A stretch of DNA of 64,000 nucleotides from Schizochytrium sp. TIO01 (Eukaryota > Sar > Bigyra > Thraustochytrida > Thraustochytriidae). The stretch is taken from contig SMSO01000031.1 in NCBI GenBank assembly GCA_004764695.1, positions 3,643,048 through 3,707,047 on the forward strand. Direction: 5' to 3'. Below the pieces are notes generated by a model that did not search any database, was not told where the DNA came from, and was given only the letters and a program-made list of their open reading frames with translations. The translations under genes were made by a program, and so were the position numbers. Of this stretch, positions 1 to 64,000 are shown piece by piece. Within the stretch, counting starts at the first letter, position 1, and each line of letters begins with the position of its first letter.

Positions 1-392
1 GTTCTCAGAACCGCACACTGAAATGACCGATCTCCGTTCCCTCCTTTTTCGTCCCATTAACTTTTTGCATAGATGATTGCTCGCCTATAATTTCTTGCAT
101 CTTGTTGTAATTGTTTGCGAAAATACGCCTAGCTAGTATCATGATAGTTCGTAGGTACCCATTATCTATTTACATTGAAAAAACTCGGTCGTCAAAGTAA
201 AATTTGGGATCTTTCTCTCAATGTCACACTATCTACTATCCTGTTATCTATCTACTACCTTTACCTCTTTTTCTTTTAAACTTTTTTTCTTTACTCCTTT
301 TAAAGGTTCGGAGTCAACGGCTCGTTCCTGAAAAAACTCTAAATTTATTTTCAACAACATTTAGCACAAGCAAAAGACAAATATCAAGGACA
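1..392. other. Upstream region of the deiminase-like gene
   Basis: No gene is recognisable here. The frame of the next gene stays open upstream to a TTG at 204 and would add a hydrophobic stretch, but no ATG supports it. A pyrimidine-rich tract at about 250-305 ends in TTTTAAAG and could be a 5' UTR splice acceptor or a promoter tract; this is a guess. Confidence 0.4.
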
Positions 393-2087
393 ATGGAGCC
401 ACCTACACCAACCCCATATGTGCGTGGTGGAAAGTTTCTGGCCGCCTATCGGAAACTATCCACTCGATTGGAGGAGTTAGATCCTGAATCTGGCGCACAA
501 AAGCGCACACCTCGCCAAGATGGTTGTGAAGCAATTCCATGTTGGAGACCTCATAGTACAGCCTACGTTCTTGGAAATGCAGACGAGGACGTAGCCCTTG
601 AGATTGCAGCAGCTCTTTCTCAATTTGAGCCTGTCACAGTCTTTGTAGAGGGTCGACAATCATACATTCGCGCTCGGCGATCGCTTCCAGATCACATTCG
701 ACTCGTCCAACTCTTCGACGTACCTTCTAAATGGAGTGAAGCCAATCCAGTGTCTTTTGCCCATGCTAGAGCTGGAGATGTACGTCTTATAGAATACAAT
801 TGTGCGAAAGCGCCGCAAGGTGCAAAATCAACTGTTTTTCGACAGATCTGTGAAGTTGAGCGTATTCAGCGGTATCAGGGACCGGAGTTATTGCGAGGTT
901 CTACACTTGCGCCAGAGCAGCCTTTTGTGGAAGTGAATGGTCGAGGCCAGGCTCTTCTTAGTCCTGAGCACGATGATTCGGATATAGAAGAAGCGTCTAG
1001 TCGTGAGGAGGGGAAATACATAAGTCCAATGCGACCAAACGAAATGGCTCTCTTTGTTGAAGGACAGCGTAATATTGTCTGTATGCCAAACTCACGTTTT
1101 GCAGAAGATGGGGGTATCATTGTACCTCGCACAACCACCAAAGCTAGCTCTGAGGCCTTGAAATCTCAAATTTCTCCAATACATCAGCTCGATGAACGAT
1201 ATATGGGTTTCTATATTGCAAACGGAGGAATTCTTGTTCCATCTTATAATAACCCTGAAATTGACCTGCGTGCAATGAAAGTCCTTTCGGCACTATTTCC
1301 ACGACGTCGCGTCGTGCAAATCCAAACAAATCGCTCTAGCCTTAACATTAATGAGTATGTTTTGGGAATGCCAGGCTCTGTAGCCAGGAATCTCCCGGCC
1401 TCAAGTATTGCTAGAGCATCTGCTGCACTTACTCAGATGAACGAAGCACAACAAGAGGTCCTTCGTCATCGTATGGTCATGGATCGCCGCCGTACGCGCA
1501 AGTTCCACATGCACTTTGCAGACGAAGATGACCAACTATCAAGACATGAAAGCAAATCTTCTTTTACAGACCATGATATGTCTGGCGGGGCCGAACACAG
1601 ATTGAGTTTTAGGAAATCAAAACCAACCAGTCTTCTCCATTCATTTGATGGTGGCTCAAACCAAGAAACAGTTCTTCTAGAGTCGGAATCAAAGTCAAGA
1701 CCAAACGACAATCTGTCGATTGTTGAGCAAGCTTTGACAAAAGAATCGCCTGCGCATAGTAACGAAAACATTTCAGATGCCGAGGAGTCCCCAAGTCGCC
1801 ACATTTCATCCCAACATGAAGACGACGCAGAAAGCCTACAAGATGCACAGGAAGAGCCAAAATCGAATTCAATTAGTGGTCATAGTAATGATGACTCGTT
1901 GAAGCAACTTGCACCATTAGAGCCTCCAATAGATCCTGATACTGTCGGTATTGCTGACGATCCGCAGGATAATGTTGCCTTTCTGGAGCCACCTACTGTC
2001 AACGCCGAGCAGAGGAAAACATTTGGAAATCTTTTTCGCAAAGTTTCCACACGTAAAAGCAAAGTAGCTTCTCTAAAGAAAGCATAA
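393..2087 (+). CDS. Agmatine deiminase/PAD-like fold protein, probably catalytically inactive
   Basis: This gene encodes 564 residues from the ATG at 393, which sits in a good context (GACAATGG). Residues about 40-335 resemble the agmatine deiminase (guanidino-group-modifying) fold, most clearly GFYIANGGILVPSY near residues 272-286, followed by FPRRRVVQI. Family members hydrolyse agmatine or peptidyl-arginine using Cys, His and acidic residues. Those signatures look absent: the WxRDxGP segment reads KWSEANPVSF (about residue 112), the HVDN segment reads FAEDGG, EGG reads EQPF, and the GGGNIHC segment with the catalytic Cys is replaced by NINEYVLGMPGS (about 318-330). The C-terminal 200 residues are Ser/Glu/Asp-rich and probably disordered, ending in a basic patch. 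I infer a pseudoenzyme or scaffold role. Homology was judged by eye, so the fold call is moderate. It converges on the next gene with a 145 bp gap. Confidence 0.6.
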   Translation: MEPPTPTPYVRGGKFLAAYRKLSTRLEELDPESGAQKRTPRQDGCEAIPCWRPHSTAYVLGNADEDVALEIAAALSQFEPVTVFVEGRQSYIRARRSLPDHIRLVQLFDVPSKWSEANPVSFAHARAGDVRLIEYNCAKAPQGAKSTVFRQICEVERIQRYQGPELLRGSTLAPEQPFVEVNGRGQALLSPEHDDSDIEEASSREEGKYISPMRPNEMALFVEGQRNIVCMPNSRFAEDGGIIVPRTTTKASSEALKSQISPIHQLDERYMGFYIANGGILVPSYNNPEIDLRAMKVLSALFPRRRVVQIQTNRSSLNINEYVLGMPGSVARNLPASSIARASAALTQMNEAQQEVLRHRMVMDRRRTRKFHMHFADEDDQLSRHESKSSFTDHDMSGGAEHRLSFRKSKPTSLLHSFDGGSNQETVLLESESKSRPNDNLSIVEQALTKESPAHSNENISDAEESPSRHISSQHEDDAESLQDAQEEPKSNSISGHSNDDSLKQLAPLEPPIDPDTVGIADDPQDNVAFLEPPTVNAEQRKTFGNLFRKVSTRKSKVASLKKA

Positions 2088-2232
2088 AGAAGTAGCATGA
2101 AAAACAGTAGAATACAGCAATGTAATGTCAACAAAAAATTAATTTGTAATATGTATATGCATAATAATACTAAGAAATATCGACCTATGAAATGCTTAAT
2201 TTCGTGTTTAGCTGCATTCACGCTAAAAAATG

Positions 2233-5200
2233 TTAAGCCCGATGACAAACCGGGCAGTTATCCTCGCCTCCGAGTTCAACAAAGCAGGTACGATGAAACA
2301 GGTGACGGCAACCACGACAGTGCACAGCTTTCATAATTTGGAAGGCATACAGCAGGTCTTCCTCATCTTTGCATACAGCGCAAACCTCAGACTGGCTCTT
2401 ACAGTATGTGCAGTCCATGGTAATATGCTTAGCCGCTTGCTCAACAGCACGCATCAACAGAGGAATCAAGCTGCCTATGTTCAGTTCAAAAAGGTCATTA
2501 ATGGCATACATTTCTGTCTCTGAAGCAAGATGCTCGCGAGTTCGGAGCACCGGAACAGTAAATTCCATGGAGCTTCGGCGATTTGGACATTTTTCTAAAG
2601 TCTCCCGAGCATGGACCAATTGCAATCGCAGTAATCGAGCATGCTGTAGATCTTTCACCTCACCAAAGAGCTGAGGACTCTCTGCTGATATGCAGAGTAC
2701 AGGGTGCTGATTGATATTATCGAGGAAGTCTGCTGCCTCCTTAGATACTGTATATTCCTCGAAATCCCAGTGATGAAGAACTCGAGTGGGAAGAAATCGC
2801 CGGAACTCTGGTCTATTCTGCATGTGAAGAGGCTGCTCAGTATCTTCGTCTTCGTCAAGCCCAAGATCATCTTCATCATCTGCACCATCATTGCCCCAAT
2901 GAAAACAATGAGGACAAAACCATCGCTCTGTATAATGGCAATAGCGCGCCGAACGGTGAGCAGGGTTCTGCATAGTCCTGAGCAACCCTGACGTACGCCC
3001 GAGAGCGATGCTAATATCCTTCCCACAGCTTATGCAGCGAAAGTCTTGTTCAGCAAGACCAGTGCTATCTCGAGTTTCTAGAACATGAGGGTCGCCACGG
3101 GGTTCTGTAATAAGTGCAATGTGAAAACCGTGTTTAGCACGCGCAAGACGAGACAGTGGATCTACCACCGAGTCCATAGCTACACCTGAATCATCCCACG
3201 GTACAATTGTACCGCGAGTTAAAAAGTCGATAATCACAGGGTGCTCTCTCGCAGCAATGTCTGCAAAGTCCAACGTCATCACATCCTGAAGAAAGTCGTC
3301 CAGAGCAATTCGTTTACGAGTGATGTAATCTTCCGCAAATGATCGAAGCCACCCAGTCTTAGGAAGAGCAGGAATTAAATCGGGCTCTAAGGCCGCATCG
3401 GCTGCAGCTACAACTAACGCGGCACGGAACTTTTTGAAATCGTTAAAACGACGGTGAATTGTAAAGATTGCAGAACGAGAAGTTGGTGTAGATAGTGACT
3501 GTGGAGAGGAAGGTACATTCGACTCTTGCAGGATCGACGCATCATTATCAGAGGAATTCCATGAAGATGCATCGACAATGCCGATGTTGTCATGATCGGA
3601 GCCACCTATTCGAGCAATTTTACGCAGGTGGACTCGTATAACAAAACGAACGTGCATATCAGATGATTGTTTCGAAATGTAGTGACCCACTACTCCAGCG
3701 CTTTCGACCCTGGTGAGGTTTGCGTTTGAGGAGATTTCAATATCAATTGAGACGTCATCATCATCCTCGCCACTGCTCTCTGCACCGCCTTCACTAATAA
3801 CCCCTGTGCGAGATGTTCTCACAGTGTTCAAACTCGGTGCAAATTCCTGAGTTTCAGAAATTGAAGATGAGCCTGAGGTATCCCCCCATAAAGAGAGACG
3901 CCCTGGTAAGAGTGAAAAGATACCTCTGCGCGAGCTATCATCCTTCTTACCATGGCGTGGCTTTCCTTCTGAAGAAGGGTCGTTTGTCTGCGCATGACTT
4001 GTTTCGTCTTGAGCCTGAGTAGCAGCACCTTTGTGCTTGCTGGTTCTATCATTATCATGAAGAAGTACACGAGGCCCGATCTCATAACCGGCAATATCAT
4101 AAATTTGATGTGCAAGCTCTCGTCCAGTCTTGCTATCCGGGTCTTCACAAATATACGATCTAACAAGCTTTTCATATGCTCCTCTGGTTACTTGGGGGGC
4201 ATGCAGCCCACCATCTTCCTCCGATGCCTCCTTTGCTCGCGATGCATTATACTTTTTAGCCCCCTCTTCACTACTCTGAGATTGAGAGCTAAGTCGTTTC
4301 GCGTGTTCTGCTTCCTGTTCAGCAATAAATGCTGCTAGTGATTCTTCCTCTTCCCTTGCATACCGCGTCATACGTTCCTCTTCTGTTTCTTCACCCTGAC
4401 TACTTTTATCAAGATCGCCAGGTGTTGTGAAATCGTCATCGCTAGAATCGGATTGCACACTTACAATATGTGAAGTATTGAGAAGCAACTCACTGTCTCG
4501 TTGAATAGCTGCCACCCCATGCTGAGCAGCAAGACCAATTTGAGACGTGTGCATAACCACCGGACGAGACGACCGCCGCTTTCTTCCTGATGTTGTATTA
4601 AACATGTCAAGAATATCTAAAGACGAATCTAGTTGGGTTTCCCCATCTTCAATTCGCGCCATGGTCACACGAATATTACCTTTTCGACGTGGATTTGACA
4701 TAAAAGTCTTTGTGGAATTTGATGATGCAGAAGATGAAGAGGAGACTGATGAAGCCATAGACAGACCGCGACCGCTCAGAGTGTCTGGATGAGCATGACT
4801 GCTGCTTTCACCTTCTATACCGGAGTAGCTTGTAGTACTCAGTGCATCAAGCGCTGCATGACTGCTACTTTCAGCCTCTAATCCGCTATAGCTAGCAATG
4901 CTAAGTCCATCGGGCGGGACATAGCTATTGCTTTCGCCGTCAAATCCAATGTAGCTTGTAATACTAAGCGCATCTGGAGCTACATGACTGACGCTGTCAC
5001 CTTCATAACCGTGACCACTAGCATAACTGCTTTCCTCCTCTTCTGTTCGTGCAAGCATATGACCAATATTCTGAAACTCCACATGGCCCCTTCTAGACGA
5101 AAAGTCATTCAATCTGGATTCCAGGCTCAATGACTCGTGCGCATCAATGTGCGATGAGGATTGACTTACCTCGTCATATATTTGTGAGTTTGCTGTATCA

Positions 5201-8200
5201 TCCGCATAATCCGGGTCATGCTCACTCGATGTAGCAAGTGCTTCGTCATGATCTGAAGGAATGTTGTCTTCAACTTCAGATCCGTCTGCCTCCCTGCTTG
5301 AGATATCAGGGTTCGAGTCTAGGTCATCTTTGCCTATCGAAGGCGAATTACGAGGCTCTGAACTTGTTTCGACAGATGCGGTCGGGGTATCATCCTGCTC
5401 CATAGTCTCTTGGTCAATTCTGCTGATAGTGCTGTCTCCTTCTTGAGACTGGCCCTGAATATCACTTGATTCTGTACTGCCAAATGTAGACAAGTTCAGA
5501 GAAGGGGTTGAAATGTTCAGTGATCTAACAGTCCCGAAGTGATTCCCATCGTTTGAAGATGACTCGGACTCAACTCTTGAGAGAAATGTCCCAACGCCAC
5601 TTCCCCTAGGTTCTTTTGAACCAGCGCTTTCGCCGCTAGCGGTTGACCAGTGGTTTAGGAAGGAAGTCTGCTGATCTGAAGCAGCTAGGAAAATGTTGGC
5701 TTCATGTTCATCTTTCGTCACCTTTCCATCATCAGGGTTCTTACCAAGGTGGATGTCTGCCAAGTTAACTTCTGATCCATCCTGGCTAGATTGAACTGTC
5801 TCTAAAGTCTCTTTCGCAATTCCTGACGTGTCTTCAAGTTCTTCATAATCACTTTGCTCGCTAGTTGAAATATTATCTGCCGAGCTCGCGTCCGAATTCA
5901 CCTTTGGATGTTCTGAAAGAGCTCTTTTAATAGAAATCTCCTCAGGACTACGGTCAGACAGCTCCTGCGCTGCCTCAGCACCATCATCATTGACACATCT
6001 AATGTTGTTGTCCGGCATTTCTACATATTTGACTACTACAGAGGTCTCCTTATCAACTTCTTCAACCTCTGATTCAAAAGTGTTGCTTGAAACACCAGTC
6101 ATGGTTAAGTCGCCAGGCACTGCCTTAAGAGTATCAGTTTCATTTTTCAATCCCATTTTTGAATCAAAATTAGCCCGTTCGTCATCGGAAGAATGAGTAT
6201 TAGCATCTACGTCGATGGACGATATTGTTGGATTCCCAGAACCATAGTTGACACTTCTTTTATTCGAAGATGGAACTTCTTCTTCTTCAATAGTTGATGA
6301 CAAGTCGCTAGCCTTGACTTGCTCACTATGTAATTCAACATCTAGCAATTTGGGTGACGTGTTATCCAAATTGACGACTTGGCATTCTAAGAATTCGGAC
6401 GCTGTGTTGGAAGAGGGCACTGCGCTGCTGGCGTGTAAGAGTGAATCTGATTTTTTATCTTCAGACAAATCCTCAAATCGTACACGAGCAGCTCCCGAAG
6501 TCTCTTTCCGCGTAACTGACAACTCGACCACATCATTACTACCACTATCACGAATTATTTCTACTTTTTTGTTGCCAGCCACATCCCCCTCGGTTGAAAT
6601 TGTGTTGATCTTACCATTATCATGTTCATCACCACAGACTAGATCTTCATTGTGAGTGACGCAGTGAGGGTTGACCGCAGATTCTGGCTGAGAAGTGCCG
6701 CCTTCGTCCGCACTTTCACTATCAGTGTCTTCATCATTCATAATGACTTCTGTGATACTTTTTTCACTTTGAACATCGTGGAGGTCACCGTCAGCCTGGT
6801 CTACAATAGATGCAGATATCCTATCTACTGCGGCTTCAGACATCATACTAGTGCTATTTTTCATCACACCATGTGTAGTAATATCACTGTTGCTCTGGTT
6901 CTCAACCTTATCTGCACTGGGCTTTTCGTTTTTGAAGTTGGCTCCAATTCCAATAGCAGTCTCAGACGCACATTCAGCTTCATCAGTTAAAGGTATCCTT
7001 AAATTAGCTGCCCGAATTGTCTGTTCATCAGAAATGGTAGTTTCATGGGTGTCATCACACACACTTGACTCTTCTGCAGGGCTTGAAGTAAGTTCAGCTC
7101 TAGAACTTGCGTGCAGGATATCAGAGGCATATTCACCATCCAAGGAGCTGGATTGTTCGATAGTTGTTTGACTGCTTTTGACGGTGCTATCATATTTGTC
7201 TATTTCAGCATGGTCTGTTTTGGAAGTATCTGCTTCAGAATTGACACTGCAAACAGACGGTTCCTCGTGGAGATTGGAAAGTGTCTTAACGGTTTCGATG
7301 ACAGCAGTGTTTTGTTTGCCTTCATGAAACATAGTAGAGTTCCTATCGCTTAAGGACCCATCATCAAGAGAAGTAGTAGTGTTGATTAATTTATCTGAGA
7401 CTGATGGACTCTCGCACGGCATCTCAGCCTCGACAGAGGTACTTCCGATTTCGTTGATGATGCCTTCTGCATCTTCTTCTTTTGGTAAGCCTGAACTGGG
7501 TAGAATGGTCTGAGAAGGAGTGTTATTATCACATTGGGATATATAGACCAATGATTCAGTTGCTACGCGAGACGCTTCAGGAGGCACCGGGGGACTGGAA
7601 CTAGCTATCTCTAAACTAGGTTGAGGTTCTCCCTCGCTGATAGCTGCTTCCTCTGAATTAGGTCGAGGATCTTCCTCCCTGCTAGGTGCTTCCTTTAAAC
7701 TAGGTTGAGGATCGTCCGTTCTTTGATTTATTTCCTCTAAACTAGGCTGCAATTTTCTCTCATTGGTATGCGTTTCTATCGATTCATCTGTATTGGCTGC
7801 AGCAGTTGTGTCTGTTTCCTCGTTGATTGCAATTTTACGGACTTTATCAAGATTCTCCCGGATATGCTTAAGCTGAAGTACCTCAACACGAATAGCTTGA
7901 ACTTCAGATCGAAGAAGATTACCCCATTTGACTTTGGTTTTTCCTGGATGTATACGCGCCCTGATACTTTGTGAGTGCAACATTTGCACTAGTTTAGGGG
8001 GTTTGTCAAAGTCAGCTTTTGCATATTCTGCAACCTCCCAATCATTACAGGGTACAAGGCCATCGGCAGTTGCCTTGGCAAAATACCTATATTGACTTTC
8101 TTTTGGTGGGTAGATCGCCCATAGTGCGTTTTGATCTTGGGATTTCGCATTGAATCGTAGTTGATATCCTGTGATTTTGTTTCCATAGAGCCCTTGTTGC

Positions 8201-9003
8201 AGGAATATGTATCGACCTGTTGCAGGTGGATCAACAGATGAGGCCACCAGCACTGATGGCGGGTCATCTGAGGACTCTGAGCATGCAGCAGCTAAAGCAG
8301 ACTCGACCGTGATTGTACACACAAGTGAATTCATAGTGATATAGTTAGCTGGGCCTTCAGGTGGAGGGCGGTCAAGATGTTCACCTGCGACCTTGAGCAT
8401 GAAGCCGACATTGTTAAGTAATCCGAGGAGAGAGAAAAATAAGGTTCTGTTGGTTTCCGTGGACCAGCGTAAGAATCCCCAGTCCTCGTAATAGTCAGAT
8501 CCAGAGGATGCTGCAAGTCTGCACAACGCTCTGATTGTGAATTCAAGAGCATTTTGGTTTAAAAGCATTCGTATCCAGGCACGGCAGAGGCCAACTCTAG
8601 TAGCGCAGTGTGAGTTAGCTCGCACCAACATAATTGTTCCTCCAAAAGCAGAGGGATCAACACGTTCTAGCAAGAGGACAAATTCCCAAAAATGATATGT
8701 GTCCGGGCTCGAGGTCGAGTTTTGTCTAGGCCGGGTTTGCTTTTTACGACGACTCTGTGTACGAAGCCCGTGCCAGAGGATAAGTTCAAGAATATCCAAG
8801 AGAGCTTTGACCTCAGTAGAGTTGTCGAGAAGTTCTTCATCAAGGTCAATCTCGCCTTGGATGCGTCTTTGGCGTTTTGAAATGGCAGCTTGGACAACTC
8901 TTCGTACACCATCTTGAAGCCCCATGACTAACATCGCATGAACCAGAGCCGTGTCTTCATTTGAGCTTGCACTTCCCCCTCCACCACCACCGAATGAAAA
9001 CAT
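2233..9003 (-). CDS. Giant RUN-PX-Rubicon-homology domain protein
   Basis: This is a 2,256-residue uninterrupted frame starting at the ATG at 9003-9001 (MFSFGGGGGG); the open frame extends five codons further to a GTG. Residues about 15-215 look like a RUN domain, which binds small GTPases. About 1,500 residues of acidic Ser/Asp/Glu-rich, probably disordered sequence follow. A PX domain spans about 1780-1925 and has the RRFNDF motif typical of phosphatidylinositol 3-phosphate binding. A Cys/His-rich Rubicon-homology (DUF4206) domain runs from about 1985 to the end: CISC, CHYTERWFCPHCFHW, CTYC, CAVC, CRGCRHLFHRTC and CPVC. Rubicon, Pacer and PLEKHM1 carry this last domain and act in endosome-lysosome and autophagosome traffic, usually via Rab7. 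I infer a late-endosome or autophagy adaptor. The linker holds two tandem-repeat tracts described separately. It is divergently arranged with the gene at 9846. Confidence 0.8.
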   Translation of the reverse strand: MFSFGGGGGGSASSNEDTALVHAMLVMGLQDGVRRVVQAAISKRQRRIQGEIDLDEELLDNSTEVKALLDILELILWHGLRTQSRRKKQTRPRQNSTSSPDTYHFWEFVLLLERVDPSAFGGTIMLVRANSHCATRVGLCRAWIRMLLNQNALEFTIRALCRLAASSGSDYYEDWGFLRWSTETNRTLFFSLLGLLNNVGFMLKVAGEHLDRPPPEGPANYITMNSLVCTITVESALAAACSESSDDPPSVLVASSVDPPATGRYIFLQQGLYGNKITGYQLRFNAKSQDQNALWAIYPPKESQYRYFAKATADGLVPCNDWEVAEYAKADFDKPPKLVQMLHSQSIRARIHPGKTKVKWGNLLRSEVQAIRVEVLQLKHIRENLDKVRKIAINEETDTTAAANTDESIETHTNERKLQPSLEEINQRTDDPQPSLKEAPSREEDPRPNSEEAAISEGEPQPSLEIASSSPPVPPEASRVATESLVYISQCDNNTPSQTILPSSGLPKEEDAEGIINEIGSTSVEAEMPCESPSVSDKLINTTTSLDDGSLSDRNSTMFHEGKQNTAVIETVKTLSNLHEEPSVCSVNSEADTSKTDHAEIDKYDSTVKSSQTTIEQSSSLDGEYASDILHASSRAELTSSPAEESSVCDDTHETTISDEQTIRAANLRIPLTDEAECASETAIGIGANFKNEKPSADKVENQSNSDITTHGVMKNSTSMMSEAAVDRISASIVDQADGDLHDVQSEKSITEVIMNDEDTDSESADEGGTSQPESAVNPHCVTHNEDLVCGDEHDNGKINTISTEGDVAGNKKVEIIRDSGSNDVVELSVTRKETSGAARVRFEDLSEDKKSDSLLHASSAVPSSNTASEFLECQVVNLDNTSPKLLDVELHSEQVKASDLSSTIEEEEVPSSNKRSVNYGSGNPTISSIDVDANTHSSDDERANFDSKMGLKNETDTLKAVPGDLTMTGVSSNTFESEVEEVDKETSVVVKYVEMPDNNIRCVNDDGAEAAQELSDRSPEEISIKRALSEHPKVNSDASSADNISTSEQSDYEELEDTSGIAKETLETVQSSQDGSEVNLADIHLGKNPDDGKVTKDEHEANIFLAASDQQTSFLNHWSTASGESAGSKEPRGSGVGTFLSRVESESSSNDGNHFGTVRSLNISTPSLNLSTFGSTESSDIQGQSQEGDSTISRIDQETMEQDDTPTASVETSSEPRNSPSIGKDDLDSNPDISSREADGSEVEDNIPSDHDEALATSSEHDPDYADDTANSQIYDEVSQSSSHIDAHESLSLESRLNDFSSRRGHVEFQNIGHMLARTEEEESSYASGHGYEGDSVSHVAPDALSITSYIGFDGESNSYVPPDGLSIASYSGLEAESSSHAALDALSTTSYSGIEGESSSHAHPDTLSGRGLSMASSVSSSSSASSNSTKTFMSNPRRKGNIRVTMARIEDGETQLDSSLDILDMFNTTSGRKRRSSRPVVMHTSQIGLAAQHGVAAIQRDSELLLNTSHIVSVQSDSSDDDFTTPGDLDKSSQGEETEEERMTRYAREEEESLAAFIAEQEAEHAKRLSSQSQSSEEGAKKYNASRAKEASEEDGGLHAPQVTRGAYEKLVRSYICEDPDSKTGRELAHQIYDIAGYEIGPRVLLHDNDRTSKHKGAATQAQDETSHAQTNDPSSEGKPRHGKKDDSSRRGIFSLLPGRLSLWGDTSGSSSISETQEFAPSLNTVRTSRTGVISEGGAESSGEDDDDVSIDIEISSNANLTRVESAGVVGHYISKQSSDMHVRFVIRVHLRKIARIGGSDHDNIGIVDASSWNSSDNDASILQESNVPSSPQSLSTPTSRSAIFTIHRRFNDFKKFRAALVVAAADAALEPDLIPALPKTGWLRSFAEDYITRKRIALDDFLQDVMTLDFADIAAREHPVIIDFLTRGTIVPWDDSGVAMDSVVDPLSRLARAKHGFHIALITEPRGDPHVLETRDSTGLAEQDFRCISCGKDISIALGRTSGLLRTMQNPAHRSARYCHYTERWFCPHCFHWGNDGADDEDDLGLDEDEDTEQPLHMQNRPEFRRFLPTRVLHHWDFEEYTVSKEAADFLDNINQHPVLCISAESPQLFGEVKDLQHARLLRLQLVHARETLEKCPNRRSSMEFTVPVLRTREHLASETEMYAINDLFELNIGSLIPLLMRAVEQAAKHITMDCTYCKSQSEVCAVCKDEEDLLYAFQIMKAVHCRGCRHLFHRTCFVELGGEDNCPVCHRA
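4800..5030 (-). repeat. In-frame 63-bp coding minisatellite
   Basis: Three consecutive 63-bp units (4801-4863, 4864-4926, 4927-4989), plus a more degenerate partial unit beyond, encode a 21-residue repeat with a core like DALSxxSYSGxEGESSSH. They lie at about residues 1330-1410 of the RUN-PX-RH protein, in the disordered linker. The unit length is a multiple of three, so copy-number change would preserve the frame. Confidence 0.85.
7609..7776 (-). repeat. In-frame 42-bp coding minisatellite, four units
   Basis: Four 42-bp units (7609-7650, 7651-7692, 7693-7734, 7735-7776) encode a 14-residue acidic repeat with a core like PQPSLEEA near residues 410-465 of the RUN-PX-RH protein. The outermost unit at the high-coordinate end is the most diverged. 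As with the 63-bp tract, expansion or loss would keep the reading frame. Confidence 0.85.
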
Positions 9004-9845
9004 GTTTACGAAATGCACACAAAATTCTCAAGGATATATTGCTTCGTTTCGAGCTTAGATTTGAAGTCAAAGGTGCAACTTCTGACGAGAAACAAATGAA
9101 GAATAACTACAAAGCCTCGATCCGCTAAAATATTTAATCAATTGCATGCAATGAGTCCCACGAATTTAGAGCACAATCGATCTCAGGCTGAAGCCTATTT
9201 GAGTAACACTATAATGAAGAATGTATAAACGTTGGTACGATTGTAATAGTGCCTTCCCAGGGCGAACGAAGCGGGAAAGAACACGCCTTGCGAGACTGGC
9301 GAGGCGCCTCGAACGGTCTACTCAGACCCAAACCCAGCCCCAGCCCCAGACGCCAAGGAGGCGCTTGCCGACAGCGCTGCGACTCGAACCCCTCTCGCGG
9401 CAGGAGTGGAGTTTGTTGAATAATCAACACTGTTGAATTCAAGTTAGAAAGTAATTATAATAATCAATCATAACTATAATAATAACCTTTTTCTAAAAGG
9501 CTAATAACAATTTGAAGACATAGAACCAAGAGAAGGGTAAAAAAGATAGGCACTACAACTGAGCTATTCATTGCTAAGTAGACTAAACTCAGAACCCTTT
9601 TTCTTTTCTTTTTCTCTCCTTTCGCTTCTTTTCTTTTCAGGCTATGACCCCTGAGCGAGCGCATAGCGCGCAGTGCCTTGGCGCCCGTTGTTCTCGTTTA
9701 GACTTTGCAGGGTAACCATCTTGAGCTCCTTTGCCACCTTGAGGAGCCGAGGGAATTGAGATTTAGATTAGCTTCGGGCGCCTCGCGGTTGGACACTTAG
9801 ACGTTATCCTATTGCTGGCGTGCCGCAAGCTCTGTGGAGGCCATC
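9004..9845. other. Divergent intergenic region with a GC-rich island and possible 5' UTR intron end
   Basis: This separates two divergent genes and presumably holds both promoters. A GC-rich island at about 9,240-9,420 stands out from AT-rich flanks. On the minus strand it contains GGTTCGAGTCG, a near match to the RNA polymerase III B box, but no foldable tRNA. A long pyrimidine tract at 9,595-9,640 ends in TTTTCAG and is an excellent candidate 3' splice site, so the plus-strand gene may have a 5' UTR intron ending at 9640. Confidence 0.4.
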
Positions 9846-12272
9846 ATGGAGCTCAGCGATGCGGACTTGTACCTGTCACGGGACCACCTTGGCCAGCGTC
9901 AGGAGAAGCGTGGGTACCGCCATAACTACGGGAGGAGAGATGGTGAGCCGTCGAGATCTCAAGATCAACTTTATGACACATTCCTCACAAATGAAAGCAT
10001 TGCTGGTGGCCATGGGCGATACTTTCAGGATAAATCTCTAAGAGACATGAGCATGGACAAATACTATGACGAAAGCGAGTCTCAAAGTGCCCAGAGGAGC
10101 GAGGTCAAGTCAACAGATTGGGCAGCTCAAGATAATGAAAACCATGGTGCGTTTAACGATATTCCAGACCTAGATTCTGTGGCGTCTTCAGTGCCTGGTA
10201 CTAGAATTCGCCTTCATCGCAGTGGAAGTGTTGACATCTCCGTAGATTCTTCAGAGGAGCATCCTGGGTTTGAAGAAATGTCAGAACTGGAGAATAGCAG
10301 TGAACCCCCTCTGCCACCCTACGTGGTCCGCGCAGAGAAGGCTCACTACACTACTGCAGAGCCCGATGTGATGTACTCCAGCTCCTTACATGGGATGCAA
10401 GGATCTCGCGTCACAGCATCGCAGAAGTCAAGCTCCGTTTACTCTAACTCTAGCTTCAAACGCCAGCCTGCACGGCTTAGTTCAAGAGCATCTATCGATA
10501 GTTTTCCGCAGTCCCCTCATCATACTCCATCGTCAAGCACACGATTTGACCGAGCTTCGACAACTTCATCCAGCTGGGCTCGTGCTCATCAAATACAAAA
10601 TGTGCCCGCACGAAGCGCCGCAGTAATTTCGGCCATGAGCGCCCTGCAGGACAAGATCAGGTCACTCGAAAAGGGTTTGGACCAGGAGCGGGAACGCACC
10701 CTCACGATGCGAGCTGAAATGGAGAGTGAAAAGCAGTCTTATGAAAGCAAGATTCGTACTCTATGTGCTGAAAATGAAGAGCTAGAATCAAAGTTGCGAC
10801 AGTCTGAAGAAGCGAAACATTCATCTTGCCGCAACGCTGAGAGTTTCCGTTCTAGACTTGCTGATGTGAGTGCACAACTAGAAAAAACTCAAATTGAGCT
10901 TGAATCTTTGAAACAGTGCAATGCAGACACTGAAGAACAACTCGCAAATATAAAATTGGAACGCACTCGGATTGAAGAAGACCTGTCAAACAAACTTGTA
11001 GAAGGGAGTACTCAATTAGAGATGCGGGAGTCTCGGGTAAAATCTTTGCAAGAGGAATTGGTGGCAATGGAGTCGCAAAAAATTGAGGCCCAAGCAGCAA
11101 TTCGTAATTTGTTGGTGCTTAACGAGGATTTGATGAATAAGCTCTCACAAGCCACTAGTCAGTCTACGACAAAGCGTGCGAGTAGCGGAGGGAGCACAAT
11201 AAAGAAGAAAAAGTCTGTATCATCGGGTATTAAAAGGGGGGCGACCCGTTCTTCAATAGCTGCGACAAACGTATCATCGAAAACTTCACCAGTTGCGTTG
11301 CAACAGGTTAAATCAGTAAGCTCAAGTAAAAAGAAGGCTGTACGGATAAAGAAAAGAAATGGGACTGGGGCGATGACAACAAGGAAAGCAAAGCCGCAAA
11401 CTAGCACGGCAAAACCAGGAGTGCCAGACTATCATCATGAACAAAACGGGGTGTTTAACCATTCTAGCATGGGTTACAGAAAGACCCGTGGGCTGAGTCT
11501 TGATAAAGAGCTGTTTCAGGCAAATGGAGATAAACCCGTGCCTTTTATATTAGGTGCAAATATTGGTCCTTCGTTCTCGATCTATGGGCGTGTACAGGAG
11601 AGCTTAGCCAACCACTATGCCTATGGCATACAAAGCCCTCGAGAACGTCAGAGAAAGCAGAAATCATCCAGCAATGATGAATCCGAGTACCAAGTTAGTG
11701 GAGACGGTAGCAATTCAGATGAAAACGAGTACGAAGAGTATGAAGAAGCCAATGTTTCTGAAGTTCATCGCCCTTTTTTACAGGTTGATGAGACTGAGGA
11801 AGGGGTATCGCCGCGCAATGTATTAATACCGGGAAATGATGATACAAATCACGCTCCTCGCTTTACCACAGCTAATCGGTTTCTTAGTTCTGCTCAAGAA
11901 GCTGCTCTCGCACATGCCCAAAAATTTCGCATCCCTTCCCCGCGATCCACTCATGGTCTACGGAACTTGGAGACGTCCCTGAGACGAGAACTTGACGAAT
12001 TAAGAGCTCGCTATCAGGAATCTGTCACATATTTATCTCGTGGTCAAGATGGAACTGGGGTAGCAGTACCCAGCCTAAGTAAATCTCGTGAATTGACTGA
12101 TCTGGTGGAAAGAATAGAAATAAAGTCCCAGCAGCTCGCCGCTTTGGACGAGATGGAAAGATCTTCAAGCGGTCGTCCGCGTAGTCCAGTTCGTAGCCCA
12201 GAAGCATATGAACGTAAGGTACATGCCCTTCGCACTCTCCATGAGTTCAGAGACGACCCTCCATTCCTTTGA
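9846..12272 (+). CDS. Coiled-coil protein with basic patches, function unknown
   Basis: This gene encodes 808 residues from the ATG at 9846 (context ATCATGG); four upstream in-frame codons start at a GTG. The first 250 residues are Ser-rich and polar. Residues about 259-435 form a long heptad-type coiled coil rich in Glu, Gln, Lys and Leu. It is followed by strongly basic Ser/Lys stretches (about 450-520, including KKKKS and RIKKR), an acidic patch near 610-635 (DENEYEEYEE), and a shorter C-terminal helix with LRRELDELRARY (about 705-760). The layout recalls centrosomal or cytoskeletal proteins that pair a coiled coil with a basic microtubule-binding region. I cannot name a family; Cep57-like is a loose thought only. 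The Sfi1-like protein further along the window is a possible thematic partner, by inference. Confidence 0.7.
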   Translation: MELSDADLYLSRDHLGQRQEKRGYRHNYGRRDGEPSRSQDQLYDTFLTNESIAGGHGRYFQDKSLRDMSMDKYYDESESQSAQRSEVKSTDWAAQDNENHGAFNDIPDLDSVASSVPGTRIRLHRSGSVDISVDSSEEHPGFEEMSELENSSEPPLPPYVVRAEKAHYTTAEPDVMYSSSLHGMQGSRVTASQKSSSVYSNSSFKRQPARLSSRASIDSFPQSPHHTPSSSTRFDRASTTSSSWARAHQIQNVPARSAAVISAMSALQDKIRSLEKGLDQERERTLTMRAEMESEKQSYESKIRTLCAENEELESKLRQSEEAKHSSCRNAESFRSRLADVSAQLEKTQIELESLKQCNADTEEQLANIKLERTRIEEDLSNKLVEGSTQLEMRESRVKSLQEELVAMESQKIEAQAAIRNLLVLNEDLMNKLSQATSQSTTKRASSGGSTIKKKKSVSSGIKRGATRSSIAATNVSSKTSPVALQQVKSVSSSKKKAVRIKKRNGTGAMTTRKAKPQTSTAKPGVPDYHHEQNGVFNHSSMGYRKTRGLSLDKELFQANGDKPVPFILGANIGPSFSIYGRVQESLANHYAYGIQSPRERQRKQKSSSNDESEYQVSGDGSNSDENEYEEYEEANVSEVHRPFLQVDETEEGVSPRNVLIPGNDDTNHAPRFTTANRFLSSAQEAALAHAQKFRIPSPRSTHGLRNLETSLRRELDELRARYQESVTYLSRGQDGTGVAVPSLSKSRELTDLVERIEIKSQQLAALDEMERSSSGRPRSPVRSPEAYERKVHALRTLHEFRDDPPFL

Positions 12273-14578
12273 TCATTTAACTCCTGTTTTTGTCTGCCTT
12301 TTCTTTTCTTTAAAAGGATGTTGCTCCGGCTGCTTATTACCTTACTTATTTTAGAACTTGAAGGTCCAATATGCTAAACTAGTAACATTAAGTTCTGTTG
12401 CGGAACAAAGATGATTTTCAATATTTTGTGAAACTGCGCCTTTGTGATTGCAAGATCCAGCACGCATGAATCCCACGATGATCTCACACTTGCAGTTTCT
12501 GAAAGAGTATAGTAAAGTTTTTAAACGAGCATTTTGGGTCAATATAAGCAACGAAGCAAGTCAGGCAAGAGTTGATCAAGGTCTTTAGACCTTAGAACGT
12601 AAAAGCCTCTGTGGCTTACTTTCGCTCACTTCTGATACTTTCAATCTCCTGCCTTCATCTCGCATCGACGCAAGGTTCCGCTCTTGAAGCAATTTGCTAG
12701 GCTTTAATCATTCAGTGTCTTGCAAAAGCAATAAAAGGTATCCATGATTCGCCTAATGACGTCTTGCTTCTTAAAGAGAAACTTACTTTCGCATCCGAAG
12801 CCCGAGTCTATCTTTCGAAGCAATCTCACCATAATTTTAATGGCATGGTGTGGGGATGCTTTTGCTATGCCTCAATCAACTAGCCATCTGCTCATGTTAG
12901 GACTTTCAATGCTCAACGACAATCGAGAGTAGCTCTCAGAGCTTTGACCCCAGGATATTCTAAGCAATATTCTGCACCTAGAATTTTTATTTCTTTTCAT
13001 CCTCATCGATCCAAATGCTATAGTAACGCCTGGGCCCGTGCCAAAGAGTTTGGCTTATGTACAGTGCTCCTGTTCCTGTAACAAATGGTCTCTGCACTAC
13101 CTAGTCGAGTAGACGAAGAAGATTAGTTGTCTTTAACTGCTTCGTCAATAGTTGTCCAGTTTGCTCAGCGCACTTTCACGTTTGCTGTCTATTTTAAAAC
13201 TTTTTTGTAGATTTTGAAAAGCGTACCTCAACATGCTTGTTGAGACGGTGCTATTTCTACTACTAGGACTTAATTAGGGTAAAACTCAAGCAATATGTTT
13301 GGTCCGTTAGGTAATGATCTGAGAAGATCAGGTAGTAACTAGGTTTCTTCAAAGTCGGAAACTGCAGGCCCAGATCAATGAATTCGAAAGCACGGATCTA
13401 GAAGGCTCGAACTTTCGAAGAATGCGGTTGCTTCACGCAAACCAGCGTCAAATTGCGCACTACTAAACCAGGTTCGGTAAACCGCTTTTAAATAATAAAA
13501 ATACAGGTGTTCCAAAAAAGAAAAAAATACATTTTGAAAAAGGCTTGACGGAGAAGAAATGACCAGCTCCATATTTGCCAATTTTGCTTGATCAGGACCA
13601 GTACTAGTCTGAACCAACGCCACAACTCTCTATATAACTATTACTCAATCTCATAACAAGTTTCTAGTCTTGAAACTCCATCAGTAAATATTTTATTTAT
13701 CAGAAAATTTTGGTTTGTCACTGCAACCGATATTGTATGGTGATTAGTTAAATCTCGAACAGCTTTAGAAAAAAAATGTGCGCTGAATAGTGTGTACCTG
13801 CATATCACTGACATCCCAATAACCAATACTAATACTAGTAGTGTAGAAAGCATTGATGTACTTTTTGTACAAGAAACAGTGAAGCGGGATAGAGGCTGTT
13901 ATAATTAATCCCGGGAGCGCCCTCCCTTACTAATATTCTGCTGAGTGCGGCAACCCCCGCATATATAAGTATTTGTAGAAGTGTTGGGCAAGAGGGTATC
14001 TAGGATTAAGCAGCTGGGATGCAAGTATTTATGCCGGCACGTGAAAACGTGCTAATATCGAAACATATTTCTTTCTTTTTTACAGAGGGAATAGAATAGT
14101 ACTTTTCAAAAGTTCAGTTAATCTACTAGTATGATTTCTACTAATTAGTACTTATCTTGAACGTCGATGTTTTGGGGGGGGTTCTTTAAAAGATATGAAT
14201 AGTCACTGTTTATCGTAATAATAATATACTTGTATTTTTAATTTTTTTCAAATAAATATAATAATAGAAATAATAGAAAAGAATTATGATGCTACACGCT
14301 TATCAATCTTGGCAGGGCCTGGCAAACCCTTAACCGAGGTCTGTATGCGTGTGACAGGAATAGGTGGCACTGGGGCGAGAAAATACGTCGTAGAAAGGCA
14401 TCGAGCTTGAAACTCGCGCGTCCAGACTAGGGCCTGCATGGTTGAACAGCTGCGTTGATTCTGAAAATAGTACACCCGAGGAAGCGGAGACTATCGTTTA
14501 AGTGCAGTGACACGAAGTTTATTTTTTTCTGCCCAGGACTTAGAGAAGCGATTTACTCCAAGGTTATCCAAGAGGCAA
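12273..14578. other. 2.3-kb intergenic region
   Basis: I see no supported gene. Short frames are under about 85 codons and show no family signal. The stretch at 14,170-14,285 is low-complexity A/T-rich. A good splice acceptor (pyrimidine tract then CCCAG at 14,532-14,536) lies just inside the open frame that continues into the NACHT gene, so a small upstream exon may hide here. Confidence 0.4.
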
Positions 14579-17500
14579 ATGTTGTCAACTGATAGGACTG
14601 GTTGCTCTTCGTACGAGAAGCTCAAACGTGGTGAATACGAACATGAATCTCACGAAGGAATGCTACATAAAATTGAAGATTGGAGACTTAAAGAATCATC
14701 GAGCAATTTGCTTTTTGTGATTGGCAATAGTGGAACAGGAAAAAGTGTTCTCTTGGCTGAGTTTGTAGGCAGATTGAGGGACGCTAAGGAGAGTGAAGAG
14801 AAAAGGACCTCGCAACGCAAACCCAACCATCGCTTATCCCCAGCAACAAGTGCTATCACCACTCATTTTCTCTACCGATTTGACCCTGGCGATTGTAGTA
14901 TTCATTCTGTCATAGTCTCCATTGCCTCACAAATCGCACAGTCCAACAAAGAATTCGCGAAAGCTGTCAATCTCAACAATCCCGATCGGAGCAGCAATTC
15001 TTCGATCGAGGATTTCTTCCATGATTGGATTGCTGATCCATACAAAAAAGTGATACACGATGATCGTGCTACACGTTGCCTAGTTGTAATTGATGGCTTG
15101 GATAATGGGGTGATACCAAAAAACGATGTTGATGAGTTCTTCCAAACCATTGCAAAATGGCTATCAACTAAACGCGAGAGACCACTAAACATACACTTTA
15201 TCCTTTCCTGCGCAGAAAGAGATATTTTGTGTACGGAAGAATTCGACGAATTTGACTTAATCACCATGACAGCGAGAAGCCACTCTGGTGACATTGCTGC
15301 GTATTTGCAAGCCAACGTGCGAGACTATGTTGGAGATGATCAGCTGCTGAAGAAAGTTGTCAAGAAAGTTGGCCGATCTTTCGACTTCGCAACCCACACA
15401 CTTTACCTCCTAAAAGGACGATATGAACTGAAGGGTAGGCTCCTACAAGATAAAGATTTGAAGAGAGTGTTAACAGCTGTTCCTTTCTTCCATCGTTGGC
15501 GCAAGATGGAGAAAGCTATGAAATGCGAGAATTTTGACCTCTCCTATATCCCTGCCTGTCTTTACGCAGCAAAGCAGCTCCTGTCGGGGCCTGTCTTTCA
15601 AGAAATTTTGAAGGTTGACACGAGAAAGTTTCGTCAGATTCTCAGGATTCTTGATGGGCTATTAGCTAAGGGTGATGACAATTGTATCTATATCACAAAT
15701 ACTGGTTTCGCTAGATGGATTGAAACAGATCTTGCAGAGAACCCAGACACTACTCTTATGGGGCATGATTTGCTTGCTGAATGGACCCAAAAGAATCCAA
15801 GAAGCTCGTATTCCCGTGAATATGGGAGATACCACTCCCGAAAAAAGAATTTCGGAAGTATCCTTGAGAGCAATAACGACTGTGGCTTGATTGTCGCCTT
15901 ACATGAAGAGCTTCTTGCAATCGGAGATTCATCTGGTCGCATTACTCTACATGATCGTTTCTGGGGGAGTTTGTTGGTCGAATTATCTAAACCTAGAGAG
16001 CTTGCTCCGGGAGGTGTTTCAGCGTTGGTTTTTTACAAGAACTACCTCGTGTCGGGAAGTGCAGAGGGCATTTGGCAAGTTTTCGATCTTAAAAGCCTTG
16101 GCTTGAAATACACTTTCGAAACGCCAGCTCCTCGCCAAAATCCCCAAGTTGTTGTCAATAGCTCTGGCCTGATGGTAGCAGCAATAGGTGAGGACGCGGC
16201 CTACGTATGGGATTTGAATACAGGTTGCAAGATACGCGAGCTTCGTCCCTATGGACGCGGAGGTCAGGAGGTTCAGGCGGGTAGAACTTGTAGCGTAGCA
16301 ATCGATGAAGAGATCATTGCTGTAGGTTTTCAACATGGGCAAGTATTTATCTATTCATGCAAAGATTTCCTGCAAAAAGCTCGAATTGGTTCTCCAACCC
16401 ACCACAAGAAGATAACTTCTATTGCTCTCCACGGAGCCATTTTAGTGACAGGGACGAACACTGGTGTCTTGAATATGTGGAATCTCCCAAATCCATTGCG
16501 AGGGCTGCCCAACGGTGGAAGAAACCCATATGATAAATTGCATGCAATGACCGGGGGATCTTCCATTGACTTTTTGCTAAATCTTGAAGCTGGGAAATTA
16601 GTCGCTGCATCTCGAAAAGGAAACGTGGTTCATGTCGCTTGCGATTCTTTATCTGGGCTTTCCCAAATCCCTGGTGATTCCAGACTTAGCCAGATCAAGG
16701 AGAGTATCTCCAGCATTACTGCCGACAGTTTGTCTCTGGTTTGTGCTTGTCTAGGCCCAAACAATCTCTTAATTATTGAAGACGTAGACGATAAGGTTAC
16801 ATCGACTCCAAGTGATGGTTTGGGATCACACGGATCCTTTCCAGAGGGTTCAATTCGTCACTATATCATTAAAGCTCGTGACAGAATGCGACGGGTAAGC
16901 AATGAATCAAAAGGCTCTCATACCAGTGAGGGTTTGCCCCCGGCTTTTGATGTGATGCGCCATAATTTCGAAAAAAAATCGATAAAGTTTACTCAAAGCC
17001 GTTTGGGCCTTTGGAAGGGCTGCAACGACAGCCTTGGATCCATTGTTGTCATGAATGATCATTTCATCGTAACTGGGGGGAGTGCAGGAATAATTAACGT
17101 TTATGACAAAATGTGTGATACCCGGAAATCGATAAAAAGTCCCAACGTGCGTACGGTTTCCATGTGTCTCTGTGGTGACTACCTCGTTTCGGTTGACAAT
17201 GATAGCGTCGTATTTATCTGCCACTTACCTACATCGAAGACTGCGATAACTCTTGAATGTCCCGGTGTACACTGTATTGCAAGTAACGACTCGGCATTTG
17301 CACTAGCCAGCCAGCAAAAAGTGCAATTGTGGAACTTGCCAGAGGAGGAGGATTTACCACCCGCTTGCTTCCTCGAGCTCAAATTTACGTCAAACGTTAC
17401 TGCTCTAGATATGAGTGATAGATTTCTTGCCGTCGGACTAAATTCAGGAACGTTGGAAATCCATACACTCGATAAGATATTGCATGAACGAGCTACTGTA

Positions 17501-18022
17501 AGGCCTAATGACAGCCTCACACCTGCAAAAGTTGATTTTCAACTAAAAGGCCAAATAAGCGCAATTGCCTTAGACAATGAAAGAGTTGCGGCTGTTGCAA
17601 ATGACAACTTCACATCCAAAAGCTGTGTTTGTGTATGGAACTGTGTTGATTGCACAGAAATCTACAACTTTCGAACTCAGAAATTGACTACGATACGCTC
17701 GCTAAGTCTCCAAGATAATAACGTATTCACTGCGGGCTCAAGCGGTGTGCGATGCTGGGATCTTCGCGCCTGTAATGAAACAACAGAAGATAGCAGTCTA
17801 AGATGGACTTATGGAATGGATATCACATCATTTTGTGCCAACAAATCTGAATTCGTGTTTGGTCTTGCTGATGATGCTGTATTTTTTATTCCAAAAAACC
17901 TAGAACGTAAAGACGCGCGTTTCTTTATGAATCATCACCTAAATGAGAAAGATCAGGAAAAGATGGGGGGGTTTATCCATGAGATTTTAAATACTCCCCT
18001 CAAATTGGAAGGACAAAACTGA
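14579..18022 (+). CDS. STAND-type NACHT NTPase with C-terminal WD40-like repeats
   Basis: The first in-frame ATG is at 14579, giving 1,147 residues. Residues about 49-60 carry a Walker A P-loop (GNSGTGKS). Residues about 167-176 carry a Walker B-like LVVIDGLD, the arrangement of NACHT/STAND NTPases. From about residue 430 to the C terminus the sequence is rich in beta-propeller-like repeats with VWDLNTG, VYDK, VWN, CWDLRA and similar blade endings, consistent with about two WD40 propellers. Such proteins act as nucleotide-driven switches in innate-type recognition or signalling; the propeller usually senses the ligand. The N-terminal effector domain typical of the class is missing or very short. 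The frame is open upstream to a GTG at 14507, and an acceptor-like CAG at 14,534-14,536 suggests an upstream exon. Ligand and pathway are unknown. Confidence 0.75.
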   Translation: MLSTDRTGCSSYEKLKRGEYEHESHEGMLHKIEDWRLKESSSNLLFVIGNSGTGKSVLLAEFVGRLRDAKESEEKRTSQRKPNHRLSPATSAITTHFLYRFDPGDCSIHSVIVSIASQIAQSNKEFAKAVNLNNPDRSSNSSIEDFFHDWIADPYKKVIHDDRATRCLVVIDGLDNGVIPKNDVDEFFQTIAKWLSTKRERPLNIHFILSCAERDILCTEEFDEFDLITMTARSHSGDIAAYLQANVRDYVGDDQLLKKVVKKVGRSFDFATHTLYLLKGRYELKGRLLQDKDLKRVLTAVPFFHRWRKMEKAMKCENFDLSYIPACLYAAKQLLSGPVFQEILKVDTRKFRQILRILDGLLAKGDDNCIYITNTGFARWIETDLAENPDTTLMGHDLLAEWTQKNPRSSYSREYGRYHSRKKNFGSILESNNDCGLIVALHEELLAIGDSSGRITLHDRFWGSLLVELSKPRELAPGGVSALVFYKNYLVSGSAEGIWQVFDLKSLGLKYTFETPAPRQNPQVVVNSSGLMVAAIGEDAAYVWDLNTGCKIRELRPYGRGGQEVQAGRTCSVAIDEEIIAVGFQHGQVFIYSCKDFLQKARIGSPTHHKKITSIALHGAILVTGTNTGVLNMWNLPNPLRGLPNGGRNPYDKLHAMTGGSSIDFLLNLEAGKLVAASRKGNVVHVACDSLSGLSQIPGDSRLSQIKESISSITADSLSLVCACLGPNNLLIIEDVDDKVTSTPSDGLGSHGSFPEGSIRHYIIKARDRMRRVSNESKGSHTSEGLPPAFDVMRHNFEKKSIKFTQSRLGLWKGCNDSLGSIVVMNDHFIVTGGSAGIINVYDKMCDTRKSIKSPNVRTVSMCLCGDYLVSVDNDSVVFICHLPTSKTAITLECPGVHCIASNDSAFALASQQKVQLWNLPEEEDLPPACFLELKFTSNVTALDMSDRFLAVGLNSGTLEIHTLDKILHERATVRPNDSLTPAKVDFQLKGQISAIALDNERVAAVANDNFTSKSCVCVWNCVDCTEIYNFRTQKLTTIRSLSLQDNNVFTAGSSGVRCWDLRACNETTEDSSLRWTYGMDITSFCANKSEFVFGLADDAVFFIPKNLERKDARFFMNHHLNEKDQEKMGGFIHEILNTPLKLEGQN

Positions 18023-18535
18023 TTACAAAAAAAGCAAACAGACAAAGAAAGAAAAAAATGATGTAAAGGGGAACCGAATTTCCCGATGGTTTTTCAAAGG
18101 GAAAAATAAAATTGAAAAACTAAAGGAAAACATGATTAACATCGGTTGAAATAGGGAATAATAGGGCATGACGAGAATTTTTTTAGGAAAGGCACTATTA
18201 GATCGAGAATTTTAGACAACAGAAAATACCTCACCAAACAGCAAGACAGTGCTTTCGTGATACAAAACGAAAAACGTACATAAGCATTGGAAGGTTTTGG
18301 CTTCGACCATTTGCATGCAATATCAGCTGGAAACTAACTATAATAACTTAGGCTTCTCTGTCTTCTATCTCTCTTCCTCCATACATAAAATATTTTATCT
18401 GAATAATTTCTTGGAACAACGTTCAATGACCGTGAGTAATATTTCCACTTGCACGATTTAAAAATCCCAAACTAGCGCGGTCAAATGCCGCCCACACATA
18501 ATTATAAAAAAAATTGAACAATGTGGAAGACATTT
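18023..18535. other. Convergent 3' intergenic region
   Basis: This 513-bp AT-rich spacer lies between two convergent genes. It contains AATAAA-like sequences near 18,105 that could serve the upstream gene. I see nothing else in it. Confidence 0.4.
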
Positions 18536-20266
18536 CTACTTGTGTTTAAAGTTTTCCTGTGCCCTCGACTTGGATATTTGCCCTAAAAAAAACTCTAAAT
18601 CATCGTTAGTAGTTGTTTCATGAAGAATTTGTAATTCGAGTAGACGAGCCTGATCTCGTTTCAGTTGATTTACATCTTCGCGTGTGGCATAGTCAGCACC
18701 TGTTAAATCAGCAAGGTTCCTTTCGGATTCTTTGTAATTTGGGACTTGTGATTGTGGACTTTCGCACACCACAAATTCAGGTATATTTGGATCACCTGGA
18801 GGCGAACGAGCAATGTGACCGTCCAAGCTTTCAGAAAACGCAGAATAAGAAGGTGCATTTTCCGTTCGATCGAAAATCTGGGATCTCGATGAACTGTTAC
18901 TGCACTCTCGCAGAGGCGTCTGATTGTCTAAGGAGACTTCATCAAAGTACTGTGATGCTTCCTGAAAGCACGAGCAATTAACTGCCAACCTAGGAGTTCT
19001 GGATGATTTATAACTGGTCGAATTGTCGTGACCATAGGCAACCTTTTCATTACCCCATGACCGAGAGCTATTTGATTCTTCTCCTTCTTCACTGCTTTCG
19101 TTTGATGAAGGCGTGATGCATCTATCTTGATACGACAAAGCTGATTTTACAGATGGGTCGACACTTTCCCTCTTGTAATTTTCAAAAATCTGATCTCTAG
19201 ACTGAGCAGAATCTGAATTATTCTGTACGACCCTCTCCTTGTTTGGGAAGGTCTGGCCTTTGTGAATGGAAAAATTGTTCTCACGGATAAAGACAGCTGG
19301 TGTCCTGTTGTTTGAATGGTTCTGCTTCAGTAGAGAGCTTCTAACATAAGTTTGCTCTTGATGCTTGTTCACAGTTTCTGTCGGAGATTGTGATTGCTCA
19401 CTTCTCCTAGACAACCCTACATTTCTGTTACTTCGCGAGCTTTTCGGCAAGGAGAAGTCGATATGGCGAGCATAAGGTTTCCTCGTTTTACTAGAGTTTG
19501 GATTGCAAGATCTAGGAGCATGAGATGCCATATCCTTATATTGAAGGTGACGGGCGTGTACGGGTATTCCTCCTTGATAGTGGTTGTGATTCACCTGGCC
19601 TGTCTCGTCTCGTTTCCCAGACCTTTGCCTAACTTTGGATTCTAGACTTAAATTGGGACCACAAGACTGAATGGCATGTATGTTTTCCGTCCCATGCTTT
19701 AAGTGGTGATAATTTTGAGATATAACTCCTGCTTTCGAATAATGTTCTCTGGAGCAAAAACCACTATCTCCCTCTGTGGTTGAAAACACGTTTTCAGCTG
19801 ATGATAATGTGGACACAGATTCGTCAATCCCTTCCTCATATTTATCTCTATTTAAAAAGTCTCTTGTAAGAGTTCCTCGAGTTTGCTCGGTGGCAAGGTT
19901 TCCTTGCGCAGGGCTTAACCCACACTCTGGCGTAGTTGGCTGCGACATATATTCAGATTTGCTTCTCATAGCTACAGAATTCATAGTATGCGGGTACAGA
20001 TTCTGAAACCCAATAGTCGTAGAATGCTCAGATTCTACAATGGGAGTTGAGGCTAGGCTATGAATTGGTTCTTGTCTCGAGGGAAAACCTCTTAAATCCT
20101 CTGGAGGTTTAGATGGAGCTTGACTTACCGGGGAGGTGAGTAGACTAGGCACTAATGGACTGATTGAGGTTTTACGATAATGCAAACTCTCCCTCCCTGT
20201 CCTGGTGGGAATTGTTGAACCTGAGCCATTCTCTCTTAACTGCTCCCTATTGCCCGAAACCAACAT
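18536..20266 (-). CDS. Ser-rich open frame, probable C-terminal part of the Sfi1-like gene
   Basis: This 576-residue frame starts at an ATG at 20266, but it is open upstream to codon 20311, just past the end of the Sfi1-like frame. It is polar and Ser/Asn/Arg-rich with no recognised domain and a short charged helix at the C terminus (about 535-570). A separate eukaryotic gene starting 36 bp after another gene's stop, in a different frame on the same strand, would be unusual. I therefore infer it is the tail of the same gene, separated by a one-base indel (biological or assembly) or a missed tiny intron. If it is independent, its function is unknown. Confidence 0.55.
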   Translation of the reverse strand: MLVSGNREQLRENGSGSTIPTRTGRESLHYRKTSISPLVPSLLTSPVSQAPSKPPEDLRGFPSRQEPIHSLASTPIVESEHSTTIGFQNLYPHTMNSVAMRSKSEYMSQPTTPECGLSPAQGNLATEQTRGTLTRDFLNRDKYEEGIDESVSTLSSAENVFSTTEGDSGFCSREHYSKAGVISQNYHHLKHGTENIHAIQSCGPNLSLESKVRQRSGKRDETGQVNHNHYQGGIPVHARHLQYKDMASHAPRSCNPNSSKTRKPYARHIDFSLPKSSRSNRNVGLSRRSEQSQSPTETVNKHQEQTYVRSSLLKQNHSNNRTPAVFIRENNFSIHKGQTFPNKERVVQNNSDSAQSRDQIFENYKRESVDPSVKSALSYQDRCITPSSNESSEEGEESNSSRSWGNEKVAYGHDNSTSYKSSRTPRLAVNCSCFQEASQYFDEVSLDNQTPLRECSNSSSRSQIFDRTENAPSYSAFSESLDGHIARSPPGDPNIPEFVVCESPQSQVPNYKESERNLADLTGADYATREDVNQLKRDQARLLELQILHETTTNDDLEFFLGQISKSRAQENFKHK

Positions 20267-20301
20267 ATACCTCGATAATGGAATCTCAAGGTGATTCTGG
20301 T

Positions 20302-23217
20302 TTAACCAATTTTAAAGGCCTCAATGGCACACCAGTTAGCTTTGAGTAAAGCAAAGCTATGAAAAAGTAAGTATTGACAATGCTTGGTCAGGTGAGCACA
20401 GAGCAAAGATATGCCAAGATCCTTTCTATTCTCGTTTAAAGACGTGTAAGCTTGAAAAAGTTTGCTTGATGCAGCATCTAGGTCAATCAATTTCTTTTTG
20501 TAGATCTTTACATCGACTTTAATTTGAGTCAAAGTCAGGAGCTTGTTAAATGCCATCTTTAGAACATGTCGCCTGTGTATCTGCGCGGAGATTCGAAAAA
20601 GAGATCGTCCTAGTTTATTGAGCAAGCTATACCTATTGGTACGAATCAGCCAAACGCGAAAAGCAGAACGAAGAAGTGCACGGCGACGAACGAAAGAAAC
20701 AGCCACAATGTTCAAGCGGGATAGTTGTTTTCCACAAGCCTGAAGCTCCCTCCATTTTGCAAAGTTTACAGAACAAAGACTTTTCTCGCGAAGAGAGACT
20801 AGCCTTAACAGAAGCTTTCTTTGAGCTACAAACATAAACCATTTGCCAAGAAAGTATCGCTTCAACGCAAATTGCCGTTGATGGCCTAAATAAGAAGATA
20901 TGTCTTCCTGTAATAGAGTTACAAAAGCCATATTAGTCCTCCGCAAGGCAGCAATGCGCCAATGGTTAAAAGCACGACGGGTACGGCAATGCCAAAGAGC
21001 GTGATACAGATGCCGTGCTGCCTGCACAGGATAAAGGACAACTTTCTTCCAAACTGCGAAGGCATAATGAGTAGACCACATATTAGCCATGACAAGTTGT
21101 CGCGTAGAGGCAAGTTTAATTGTGCTTCTTTCCAAGTGTATAGACCTCACATTCAACACTACATTCGTCCACCTTTCAAAAGCTATTTTTTTTTGGGTAA
21201 GAAGTTTCATTCGAAAAAGTGCTGCAAGACCCCGAGCGCTTGATGCGTGGGCTAAGGAAACAACACCCTGCGCAACCAGATCCATTGTATAGTCGCGGCC
21301 TTTGAGAATAGATACACGGCTCCATCTAGAGAAAGTTTGACGTAGTAAGAGGCGACGAAGGTTGTGCAGCAGAGAGAAAAACTTTGTCCGACGAATGAGA
21401 TGTCTTTTCCAGCTTGCAAGAGCCTTGCGAAGAGCCATCTTTCGAAGCTTGTCTACTGCTCTAGCTACATACATACGTTGGATTATTCTTTCGCGAAACG
21501 TATTGAAGCTGATTTGCAGACGAAACCGCTCTGCAAGTTTCTTCCTTTTCATCAAGCCTGCCCATTCATTAAAAAATGTATGCAAGCTTTCCTTAATGAA
21601 ACATGAACGGCTCTTCTTACGCAATAAACGTATCTCACAGGAATCTATGTACTGGGCATTCCTGCAAAGTACATCAAATCCTCGACGCTGCAATCCTCTG
21701 TGGTAGCGCTCCATCAACCTATAAATCAGTATACAGGCTGCGTTCTTGACTACAACTTCACGTTGAGTCAATTTGTCACAAATGGTTTGATAACGGAATT
21801 CATGCTTTCCACTTTGCTCGTGATGTCTCACATTATATATTGCCCATTCATACCAGTTTCGCAAAGCTGCAGACATCATCTTCTTCCATAGCTTAATAAA
21901 TAGTAAATGTAGTGACGATTGTTTTCGAGTGCAAATCTTCCAAGCGTTGAAGCCCCCGCGAAGTTTGCGAATTCGAAAAGCTCGCAGGCATACGTTGAGT
22001 GTAGCACGAGCGGTTTTCCTTTGGAGAACACGGCAGCTCCATGCGAGCCAGGTTCTGCAAAGAGTCTTGAATTTTATACATCTGAGCGAAGCCTTGCATG
22101 CTATTTCAGATACTTTTTGTTGCATTTCTGCATGGCGTGCGCCTTCAAGAGCGTGATAGAGATGAGACCATGCATCGAGCAAACGGCGTTTATTGTAGTT
22201 GTCGAATATGCGTCGTAAAGCTTGGGCCTTCCCTTTGCGGTGTACTTTTGAATTTACTAGCCAAGAGTGGAATGCAGCTGCCTTGCGTTGCTTATGAGAT
22301 GCTAGTTCGTAGGCACCTCTTTCTGCGGTCAGAATTGACGTTTGGCGTTCCTGCTGAGTTTTGTGAAAGTGTTGTTGCAAGATCCGAGTATATCGTTCTG
22401 TCTGGAGTCTCCATGATGAGAACGCACGAGCAAGTAGTCTTCGGCGTTGAGCTCGGCAAGCTGACCATAACACCCATACCATATTATGGTGCTTTTGAGC
22501 ATTGCGTTCCATCGCCAATGAGGCCTTCATGGCAGACTCTAGTCTTTCTTTATAGTGTGCAGCCTCTTGTTGTTCAAAATTCCTCTCCGAAACCAAATCG
22601 TAGTTCTCGTGCAGTCGTTCAAGTGCATCTCTCACCTCATCTCGCGTTTCATTAAGCTCAGATAGATACCGTTCACGTTGCTGCCTCGTTCGCATCTCAA
22701 TTGCATACATATCACCATTTTGGTGATATTCTCCATTCCCGTGACTGTCTAAATGCCGTTGGAGGTCATCCTTTCTAAAATCCTCCAAAAGACTAGCCTT
22801 TACTTCAGGTCTTTCGGGTTGTCCAAGCTTCGCTTGGACGTCAATTTGCAAAGGTTGTGAATTGCCCTCCTGAGCATTTGGGTCTCTTGAGAAATCATCC
22901 ATCAATTTCGGGTTTGTGGCGACCAGCTGCTGGTTATGCTGCTGGTGCTGGGCGGGGAAGTTCATCAGACTAGGCTTCTGTAGGCGCCTCTCGAGATCAT
23001 GTCTGGCTCTAGTTAGAAGAACCTCAAGCTCTTGGGCTCGGCGTTGTGCCTGCTCACGCTCATGACCCTCCTTGCTGAGCAGACGTGCCATGTGTCGTGC
23101 ATGTGCCTCCCCACGTCTTGCCTCATCCTCGAGAGCTGTGGCACGGCCTCGCGCGGCATTAAGGTCCGCGCGAAGCCGCTCCACCTCACGCTCCAGCGCC
23201 GCCGACCGCGGGCCCAT
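20302..23217 (-). CDS. Sfi1-like centrin-binding repeat protein
   Basis: This gene encodes 971 residues from the ATG at 23217-23215 (context GGCAGATGG). An N-terminal coiled coil (about 1-75, Arg/Glu/Ala-rich) and a second helix (about 180-240) are followed from about residue 245 by roughly fifteen helical repeats with the Sfi1 signature: a hydrophobic-rich helix with a conserved Trp (AFSSW, GGFNAW, ALASW, TFSRW, AFERW, AFNHW, AFRVW). Sfi1 proteins are long single helices that bind one centrin per repeat and build centrosome, spindle pole or basal-body linkers and contractile fibres. The frame ends at TAA 20304-20302. The downstream frame at 20311-18536 is probably its continuation, which would give about 1,560 residues. 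Confidence 0.8.
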   Translation of the reverse strand: MGPRSAALEREVERLRADLNAARGRATALEDEARRGEAHARHMARLLSKEGHEREQAQRRAQELEVLLTRARHDLERRLQKPSLMNFPAQHQQHNQQLVATNPKLMDDFSRDPNAQEGNSQPLQIDVQAKLGQPERPEVKASLLEDFRKDDLQRHLDSHGNGEYHQNGDMYAIEMRTRQQRERYLSELNETRDEVRDALERLHENYDLVSERNFEQQEAAHYKERLESAMKASLAMERNAQKHHNMVWVLWSACRAQRRRLLARAFSSWRLQTERYTRILQQHFHKTQQERQTSILTAERGAYELASHKQRKAAAFHSWLVNSKVHRKGKAQALRRIFDNYNKRRLLDAWSHLYHALEGARHAEMQQKVSEIACKASLRCIKFKTLCRTWLAWSCRVLQRKTARATLNVCLRAFRIRKLRGGFNAWKICTRKQSSLHLLFIKLWKKMMSAALRNWYEWAIYNVRHHEQSGKHEFRYQTICDKLTQREVVVKNAACILIYRLMERYHRGLQRRGFDVLCRNAQYIDSCEIRLLRKKSRSCFIKESLHTFFNEWAGLMKRKKLAERFRLQISFNTFRERIIQRMYVARAVDKLRKMALRKALASWKRHLIRRTKFFSLLHNLRRLLLRQTFSRWSRVSILKGRDYTMDLVAQGVVSLAHASSARGLAALFRMKLLTQKKIAFERWTNVVLNVRSIHLERSTIKLASTRQLVMANMWSTHYAFAVWKKVVLYPVQAARHLYHALWHCRTRRAFNHWRIAALRRTNMAFVTLLQEDISSYLGHQRQFALKRYFLGKWFMFVAQRKLLLRLVSLREKSLCSVNFAKWRELQACGKQLSRLNIVAVSFVRRRALLRSAFRVWLIRTNRYSLLNKLGRSLFRISAQIHRRHVLKMAFNKLLTLTQIKVDVKIYKKKLIDLDAASSKLFQAYTSLNENRKDLGISLLCAHLTKHCQYLLFHSFALLKANWCAIEAFKIG

Positions 23218-23875
23218 CTGCCGTGCCTAGGACAAATGGTTTTAGTGACGTTTGACGTTTCGAGGTTCGACTTTTTCGTTTGAGATAACAAAGGTGCAAA
23301 CAAAGTTGCATTGAATCAATGAATTTTCAAACCTCAGGCCTTAATAGAAAACATAATTGAATTCTCTGAGATATGTTGCGAAAACGAACTGGCGTGTGGG
23401 TGGGTAATTAACCCTGTTTGAGAAACTCGAATAAGGAAGTCAAGATCATGTGAATTAATGACATGAAGAATTCTGGGAATAGCAATGGATATTTATGAGC
23501 CTCTATATATCGATAAAGAGTCAACACAGAGGCAAGTAGTTTCCGAAATGCGGGTTGTTAAGAATTCAAGCCTTGAGGTTACATTTGCGTTGACTTGAAA
23601 GAAGGTTGCTCTGAAAGTTGAAAGTCGGATTGTGTTGAACTGAATTTGTCATTATTTTAAGGTTGTGGAGATAGCTAAATTTATCTTCCCTATACTTAAG
23701 GAAGACTAAAAACGACTCACTCTGACTTTTAATTGTCCCTAATACAAGTTCATGTCCAATCAGCATTAGCAGCGACAGCAGCTACAAGAAGAACAACAAC
23801 ATCATTGGTGTTCTAAAAGTGATAGTTTATTTGATAATTTTGGAAAGTTTAGTCCATTGCGTAGCGCAAGATTTA
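23218..23875. other. Intergenic region upstream of the Sfi1-like gene
   Basis: This 658-bp AT-rich region carries the Sfi1-like promoter and the 3' end of the macroglobulin gene. On the minus strand a sequence TTTGTCCTAG sits just before the Sfi1 start and could be a splice acceptor. No gene is seen. Confidence 0.4.
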
Positions 23876-26800
23876 TTAGGCAGTAGCAGATACATCATCA
23901 GCCCGGGGCGCGATAGTGAGAAAATCCGACTTCAAATAGGTTCGGTGTTCAGGCTCGTAGTATAAATATGCGTGGGTAGCATGAGTGGTGAACTGCCCAA
24001 TGTGTCGCGCAATGAATACCAATGCGATTTCCTCTTGTGCTTTTGCTTCAAGCCCACGCCAGTAGAGTGTCACTAGACCAGGTGTAACCTCAAACATCTC
24101 TATGCCATTTTCTGTTGAACTGACGAGGGAGCGAAGGGCTTCCATATCAGGTTCTAGTCCAGACTCATAGCCAACTCGGAGAATTGGCATAGAGACAGGA
24201 ACCCGCCTGGTATTTGTGATTTGCAGTTGCTTCGTTACAACAGAACCAACCATGGTTGGCGGCGATGGTAAGAACTGCCTTGCACTGGTTGTCAAACGCT
24301 CAAATAACGTGATTTTAGGTGTGGCAAAGGCAATATGAAGAGCGCATGCAGTACTTGATACAGGATGCCCAACCTTGTACTTGACGGAAAGAAGGTACGG
24401 CACATTTTCACGAATATGGTTTGCCAGATACTTGACAAGCATGTTAACCTGAAACTTACTCTCTTGCCCAACATCATATTCTTCAACTATATTTTGCTTT
24501 GAACTAGTGAAGTTCAATTTTGTTTTCGGAAAGGCATTTACTCTGAGGGCGAGAACACCTCTGGCTTCCTTTCCTTTCTGAGCCTCATTCCATAAGGTGA
24601 AAGCCTGCAATGCCAGTGCTGTAGCTTGAGTGGAACCAAAATTATTGTTTTGCATGCGTGCTGCAATGCATTGGATAGCACGGCGTGCATTTGGCTGCCA
24701 GATTTGCTGCTTACTTTCCAGCCAAGCAATTGCAGCAAGTGCGGTCACCTCGTTAAGGTAGCCAAAAGCGTTGACCTGCGTAGTAATTGTCATGGCCTCA
24801 GGTTTCTCCACACACCCTGTCACTTTGGACTGCATGGTTGTCAGTTTGAATAAAACCGCATCTATAGCCTTTTGTTGCTCTATGGATTGCACAGCGATAA
24901 GGGCCGACACTGACAGAGCCAAAACATAAGGGTCGATGCTCTGTTCCAAGTTGGCTCTCATCTGCAGAATTTCTGGTTGCAGGTCCGTGGAGGAGAGCAC
25001 TTGAGAACGAAGAAGAGACCACGTGATGTATGCATTAGTTGTCAATTCCGGTGCACGGCCAAAGCTATCAAGAGCCTTGACAGATCTTTTAAAACTGCCT
25101 TGGCCGTCGCGGCGACTCATTAACCAGTTTTTCGTTCGTGCAAACATTTCCTCATCCACGAGATTTCCAAGACCAAGCTCTGGGCGACGCATTTCTGCAA
25201 ATTGCACAAGGCCGTAGGCGGTCAGCGCTTCATGACCAGGACTTCGTCCAAACCAGTCGTACCCGCCCGTGCTGGCTTCAAACTTAATCAATCTAGCATA
25301 ACCATTTCGAAGCTTCGCCTGCGCTTCGCCAATTAGTTGCTGTACGCCAGGATCACGCTGGTCCTCTAGATCAAGACTCAACAAACTGCGCAGTAGAAGT
25401 AGCATAGGATAGGTTGTAGAACTTGTCTGCTCGAAACAGCCATGTGGTTCGGCGATAAGCGAACCCAGGGATTTGATTACCTGAGAACCCATTTGAAAGA
25501 ATACCTCAGCTTCGACAGTTACCTTCTTTTTAATAATGTTATCAGGAAGAGGCCCAAAGTTCTCTTCTACTTCAGTGACTTCACCCTTTGTAATGCCACC
25601 AATGTTTTTCACAATATCCACTCCGTAGTCATTGACCTGAAGACTGTACTGCCCACGTTTCTTGCCACCAGACTCCGAGTGAGCATAAACACGAAATGTA
25701 TTGACGCCAACTTGGTGCAAGTTGGCGGTAATTTTGGCCGAAACCAAACCTTCAGAATTTGCCTTTAGTTGACTCTCATAGATAACGCCGGGTCGTTTTC
25801 CTGTTGAGTCTTGCTTGTTGTTGGAAGGTAAAGGATAGTGAGTAATGAAAGTTTTGATTTCCTCATGAGGCTTTGCGCGTAAAACAAGTTGCAGAATGAG
25901 CACATCTCCAGTGAACGCATGCGCGGGGATGTCGAGTTCGATTGAAAGAGGTTCCGACACCACGAGTTCTTTGTCAGCCTGACCGAGGGCACCATTTTCA
26001 TCCCATGCGTCAATCCGTACCAAATAAGTGCCAGCTTTCATAATATTGAAATTCATAGCCCAACTATAGGTTTGAGACCGGTGGTCAAAAACTGTCTTGC
26101 CCTCAAGGTTAGCATAGATCGTCTCTGATTGTTGTCGAATTCGAAAACCACCGTGTCTAGCCATGCGCTTGGCTAGCATTGGGTTCTCTGGAACTCCAAA
26201 ATCCTCTGCTATGTCATCTTGGTCGAAGATGTTAGCGTTTTCCTGCTCGCCCATAGCGGGTAGTGCCATTGCATTCTTGAAGTGAACAAATCGTTGAAAA
26301 CGAGCGTCACGGTGGTTTTCAACTTGGAGCATACCACCTACAGCGGCGAAAGCAACTAGGTCTTGCTGTTCATCCTGGTTCCACGGGGATTGGAATCGAA
26401 TTATGGATTTACGAGTACTGCGCTTTGGGTCTTGGGCTCCGAAGTACAGCTGGGTCTCAGGCACACCCAACAACTTGGCAAGGCGCAAAGACTCGCCATT
26501 ACTATTTCTTTGGGACCATCTTGACTTCAAGTTGTTGAAGAGACGCTTCCGCCAGCCTTGAACCCCAAGCAAGAGATCAAGAGCCTTTCTGTTCTCTCCT
26601 AAGTAGTCATTTACAGAGAGGAACTCATCCACCTCGTTCTCAAGTAGAACACTTTCCCGGAGCGAGGGATGCCAGCGCCGTGTAGGGTATTGTTTCAAAC
26701 GAGAAAGGTCCACAACAGTGATGGCGAGACTTGCTTGTTTGTTTGTCGAAACCTCTAGTGAGATTGCACTGTTGGAAGTAACAGTGGACTGGCCTGAGAT

Positions 26801-28459
26801 CTCAACATCGATCTTTTGCAGAGGATCTACGAACTTTAAAATCTCTCCGTACAAAGTCTCTAACGATGATTGAGAGTGCTGCTCCGAGGAGGCAGACAGA
26901 CGAAGTACACCACTATATCCTTTCAATTGAAGTGAGTGTTGTGAGGTCAAGTATTTAGTTGACTTTGCAGTGGTGCTGCTGATAAGAAGGTCGTTCTTCC
27001 AAAGGTTCAAGCTGATTGACGTTGTTCTTGAGGAGCAAACTTCAAAATGAATCGCCTCATCCTCGTATACGCTGGAAGAGTCCCCCGACGGCTCTGAGTC
27101 GATGGAAATGCCAGGACTAGCACGAGGCAACTCAAACGTCTCGCGCGAGTCGCTTCCAGTGAGACGCAAAAAATACGCTTCGTTCTCGATTGGTGTAAGA
27201 AAAAACCAGCCCCGGCCTTCATGACCTGTTTCCACTGGTTCATGAGATATCACGTTTTCTTTACTGTCAATGACATTTCCACGAATGTCAACAGGTTCAC
27301 CAGTTCGTGAGGACCTTGCCTCAAAGAATACCTTATTTTGGCAACCTTCTACAAGATGTCCGCTATTTGGGAAGAAGTTGACATGAACCTCTTGAACAAG
27401 TGGAATAGGGACAACGTATGTTCTAATGCGCGGATCTTTGTTTACCTGAACGCTGAGTGTAGCTTGGTGAAAGGGTTCACTCGGCAGGGAAAGCCAAAAA
27501 GATCGAGTGCCTTGAGCATCGAGAGGTAGAACTGACGAGGCCCATCGACGCACTCCGTCAACAAGCAGATGTGCCTGCACAAATACACCCTGACGAGAAC
27601 CATCTCCGATACTCAGATCTCTTACATTTGAAACTGTTGCTTGAACCTTTTCACCAGGCCGGTAACCCCTTGCATGGAGTTGTACCTCTGCAGATAGCTG
27701 GGGGTTCGCTTTGGAGTCAAGTCGAACTTCAATCTCACGAGTTCCGGGTCCTAATAGAAGGATTGGCCCAAGATCTGCTCGAGTTTGAGCATGCTGTTCT
27801 CCGCGCACCTGTTGAATTTTAATTTGATAAACGCCTCCAGGTAAATTACTTGGGATAGGTGCGTTTTGAAAATAACTCATTGCCCAGAACACAGGATGCC
27901 TTTCTACTTCGACCTGTTTTTGATTAAGAAGTACAAACTCAAACTGGGATCTTTGAAGAACCTCTTCAGGAATTGCATCTCCAGTATGTAAATCGTACGC
28001 TGTCACCCAAAATTGGATTGATTCGCCAGGACGATAGAGGGGTCTATCTGTGAGTAAGTGCATGCGGCCACGACGCGGCGCTGCCATAAGTTTTGTGATA
28101 TCCTCAAGTGGATAGTGCAAGGCTTCTAGTTCCTTGCTTACATGTTCAAACTCCCAGTCATAGTAGAAATTCTCCAAGGTTTGCAGAATGTCTTGAGAAA
28201 ACAAGATGGACATAAATATGGCTGTGTACACGACTATGGTGGTGAGAATGATCTTCTGTTTGGACATCGCACGAGATCTTTGATGGACATCATTTTGTAC
28301 CGTGTGGTTGTTTCGTTCTGAGTCAGATACTTTCGCCCCTTTGACAGAAGTCTCCAACGCACTTACAGGTACCAAGAGGTCCTTGTCTTGTGCGTAGGCA
28401 CCATCGGCAGTACCATCCGGGATCTCTTCGCCGCTAGCGCGTACCTCACGTTTACGCAT
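23876..28459 (-). CDS. Membrane-anchored alpha-2-macroglobulin family protein with intact thioester
   Basis: This gene encodes 1,527 residues from the ATG at 28459-28457; the open frame runs three codons further to a TTG. A polar N-terminal tail of about 65 residues precedes one hydrophobic segment (about 67-87), predicting a type II anchor with the rest outside the cell or in a lumen. The MG1 region carries LLTDRPLYRPGESIQFWV, the hallmark of the bacterial-type (YfhM/ECAM-like) alpha-2-macroglobulins. The thioester motif GCFEQ is intact at residues 1007-1011 (25441-25427), and the thioester domain continues with GGYDWFGRSPGHEALTAYGL. Family members trap proteases: cleavage of a bait region exposes the thioester, which covalently captures the attacker. 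I infer a surface protease trap or opsonin-like role. The N-terminal membrane anchor in place of a cleavable signal peptide resembles bacterial membrane-tethered forms. Confidence 0.88.
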   Translation of the reverse strand: MRKREVRASGEEIPDGTADGAYAQDKDLLVPVSALETSVKGAKVSDSERNNHTVQNDVHQRSRAMSKQKIILTTIVVYTAIFMSILFSQDILQTLENFYYDWEFEHVSKELEALHYPLEDITKLMAAPRRGRMHLLTDRPLYRPGESIQFWVTAYDLHTGDAIPEEVLQRSQFEFVLLNQKQVEVERHPVFWAMSYFQNAPIPSNLPGGVYQIKIQQVRGEQHAQTRADLGPILLLGPGTREIEVRLDSKANPQLSAEVQLHARGYRPGEKVQATVSNVRDLSIGDGSRQGVFVQAHLLVDGVRRWASSVLPLDAQGTRSFWLSLPSEPFHQATLSVQVNKDPRIRTYVVPIPLVQEVHVNFFPNSGHLVEGCQNKVFFEARSSRTGEPVDIRGNVIDSKENVISHEPVETGHEGRGWFFLTPIENEAYFLRLTGSDSRETFELPRASPGISIDSEPSGDSSSVYEDEAIHFEVCSSRTTSISLNLWKNDLLISSTTAKSTKYLTSQHSLQLKGYSGVLRLSASSEQHSQSSLETLYGEILKFVDPLQKIDVEISGQSTVTSNSAISLEVSTNKQASLAITVVDLSRLKQYPTRRWHPSLRESVLLENEVDEFLSVNDYLGENRKALDLLLGVQGWRKRLFNNLKSRWSQRNSNGESLRLAKLLGVPETQLYFGAQDPKRSTRKSIIRFQSPWNQDEQQDLVAFAAVGGMLQVENHRDARFQRFVHFKNAMALPAMGEQENANIFDQDDIAEDFGVPENPMLAKRMARHGGFRIRQQSETIYANLEGKTVFDHRSQTYSWAMNFNIMKAGTYLVRIDAWDENGALGQADKELVVSEPLSIELDIPAHAFTGDVLILQLVLRAKPHEEIKTFITHYPLPSNNKQDSTGKRPGVIYESQLKANSEGLVSAKITANLHQVGVNTFRVYAHSESGGKKRGQYSLQVNDYGVDIVKNIGGITKGEVTEVEENFGPLPDNIIKKKVTVEAEVFFQMGSQVIKSLGSLIAEPHGCFEQTSSTTYPMLLLLRSLLSLDLEDQRDPGVQQLIGEAQAKLRNGYARLIKFEASTGGYDWFGRSPGHEALTAYGLVQFAEMRRPELGLGNLVDEEMFARTKNWLMSRRDGQGSFKRSVKALDSFGRAPELTTNAYITWSLLRSQVLSSTDLQPEILQMRANLEQSIDPYVLALSVSALIAVQSIEQQKAIDAVLFKLTTMQSKVTGCVEKPEAMTITTQVNAFGYLNEVTALAAIAWLESKQQIWQPNARRAIQCIAARMQNNNFGSTQATALALQAFTLWNEAQKGKEARGVLALRVNAFPKTKLNFTSSKQNIVEEYDVGQESKFQVNMLVKYLANHIRENVPYLLSVKYKVGHPVSSTACALHIAFATPKITLFERLTTSARQFLPSPPTMVGSVVTKQLQITNTRRVPVSMPILRVGYESGLEPDMEALRSLVSSTENGIEMFEVTPGLVTLYWRGLEAKAQEEIALVFIARHIGQFTTHATHAYLYYEPEHRTYLKSDFLTIAPRADDVSATA

Positions 28460-29491
28460 GGTTCGCAATAGTGTTGTCGATTCGAGTTTGCTCTGTTTTT
28501 TTCACGAGCAAACATTTTATCCTTTTCCCAAATTTACCTACTAGTAATATGTAGATAATACTAACTGCTAGCCATTCTTTATGACGCCTAATGTTGGAAG
28601 TACTTATACTATGATGGGTAAAGGAAGTCATACTCAGAAACTGTGCATTCGTTTGATCCATCTTTTCATTTCTTGACCTCGCACATCGTATCGAATGACA
28701 AACACTACTGCATACTGCGCATTTTCAGCCATACGGGGGTCGAGATTTGACGAGGTGTCGTTTTGTGTGGCTGCAGCACTAATGGAGCTGGCTTGGTGTG
28801 TCGCATATACATTCATTGTTGGATGATGTATTTTCTAATGAAGCCAGCCAGTCCAAAGGTCTTCAGAAGTAACTTAATTCATTTTGAAGCAATTTGTAGT
28901 TGCAAGATTCAGTGTAGTATAGCTCGGCAAGGGAAAAAGGAATCTTTAATAGTTCTTTGATAGCCTAAATATCGAGAAATGAGAATATGGTTGATCGAAA
29001 TTCACGCTCTTCTTGTATGATGTTGTTAAACCTTGCTTCAAGAATAGGCGCACGCTCTGAGGGAGAGAATGCGATCGAAACCGGCAGAAATTTGATGATG
29101 AATGCTCGTGAAAATTTGATAGCTCAGCTATATAGAAAAATATCTAACATCGCAAAAAGTGAAGATCTGGCCCATTACAGGTCAGGCTACCTCTTAATGC
29201 TTTATATCCTCTTTGTAGAGATCAACAATATGAAGACTGGATGCAGTGCTGAATATTTTTAATCGCACAATAAATAATCTCTGTTATATAATGCAATTTC
29301 CTGATTTACTCGGGGTGATGATTGAGGCATCAAACGTCGACATGATTTTTGGTGGATTGAATAACCCCCACCGCCACCTTGAGAACGCTTTGAAATAATA
29401 TGAAAAGTAAATTGTATTCTATCGTGGGTCAAGTCGATCAACAAATTTGAGAATCCTATACTTGGTTGAAAAATATTTGTTCATATAATGT
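28460..29491. other. Intergenic region between macroglobulin and HIT genes
   Basis: This 1-kb AT-rich stretch is presumably the macroglobulin promoter plus the 3' flank of the HIT gene. A 91-codon ATG frame on the plus strand (28987-29262) has no family resemblance, and I do not call it. Confidence 0.4.
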
Positions 29492-30739
29492 TCAGTATTT
29501 CTTTTTGCTAGACTTAGATTTCTTAGATTTCTTGCCAGATTTTTTCTTTCTGGTTGATTTTGATCGTGGCTCTTCGGGAAAGCTATCTACTTGGGATTCG
29601 GATAGAACTGTATCCATGGAAGTTCCTGTTTCAAGGAAGCTCATCACGGAGTCATAGGATATCCAATTTTTTCCATAGCTTGCCCCAAACTCTGTAACGG
29701 GTCCTACAAGCATATGTAAATGAAGATACCCAACAGTTGGCCGAACATGAAATCCGAATTGAACTTGAATCGGCTGTATCCATTGTTGCAGAGGGATGCC
29801 ACACAGATCTTCGACTTCGTCAAGGCCCCTATATCGGGAAAAAAACCAGCGACGGTTAGCCTGTACAAAATCTAGCCCAGCTTTATGCATGTCTTGAAGA
29901 AGCGATATATGCTGTGGGCCAAGGTCAAAGGCCCAACGAAGCTTTACATTGCCTTCAATGCCATCATCTTCGTCATCATCTGCGAAAGTAACATAGTCAT
30001 ACTTTGGTACAATAAGCACATGCAACAAACGCGATAAATCTTCAGCACCAGCCCCAAAGAAAACTAGAAGGTTTGAGCGGTCCACCAGTCGTTTTGCACG
30101 AATATCACCATTTTCAGCCTGCTCAGGCATTCCTGGAAGACGCTCGCCTTTCATGATTGGGACAAAAATGTTAATTCCGCGCATGATCGCATCAGGGTTA
30201 AGCGCTGCATTCTCGATGTTTATACATTCGGGATCATATGTACCATTGGGAAATTCATCACTCGTTTTCTGTGATTCGCCATGTGTTATATCAGTACGGG
30301 AGTCAAGTCGATAGATTTCAGACCGAGATGGGGATAATCGACGAAATATGGTGTCAGATTGGACTCCACGGTTCTGTCGGGAGCGTGAGGCTCCTCTGGA
30401 TTGCTGCTGCCTATCACTAAATGTTTCGAAAGCATTTTCAGAAGGGAAGGGGATTCGAGCTTTCTGATGAAAGCACTCTGTATCAGTTATTGAGGGGCTA
30501 CCTCTGGCCCACGTATCATAAGGACTAAAGTTTGGATGGCTAAGGTTGTGAGACTCGAAATCTACTTGTAAAGCATCAATTTGTTGATGCTGCACATTGC
30601 CTTGCGAGCATTGTAATGGGGTTTCATAAGGTAGTGGTTCTTGTTGAGATGTTGAAAATCCAGACCTAAAGCTAGATGCTAGTCTAGATAATGATCTTCG
30701 TGTGCTTGCAAAGGCACTTTCAGGTTTAGAAGGATTCAT
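29492..30739 (-). CDS. HIT-like (DcpS C-terminal type) protein
   Basis: This gene encodes 415 residues from the ATG at 30739-30737; two upstream codons reach a TTG. The N-terminal 170 residues are Ser/Arg/Gln-rich and look disordered. The remainder resembles the HIT superfamily, closest in feel to the C-terminal domain of the scavenger decapping enzyme DcpS: LLHVLIVPKYDYVTF, LLQDMHKAGL, and near residues 335-345 GYLHLHML. HIT enzymes use H-x-H-x-H; here the first two His positions are kept and the third appears to be Leu, so nucleotide hydrolysis is plausible but unproven. The C terminus is a dense Lys/Ser tail (about the last 25 residues), a likely nuclear or RNA-binding signal. Substrate is unknown. 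Confidence 0.6.
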   Translation of the reverse strand: MNPSKPESAFASTRRSLSRLASSFRSGFSTSQQEPLPYETPLQCSQGNVQHQQIDALQVDFESHNLSHPNFSPYDTWARGSPSITDTECFHQKARIPFPSENAFETFSDRQQQSRGASRSRQNRGVQSDTIFRRLSPSRSEIYRLDSRTDITHGESQKTSDEFPNGTYDPECINIENAALNPDAIMRGINIFVPIMKGERLPGMPEQAENGDIRAKRLVDRSNLLVFFGAGAEDLSRLLHVLIVPKYDYVTFADDDEDDGIEGNVKLRWAFDLGPQHISLLQDMHKAGLDFVQANRRWFFSRYRGLDEVEDLCGIPLQQWIQPIQVQFGFHVRPTVGYLHLHMLVGPVTEFGASYGKNWISYDSVMSFLETGTSMDTVLSESQVDSFPEEPRSKSTRKKKSGKKSKKSKSSKKKY

Positions 30740-32884
30740 TTTCAAGAATCAGCTAAGAGACGATAGGTGGAAAATCGAAATCCGGCAATTTACTTTGCCC
30801 TTGTTCTTTGGAACTCTTTCAACCCTCAAAGCTTATATTGCATGCGTGGTGCTCACTTTCGGGTTTGGTGGCTTGTCGGTGTCTAACATTTTGAATAGAT
30901 TCCTGATGAATAAAGGCCAGCCATCAACTCATGACAACGTCGTAAGCTACCTCTTACTCCCTGAGGGTTGAGTACTACTACATTGATCGCAGTAGTCAAA
31001 TATCAGGGTTTGTAGTCTGAATTATTCCCTCTTCAATGATTATCTTCGGATCGAATTATTTCCATGGTTAAGTTAGTATAGCAGTATGATAGTGAGCCTA
31101 ACGAAAGGAATGCCCTCGCCGCAGTTTTCCTTATTTCCCATTGGCAGATGGTCGTCGCTCGATTGCACTACCCACCATAGGGCGATCTTTTCCACCAAAA
31201 AAGTTCTTTTGCATTCGATCATTTTCTAAGAAATGACGCTCGTGGCACTTTGGTACCTCAACAGTTGTGCGCTGCAAAACGATACCTGGTACCTACCTAT
31301 CTACTACTAGATAGTACAGAATGCTTCTCAAAGGAAGTTTTCCAGCTTCGAAACCTGAGTTGCTCCAATATAAACAAGGTACCTGCTAGGTTTCATTAGG
31401 ATACTACTATTATAGCTGGGTTCTGGTAGCTGCAGCTGCAAATGCTTCTAAAATTCAGTTACCTTCTCCCGACTGCCAGTGATAGAGATGTGATGTCATA
31501 GTAATGTGCTGTAGCACTACAGACTCTACATGATCAACATCGTATCGTCGTCGCCATCATCACTGCTTTGTCCGAGTGGCCCACTGTGATTCTCCAAGCT
31601 TTTCATTTGTCGCACAAGCCTCTGGATCTTCGAACAAGTTGAAAGAGCTTGAAAGAGCTTGAAAGAGCTTGAAAGAGCTTGAATACTGTGAAGACTTTTA
31701 CGAATATCATGACAAATACCACTGAGCTATTTCCGAGAAACCAAGCTAACAACCAAGACAAAAAAATCATGCCGCGCCTTGTCATTCTCTCCGACTCGCA
31801 CTTCCGGTACTATGCTGACGATATGGCAAAGCCGATTTGAAGATTACCTACTCGTAGGTTTGAATGTTGAAGTGTCAGTGCTTGTGCAACAATGAATTCT
31901 TTTGTGTAGAATGCTAATTAAGCTACTTGTTAGTACAGAATACGATAGTCAACGATGACATCGTAATGTTTGAGTTAATCGCCTGGCAAAAACTTAGTGT
32001 CCTTGACTCAAAGAAACCTGCTGGTATATCATTAATTCCAGGAGCGTAGCGTAGTTGCTCGCCATAATGCAATGCTTACGAGTACTTCACATGTACTCTA
32101 TGTAGGAAGCTAATTTTTAGTCTGACTAACTAACTCATTGGACTAATCCTCTTTTAATTTTTTGCGTATATAAACATATCAGCTTAAGCAGTCTTTTGCT
32201 TGTTTTTATTTTGTTTGCTAATCCATTGCTTCGAATATACTTGTATGCAAGTGTCATCATCATTTTGTAGTCTCCACCGCGACATAGAAAGTATACAACA
32301 GGCAAAAAAGACACAACTTGGTATTAATTTAGAGATTTGCAAACGAGCTAACTCTGCTATTTGACCTTTAAAAAAGAGTACAATGTGATGTTCTTGAATT
32401 ACTACCCCAACTTATAATAACAAAAGAAGCTTTCCAAAAAACAAAAAAAATCGATTTTTTGGATTGGAGTTTCACAGAACAGTTTACTCTGTGACTGATG
32501 TTGACTTGCAATATTCTTCTCAAGAGCCGGAATTTCGTATACTAGCATGATTTTCTAATTCAATCAAGTTTACTCATATGTTGCAACAGTGAAGAACAGT
32601 AGAAACCCAAATTGTTCGATGAGTGGACTGTCCCGCGAGACAACTAACTCATAAAAAGGTGATATTGGTGTATAAAAATGATTAGGTAGTGATGATCCCT
32701 TTTTAGTTTGTTTTCTCGCATTCTTTTCCGCCATTTCAGGATGATGATTCAAACATCAGGGAACTTAGATACTGGGAGCAACTCTTTCCAGACGGCGCAG
32801 TTTAAATGATAGGTTGATTCTTGATTTGATTTGTAAAGAAAAATAAATTTGTTTAATTGCGAGATAGATTATGCATGAATGAAA
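30740..32884. other. 2.1-kb intergenic region
   Basis: No gene is recognised. It contains a four-unit 10-bp repeat (31641-31680), an exact AGGTACCT palindrome (31377-31384) and several related GGTACC sites near 31,245-31,300. The 3' half is AT-rich. Confidence 0.4.
31641..31680. repeat. Perfect 10-bp tandem repeat, four units
   Basis: The unit GAAAGAGCTT is repeated exactly four times. It lies in intergenic DNA about 0.9 kb upstream of the HIT gene start. Its GAA and CTT elements recur at helical-turn spacing; any regulatory role is a guess. Confidence 0.9.
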
Positions 32885-34888
32885 TTACTTGCGCTTAGGG
32901 GGCTCAAGAACCATCTCGTGAAGCGGGGAGCCGGCAGGCACCATAGGCAACACAAAGACATCCTTGTCCACAAACACCTCAAGCACAACAGGGCCCTCGT
33001 ACTCGAGGAACTTCTTCAAGGTCTCCTTGAGCTCAGACTGCTTGCTGCAGTACATGCCCTTTGCGCGCATGGCCTCAGCAACCTGGTCAAAACGGGGGTT
33101 AAACATTGGGGTACCAGAGTGGCGCTCGTCGTAGAAGAGATCCTGCCACACCTTGACCATACCCTGGTAGTTGTTCTGGAGAATCAAAACCTTGACACCA
33201 ACGTTGAACTCGGCAGCAGTGATGAGCTCCATACCGGTCATCGAGTATGAGGCATCACCATCAACATCAATCACAATAGCGTCAGGCTTGGCAATCTTGG
33301 CACCGATGGCGGCAGGGAGACCGTATCCCATGGTACCAGCACCACCGGAAGAGATCCACTGACGGGGCTTGGTCCAGGTCAAGAACTGAGCAGCCTGCAT
33401 CTGGTGGCTACCAACACCGGTGGTGATGTAGACTTCGCGGCCGGAGTTCTCCTGGATCTCGAGGAGCTGCTTGTTGAGCTCGGTGAGAACCTGCTGGGGC
33501 TTGAGGATTTCGTCATCGGTCTTGGCGGCATCGTAGATAAAGGGGTGCTTGGTCTTCCACTCGGAGATCTGGTCGAACCAAGGCTTGCGCTCCTTGAACT
33601 CAACATGCGGTGTAATATTGGCAAGGTTCTCCACGACGTCACCGAGGACAGCAACAGTGGGCTGCACAACCTTGTGAAGGTTCTTGGGGGAGATCTCAAA
33701 GTGCACAATACCACCACGGCCCTCGCGCTCTGCGCGCTTAGCCTCAGGGGCAAATGCGTCTACACGTCCAGTGACACGGTCATCAAAACGTGCACCAAGA
33801 GCAAGGATAAGATCGGCATTCTGCATGGAGTAGTTAGCGAAAGCAGATCCGTGCATACCAAGCATCTTGAGGGAAAGCGGGCTGCGCTCGTCAAATCCAC
33901 CGAGACCCTGCATGGTGGTGGTGACGGGGATGTTTGCCTTCTCTGCGAGCTCCTTGAGCACGCCGGGTCCGTCGAGCTGGCTCTGCATGATACCCTGGCC
34001 AGCGTAGATGACAGGGCGCTCGGCACGGTTGATCATCTCAGCGATAAGCTGGAAATCGGCAGTGCCCGGAGCTCCGATGCGCTCCTTGTGGAAGAGCTCC
34101 ACCTTCTGCTTCTGACGAACAGCCACCTGAGGAGAAGAGTCCGGGATCTGCTTCAACATCACAGCGGTGACATCCTTGGGAAGGTCGACAAGCACAGGTC
34201 CAGGTCTTCCGCTGGTGGCGATTTCGAAGGCCTCGTTGATGCGTCTAGGGAGGTCTTTGACATCCTTGACCATGACGTTCCACTTGGTGCAGGACCTGCT
34301 GATACCCACGATATCACACTCCTGGAAAGCATCCGTTCCGACGGCGGAAGTCGGCACCTGGCCAGTGAACACGATGAGAGGGGTACCGTCCATGTAGGCA
34401 TCCATGATGGGGGTGATGGTGTTGGTGGCGCCAGGACCAGAGGTCACGAGCACGATACCGGGTTTGCCAGTGGCACGAGCGTAACCTTCGGCCATGTGGC
34501 CTGCGCCCTGCTCGTGGCGAGCAAGGATGAACTTGAAGGCATCGCTCTCGAAAATGGCGTCGAAGACGGGAAGGATGGCACCACCAGGGTAGCCAAAGAT
34601 GGTGTCCACACCGTGCTCGCGCATGAGCTCGTGAAAGATCTGGGCACCGGTCATGCCCACAAAGCGGGCATCGTCGCTGGCCGCCTGCGAGGTGGCAGAG
34701 GCGAGGGAGCTCTGCGAGCGCAGGGAGGGCTTGGAGACGGCATCATTGGAGAGGTTGGTCTTGGCCTGGACGCCAGACGAGGAAATGTCGGGCACAGACG
34801 AAGACAGAGAAGTGGAGAGGGCACGGAGACCGGCGACGCGGGGGGCGCGGGAGAACACGGCCAGGGGCCGGGAAGCGGCTGACCGCAT
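32885..34888 (-). CDS. Acetolactate synthase catalytic subunit, copy 1
   Basis: This gene encodes 667 residues from the ATG at 34888-34886; the open frame extends to a TTG eight codons earlier. An Arg/Ser/Ala-rich leader without acidic residues in its first 40 positions predicts mitochondrial import. The mature part is a full ThDP-dependent acetohydroxyacid synthase: catalytic Glu126 in ARHEQGAGHM, FAD/ThDP domains, and the GDASY...NNYQGMVKVWQ thiamine-binding region near 541-575. It condenses pyruvate to acetolactate (or with 2-ketobutyrate), the first common step of Val, Leu and Ile synthesis. The segment GQVPTSAVGTDAF keeps the Pro (residue 179) and Ala (187) equivalent to herbicide-site residues P197 and A205 of plant enzymes. 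It is GC-richer than its surroundings and nearly identical in blocks to copy 2. A long AAAG repeat lies 89 bp upstream. Confidence 0.95.
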   Translation of the reverse strand: MRSAASRPLAVFSRAPRVAGLRALSTSLSSSVPDISSSGVQAKTNLSNDAVSKPSLRSQSSLASATSQAASDDARFVGMTGAQIFHELMREHGVDTIFGYPGGAILPVFDAIFESDAFKFILARHEQGAGHMAEGYARATGKPGIVLVTSGPGATNTITPIMDAYMDGTPLIVFTGQVPTSAVGTDAFQECDIVGISRSCTKWNVMVKDVKDLPRRINEAFEIATSGRPGPVLVDLPKDVTAVMLKQIPDSSPQVAVRQKQKVELFHKERIGAPGTADFQLIAEMINRAERPVIYAGQGIMQSQLDGPGVLKELAEKANIPVTTTMQGLGGFDERSPLSLKMLGMHGSAFANYSMQNADLILALGARFDDRVTGRVDAFAPEAKRAEREGRGGIVHFEISPKNLHKVVQPTVAVLGDVVENLANITPHVEFKERKPWFDQISEWKTKHPFIYDAAKTDDEILKPQQVLTELNKQLLEIQENSGREVYITTGVGSHQMQAAQFLTWTKPRQWISSGGAGTMGYGLPAAIGAKIAKPDAIVIDVDGDASYSMTGMELITAAEFNVGVKVLILQNNYQGMVKVWQDLFYDERHSGTPMFNPRFDQVAEAMRAKGMYCSKQSELKETLKKFLEYEGPVVLEVFVDKDVFVLPMVPAGSPLHEMVLEPPKRK

Positions 34889-34976
34889 GGGTGCTAGGGG
34901 TCGAGGGGTCAAGAGAAGTGCCTGCCTGCCTCGGAGCGGAGCGATTCTGGTGCTGCTTGTTCAAAGGCATTGATCG

Positions 34977-35080
<104 letters not shown>

Positions 35081-35155
35081 TATCTCATTTTTAAAACCAA
35101 ATTCAAATAAATAACTTTCAATAACTTTCATTAACTTTCAATAACTACTTTCTCT

Positions 35156-35196
35156 AATTAACTAACTAACTAGCTAGCTAACTAACTAACTAACGA
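35156..35196. repeat. TAAC/TAGC tetranucleotide array
   Basis: This is a run of TAAC units interrupted by two TAGC units, visible directly in the sequence. No function is suggested. Confidence 0.85.
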
Positions 35197-35287
35197 GCTA
35201 AATAATTTTTTACTGTCCTAATAATCTTCCATTTTAAAAGTTTATATTTTCTTTTTTCAAAGGGCATAATAGGTCAGAAACTCATGA

Positions 35288-35310
35288 GACTGACTGACTG
35301 ACTGACTGAC
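35288..35310. repeat. GACT microsatellite
   Basis: Five and three-quarter perfect GACT units sit at the edge of a GC-rich patch. Confidence 0.9.
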
Positions 35311-35920
35311 GGCAATTCTCGCGAGGCGAGCGAAGGAGGAGCTCCTTCTCGCGTGGCGCAGCTCCTGCTCTCTCCCCGAGGGTCCATATTCGGACGCGCC
35401 GTCGCTGCTGCCTCCTTCGCCTGCCGCTTCTCTGCTTTCTCTGCCCTGCCGCGCAGCTCCTCCCGAGGGAAAACGGATGACGATGGACTCTCTCTCTGTC
35501 TCTTCAAGCCCCATCCACATTACGTGGTAGCTGGCTGGCTAGCCATAACGCTAGCACCTCCATGCATATACACATACATACATGTAATACATAATGCATA
35601 TCATCAACAATACACATACATACATATATACATTCATTTATTCACATATATGGAGAGAGAGAGAGAGACACTCTTAAAGTTCATGCGGACCTTCAGTTTA
35701 TGGAAAGAGATCGATACATACAGACCGTCGTAAGTTCGGGTTGCGAAGGCGATGCTTTCTTTCGCTCCTCCGGCTCCCGCAGAGGTCACTCAGGGCCTTG
35801 ATCTTTGACAAGTCGCTGCTGCACATCATAACCATAACGCGGCAGATTGTATTGATTCGTTCGTTCGTTCATTCATTCATTCATTCATCCATTTGTGTGC
35901 TATATGTATATGATATGCAT

Positions 35921-36038
35921 ATGTATGTATATGGATGTATATGTATAAATGTATGTATAAATGTATGTATAAATGTATGTATAAATGTATGTATATGGAT
36001 GTATATGTATAAATGTATGTATAAATGTATGTATGTAA
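35921..36038. repeat. 12-bp minisatellite of TGTATGTATAAA type
   Basis: Repeated TGTATGTATAAA-like 12-mers are interrupted by TATATGGATGTA variants, giving a higher-order pattern in which the whole block recurs. It is preceded by a TTCG/TTCA tetranucleotide run at about 35,855-35,888. Confidence 0.85.
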
Positions 36039-36832
36039 GCACAGAATCGACCAATGCAGATATCGATGAATGTCCTGTGGAGCTGGAGTTGCGTTTCCGT
36101 GAGGGAGGGGGAGGCTGCTCTCAGACGGCCTGGATATGGGCTTTGGAGCAGATCGACAGGGCCAGGACAGTTGGTTTTCAGGTTCATTTTCAAGGAAGGC
36201 TAAGTTGAGAAAGGTAAAGAGCTTAACTTACGTTAAATTCAATGAAAGCTTTGAAAGAAATCGATTGTAGAATGAATGAAAGATTGAAACTAAAACTAAA
36301 TTCAAAAGGAATGTGGTGTGCCCATAAGAAGATGAATCAATCAACGACCCCTAAGTAGCCGCTAAGGGGGTCGTAGTCAACTTCGCCGCTCCGCTCTTTC
36401 AAGTCCTTCGCACGCCAGTTCATTTAGTTTCACTAACAATATGGAGAAAGAAGCAAACTAAGTACTTTAAAGTTCACTCACTCATTCATTTAAGCATTTC
36501 TTCTTAGAGGCTTTTCAAACTTACCTCCTACGGGTTGCTATGCACATGCTATGCCACATGGAGAAAAACTTTCTGACCTCTCGATAGTACGGGAGCGACT
36601 ACCGATAAAGGTAGCACTGGTGGTTGTGTGATTTTCTTTTTACTGGTGCCTCTGAGGGCGCTTTCAAAGGCGTGGACTTCTTGAAAGGGGGCGCAAGTGG
36701 GGTATAGCGCGCCCTGCAAGTAAAGAATGGGGGCACTACAGTAGAGTATCCGGGGCCACAGTGGGTTATCCGGGACCGCACACACGGAGGGGAGAGCAAC
36801 GAAGCACGCATAAGCAGTCACTAACAGACAGA

Positions 36833-36860
36833 AGACAGACAGACAGACAGACAGACAGAC
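36833..36860. repeat. GACA microsatellite
   Basis: Seven uninterrupted GACA-phase tetranucleotides are present, with imperfect copies flanking them. Confidence 0.9.
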
Positions 36861-37408
36861 TAAAATGCAGACAGACGGCCTTCGAGGTCGGAGGCGCAGG
36901 CACAGCGTCGCAGAGGCCGACTCGTGCCCGAGGAGAACCAGGCCAAGGGCACGCGTACAGCGAAGGCCACGCGTAAGCAAGCGAGAGTGAGCGCTATCCA
37001 CTGTTTTCGTACAGATTTATTATTATTATAATTATTAAATTAAATTAAATTAAAGTAAATTAATAAATTCAAAGAATAAATAAAAACTAAAAAAGAGAGT
37101 CACCACCGTCGATTAAAAATGTCCTTCCCTCATTCACTGCTCCTTGTGCCTTTATTTAGGTTGTTTTATTTTGAATTAAAAACATTATTTTATTATTTTG
37201 AAAACGTTATTATTTTTATTACTATTTTTAAAGAAACTAATCTAGCAAAACTACAGTATAGTGGGAAGGAAAAAAGAAAAAAAAAAAAAGAGGAAGAGGG
37301 GCTACTACTTAATTGTAGGCCTAGCCGTGTTAGCATAATGGCTAGGTAGCATTTATTTCCTGTTCTATCTTCTTTTCACTAACAATAAAAGTAACAATAA
37401 GTGAAGGG

Positions 37409-37491
37409 AATGCAATGCAATAAGTGAAAGGAATGCAATGTAATGCAATGCAATGCAATGCAATGTAATGCAATGTAATGCGATTCAATGT
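37409..37491. repeat. AATGC pentanucleotide array
   Basis: This is an imperfect array of AATGC units with AATGT variants. No coding or structural role is apparent. Confidence 0.85.
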
Positions 37492-39958
37492 AGCGGAATC
37501 GATGCCTTCCCTTAGGCCTCGCGCTGCCTCCAAGAGGCTAGGCGCACTGTGCAGATGCAGGAAGGAAAGTCTAGCGTCAGTGCCGTGAAAGCGGGCCGGT
37601 TTCGGGAGGTTGACCTCGATGCGTCAACGAATTGCACTCCGTTTTAGGCAGTCCCACACGCTTTCGGAAAGGAGGCATTCAGGCTGTACTGGCGGAGCGC
37701 TAGATCCCAGTTATGGTTTACGTTAGGACTCCCTTGGCGGTGGGTGGCAGCGAGCAATTCGCCTACTTCCCGTGGATTTGTTGATGATATGTTGTTGCCA
37801 TTGGTGGCCTTCAAGTTTGCGATTCCCAAGTCCTTCTTGAGTCTCGACCAACACATGAGGTTGAAGAACTAAGTGAGGGCGGCGACCGACCTCAAGTGAG
37901 GATAACGCCAGTTGTCCAGTATGCCAAGTCTCCGTTGATGGCGATATTGAGGTGAATCTCGAGGTTGATCTTGGCTCGCGCTCCTTGAAGAGGTCAATAT
38001 CCACGAGCTCCTCGATTTTGCGAGGAAAACAAGTATGTAGAAGGATGTGTTCACGCGAAGCTTGCTTCTTCTTCGTTGAAAGGGATGCAATTGCAGACAA
38101 TGACAGTGTCAGAAGAAAGAACAACCGACCCTTTGTGGACGATGCATCGTGAGTCTTCAGCTTTGATCGTTTGCGCTTCACGAGAAAGAAACAAACAAGC
38201 ACTCCTGTAGAAAATGTGAGCTTGTACCTCTAGAGGTATCCACTAGTTCTGTTTTTCTGTCGAAGTCATAAGGTTATTCATCTTCGATCAACATTGCGAT
38301 GTCGTCTAAAGCCGTGGCCAAGAACACACTCCTTTTTCTAATACCCTTTTGGGAAAGGCCACCAACTGCTAGTACAGCTCCACGAACACGAACACGAACA
38401 CGACTACGAGCACGAGCAAGCAGATCCGGATTCTCCACTTCACTTGCTATCATAGGTTAGAGTCCACCACCAATAAATAATTATAATTTTACCTTTTTCC
38501 TTTTTATGAATTCTAAAGTAATGGAACAACAAACTAGAAACTCAGGCAAACCCTGGTTGTCTTGACTGTCCACGGTTATATTCTGAAAGTTTGGGTCGTG
38601 GATCGTGATGGCACCGTCCAAAGGATGGTGATGTGGATAATTCTACCTAGGTAGCACGTGCTCTGCCTGCTTTTGTTTCTAAAACTAAAAAGCACACGCG
38701 CAGGATTGATGACGCCAGAATTGAAAGTCTACAATCGAAAACGATGTTGTATCCGCTCTGTAATTGATGTTAACTTAGTGCTAATAGGCGGCTCTTTTCC
38801 TCCCTTTGACTCCTTTCCGTCTTCTGTTCTCGGGCCACTCCCGCGAGTGCTTTTGAGAATGAGCTCACCTGTTTTAGTTTTTAGGTAATAACATTAATCA
38901 TGCATCGCAAGACGGCTATTAAGACCGACATCCATCCAGGTGCCCGTTATCAGCGCAGGTGATTCATAGAGATCTTCTTTAAAACTTTCTCGACTGCGTG
39001 TGCGATGACCTCCGTCTTTGACTCAGGTACCTAATGATTGCTCAAACGTTGATTGATTCGATTCAGGGCAATCTGGAACTGGCTGTCAGTCCGAAGGTGG
39101 TGGTGCTGGATGGAGGCCTTATAATAGGCCACCTGAAAGCACAGCAGAGAACTATACTGGTAATGGCGACAACAACAGAATCTGTAGCACTGCACTTCAC
39201 CACGACACGAATTGAGTTGCAAAGTGATAGTGCTACTTATTGAGGTGGTAGTGCCAGGCAGGTCCTATCTACGTAATCACCCTTGTAATTGGTGCTAGTA
39301 GTAGCAGTTATAGTAGCTACTCCATGACTCTCTAGCAAGCTGATTGAGAAGTGACCAAGATATATGTGAGAAAATGTGTATTCGTTTTCAGAGCCTTGGA
39401 GTCTCAAGCATTGCCCTTAGGAAAGGAGTGATTGCATTGCTCGATGGCAAATGGTCAGCTTGTAGGATTATGTAATTTGTATGTTGCAGTGGTAGTGCAG
39501 TTTTGTAAGATCTCCTCAGCAGCGTAATCCCAAGTGGCTTTTCAAGAATTCCTTATAGTTCTTCGATGGTTCGAAGTGAGGAAAGAACCTGCCGGAATTT
39601 CAACCACCATTGTTTCTTGATTCACGGCAAGAGGTCAGTGCTGCTAGTAGAGGTTGCTGATAGCAACTACCTACCCAAACCTTGCGATTCCTCACAAAAC
39701 AACCAACTTTGCTGACTGCCAAGCGAAAGAGATTTCTTTGCACTTGTGGTTCTTATTTTGAGCGGATATATTAGAAGGAAGCAAGATAAGATAGGATTGT
39801 TGGTTACTTCATATCGCTAACAGAATTGGGTAATTCAACGTCACAAACTTCACTCCAATGATCAAAGGAAAGCGTAAAATGTAATTATAAAGCTTTATAG
39901 ATTACTGCAATGCTGCTTCATGAAATACACATGTAAAGAAGGAATGACCTCCTCTAAG

Positions 39959-41971
39959 TTATTTACGAGAACGCTTAGGAGGCTCCAGAACCATCTCGTG
40001 AAGCGGGGAGCCACCGGGTACCATAGGCAACACAAAGACATCCTTGTCCACAAACACCTCAAGCACAACAGGGCCCTCGTACTCGAGGAACTTCTTCAAG
40101 GTCTCCTTGAGCTCAGACTGCTTGCTGCAGTACATGCCCTTTGCGCGCATGGCCTCAGCAAGATGGTCAAAACGAGGATTAAACATTGGGGTACCAGAGT
40201 GGCGCTCGTCGTAGAAGAGATCCTGCCACACCTTGACCATACCCTGGTAGTTGTTCTGGAGAATCAAAACCTTGACACCAACGTTGAACTCGGCAGCAGT
40301 GATGAGCTCCATACCGGTCATCGAGTATGAGGCATCACCATCAACATCAATCACAATAGCGTCAGGCTTGGCAATCTTGGCACCGATGGCGGCAGGGAGA
40401 CCGTATCCCATGGTACCAGCACCACCGGAAGAGATCCACTGACGGGGCTGGATCCAGGTCAAGAACTGAGCAGCCTGCATCTGGTGGCTACCAACACCGG
40501 TGGTGATGTAGACTTCGCGGCCGGAGTTCTCCTGGATCTCGAGGAGCTGCTTGTTGAGCTCGGTGAGAACCTGCTGGGGCTTGAGGATTTCGTCATCGGT
40601 CTTGGCGGCATCGTAGATAAAGGGGTGCTTGGTCTTCCACTCGGAGATCTGGTCGAACCAAGGCTTGCGCTCCTTGAACTCAACATGCGGTGTAATATTG
40701 GCAAGGTTCTCCACGACGTCACCGAGGACAGCAACAGTGGGCTGCACAACCTTGTGAAGGTTCTTGGGGGAGATCTCAAAGTGCACAATACCACCACGGC
40801 CTTCGCGCTCTGCGCGCTTAGCCTCAGGGGCAAATGCGTCTACACGTCCAGTAATACGGTCATCAAAACGTGCACCAAGAGCAAGGATAAGATCGGCACT
40901 CTGCATGGAGTAGTTAGCGAAAGCAGATCCGTGCATACCAAGCATCTTGAGGGAAAGCGGGCTGCGCTCGTCAAATCCACCGAGACCCTGCATGGTGGTG
41001 GTGACGGGGATGTTTGCCTTCTCTGCGAGCTCCTTGAGCACGCCGGGTCCGTCGAGCTGGCTCTGCATGATACCCTGGCCAGCGTAGATGACAGGGCGCT
41101 CGGCACGGTTGATCATCTCAGCGATAAGCTGGAAATCGGCAGTGCCCGGAGCTCCGATGCGCTCCTTGTGGAAGAGCTCCACCTTCTGCTTCTGGCGAAC
41201 AGCTACGAGAGGTGTAGAGTCCGGAATCTCTCGAAGTACCACAGCGGTGACATCCTTGGGAAGGTCGACAAGCACAGGTCCAGGTCTTCCGCTGGTGGCG
41301 ATTTCGAAGGCCTCGTTGATGCGTCTAGGGAGGTCTTTGACATCCTTGACCATAACGTTCCATTTGGTGCATGGCTGACTGATGCCGATAATATCACACT
41401 CTTGAAACCCATCAGAACCTGCCACAGCTGTTGCGACCTGACCTGTGAACACGATGAGAGGGGTACCGTCCATGTAGGCGTCCATGATGGGGGTGATGGT
41501 GTTTGTAGCACCTGGACCAGAGGTCACGAGCACGATACCGGGTTTGCCAGTGGCACGAGCGTAACCTTCGGCCATGTGGCCTGCGCCCTGCTCGTGGCGA
41601 GCAAGGATGAACTTGAAAGCATCGCTTTCATAGATAGCATCAAAAACTGGCAAAATAGCACCACCGGGGTATCCAAAGATCGTGTCAACGTTATGATCCT
41701 GCATGAGTTCATGGAAAATCTCAGCACCTGTAAGACCAACAAATCGCGCGTCATCAGATGCTGCTTGCACAGTCGCAGCTGACCTTGCCAGCGAGCTTTG
41801 TGCCCTTACGTTTGTATCTTTAAATCCAACTTGACTGCTGCTTGAAGTCGAGTTGACCGAATTGTTTATAGTTGTGCTTGAAGATGATGCACGCAAAATC
41901 TTCTTTGTGTGGCGTCCAGCCAGCATAGCTGGACTTCTTGCTAAACGCCTAGAGGTTGGAGTCAACAACAT
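39959..41971 (-). CDS. Acetolactate synthase catalytic subunit, copy 2
   Basis: This gene encodes 670 residues from the ATG at 41971-41969; the open frame continues 17 codons to a GTG that would spoil the leader. The N terminus (MLLTPTSRRLARSPAM...) is a mitochondrial-type targeting sequence unrelated to that of copy 1. Catalytic Glu127 and the ThDP motif are intact, so it should perform the same reaction as copy 1. From 39,96x to about 41,617 it aligns to copy 1 at a constant 7,080-bp offset without indels, with long identical blocks broken by short diverged patches. Within one patch it reads GQVATAVAGSDGF: Ala180 and Gly188 replace the Pro and Ala found in copy 1, positions known in plants and yeast to govern sulfonylurea-type inhibitor sensitivity. 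Upstream of about 41,617 the copies diverge at synonymous sites, and copy 2 is more AT-rich. Confidence 0.94.
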   Translation of the reverse strand: MLLTPTSRRLARSPAMLAGRHTKKILRASSSSTTINNSVNSTSSSSQVGFKDTNVRAQSSLARSAATVQAASDDARFVGLTGAEIFHELMQDHNVDTIFGYPGGAILPVFDAIYESDAFKFILARHEQGAGHMAEGYARATGKPGIVLVTSGPGATNTITPIMDAYMDGTPLIVFTGQVATAVAGSDGFQECDIIGISQPCTKWNVMVKDVKDLPRRINEAFEIATSGRPGPVLVDLPKDVTAVVLREIPDSTPLVAVRQKQKVELFHKERIGAPGTADFQLIAEMINRAERPVIYAGQGIMQSQLDGPGVLKELAEKANIPVTTTMQGLGGFDERSPLSLKMLGMHGSAFANYSMQSADLILALGARFDDRITGRVDAFAPEAKRAEREGRGGIVHFEISPKNLHKVVQPTVAVLGDVVENLANITPHVEFKERKPWFDQISEWKTKHPFIYDAAKTDDEILKPQQVLTELNKQLLEIQENSGREVYITTGVGSHQMQAAQFLTWIQPRQWISSGGAGTMGYGLPAAIGAKIAKPDAIVIDVDGDASYSMTGMELITAAEFNVGVKVLILQNNYQGMVKVWQDLFYDERHSGTPMFNPRFDHLAEAMRAKGMYCSKQSELKETLKKFLEYEGPVVLEVFVDKDVFVLPMVPGGSPLHEMVLEPPKRSRK

Positions 41972-43285
41972 TTCTATCGATTGTAAAATCCAGTAAAGGA
42001 TATCACAATAAGACCACAGCACCGTTCCTCGAAAAGCTTACCGCTTACCAAGATCTTCGCGTTTGAGTATTCAGGTTTTGCCTCTCACTTGAACAATGAT
42101 TTATATTTCTTGCCATCCTGATAACCTGTATTAGTGTAGTATTATGTGCATTTTATTCAATCCTGTTTTGATTGGGCAATCACTCTTTGCAGGTTCCTGT
42201 CCTTTCTTGCCTCCCCCCGTAATACCTGTAATACCTCAGGGCAATGTTCTTGGCACGCCGCTAAAGTTAGTTCCCCGCGTTACCTCACGTTACATATATG
42301 AAGAGCACTCCTTTGGATTCTGAAAGAACCTATCTGTTGCCGTAGTTGAGAACGGGTCGCATCGAGGTTAGCTCGATACTCGAAGTTTCTGCCGCGTTCC
42401 AGGCGAGCGACGCTGCTCTTAAACACTGGAAATCAATGTACAGAGCGACTCCTTGAATACTAAAGTTTAGTATTTGCCAAGTGAATGAGTAATTCTTGCT
42501 CGTGACCTCAAGTCTACCTGGGCTCAGAACTAGACCATAAAACGACTTACGTTTCATAACCTCACGTTTCATGTATAGAGGTTTCAAAATGAGGTTTCAT
42601 AAATGCCTTTCAGTTTAAGTAGGTTATAAATTTGGTGGTTTCGAAATCAAGGAGTTGATAACTATTAGCAGTATAAGGAACAGGGAATCTTATGTTAGTG
42701 CAACAAAACGATGGATAGATAGATATATTACGTAAACGACGGTTCTCCTAAGCTGAACTAGGGTCCATTGTCGAGCAAGTTTCTGCTATTGTCTATGGGT
42801 ATCTCCGGATACGAGCCTAACTGATTCATGTTAATAATTTGTATTAAATGAGTTAGCGCAGGTTGAGCCCGTCTTGGCAGCCTCTGGAGGTAAGAATCAT
42901 GATGATTGTTTTTAATTGTAGCGTTTGAGCATATTCTTCTGAGTCCTGTTCAAGGAATCATCACCACCGAAAGCCTAAGTTGGACCTTCGATCGTGCCAC
43001 AGTCCATGTCGTTGGTTGCTGACAGATCATCATGCCAACCCAAGAAATCGTCGACCCTTGTAATGTAGTGGACTGGGAAGTAGGTGTTAGAGTAAGCTTT
43101 AGCTATAACGCTATCGACTGCTTGAGAAATAATGCAAAAAGTGAAAGAAAACAAAATTTTGATCGTCACAGAAAAAGCGCATCCTTGCAAGCAGGAATTG
43201 CGTAAAGTAGGTACCGACGTACTATTCTGCGCACCAAACCTTAAACCCGGGAAGAAGCGGGGTCGAGGGCATCAGCAATAGCACG
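41972..43285. other. Divergent promoter region between ALS copy 2 and the GDPD gene
   Basis: This 1.3-kb spacer between divergent genes shows no open frame with family signal. It lacks the long microsatellites seen upstream of ALS copy 1, so the two ALS genes have unrelated upstream sequence. Confidence 0.4.
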
Positions 43286-44580
43286 ATGTCAAACGTTTGT
43301 GTCAGCCCACGACCAGGCTTTGTGGAGAAGGAGGCGACGGGAACGGGTCTGGACCCTCTTGGCCAGAATGGCCGTGAAGCTGTTGAAGGTGGCGTTGACG
43401 CAGACCCTGAGGATGACGAGGAGATCGAGGAGATTTATGGCCTCGAACAGCCTATAAAGCGTGGAAACTCTATCGTGGTGGGTCATAGAGGTTACAGTGC
43501 CGAGTATCCTGAAAACACTTGTCTTGCCTTTCGCAAGGCACTCGAAGCTGGAGCTGCGGTGGTCGAATGTGATGTCCAGATGTGTAAAACAGGGTAAGTC
43601 CTCTTTCTCTAACTTTACTATTTCTAGTTATAAAACTTTATTTGAGCTTGGGAGTTCCATTGCATCTTCTCGCTGCAACCATAATCACCACAATCTACAA
43701 CTGGGAACTAACATGGAGAACTGAGTGTTTGTGTGAAAAAATGTATCTCGGTGCGGGTGCCTGGCTGGACATGGCATATGGTATGGTCTGACTTGGAGTA
43801 TAAAGGGAGGTAATCATAATGCATGACAACACTGTGGATCGAACGACAAATGGCAGCGGCAAGATCCCGCACATGACCCTTGACGAAATCAAGTCTCTGG
43901 ATGCAGGTATTAAGAAAGGAGACAAGTTCCGAGGTGAGCAAGTGCCTCTTTTGTCTGAAGCACTAGAGATTTTCGCCGGTCGAGATGATGACGCAAAGTT
44001 TCTCATTGAGCTCAAGTTTTTGATTACATGGGCTGGGCCAACACCATATAACGGGCTTGCGGAGGCAGTAGTTGAGATTGTTAAGGACGCAGGGGCTGAG
44101 AATAAGGTCATCGTACACTCCTTCATTGACACATACTTATTCACTATTAAACAGCTTGCCCCAGAGATCGAATGCCATTTGTTGTGTTTTCCCTGGCGCT
44201 GGACCTCTCAACTCTTGCAGATTGATTATGTCGATGGTTTCAGTCCAAATGTGCATTACGTTTCCCCAACTTTTGTCAAACGCGTACATGAGAGTGGGCG
44301 CAAGGTGTTCTGTTGGACAGTAAATGACAGTGACCACATGAGATACTGTGCAAGAATTGGAGTGGATGGAATCATCTCTGATCGAGTCGATGATGTCCGT
44401 GAAGTTCTCGCAGAAGAACTGACTCGAGAGATGACGCAGGAGCTAATGAATTGGAGACCGGCCAAGTCCTGGAAACTTTTTCTAGGCAATTACCTCGTTC
44501 TCTGGCCGATTTCCTGGTTCAGTGGGTTTTATGCTTATTTTCTCAAACCCAAGCGATCCTTACCCACTGTCGTGCTGTAA
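43286..44580 (+). CDS. Glycerophosphodiester phosphodiesterase family protein (two exons)
   Basis: Exon 1 is 43286-43593 and exon 2 is 43806-44580; joined they give 360 residues with no frame break. The fused sequence restores the GDPD core: [13 protein letters not shown] (about 68-80), ECDVQ (about 95-99), and after the junction [21 protein letters not shown], which supplies the catalytic His, Glu and Asp pattern of the family. GDPDs hydrolyse deacylated phospholipids (glycerophosphocholine and similar) to glycerol 3-phosphate and an alcohol. The C terminus holds FWCTVND-like barrel strands, then a hydrophobic segment (about 330-352: [13 protein letters not shown]...) followed by basic residues, suggesting a C-terminal membrane anchor. 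The N-terminal 55 residues are acidic and probably disordered. The exact substrate cannot be told. Confidence 0.88.
43594..43805 (+). other. GT-AG intron in the GDPD gene
   Basis: The donor AGG|GTAAGT at 43594 is followed by 212 bp and an AAAG acceptor ending at 43805. Removing it joins a phase-2 codon to make GGG and restores the family motif on both sides. It is the only intron I can define confidently here. Confidence 0.88.
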
Positions 44581-45713
44581 AGATAGGATAGCTTGGTTTC
44601 AGCATGTAAGCCAAAAAAAATTCTTTGAGGCAAGGAAAAAACCATGACTATATTCATTTCACCAGACATATTTTGAACTTCCTTGTATCGTTCTAGTAGT
44701 TACAGTGGATACTCGACCCCTCACATCAGATTGTCTTAATTCTGTCTCATCTGCTTTTAGGATTGTTGCTATACCGACAAAGATTGTCTCTCAAGTACCT
44801 TTTCCTATTCTTTTAGTTACCTGTAGTAGTCTTTCATAACAACACACATTATTTCTGTCAATAATTGTGAAATTTCATTTAATTTTGTTTAGCCTCTTTG
44901 AATTGTAACAGCTGATACATGTCCTTTTTCGGGTTGTCAAGCCTGCTCTATTATTTTTAATTCGCCAAATTTTAGTGCAAGCTTTCATGCCGATTGTTAA
45001 TCGCAAAACAAGATTGCCCGTTGCCTTTATTCTACCTTATTACAATATTACTTATGACTCGCAGTCCCAGTCTATCCAATTCTTTCACGGGCCGAACCGA
45101 ATCGAATTGACCCCAACATTATGTGTCAAGGAATCTGTCTCTGTGCCATACACCAAATGCTGCCATTCTCCATGGCCCTATTTTTTTCTGTACTCAAAAG
45201 TACTAATAAACTGTCACAATCTAAATAAACAGATAAGTGCAAACATTAAGCGGTAGGTGAAGCAAATCCTTTTGCCCTTCCCCTCGCCGCACGGCGGCGT
45301 CCTAGTGGTTGATTGAGCAAGCGGGTGCATTGGGGCACTCTCTACTTGCCGATCTACCGCGAGGAAAGGCTGCACCGTGCCTTTCAAAGCAAACTTTCTT
45401 TTACTCGCTAGATTAGCTCAACCATCGTTGGTACCCTTTTATCCATCCCTTCTTCTTCTTGCAGACAGGGCTCCCAGCACTCCGGCCGCAAGGGACAAAG
45501 GTCTCGGTGCGGCGTCTATTCTGCAGGATATTGTTATCATTGGTGTTCTTGCGTATTTGTGCAGAGATTAACTTAGTTTACGAGAGGCGTCTACAGATTG
45601 AGGTTACTTCTTTTTGTCGATATCTCACTTACCCTCTCAAATCTGCACTCTCCAAATCCCCAAACCAACTTCAGATTTACCTAGGTACCTAAAAGATCTC
45701 GTTTTAGGCAATC
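44581..45713. other. Intergenic region upstream of DMAP1
   Basis: This 1.1-kb region is AT-rich at first, then shows a GC-richer patch at 45,280-45,380. An exact AGGTACCT palindrome lies at 45683-45690, 24 bp before the DMAP1 ATG, and GTTTTAG at 45,701-45,707 could be a 5' UTR splice acceptor. A 93-codon frame at 44,975 (+) has no support. Confidence 0.4.
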
Positions 45714-47342
45714 ATGGGTGATGTGGCAGATATTTTGGGCTTGGCCAAAGGTGGCTCTGGCGCTAATGGTGGTGGCAGCCGACCCAAAGGCAACACTGCG
45801 AAGCGCCCCGATGGCATGAGCAAGGAGGTCTTTGCCCTGCTAGCGAATGGCACAGAATTGCCTCCGTTAATGCCGAGCTCAAGCAATGCTGCCGAAATTT
45901 ATAAACTTTTCGCTAAACAACCTGCTGTAAAGTGGACTTGGAAAGCCTTTAGCAGCTCTGCTCGCAGAGACAATTTGCAGCTGCATCATTGGCAACGCGA
46001 GGCAGCAGAAGAGAGCGACTACGCGTTTGCGAGATTTAACCGCAGGAGCGCTACTGTATCCTACTCACCCGAGGAATATGAGGCTCTTGTGGCTCCTACT
46101 GAAGACGTTAGCGGGTGGACTCGGGAGGAAACCAATACGCTCTTCAGACTTTGCGCAGAGTATGACCTTCGCTGGCATGTTATTGAAGATCGCTGGCCTC
46201 TCCCCAAGTCGCGTAGCGTCATTGAAATGAAAGCTCGATACTATACAGTGGCAAAGCTTGTGGTGCAAACCCGTAGGAGCAAGAAGGCCTCGAAAGCAGT
46301 CGCAGCTGCGGCAGCGTATGCTGTGGCTGCTGCCGCCGCCGCTGCCGCAGACTCGGCCGAGACCGGCAAGACAAACGTTGAGAGACCTGAACTTAGTGCT
46401 GAAGCGCTGGACGCTGTTATGGGCCGCGTGGAAGAGTCCACTGCTACAGTAAGCGCCAAAGCAATCGCCCAAACAGAAAATGCACTCTTGGAATATACTT
46501 ACGATGAGGCTTATGATATCAAGCGCTATAAGCAGCTGCAAGTACTCTTCTCACGAACCTTGGAGGATGAAAAGGAAGAGATATCTCTCATAAACGAAGT
46601 ACGGCGTATTGATACACAGCTTCGGCGCTTGCAAAAGGACCAGCCTCGTATTACAACTTCAAGCAAACGTAAAAACAAGATCAAGGGTCCTCCCATGTTG
46701 CATCAGTTTCCGCCAACACTCGTCGATAAACTTCTAAACAATCCCGCAGCACTAGAAAAGGAGACGAAAAATAAAAAGCCAGGTGTTTACCTTCGAAGCG
46801 AGGAATTTTTAACTCCGTTATCTAGCACGGGTATTGGACCGCGTTTACAATCCAAGATGGATGATGTTTTGAACGAGCTGAATGTACCTCTGCGACCAGT
46901 GCCAACTATTGCTGTTTGCCAGGCGTACAACAAGATTCGTCAAGATATCCTTAAACTTTTGGCACTTCAAAGTAAACTTCACGAGCAAAATAGTCTAGCC
47001 CGTAAGCTTCAAGGCTTATCTACTGCTCCGCGTGCAAGCTCCTCCAAGGCTGCTCGGAACAACAAACGGAAATCCAGCGTGACAGCTTCTTCAACAGCCT
47101 CTTTACCGTCTCCTAGCCCTCCTGCATCCTCTGCTTACCCGGAAAGTGTCCCCCCGCCAGCAGCAACTACTCCAACTCCTAGCGATGCACCGGCTCGTAC
47201 AAGTGGTCGTAAGCGCCAGCCTTCGCAGGTTGTAGCAGAAGAGATGGCTTCAGCTTCCTCAGTAAAGTCAGAGCCAGGAAAACGCAAGTCCACAAGCGGA
47301 AGTGTAGCTGGTGCTCGAAACAAAAAGTCAAAAACGTCATGA
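45714..47342 (+). CDS. DMAP1: DMAP1/SWC4 chromatin-complex subunit
   Basis: This gene encodes 542 residues from the ATG at 45714 (ATCATGG). The N-terminal half matches the DMAP1/Swc4/Eaf2 family: KWTWKAFSSSARRDNLQLHHWQR (about 75-97, shown in part) and a SANT/Myb-like domain with GWTREETNTLFRLCAEYDLRW and RSVIEMKARYY at about 131-186. DMAP1 is shared by the NuA4/TIP60 acetyltransferase and SWR1/SRCAP H2A.Z-loading complexes. An Ala-rich stretch (about 196-215), a helical region (about 255-310), and a conserved-looking block around 315-430 follow. The C terminus is Ser/Pro/Lys-rich with a nuclear localisation-like end (RKSTSGSV...RNKKSKTS). There is no intron. An AATAAA lies at 47,359-47,364 just past the stop. 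Confidence 0.9.
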   Translation: MGDVADILGLAKGGSGANGGGSRPKGNTAKRPDGMSKEVFALLANGTELPPLMPSSSNAAEIYKLFAKQPAVKWTWKAFSSSARRDNLQLHHWQREAAEESDYAFARFNRRSATVSYSPEEYEALVAPTEDVSGWTREETNTLFRLCAEYDLRWHVIEDRWPLPKSRSVIEMKARYYTVAKLVVQTRRSKKASKAVAAAAAYAVAAAAAAAADSAETGKTNVERPELSAEALDAVMGRVEESTATVSAKAIAQTENALLEYTYDEAYDIKRYKQLQVLFSRTLEDEKEEISLINEVRRIDTQLRRLQKDQPRITTSSKRKNKIKGPPMLHQFPPTLVDKLLNNPAALEKETKNKKPGVYLRSEEFLTPLSSTGIGPRLQSKMDDVLNELNVPLRPVPTIAVCQAYNKIRQDILKLLALQSKLHEQNSLARKLQGLSTAPRASSSKAARNNKRKSSVTASSTASLPSPSPPASSAYPESVPPPAATTPTPSDAPARTSGRKRQPSQVVAEEMASASSVKSEPGKRKSTSGSVAGARNKKSKTS

Positions 47343-48405
47343 AATCAGGAACAGCTTCAATAAAACTTCTCATTAGATCTCCATAGACACAAAGTAATCA
47401 ACGTTTAGATTTAAACGTTTGACTCTTCAAAACGACAAGCTGAGAGTTGACGCTTTAGACTGCGAGACATTATTTTGGTGGGCAGGGTTTCGAGGCGAAG
47501 TTCTACCACTGATATGAAGTCCAAAACAACAACATTTCACTGAAACATGGTAAGTGAACAAGGCTTCTACAAGAACGTGTCGTTCTACACTCACATTTTT
47601 AATTATGGCTGAAGAAGTCCCCCAATCGTAAATGCAAATAGCAAGTCACTATGTGGGAACCTCATCCAATATCAGTGAGTTCTTGCTACAAGTAGGGAGG
47701 GCTGTTTCTCACACAGTCTTGTTGAAGGTTCTTTAATGTACGTATTAAGCTATAAACTCTGCATTTTATAACTTTTCTTTCTTGTAAATGATTCAATAAT
47801 ATGGATCGTTATTGTTCTTTAAAGAAGAAAAGGTAAAAAGAGATATTGAAATAGGGACACAGTTTCCTGCGCAGTATAGGTAACCAAGCTTCTGATACTG
47901 ATCCTTAAAGTTCGTAATAATTGTCGGCTCCGAATTTACATAGTGGGGATCACATCAAGTCTATGACTCAACTTTCCATTCCAATGTAGCAGGTTGAAAC
48001 TTTAGTTTCTTGTCTATGCCTCCTCGAAAAGCTAGGTGGCGCAGAGTTCTACGTATGTCTAGGGGTTTCAAGGTAAATATAAAGAATCGCCTTTCAAACT
48101 CGAGCTGGCCAAGCTATACAGCTTGTAACCTCTACCTAAGCATTTAGTTTACAGCAGGGGGGTGGAGATCGCATTGGGTTACTGTGAGGAGCAATATGCA
48201 TGAAATTGCATGCTAATATATGAACAAGAATTTCTCGCGTTAATAGAAGTGGTAGACTTTGTTTTGTAAACGAATTCTTTAAAAGATAATGCATTGATCC
48301 ATGATTGTATCATAAATATGTCTCAAAATATAAAGTCATGCATTTGGGCAAAAGTAGTAGTATTCCGACATGAGCATTGGGTTCAATTCGTTGCATCATG
48401 GTGCT
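47343..48405. other. Convergent intergenic region
   Basis: This 1.06-kb AT-rich spacer lies between convergent genes. Apart from the AATAAA after DMAP1 I see nothing in it. Confidence 0.4.
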
Positions 48406-49212
48406 TTAGCGCGCACCAAGGCATCGGCGACCACCATCAATGGTGAGATGAGTTCCAGTAATAAAATCACTCTTGGACGAATCCGCGAGAAAGAGGATAG
48501 CTTCGGCTGCTTCTTCGGGCTTGCCAACACGGCCCAAGGGATGTGTGACTTCTACAGAACGTTTGAGGAAGTTATCGTATTGCTCATCGCTAAGACCACC
48601 ACGTTTCTGCAATTCCGTCACAATGACGCCAGGGTTCACTGTATTGCAACGAATACCCTTTGGCGCAAGATCTACAGCAGCACAATCAGTGAGCATGTCG
48701 ACACTGGCTTTCGAGGCGCAGTAAGCAGCCACTCCTCCAAATGATTGAAGGCCATTGACCGAAGAAACATTGACGATTGAGCTGGTGGGTTCGCCCTTGG
48801 CTTTGATCATGTAGGGGATAGCCTTAGTCATGAAGCAAAAGACGCCACGTGCATTCACATTGAAGTTAAAGTCCCAGTTTTCCATGGAAGCATCACCAAC
48901 AGCTCCACCCTTAAGCACGCCGGCGCAATTGACAAGAATATCAAGCTTTCCATTATCACTCAAAGAGGAAACAGATTCTTGAACAATGCGTTCGACATCA
49001 CTGTCCTGAGTGACATCGCCCGGGAAGCAGCCCACTTTGGGAGCGTCAGTACCAAGTTCTTGTTTGATCTTGTCCATGAGCTCTTTAAGAGCAGACTCTT
49101 GGCGGCCAGTGAGTGCAACAGAGCATCCATGTTTCGCCAAGGTCAACGCTGCAGCAGCGCCAATACCGGAGGAAGCTCCGGTGACTAGAGCAAGCTTTCC
49201 ACGAAGCGACAT
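48406..49212 (-). CDS. Classical short-chain dehydrogenase/reductase
   Basis: This gene encodes 268 residues from the ATG at 49212-49210; 13 further open codons upstream start with a TTG and lie before the Rossmann fold, so the ATG is preferred. It shows the full classical SDR pattern: cofactor motif TGASSGIG at about 11-18, a basic TGRQ after beta-strand 2 suggesting NADP(H), NCAG in place of the usual NNAG near 90, catalytic Asn (NARG), Ser (VSSVNG), and Tyr/Lys in YCASK near 160. The length is typical of cytosolic single-domain members. The substrate cannot be inferred. It shares strand with the next SDR 0.8 kb away but is not a recent duplicate. Confidence 0.9.
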   Translation of the reverse strand: MSLRGKLALVTGASSGIGAAAALTLAKHGCSVALTGRQESALKELMDKIKQELGTDAPKVGCFPGDVTQDSDVERIVQESVSSLSDNGKLDILVNCAGVLKGGAVGDASMENWDFNFNVNARGVFCFMTKAIPYMIKAKGEPTSSIVNVSSVNGLQSFGGVAAYCASKASVDMLTDCAAVDLAPKGIRCNTVNPGVIVTELQKRGGLSDEQYDNFLKRSVEVTHPLGRVGKPEEAAEAILFLADSSKSDFITGTHLTIDGGRRCLGAR

Positions 49213-50042
49213 GATAAAGATCTTGCTTTGTCCGCTCTTCAAGTCTGTCAAAGAACAATCTCCTGCCTTCCACGCTGGCTAAAGGGGCTTTGCTCTGGGT
49301 TTGGATCTTTCAATATGTTTGATTGAGAAGAAGTAGTTATCCAACCGGGTTTGGCAAATGAGGTTTGCATAAACCTTTGTGTAGAAGTTGTATCTTCAAG
49401 CCTTTGCAATAATCTTTCCTAGATGGTGTGCCAGCACAAAAATGAGCAAGCCTATTAAAACAAGTAGTAGGAAGTTCTAGTAAATAATAGGTACTTAGAT
49501 GTGGCTAGAAGGTAGTATTGAACGATGCGAGGGTGTTTCCATCCTGCGATCTACCATGTTTGTGGTCTGAGAACATTCGCGGCACGTGCTTGCAAAAGAT
49601 GATGAGCTCAATCTCGAGCAAACAGTACAGTGTAGTGAATGACCTTCTCAAATTAGTAGACAAGAACGATCTTTTAGCTATGTAGTGGGCGACACCTAAC
49701 AGAAGTGACATTTGTATGGCACTTGCACGGAGCTCAAGTTTCCTCGTATCGGTAACATATTATGCCAAAGTGAAGCTGATTATTTTCTAAAAGTTGTATA
49801 TTACTCGACTACATAAGGTTCTTACTGAAATCTCTTACTATTACTCAACAACTCAACATAAGTAATCTATCCGAAACACCGTTTGCATTTTTATGAGATT
49901 AACCCAAAGAAAAATGGAATACCATGAAATGCCGAGTTCAAAACACGTATTCCACCATTGCAAGAGTTTAGTTCTAACAAGGAGCAATTCATGCTCTACT
50001 ATGCACACTTTGCGCCAGCAATCTCCTTTCGAATTGTGCAAT
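49213..50042. other. Intergenic region between the two SDR genes
   Basis: This 830-bp spacer is presumably the promoter of the first SDR gene and the 3' flank of the second. No supported feature. Confidence 0.4.
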
Positions 50043-51110
50043 CTACAGTAATGATACTGCATCAGATGGCAACTGTGCATTCCACGACTCCCATAAAGCG
50101 CTTGTAAATTCGCGGTTAAGACACGCTGGGTGTGCAGGCCAGAGAAAGAGTGACTCAGAGCATGCTGTAGCTTTTTGCATGTTTTCTGCAAGCCATAATG
50201 CAGCAGTCCGGAGTAAAAATGGTTTCTCACCCCAGAGAAGAAATCCTGGGACACGGTAAGGGATCAAAATTCGAGATGACGATTGGATGTCTTCCATAGG
50301 AAAGTCATCAAATGCAAATGCAGCCATTAACGTGTATCTCGCTCCATCAAAGGTAGTGAATCTCCTTAACTCTGGAGGCCGAGATGGATCTCCAGCACTA
50401 ATAAGTTTGTCGCGTTGGTCAACTGGGATACTAAGATTTGATTGCACCATTCCAGGAGCAAATGCTTGAATTTGAACTTTGGATCCTTTGTGTTTTAATC
50501 GTGCAGCAAGCTCTGTAGCAAAAACATTGAGCGCCAGTTTGCTGTTCGCATAAGCGGCAAGAAGCCCTTTGAGGGAGTAATCAAATCGTGGTGGGCTTGT
50601 GAGCTGGTCTGGCTCACCAGCCCATTGAAGGATAGAACTAGTTAATACAACTCGTGCAGGGAGGTCAGAAGATTCGAGGCTTGGTAGGAGCAAATGTGTA
50701 AGCAGAATGGGACCAAGGAAATTGCTCGTGTACAAGAGATCCATTCCAGACGATTCGCTTTTCACAGGGCCTTTATAGCCAGCATACGACATGCCAGCAT
50801 TTAAGAAGAGGAGGTCGATCTTATGCAAAGACTTGGTGTTAAGCCAATCTGCAAGGTTGCGAACTTGGTCAAAGTTACTGAGATCAGCATGCTGATACCA
50901 CACCATGTCCGAGCCATATCTATTTGCTAACGCTTCGGCTACATTTCGGCAGCGGTTTTCTGATCTTCCGTGCACGAGAACTCTTGCTCCGCGTTCAAGC
51001 AGTTGTTTCGCTAGTTCCAGCCCAATGCCACTAGTGCTGCCTGTCACGACCGCAGTTCTACCTCGCAAAGTAGGCGGCAACTGTATGCATATCTTGATCT
51101 GCTCGTCCAT
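50043..51110 (-). CDS. Short-chain dehydrogenase, retinol-dehydrogenase/WWOX-like type
   Basis: This gene encodes 355 residues from the ATG at 51110-51108. The frame is open 54 codons further to a TTG, but that extension has no ATG and no family match. The enzyme core begins at about residue 17 with GRTAVVTGSTSGIG, then HGRSENRC (Arg suggests NADP(H)), LFLNAG, VLTSSI and the catalytic YANSK near 190. The long insertion between Ser and Tyr and the extended C-terminal part resemble the retinol dehydrogenase, WWOX and protochlorophyllide reductase-like branch. Such enzymes act on hydrophobic alcohols or ketones. No membrane segment is obvious at the N terminus, while the C-terminal 90 residues are moderately hydrophobic. 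Exact substrate unknown. Confidence 0.85.
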   Translation of the reverse strand: MDEQIKICIQLPPTLRGRTAVVTGSTSGIGLELAKQLLERGARVLVHGRSENRCRNVAEALANRYGSDMVWYQHADLSNFDQVRNLADWLNTKSLHKIDLLFLNAGMSYAGYKGPVKSESSGMDLLYTSNFLGPILLTHLLLPSLESSDLPARVVLTSSILQWAGEPDQLTSPPRFDYSLKGLLAAYANSKLALNVFATELAARLKHKGSKVQIQAFAPGMVQSNLSIPVDQRDKLISAGDPSRPPELRRFTTFDGARYTLMAAFAFDDFPMEDIQSSSRILIPYRVPGFLLWGEKPFLLRTAALWLAENMQKATACSESLFLWPAHPACLNREFTSALWESWNAQLPSDAVSLL

Positions 51111-53119
51111 CACGAAAGAAAAAACTGCTTTTAGAATAACAGCTGAGAGCCACCGTCTCCGCCCAACTAGGCTTGCGCAATTGATAAGCACCAAGCGACT
51201 CCTATCGTGTATTGCGTGTTTCACGAAGTCTGGCGAAAAAAAATAACCATTGTGAAGATACTTTGATAACAACCACTACGATGTCTTTTTCTTTTAAGCT
51301 TCAAATTATTCATTCGTTCCTAGTGTGTTCAATATATTATTTCGCCCTAGTTTCCTTAGTTGAGGGAAAACCTTCAGCTGATGCCACGCGTAACTTCTTA
51401 GCCAGGTAGGTACCATGAAGTAGTCATGGATTCTGTTCTCCCGACAAGTACTTGAGAAAGGTAGTAGCACCAGCTGCAAGATTTAGAGCTTGGCCACTCT
51501 TAAGATGAAGGACAAGTATGCTACTTTGTCCATAAATAGGGTAAATTAAGACGTCATACAGCTCATCTTCTCCAAAAGAAACAAAAACTGTGAATGGAAA
51601 ATGTTATTTCAGCGAATTGTATGTGAGCATCACGAAACATGCCTTTCTCTGAAAAAGTTATACATCGACAAGCTCCGGAAAACGTGAAGTCGCATATTTG
51701 CGGAAGGTTATTGGAAATGACATTGCGGATCAATCTATACTCGATAGCATCTTATTTAAAAAGAGCAACGATCTCCTTCCGAACATTTGAGTTGATATTG
51801 TGGGAGGAAGTTTAGGTTGGAAATGACGAAGGGAGGGATACATGACACACTCTTTTGTTTGGTCTTCTTTTACTCCACGCCACTGAGGAAATTGAATTAT
51901 TTTTGGGGATAAGTGACCCAACTAATAATGTCTTTTGTTTGAAGAAACACGTATGAGATACAAAGAGACAGCAGCGGAAAGTTAAAGGAGATTTTAAGGT
52001 GTAAACTATTCGAGCTGGAGGAGAAGTTGGGATCGGTATACTTAGCAATTGACGCAGTCTAGTACTTCTAGTGCAGTAAATCTACATCGGTATCTACAGT
52101 ACTTTTGGCAAAAGACCCTTGCAATAGATTGGAAACCTCATGGATAAAACTAGTCTTAGTAGATCGCAAGCTTGCCAGACTCTAGTGATGCATCAAGATA
52201 TGTATGGCGACTGATTGCTTTGAACTTAAATGCTGAAGAAAACCAAGTTATTCATTTAATAATCTTGAATATTCTAGCTAAGAGGAGCACGTTTAGATCT
52301 AGATCTAGCAATTTAGGTGCTCAGAGAAGGGAAGGCAATACACCAGAAGTTGACTCTCATCGCTAAAATAAGTTCGCCTACGGGTTATCCATAAGCAAGC
52401 AATACGTCGAATTATATCATATTGGACCACTTCATCGTAGCACAGAAACCGCCACATTGCGTTAGCTTAGAAGGAGTAATGCAAATTGGTGGTTCAATCT
52501 GCTACACACATTTTTTATGGAATATGAATTTGCTGGAAAACCTCGTTCTTGAGATAATGCGTAAGTTGATGTAGTTTCTTTTTCTTTTCTTTTTTCCAAA
52601 ACCTGCAAAACGTACTGATGTAATTTTTGTGGGTGATTGCAAGGTAAAGCCAACATTAATAAAAAGAAAGTTCTGGTCTCTTCAAGTCTGAATCAAATTA
52701 TCTTAGAAGATCATATAGAAACTGTATCGAATTCAAAAGTAAAACTCTAATTGCTAATAACACGAAGACTATCCTAGATATTAAAAAACAAACAAATACA
52801 AGGTTATGAAGCCAGGGAATTCAAGAATTGAAGCTGCAAATACGTTTTCAACAGGAGACATAGCATAGAGAAGATTAAATTGTTTTCGAACGAGATTATA
52901 TAACTTGAATTCCTCACCTATGTGGATTACAGATCAAAGTAGTCTCTTAATTGCAACCAGGGCCAGGTCACTTGAGAGACCGGTTCCAAGATCAGCAGAT
53001 CGCTAACCCTCAAGCCAGAGTAAAGAAAGCCTTCCTAAAAATTTAAATATTCAAGTCTCGTACCACTATCCTATGTGAATCTTTCAATGACAAGTCTCGT
53101 CTTTGAGTAGGAATTCAAC
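51111..53119. other. Start of the gene-poor region
   Basis: No convincing coding sequence is present in these 2 kb. Short frames are unsupported. Composition is AT-rich without notable repeats. Confidence 0.4.
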
Positions 53120-53248
53120 TGTTGGGAAGTTCATAACAATGAGTCTATAGCCTCTCAAAATATATAGAGAGGTTATGGTCAATAGTTGTTTCAATAAACT
53201 AACTCAAGACGTAGCTGTAAGTCCTTCGTGCAGGATTTACAACTAACA
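53120..53248 (-). mobile_element. Putative 129-bp 3' LTR of a Ty1/copia-like element
   Basis: The segment is bounded by TG...CA with short inverted ends (TGTTGGG at 53120 and CTAACA ending at 53248). It contains a TATA-like TATATATT on the minus strand, and on that strand it directly follows a purine tract and RNase H remnants. I found no second copy in the window, so the 5' LTR is missing or beyond recognition and no target duplication can be shown. Confidence 0.5.
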
Positions 53249-53271
53249 AATTTCTGTTCTCCTTTCTTGAG
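53249..53271 (-). promoter_or_regulatory. Polypurine tract of the copia-like relic
   Basis: On the minus strand the purine-rich AAGAAAGGAGAACAGAAA abuts the LTR-like end. This is where the plus-strand primer tract lies in LTR retrotransposons. Confidence 0.5.
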
Positions 53272-53389
53272 TATCACTATTACCAAATAGCTACGAAGGG
53301 GAGACATCGCTCCCGCCGACTAAGTTCTATGTAAAATATCAAGGTAGCAGAGCTTGGATGACTCTAGTGCTTTCATGTGCTAGTTTGAG

Positions 53390-53570
53390 AAGCCCAAAGT
53401 GAAATGACAAGGTTCTCAACAAGCATACACTTGCCAAAAGAGGCCCTGGTCAAGATATCTACAAATATACAGAGATGAGTTGTTCGTTGGCTTGCGCAAC
53501 ACATTAAAAGATCTGTTTAATCGACCTGCTCTTCTGAATCACCTATACTTTTATTAGTATACTAGTCAAT
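53390..53570 (-). pseudogene. Decayed copia-type RNase H C-terminus
   Basis: A minus-strand frame with internal stops reads pieces such as TSILIKV, RSIKQIF and EQLISVYL. After a frame change it continues with DILTRASFGK and LVENLVIS. Order and spacing match the end of copia-type RNase H: DNxSAIxL...KxP...H..R.KHI...F...ANIFTK-like. At least three stops and one frameshift are present, so it is dead. Confidence 0.55.
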
Positions 53571-53699
53571 TGTGAGGTGTATTTTGTAGAGTGCAAGTAG
53601 CAAACTGGCCAAAAGTTTTGACTATACTTTGTAATCAAGAGCAACGTGATCTACCACGTGTCAAAGAAGTAGCTGACAACCCTGTTGCGTAGAAGAAGA

Positions 53700-54150
53700 A
53701 CGTCTGATGATGCCTAACACATGCCTCAAATTCGTACCAATCAAATACTTGTTTGACAATGATGGCTTTGGTCTAAGTCAGAACAAATATTTGCATAGAA
53801 TATTCCAAAACCCTAATATATGATCAACCTGTCAACATGACCTTCGCTCTCAAGTCATATTGCTTAGGGCTTTCTTTCTCATGAATACAGAGTTTTCCCT
53901 GAAAGGAGTGACCACAGTTTGGGTAATTAGGTCATAAATACAACGAGCATATACAAGTACTATAGTGTTGTGAGACACCATGCAAAGATTTGCTATTACA
54001 CTTCATGCACAATCGAATTGTGATATCTACAACCAAAGACACTTATGGCCATGGCGTCAAAGTAGTTTCTGGCGTCCATTGTAAGCCCTCAACGAGTTAG
54101 GTCTTACAAAGAATCAGAACCAAAACAGCCATATGCATAATTCTGAACTC
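53700..54150 (-). pseudogene. Probable decayed copia-type integrase C-terminal region
   Basis: On the minus strand, fragments in shifting frames recall the integrase end of copia elements. They include KKALSNMT-like (cf. ...KAL...TPYE), IRV followed by FG in another frame (cf. LRVFG), and KAIIVKQVFDWYEFEA (cf. KxxxGxFVGY). The segment between this and the RNase H relic is only about 130 bp, so reverse transcriptase has been deleted. Support is weaker than for the RNase H part. Confidence 0.4.
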
Positions 54151-55974
54151 AAGGTAATCGAGGATCGGGAGTGGACATTTATATTTACTAATCTCAAGTA
54201 TGTTGAAGAATAAAATGATGGTTAAAAAGTTAGATGAAACTGGCCTTTTCATTTATCTTTAGTACTGATAAAGCCTTAGTTTCCTACTTATAACATGGAT
54301 CAGTGTTTCCTGAAGCTCATTTTTTAGAGACAAAGCAGATGAGCATTCCAATTCTCTTGTCCTCAACTTCTTAACTAACCTCTAGCTGACCAGAGTAACC
54401 TTTCACCAAATTATGAATAGGCACCACATAAGGAGAAATACTTCTACTGCGAAGCAATCAATAGGGGAAGGAGTAACTAACTCAAAAGAGGGCCATTGAA
54501 AAAAATCAACTACCAAAGCAAGCAAATTCTAGATAAAATGTTCGCGAGCGCGAAGGGCCATTTCAGGTTGCTGGAGATTCTGCTCACAGCTACAAAACAT
54601 ATTCAAATTACCAGGAGCGTGATGGTTTAATGAAGATGTGTAGAATGACGATTTTCTTTGTGAGCTGTTGGTGTAGCTTGACACTCTAATTGATTATTGT
54701 CTATACTTAACAATTTGCAATAGCATGGGGTGGAAGCACGCGCAAGAGTTATTTGGATGCCTATATATGCATACAAGAGAAGCCAAAAGCGAAAGCAAGA
54801 GTCAAATGTTCAAAGCGGTACTTCTTAATTTACTTGCTGCAGCTGCACAGCCGAATTCAAGCACTCTGGCATGTTTTCTGTACACGAGGAGTTGGTTGAA
54901 GCCAACAAAGCAATAGCAGCACTGCGAGAAGAATCTGTAGCTCTTGAATATCCTAAAAGCATTGCCTCGAATGTAAAAAGACGAATCTCTACAAATATCT
55001 CAACAAATCAAGATTTCTCTTGTTTCGCATTCGGTTAGCCTAGTAACGTTTCAGTGTGGTGATGCTATTCGGACATTGTCGCAGACTTTAATCGTCAGGA
55101 ATTTCTGCTGGTTGGGACTGAGAAACGCAAGAGCTAATCTATCACTATTGCTTTGGCAGGCCAAGCTAATTAACGATTCATGCATACTAGGAAGAAATCA
55201 TCATTTTAGCCTTACATTCAATAAACCTGCTGTTTTCCTCTTGCTTTGGCTATCTTTAAAAATAAATTCTGTCGTCAGTTTGCTTTCTATCAAGCTCGTG
55301 GATCAAGAGACGGCCCTCAACAGCCAAGTCTTTGGGCTGTGCCTGGGTTTAAGCAGCCTTCCATTTATAGTGCGTTCTCGAGAGTGTGCATGTTCATGAT
55401 TCCACCCACGCAATGAAGCGTCCTTCTTGGCCAGTTCGCTGCTGCTTGAAGTCATGCTTTCCACAAGAGCAAACAAAATATCTTTCTTTAACATTTGTCC
55501 CCAAGATATCTTAACCTTTCAAGATTCAAGTCCTCCCAAGAGACGCCGACGGCACTTGCGTAAGAGGCTGCCTACCTACGCCTACTTTGGTTACCAAATC
55601 CGCATCCTGCTCACTGCGTTTCAGGAACACAGGTGAATGGCTCGAGGCAGGTCAGTGAATAAGAACGCGTTCTTGTGCGTCGCACGCGCGATCTTTCTCG
55701 GTCACCGCCACCAGGTCGAGCAAGAGTTCGTTTCCTCCAGCAACGCTGACGCTGGCGACAGCACATGTTGCTAAGCCAGCCTGCGGAGGGAGGAATCATT
55801 TTTTCTTTTTTTGTTTTGTCAGAAGTCGCTTTTTGTGACTAACTGCTGTCACTTCGGAGCCTATCTGAGACAGCTTTCTTCCTCTCTTTCGACACCCAAA
55901 GCGGAGGGGAAGCAAGCATCATGATGCACATTGAAGATCGCTCATTCGAGCAAATTCAAGAGTTCGTTTTGTAA

Positions 55975-56031
55975 TTGTTTGTTTGTTTGTTTGTTTGTTT
56001 GTTTGTTTGTTTGTTTGCTTGTTTGCTTGCT
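55975..56031. repeat. TTTG microsatellite
   Basis: About 14 TTTG units, the last few changing to CTTG/TTGC variants. Confidence 0.9.
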
Positions 56032-56768
56032 TGCTCATCGCTCGTTTTCTCCTTTTCTGCTTCTCTTGCTTCTTTTCTTGGCCCCCTATCTCTCTGCGCA
56101 ATCTTCGACCGCCTCGGCTTCGCTTCTGCGGCCCTGGAGATAGATAGGTACAGACCTATAGTATTCATAAAGGTACTTCTTCGCTCGCTAAAAGTGGCCA
56201 CGTGCCGCGCCTTGACTTTATATAAGGCCAGAATATGTTGTTTTTCTGCTTCTTTTCCTTTTTCCTTTTACACAGCTACTGAGAATTTGACTCATGAAAA
56301 CCTTTCTATTTGCCGCGTTCATTCTATAGGGTGGCCGACGCCAAGTCTAGCAGGTTCTACAGTAGCCACTATTTAGGTAGCGACAACACTCATCCGCGCC
56401 GTTACAGATCTTTGCCTAAGAGGACTACTCAGATGGGGCTTGTTTGGAAGGTGAGCCAGAGTTAAAGAAAAAGGAGGAATGTTCTGTGGAGACAAGGAAG
56501 CAAGCAGATCGAAGTTGATTCTGAGGAGATGCAAGAAGGGCTGGCTGGGGCTTCTAGCAGCTAGCGTTTCCCTTAACTAGCTACCTGTACGCGGGGCGTT
56601 TCCTAAGCGGCTCGATTGATGTGTTCACTGAAGGGTAAGTTTTATTTCTTCCTTTGCTACCTCTTTTCGACATTTTTATTTGTTTATATATGTATATTTG
56701 TATTTTATTTTACACACAAAAACTTAGGCAAGTAAAGTAAAGTGTCTAGCTAGGTACTACAAATCATT

Positions 56769-56794
56769 AAAAAAATAAAATAAAATAAAATAAA
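56769..56794. repeat. AAAAT pentanucleotide array
   Basis: About five AAAAT units within an A-rich tract. Confidence 0.8.
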
Positions 56795-59630
56795 AAGTAT
56801 TTGAGGACTTTAACTTCATATTTTGATAAGGAAAAAACCAAAGATGGAGATAAAAAAAACAAAAGAAGAGAGGGCCCAAGGAAAGAGCAAAGAGCAGTTG
56901 GAGCTGTTACTATAAGAGCAAATAAAAAATTGTATAAGAGCAAATAAGAATGGTACAAGAACAGCACTCGCGTCTAAAAATATGACCAAATTTCTGGAAA
57001 AGCCTCCTGGCGGTCTTGGGCACAAGAACGCAGCCTAAAACAGATCAACGCACGCTTGTGATTCCTTGAATTGTCCTGAGACCTCATCTTTGGTGTGCTT
57101 ACTCGAACCTATTTGACGACAGGCCTTCTCTCATACTCTTAACCAATAACAACAGCTTTCGTGAGCAAAAGCACACGTTTTGCCCAACAGTTTGTGACAT
57201 CAATCAAGCTCACATAACATACGTACACACTTACTCACTCAGTATTTCCCCTTCGGACGAATCTGTTGCCAGGGCTCTTGAATAGATTCATGGCTGTCTG
57301 TCGAGTGTCGAGTGCGTTCTTGTAGATCATGGTCCGCAAACGTCCCTAAATCCCTGTACTTTATGGCCGAGGTAGTTTCGACCATCTTCAGATTGTTCTC
57401 CTCCCCTCACGCAGCCGAGATGCCGGCACTTTGGAGGGAGCAAAGGACGCTCTCATCCAAATACCCGCTCCTCCTCTCATCGATATCGCTCGAGCGACTA
57501 CCAATATATATCATTTTGATTGGCCCATAACTGTGAGACACGAGTTTTTCTATAAAATTAACATTTTCTACAGAAAAGAAAACAGCGAAAAGGATATTAG
57601 CCTTACAAGTGCCGCTCTGCCGGTGACAGTACGAGTGAGCTTTGTCCCTGCGTCGATCGTTGTGTGGTTTCCACCCGTGGCAATGCGCGATGCTTTCGTG
57701 TGCGTGCGAGTGAGTTGGACAATTGATTTTGCGTTTCACATTGATTTTTGGGAGCAGTTCTGTTGGCAACGAGCGAGGAGAAGCGACATTCTCCGTGCGT
57801 GGAAGATCCAACGAGCGCCGCCGCAAGAGTGCTGCTTCCTCCCGGGAGGTGAGGAGGCGTCAGAGTTGGAAATGTTCCATGGGGAGAGGAAACAACTTTG
57901 GAATGGAGCAATTTTGGTTAGTTTCGTTTTCGATTTCGCTTTGGGGTGGGGTGGAGCAACAGAGCAACAGGGTGTTTATAAGTTTGATTGTCTGGGAAGG
58001 CGCCCTGGCCTTGCCATAAAATAGGCGTTCTGTTCAGAGGGTTTTCCTCCTCCTCCAGAATCATCGATACACAAGCAGAACATCATTGCGGCAAGAATCC
58101 AACAGGGACATTCTTACAGGCATCCTGGTGACTTTGCTCACACCGACTGAATGGCCGTTTAGAATTCCATCCGCTTAACTCTGACGTTATCGTTTTAGGT
58201 TTGAGAGATGCTAACTAAGACCGTCCACTAGATAAATACAGGCTCGCTTGAGAGACTTTGTTTGCCGTTGCCAATCATTGCACCCTGATAACTCTTTAAG
58301 GAATCGTAAGGTTTCTGGCTGCAAGTGTAACCTCACGAATTTGGCTGCCACAAGGAATAGAGTTGCACCTTCTTTCTTCCCTAGTAAAAATCTCAACGAA
58401 ACCCAACCTGGAGAGAGTTTATCGCAGTTCATTTCTTGCTTTGTTTTGATTCTTACCAACAATTGAAGCTGGAGGTACCTATTTAGGGCGAGCCGACAGA
58501 GAACTTCGCATGCTGAGTATTCGCTCAAATCCTACTTTCTAGCTAGCTAGTACCAGCTCCTCCGTTGGCCGTGTCTAAACTAGGATCTCCTACGCACCCT
58601 CTGTGGAAGAATACCATTTGCTTCCAATTTTGCTACTCTCTATACGAGTTCATTTGTGACAGTGGACTTTCTCGGACTTTACAGACCTCTTGCAAATCAC
58701 TGTTTCCCACAAACCGAGTCAATCGATCTAAGATGAGCGCACGCAAGCTAATGTCTTTTAAAAGGGACATATGCAAAATGGTACTCCAGAGCGGTGTCTG
58801 CGATGCAGTTTGTGGGAGGGCCAAAACGAGCACTTGAATCTTCAAGCTAATTGGTCTTCGACAACGCTTGAGATGAGTGGCAGCGTCTGTCGGTCCGAAA
58901 ACAACCATGGCGAATCATCAAGAGTACCTGATACCTCCTCCAGGATAAATTTTAATTGCAGCACAATGAACGCAATCAGTTGTTGGCATCAACAAGCTCG
59001 GTCCTTTCGGCTGAAAGCTTGTAACAGATGCCACCGGATACTTAGCTTCGTTTTCGTCTTCAAAAATAAAATAAGAAGTTTGCTGTATACGATTTATAAA
59101 AGCAGGTATGCTAAATTAAATACATGGACTTCCGGTACCGGGGACCAGTTTCGAAGCATTTCGTTTCACAAGGCACTTCAGCAGTTAGTTATAAATATTT
59201 CTTTTTGAAGTGAAGACTGATTTGCAGCTAGCTCAACGTATGGATCGTCAAAGCTGTGCCAATAATTCTGCGGTTCAGTAATGAGATCTGCTCCCGGTCT
59301 TGATGCAGCATACTCCAGGCATGGAATTGAAGTAGAAGGTGCCAGGTCGCCAGTGTTAGGCTGATTAGCTTGAGTTGCCCCGGTCTGTACCTAGTAGGTA
59401 GACGATCCTATCCAACAGCTTGCTTCCAAGTGGTTCATTCAGGGGAAGCTTTTGTCCAGCTTATTCAACAGCAGCGTGAGAACACATTTTGAGCCTTGGC
59501 CTTCCGGAATTTCGTACTGGGAGAACACAGTGCAGCCATGCAATTTTGATTTCGATTCGTATCTCGAAAGAAGGGTAGAAGGGCGAATTCAACCGTTGGA
59601 AAGGAAGGTGAATTGGAGGTGCAGAACTTG

Positions 59631-59659
59631 GAGAGAGAGGGAGAGAGAGAGAGAGAAGA
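59631..59659. repeat. GA dinucleotide tract
   Basis: A GA-rich run of about 29 bp with one GG interruption. A similar GA run lies at about 35,652-35,668. Confidence 0.85.
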
Positions 59660-62116
59660 GAAAAAAGAAAAGCAAAAAGCTATATGATATATCATGTGAA
59701 ATTGGCGTTGCATTTTCCTCTCTGTGATGAAGAGGAATGGTTTCCTAAGACACCATCGTGCGAGCTAGGCCCAAGGGTTTTTGAAGCCTGGTTTTGGGCC
59801 GTCATGTGGTTGTTTGTAAGTTCGTAGCGTCGCAATGTATTCATGGGTTTCTAAAAACTAGGAGGGTATATTGAGGAAACAGTCTAAGAAGTTATTCACC
59901 TTCTTTTGGTACAGAAAAAGAAAATGTAAAAGAAAGAAAGACAGTTTTCTGTTCGTTGATTGAAAAGAGACTTTTCAATTACTTTTAGTTTAGTTAGAAA
60001 GATTAAAAAACAATTTTTTAAAAAGATTAAAAAAAAGATTTAATTTTTTTTTAAAAAATAAACGTATTATTTCAAGATTTAAAATAAAAACAAGAGAGAG
60101 TCTCACTTTAAAAAAAAAATATTCTTTAAAAATTGGGAGAAAGTTTTGTTATTGTCAAATCGAAATTTAATATAAAGTTAAAGATAAATAAATATAATTT
60201 CTAAAATGAAAGAAGAGTCTTTCATATTATTAGGCACCTACTGTTCATAGTTACTTAGTTATACGAAACGCAAAATTAGCGACCCCCTTGAACTTCTATT
60301 GTCGCAACAATCAAGCCGTGACATCTCGTATCAATGCATCTGATTAGCTTGTTGTGAGGTTGTCATACTTAGTGCTTTCCCCCAGTTTTCACTTTGCCGA
60401 AGGAGACTGGGTTGGTCAAGCAAGCCACTTCGGGACCTACAAATACTCGGAATCTGTTAGCTACTTCATGACACATAGTTTTTATTCTTATTTTTTCATT
60501 TTAAAATACATTTACGTATTATAGAGAGTGTATCTATTTAAAATAAAATAAAATGAATAAGATAAAATGAAGGATGAACTTGGAGGTAAATTTTCAAGTG
60601 ACACCCCTTTTTAGGAACGAAGATTGAATGTGCCCATCCTTTAAACATTTGTAAAATCAGACTGAGAAGAGAAAAGAGAAGAAAAGAAATAAAGAACACA
60701 CATACCGCGATATTATTTTTGTCGCTTTCGAAAGCAGTGGTACCCAGCTAAGTAAGCAATGTGTACGAGAAGAAATACCTACCTTAGGTGTAGAAGTGAG
60801 TCTTTTATCTTTCTGGACTTGAACAACTTTATCATTAATGGCAACTTCGGTGAAAACGCTAATTGAGAAAGGGATAGAGTATCGCTGTTTTCGCTTTGTT
60901 TCAGTCTGAAAGGCTAACTTCCTTCCTTAGTCGGAGACGCTCAGGAAGCCTGATCCTGAACGCCTTCAATTTATAATTTCAAAGGTTGGAAACTCGGCAC
61001 AACCCAGGATTGTTGCCATCATAATTTCTGGACGCATCCTTTCCAGTTTGCTTTCTTGTGCAGCCAACTTTTCTTCTAAAAAAGCAGTTATGGCGAAGGC
61101 ACGAGCTGCACGATTGGCAATCAATATACGATGTCCTTTACAACAGAAGCAGTCACTCGATTCATTAAGCGGTCTTTTCCTGCATACAAACAAGAACTGC
61201 GTAGAAATGCTCTTTTATTTGCTAAGTTCTAAACTTATGTTGTTCTGTGGAGAAGATCAGGTTCTAATGTACCTAGGATCCTCAGCGGCTCGAGAGTATT
61301 TCAAGTTGCCTTCCTTTTAGCGGGCCTGCCTTATACACAAATTGATTGACATACTCAATTTCTCTCTTTCAAAGTAGTTCCTTTTTTGCGAAAATAGAAC
61401 AAAAACCAAGTAAGAACAAAAGGAGGACTTTCATGTCCGTGGTAACATCTTCGAGTTCTTTAACCCCACGCCTCCCATCTTCAAATCCAGAAAGGGACGG
61501 AGACAGAGGCAGGATTACACGAACATGAGCTCGGCCGGTATCTCTTACGGAGCAGAAAATCACAGTTGCAATCGATCCCTTTCCCTCTTTCATTCGCTAC
61601 CCCGGACGAGTTCTGCCTAGGACGCCACTAGGTACGTGCTATGCATCTTTTTCGAGGTTCGTTTCTTCTATTACGAGGCGCGATCACGTCGCTTTCTATT
61701 CTTTGTTACCTACAGCCATTTCGAAAAGGGATAACGAAGGTCCAAGCGGGACTGTGAGTGAGAAAGAAAGCGCTCTGTTTTGAGACTTACTGGCGCCCTC
61801 ACAGCTCTGTCACGGCTCCTTTCACAGGCAGGTCGATCAGACTTGGGAGCCTGCCTTAGAATCTCAGAATCTAACCTCAGCCAAACTGGTGATGTGATAG
61901 GCCATACGAAGGCCGAGAACGCGCGGCAAACGCCCACTCACCCCTTGCATTAGCAAAGCAGCCTCTTCGAAGTCTTAAGAGCCTCCCGCGTGCCTACTCA
62001 GGATAGTTCACTCACTCGGCCCTTTGAAACTTGAAACAGCAGCAGCACTCTTCCTGAGCCGACGTCTTAATGGAAGGGATTTATGATTATATATATAGGG
62101 GCGGAGAAAGAACCAA

Positions 62117-62190
62117 AGAAAGAACCACAGAAAGAAAGAAACAAACAAACAAACCAACAAACAACCAGCCAACAAACCCAACAAACAAAT
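62117..62190. repeat. AAAG/AAAC tetranucleotide tract
   Basis: AAAG units shift into AAAC and CAAC variants over about 70 bp. Confidence 0.8.
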
Positions 62191-62296
62191 GAGCTTTTCA
62201 GACCCTAAGAAGGGTTTGCATCGACCAAGAAAGCCAAACAAGAAAAACAAGGCTTGGTTTTCTGAGAGGAGTTCTCGCGTGGGTAGCGAAAAGGAG

Positions 62297-62325
62297 TAGG
62301 TAGGTAGGTAGGTAGGTAGGTAGGT
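62297..62325. repeat. TAGG microsatellite
   Basis: Seven TAGG units run directly into an AGGTACCT palindrome (62322-62329). Confidence 0.9.
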
Positions 62326-64000
62326 ACCTGCGAACGTCTGAGTTTGTGCACGTGTTCCTTTCTGCGAGCCAGCCACGGCCTGTGAATCGTCCTGTGAGCC
62401 AGGCTCTATTTAGCACCTTACGAGCTTTGTGTTGCCACTTCTTCGGTGGGTCACGTCAACTTTGGCATCCTTTGGCCAGGGCCGATCGGTTGTTTGCACG
62501 CCACTGTGCGAAGATCGACGAACGAATGGTTCACCTTTGAAAGTGCAGATGGCAACTTTTAGTTTGAAAGGGTATCTTCAACTCATTCCCAGGGATCTTA
62601 TGTAACCCTACTTGGTTATATCTGTTAATTTTGAAAAGGGAAGCTAAAGTGAAAGGTACCTTACCTACCTACCTAGTACCTTATACCTACAGAAAACGCA
62701 CTTGTTGATAAATCGTACGAGGTCTACAGTCTGTAAAAAAGTAGACTGCTAGTATACCCAGTAGCTACAAACTTATAAAACAATATAAGCTTATATAAGC
62801 ACTTCACTCGGCGCTATTACGACTAGCGAGTAACCAGTACCTATATATTACGTCGTTGCTCGGTGTCGACAGAGAGAGAAGAGAGGTTTATTTAAGGCAA
62901 CTTGAAAGATTTGAGGGCACGCTTAAACACGCACGCTTATGGAGGTAGGCCGTTGTCAGTCTTCAGAGGTGCCTCATCTCGTTTGTCTCTCATTTCATTT
63001 GATAGAAAAAGGGCGCGTTCTTCTCGCTTTCTATACCTCTGTTAGTCTACTTTCCTGGCGAAAGATTGAGGCGGCCAAGGCTTCGTTGAGTGCAACAAAG
63101 AGGCGGCCGGGATGCGCGTACAATGCATATCTGTGGATAGTTGTAGGATTGGGGGCCGAGGAGGCTGCTGGTCCTGTGGTTTTGGCATTAGCGGTAAAGG
63201 AGAGTAAGCAGCGTACTCAAAGAAGGCTCGTGCGCGGCTTGAGTCGTGTAAAAAAAAAATGATTATACCCTTTCTTTTGTTTTGGGAGTGAGATGATATC
63301 TATTTTGCTCTCTAGAGTTTCCCTGGGGACTTCTTCTTCAAAAGGCAGGGAGATGACGCAAACTTGGGCAGCGATTGATTGATTGAAAGAGAGGAATGAA
63401 CATTACGTCGAGGCCACCTTTCAATAACAATGTTCATCAATTATAATTATTAAATTTTACGTCTTGGTGAACTGCTTTTTGACTATATTCCATATCCAAA
63501 TCAAACAAAAAAAGAGTACAACATAGAATTATTTTAAAACTGGCTGCTGAGCGGACTAAAAGTTGAAAGCCCAATCACACTTCGCCTTTCTTTCTTTTTA
63601 CCTTTTCGGTTCTTTTTACCTCCGTCACTTTAAACAAGAAATTACTCATGTCTGTTTAATTTCTTCAAATAAAGGCTAAAGAGGGAGTAGTGAATAAAAC
63701 AAAAGAAACTAGAAGGACTCAAATTAACTAAGAAAGCTACATCAACAAAAGTCTACTCCAGCATAGGTATGAAGGTACTGCGAAGCAAATAAATGGATCG
63801 ATGTTTGATGGAAGAAAACAGGCAAACAAGTCAGCTTCCGTTGTAGTAGGTGCTGTGTGCCTCAAACGAATGAGCCAAGACATTTAGACAAACAGACAGA
63901 CATGCCGAAGTTTTGGTTGCTTGAACCTAGATTGCGACCCTCATATGTGAATGAGAAAGAGCCCGGAAGGCTTCTTTCTTCTGGCTGGGTGCTCGAGAAG

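What the first reader, a model, noticed from the sequence alone, without database searches (positions are those of the whole stretch)
32885..41971. Two acetolactate synthase genes with a mosaic of perfect identity and sharp divergence
The copies align at a constant 7,080-bp offset with no indel from their 3' ends to about 34,537/41,617. Blocks are identical at every base: 33099-33369 (271 bp), 33373-33721 (349 bp) and 33820-34114 (295 bp). Between them are short patches changed at many synonymous and some coding sites (34115-34160, 34274-34360), and beyond 34,537 synonymous divergence is heavy. Flanking DNA is unrelated. A uniform duplication clock cannot produce this; patchwise gene conversion can. 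The identical blocks carry copy 1's GC-rich codon style while copy 2's private segments are AT-richer, suggesting transfer from copy 1 to copy 2.
Basis: partly seen in the sequence, partly recalled or inferred. Interest (0 to 1): 0.72.

Follow-up and report, generated by a model that had tools for sequence, protein, structure and literature searches.

The report
Patchwork-converted acetolactate synthase gene pair
Two neighbouring genes for the same amino-acid-making enzyme have copied most of their sequence from one to the other, yet stay sharply different in the loop that lines the enzyme's inhibitor-binding entrance.

Summary
Two intact fungal-type acetolactate synthase (ALS) genes lie 7,080 bp apart on one 9.8-Mb contig of a 64-Mb eukaryotic genome (thraustochytrid-like, inferred). 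No other close copy was found; one regulatory-subunit gene was found on another contig. Over 1,812 ungapped bp, nine runs of 35-349 bp are identical (1,403 bp). Between them, and 5' of 34,537, lie islands; silent sites are near saturation in the larger ones. Interlocus gene conversion is the best explanation. Codon style points to transfer mostly from ALS1 to ALS2, with one stretch suggesting the reverse.

The main one (34274-34366) covers the whole catalytic Q-loop. There the copies differ at 9 of 31 residues, including three inhibitor-contact positions (P187A, A190V, A195G). In that segment ALS1 matches yeast or Candida better than ALS2 (33/38 against 29/38), and with either as outgroup all polarizable changes fall on ALS2; other outgroups do not show this clearly.

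I read this as concerted evolution that spares a specialised Q-loop, as in the opsin pair. Whether selection or only mismatch keeps the island is open. New member of a known kind, with a testable functional prediction.

The parts
32885..34888 (-). ALS1: biosynthetic acetolactate synthase catalytic subunit, 667 aa from the likely ATG at 34888; GC-rich codon style, N-terminal leader of mitochondrial type (by eye)
   Evidence: (TIGR00118, 724 bits, cut-off 538)
39959..41971 (-). ALS2: second catalytic subunit, 670 aa from the likely ATG at 41971; private parts AT-rich and genome-typical
   Evidence: (TIGR00118, 715 bits)
34538..34699 (-). Unconverted 5' part of the aligned region (ALS2 41618-41779): silent sites saturated, 46 of 54 residues kept
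34434..34537 (-). Identical tract 104 bp (ALS2 41514-41617)
34400..34435 (-). Small silent-only island, 5 silent changes
34365..34399 (-). Identical tract 35 bp
34274..34366 (-). Main divergence island: codons 183-213 = Q-loop and following segment; 9 of 31 residues differ (P187A, S189A, A190V, V191A, T193S, A195G, V202I, R206Q, S207P); ALS2 41354-41446
   Evidence: Q-loop definition from PMC9188596
34160..34273 (-). Identical tract 114 bp
34115..34159 (-). Second island, codons 252-266, 5 residues differ; no sign that ALS2 is the faster copy here
33820..34114 (-). Identical tract 295 bp, closer to ALS1 codon style
33723..33818 (-). Two near-contiguous identical tracts (50 and 43 bp) with ALS2-like codons in both copies: candidate reverse conversion
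33373..33721 (-). Longest identical tract, 349 bp, ALS1 codon style
33099..33369 (-). Identical tract 271 bp, codon style between the two but nearer ALS1
33080..33100 (-). Small island with 4 differences (Q610H, V611L and 2 silent)
32940..33081 (-). Identical tract 142 bp, ALS1 codon style
32933..32941 (-). Small island with 4 base differences holding A660G, the plant S653 / yeast G657 position (residue numbers partly recalled)

Best explanation
A lineage-specific tandem pair of ALS catalytic-subunit genes evolves partly in concert. Repeated short interlocus gene-conversion tracts, mostly ALS1 to ALS2, have recently overwritten about three quarters of the alignable coding region (1,403 of 1,812 bp lie in nine identical runs). 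Islands of old divergence remain; the principal one is the Q-loop over the substrate-access and inhibitor-binding channel. Shown: the mosaic, both open frames, low replacement relative to silent divergence in the large islands, the codon-style evidence for direction, and the location of the island. Inferred: that both proteins work in mitochondria with the single regulatory subunit found, and that the Q-loop island is kept because the two enzymes differ usefully there (inhibitor sensitivity or kinetics). I give about 0.93 to conversion and about 0.5 to selective retention of the island.
For: pS is 0.94-0.99 in the two largest islands against 2 differences in ~315 silent sites between islands. 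The longest run exceeds all 10,000 shuffles. Five tracts longer than 30 bp are separated by clusters of 4 or more differences (one search counts six intervals, one of only 26 bp). The remaining 14 differences in 32933-34114 are clustered, p = 0.00045. Identical blocks in ALS2 mostly carry the unusual ALS1 codon style. No other close copy that could act as donor was found. Island and Q-loop coincide: the loop is Arabidopsis residues 193-210, i.e. ALS1 183-200 by alignment of P197 and A205, and the island is codons 183-213. ALS1-ALS2 identity is 29/38 in the Q-loop segment but ALS1-yeast and ALS1-Candida are 33/38; in the 5' segment it is 40/46 against 30/46. ALS2-specific to ALS1-specific changes in the Q-loop are 8:0 (yeast), 7:0 (C. 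albicans), 5:0 (A. fumigatus 9yjz).
Against: No population data, reads or close relatives, so recurrence and selection are not shown directly. ALS1 agrees with A. fumigatus (29/38) and 6wo1 (28/38) in the Q-loop no better than with ALS2. With 6wo1 (C. neoformans, label recalled) as outgroup the Q-loop counts are 4:2, and with Phycisphaerae 3:2, with no contrast to the rest of the protein (Fisher p 0.47 and 0.83); with A. fumigatus the contrast is p = 0.32. Replacement divergence in the island (pN 0.14) is close to that of the 5' part (0.11), so no dN excess is seen. The replacement:silent ratio of the small remnants (7:7) does not differ significantly from the large islands (31:70; p = 0.13). 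Blocks 34160-34273 and 33101-33367, and more weakly 34436-34537 and 33821-34114, fall short of pure ALS1 style.
Confidence: 0.85

Rival explanations
1. Gene conversion is real but the islands are neutral leftovers: once a short stretch is about 30% divergent, mismatch blocks strand exchange there, so the island perpetuates itself without any functional difference.
For: Island pN (0.14) is close to that of the unconverted 5' part (0.11), and the silent-only island 34400-34435 also survived. The Q-loop acceleration is not significant against the rest of the protein with three of five outgroups tried (A. fumigatus, 6wo1, Phycisphaerae).
Against: With yeast and Candida as outgroups all polarizable Q-loop changes fall on ALS2 (8:0, 7:0) while the rest of the protein shows 3:5 and 4:7 (p = 0.013 and 0.010). 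Three of the eight classical herbicide-contact sites differ against 30 of 604 residues overall (hypergeometric p = 0.005, post hoc, site list partly recalled).
Confidence: 0.4
2. One large recent event (partial re-duplication of ALS1's 3' part into an old ALS2, or one long conversion) followed by point mutation.
For: From 34114 to 32942 the copies are nearly identical, with only 14 differences in 32933-34114.
Against: Three further identical tracts lie beyond 34114, separated by strongly diverged islands, and the 14 differences are clustered rather than scattered (p = 0.00045).
Confidence: 0.06
3. Assembly or short-read polishing artefact that falsely homogenised the copies.
For: No reads were available.
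Against: Both copies lie on one 9.8-Mb contig with unrelated flanks and intact frames. Polishing is not expected to erase saturated divergence over 349 bp (reasoned, not tested). The blocks carry a codon style foreign to ALS2's own private parts, and saturated islands survive between them.
Confidence: 0.04
4. One copy was acquired horizontally and recombined with the resident gene.
For: ALS1 private GC3 (0.73-0.81) lies outside the 31 sampled ORFs (maximum 0.685).
Against: The regulatory-subunit gene has the same GC3 (0.79), so this looks like a native codon class. In the unconverted 5' segment ALS1 and ALS2 are closer to each other (40/46) than either is to the four fungal chains compared (33/46 or less).
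Confidence: 0.03

Closest known systems
Paralog pairs with a peak of divergence under gene conversion (red/green opsins; RHCE/RHD; Teshima and Innan model)
   Same: Neighbouring duplicates kept nearly identical by conversion, with a narrow divergent peak over functionally important residues (opsins described in PMC3924837, passages; RHCE/RHD seen there as a reference title)
   Different: Here function of the peak is inferred only, and no orthologues or polymorphism were available
GOT1p1/GOT1p2 of Tigriopus californicus
   Different: Several populations were compared there; one genome here
Fungal self-resistance ALS copies in biosynthetic clusters (harzianic acid, chlorflavonin, sdt and pts clusters)
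   Same: A second ALS copy thought, and for ptsB shown in yeast, to withstand an ALS inhibitor; in the sdt study 75% of resistant yeast clones carried mutations at Pro192, the position that differs here (PMC12947280 and PMC12616698, passages)
   Different: No biosynthetic cluster was recognised around ALS2, and resistance of ALS2 is untested
Cryptococcus neoformans Ilv2p
   Same: Chain 6wo1 (species label recalled) has Ala at the yeast P192 position and a GSD motif, as in ALS2; the species is reported fully resistant to sulfometuron methyl, probably through intrinsic resistance of Ilv2p (PMC4302243, passage)
   Different: 6wo1 keeps Ala195 and Arg206, which ALS2 has as Gly and Gln. PMC8548585 does not name the P192 position among the binding-site exceptions in a comparison that includes C. 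neoformans, so the species label or that list needs checking. Whether the species has a second ALS gene was not checked

Membership tests
Biosynthetic acetolactate synthase catalytic subunit (TIGR00118) | Score above the curated cut-off over the full model | tested here: met
   724 and 715 bits against a cut-off of 538, model positions 1-555 of 557
Biosynthetic acetolactate synthase catalytic subunit (TIGR00118) | A regulatory subunit in the same genome | tested here: met
   One ALS_ss_C match on C31, ORF of 281 aa
Biosynthetic acetolactate synthase catalytic subunit (TIGR00118) | Enzyme activity | not testable with these tools
   No assay
Paralogs under interlocus gene conversion | Identical runs longer than chance, separated by strong silent divergence, in one alignment | tested here: met
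Paralogs under interlocus gene conversion | Paralogs more alike than orthologues of related species, block by block | not tested
   No close relatives held; viral scan empty
Divergence peak kept by selection (Teshima-Innan type) | Peak located on functional residues | tested here: met
   Island = Q-loop and inhibitor-contact positions by alignment to published residues
Divergence peak kept by selection (Teshima-Innan type) | Excess of derived replacements in the peak | tested here: inconclusive
   8:0, 7:0 and 5:0 with yeast, C. albicans and A. fumigatus, 4:2 with 6wo1, 3:2 with Phycisphaerae
Self-resistance ALS of a biosynthetic gene cluster | Biosynthetic genes next to the extra ALS | tested here: not met
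   Pfam on 15 window ORFs (all 12 non-ALS ORFs of at least 250 aa listed and 3 smaller): no PKS/NRPS/terpene core, two short-chain dehydrogenases. Smaller ORFs, including those in 51-64 kb, were not scanned

The most novel reading that the evidence does not exclude
ALS2 is a naturally inhibitor-insensitive or kinetically re-tuned ALS isoenzyme. Its specialised Q-loop (A187, V190, G195, Q206, P207) is kept by selection against steady overwriting by the housekeeping ALS1, so the conversion map itself marks the functional patch.
Probability: 0.35. Interest if true: 0.65.

Novelty: new member of a known kind. Interest (0 to 1): 0.45.

Why it matters
This gene-conversion mosaic sits on an enzyme whose inhibitor-contact residues are well mapped from herbicide work, so the island can be read as a functional hypothesis and tested in a few assays. 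If the Q-loop difference is functional, it is a natural route to an ALS-inhibitor-tolerant isoenzyme in a protist, and it shows that conversion maps can point to the residues that matter. It also warns that ALS-based dating or phylogeny in this lineage must exclude converted blocks.

Tried and rejected
Donor from a third copy: not found; two places match ALS1 DNA in the genome (the tool skips very common words). The other three hits of the TPP-enzyme N-domain are on C24; one is a 580-aa ORF, not compared further.

Viral or prokaryotic relatives as direct comparators: the viral scan gave none. The genome scan kept 80 of 86 relatives, by title all bacteria: 14 Phycisphaerae-type planctomycete loci at 52-57% and 66 others at 37-43%. 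78 of the 80 were used (14 and 64); 2 were dropped as shorter than 400 aa.

Herbicide resistance as a recent, man-made selection: rejected as an explanation of the island. The silent sites there are near saturation, so the divergence should be far older than herbicides, and Ala at the P187 position is common in nature (13 of 14 Phycisphaerae-type loci; 6wo1).

Positive selection by dN excess: not supported. Replacement excess in small remnants: not significant (p = 0.13).

Codon-style direction test: clear for most blocks, but 34160-34273 and 33101-33367 fall between the two styles.

Literature: of 6 papers holding 'acetolactate synthase', 'gene conversion' and 'paralog', the 5 listed do not, by title and abstract start, treat ALS paralog conversion. 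One paper joins 'thraustochytrid' with 'gene conversion', on metal ATPases. Of 703 papers only 12 were listed, none by title on a thraustochytrid ALS gene pair. A look-up of the entry 6WO1 gave one unrelated paper, so its species label stays recalled. The labels A. fumigatus for 9yjz and C. albicans for the 6dek/6del sequence were confirmed; yeast for 6u9d is recalled (5fem, listed with a sibling sequence, is yeast).

Full report
WHAT WAS CHECKED. The two open frames run on the minus strand, 32885-34912 and 39959-42022. The likely starts are the ATGs at 34888 and 41971, both followed by Arg/Ser/Ala-rich leaders of mitochondrial type (read by eye, not predicted). Both score far above the curated cut-off of biosynthetic ALS catalytic subunit, TIGR00118: 724 and 715 bits against 538. 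Among solved structures the nearest to ALS1 are fungal enzymes, well ahead of the plant ones: C. albicans 6dek, A. fumigatus 9yjz, yeast 6u9d and C. neoformans 6wo1 (the last two labels recalled). The ungapped alignment extends to about 34699. Of 1,812 bp, 121 differ, and 30 of 604 residues differ.

IS IT MORE THAN CHANCE. The longest identical run is 349 bp; 10,000 shuffles of the 121 differences never gave more than 184. For silent sites alone the longest run is 194 degenerate codons against at most 113 in shuffles. Proportions of changed silent sites are 0.99 in 34538-34699, 0.94 in 34274-34366, 0.62 in 34115-34159 and 0.56 in 34400-34435. In the homogenised blocks there are 2 changes in ~315 silent sites. 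Divergence that is saturated and nearly absent in turn, within one gapless coding alignment, cannot come from one duplication date. The leftover 14 differences in 32933-34114 are themselves clustered (8 of 13 neighbouring gaps of 20 bp or less, p = 0.00045), so even this 'recent' part looks like several tracts. Counting only clusters of four or more differences as separators, there are five tracts longer than 30 bp (six intervals, one of 26 bp).

GENOME CONTEXT. The window lies on a 9.8-Mb contig of a 64-Mb, 37-contig genome, with no relatives held. ALS1 DNA matches only the two places found. One regulatory-subunit match lies on another contig. A PfaA-type PUFA synthase with several repeated matches to the carrier region of the profile is present (that this region is the carrier array is recalled); with long uninterrupted ORFs this suggests a thraustochytrid, an inference from recalled biology. 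An 18S search did not complete. The ALS pair is the only self-match in the window at E<=1e-10.

DIRECTION. GC3 of private ALS1 codons is 0.73 (N-terminal leader 0.81), of private ALS2 codons 0.38 (leader 0.39), of the identical blocks 0.67. In 200 kb sampled from 20 places, 31 ORFs of 250 aa or more have median GC3 0.42 and maximum 0.685, so ALS2's own style is the ordinary one and ALS1's the exception. The regulatory subunit shares the GC-rich style (0.79), which fits a strongly expressed housekeeping pair (inference). Codon-style likelihoods favour ALS1 style over ALS2 style in seven of nine blocks tested (in all seven P under ALS2 style is 0.0025 or less); of these, 34160-34273 and 33101-33367 also fall well short of pure ALS1 style (P 0.004 and 0.002), 34436-34537 and 33821-34114 less so (P 0.025 and 0.034). 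The other two blocks, together 33725-33817, fit ALS2's style (P under ALS1 style 0.001 or less) and may be a transfer in the other direction.

WHAT THE ISLANDS ENCODE. The main island is codons 183-213. In Arabidopsis the Q-loop is residues 193-210 (PMC9188596, figure-legend passage); with P197 and A205 aligned to ALS1 P187 and A195, this is ALS1 183-200, so the island begins at the loop's first residue and contains all of it. Differences there are P187A, S189A, A190V, V191A, T193S, A195G, V202I, R206Q and S207P. P187 is yeast P192, the site mutated in 75% of yeast clones resistant to a natural ALS inhibitor (PMC12947280, passages). A190 and A195 correspond to the Candida A191 and A196 that form hydrophobic contacts with the herbicide ring, and A660G lies at another variable binding-site position (PMC8548585, passages; correspondence by alignment). 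Changes at plant A205 are known resistance changes (PMC4698308, passages). Three of the eight classical herbicide sites differ against 30 of 604 residues overall (p = 0.005); the test is post hoc, and four of the eight sites (A122, D376, R377, G654) are recalled.

IS THE Q-LOOP SPECIAL. In the unconverted 5' segment ALS1 and ALS2 agree at 40/46 residues while ALS1 agrees with four fungal chains at 27-30/46. In the Q-loop segment ALS1 and ALS2 agree at only 29/38 while ALS1 agrees with yeast and Candida at 33/38 (with A. fumigatus 29/38, with 6wo1 28/38), and ALS2 agrees with the four chains at 24-26/38. Polarising changes by outgroup gives ALS2-changed:ALS1-changed 8:0 in the Q-loop against 3:5 elsewhere with yeast (p = 0.013), 7:0 against 4:7 with Candida (p = 0.010), 5:0 against 5:2 with A. 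fumigatus (p = 0.32), 4:2 against 4:4 with 6wo1 (p = 0.47), and 6:0 against 3:4 with the consensus of at least three of the four (p = 0.049). With the Phycisphaerae-type majority it is 3:2 against 7:3 (p = 0.83). 25 of the 30 differing positions entered; positions 72, 75, 260, 262 and 675 were left out as poorly aligned. So acceleration of ALS2's Q-loop is supported by some outgroups and not by others, chiefly because Ala187 and Pro207 (and Ser193) recur in 6wo1 or planctomycetes. ALS2 residues seen in neither 6wo1 nor the 14 Phycisphaerae-type loci are A189, V190, A191, G195, I202 and Q206; at 190, 195 and 206 all 14 loci agree with ALS1.

FUNCTIONAL READING. Ala at the P192 position is natural elsewhere: 13 of 14 Phycisphaerae-type loci and 6wo1. 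C. neoformans is reported completely resistant to sulfometuron methyl, probably through its Ilv2p (PMC4302243, passage); but PMC8548585 does not list this position among its binding-site exceptions. ALS2 may therefore encode a sulfonylurea-tolerant isoenzyme, but the natural selecting factor need not be an inhibitor; P197 of this loop also contacts the second pyruvate (PMC9188596, figure legend). No biosynthetic cluster was recognised around the genes (15 window ORFs scanned), so self-resistance to an own product is not supported. Low replacement relative to silent divergence in the large islands suggests that both copies are under purifying selection.

ALTERNATIVES. A neutral island maintained by sequence mismatch is the main rival and is not excluded. 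A single large event, artefactual homogenisation and horizontal origin of one copy are each made unlikely by the evidence listed in the Rival explanations section. Known counterparts are the opsins (PMC3924837, passages) and GOT1 in Tigriopus (PMC3728101, abstract); this pair is a further member of that kind with an unusually well-mapped active site.

VERDICT. The finding is real and its gene-conversion reading is well supported. What is added is that the main island that escaped conversion is the Q-loop, with a testable functional consequence.

Noticed in passing
34977-35080: 26 perfect CTTT repeats 90-190 bp upstream of the likely ATG of ALS1; no array is reported at the corresponding place upstream of ALS2 in the same call.
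   Followed up: no
L017-L029, L092: Phycisphaerae-type planctomycetes carry ALS 52-57% identical to ALS1, against 37-43% for the other bacteria kept, with a fungal-like Q-loop motif; may bear on the origin of fungal-type ALS.
   Followed up: partly
23879-28468: An alpha-2-macroglobulin-like protein (TED and MG2 domains) in a likely unicellular protist.
   Followed up: no
14579-18019: A 1,147-aa protein with a nephrocystin-3/AAA-type NTPase N-terminus and WD40 propellers, an architecture like that of NLR-type proteins (recalled).
   Followed up: no
2236-9003: A 2,256-aa protein with RUN, PX and Rubicon-homology domains.
   Followed up: no
43286-44580: A glycerophosphodiester phosphodiesterase split over two ORFs (profile positions 1-35 and 42-243), probably by an intron.
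   Followed up: no
L009-L013 (G000:C4:608161-617209): PfaA-like PUFA synthase with repeated carrier-region matches; the open frame changes between 611037 and 611357, either a real split or an assembly indel.
   Followed up: no
L008:1429-2274: The ALS regulatory subunit has GC3 0.79, as high as private ALS1 and above all 31 sampled ORFs.
   Followed up: partly
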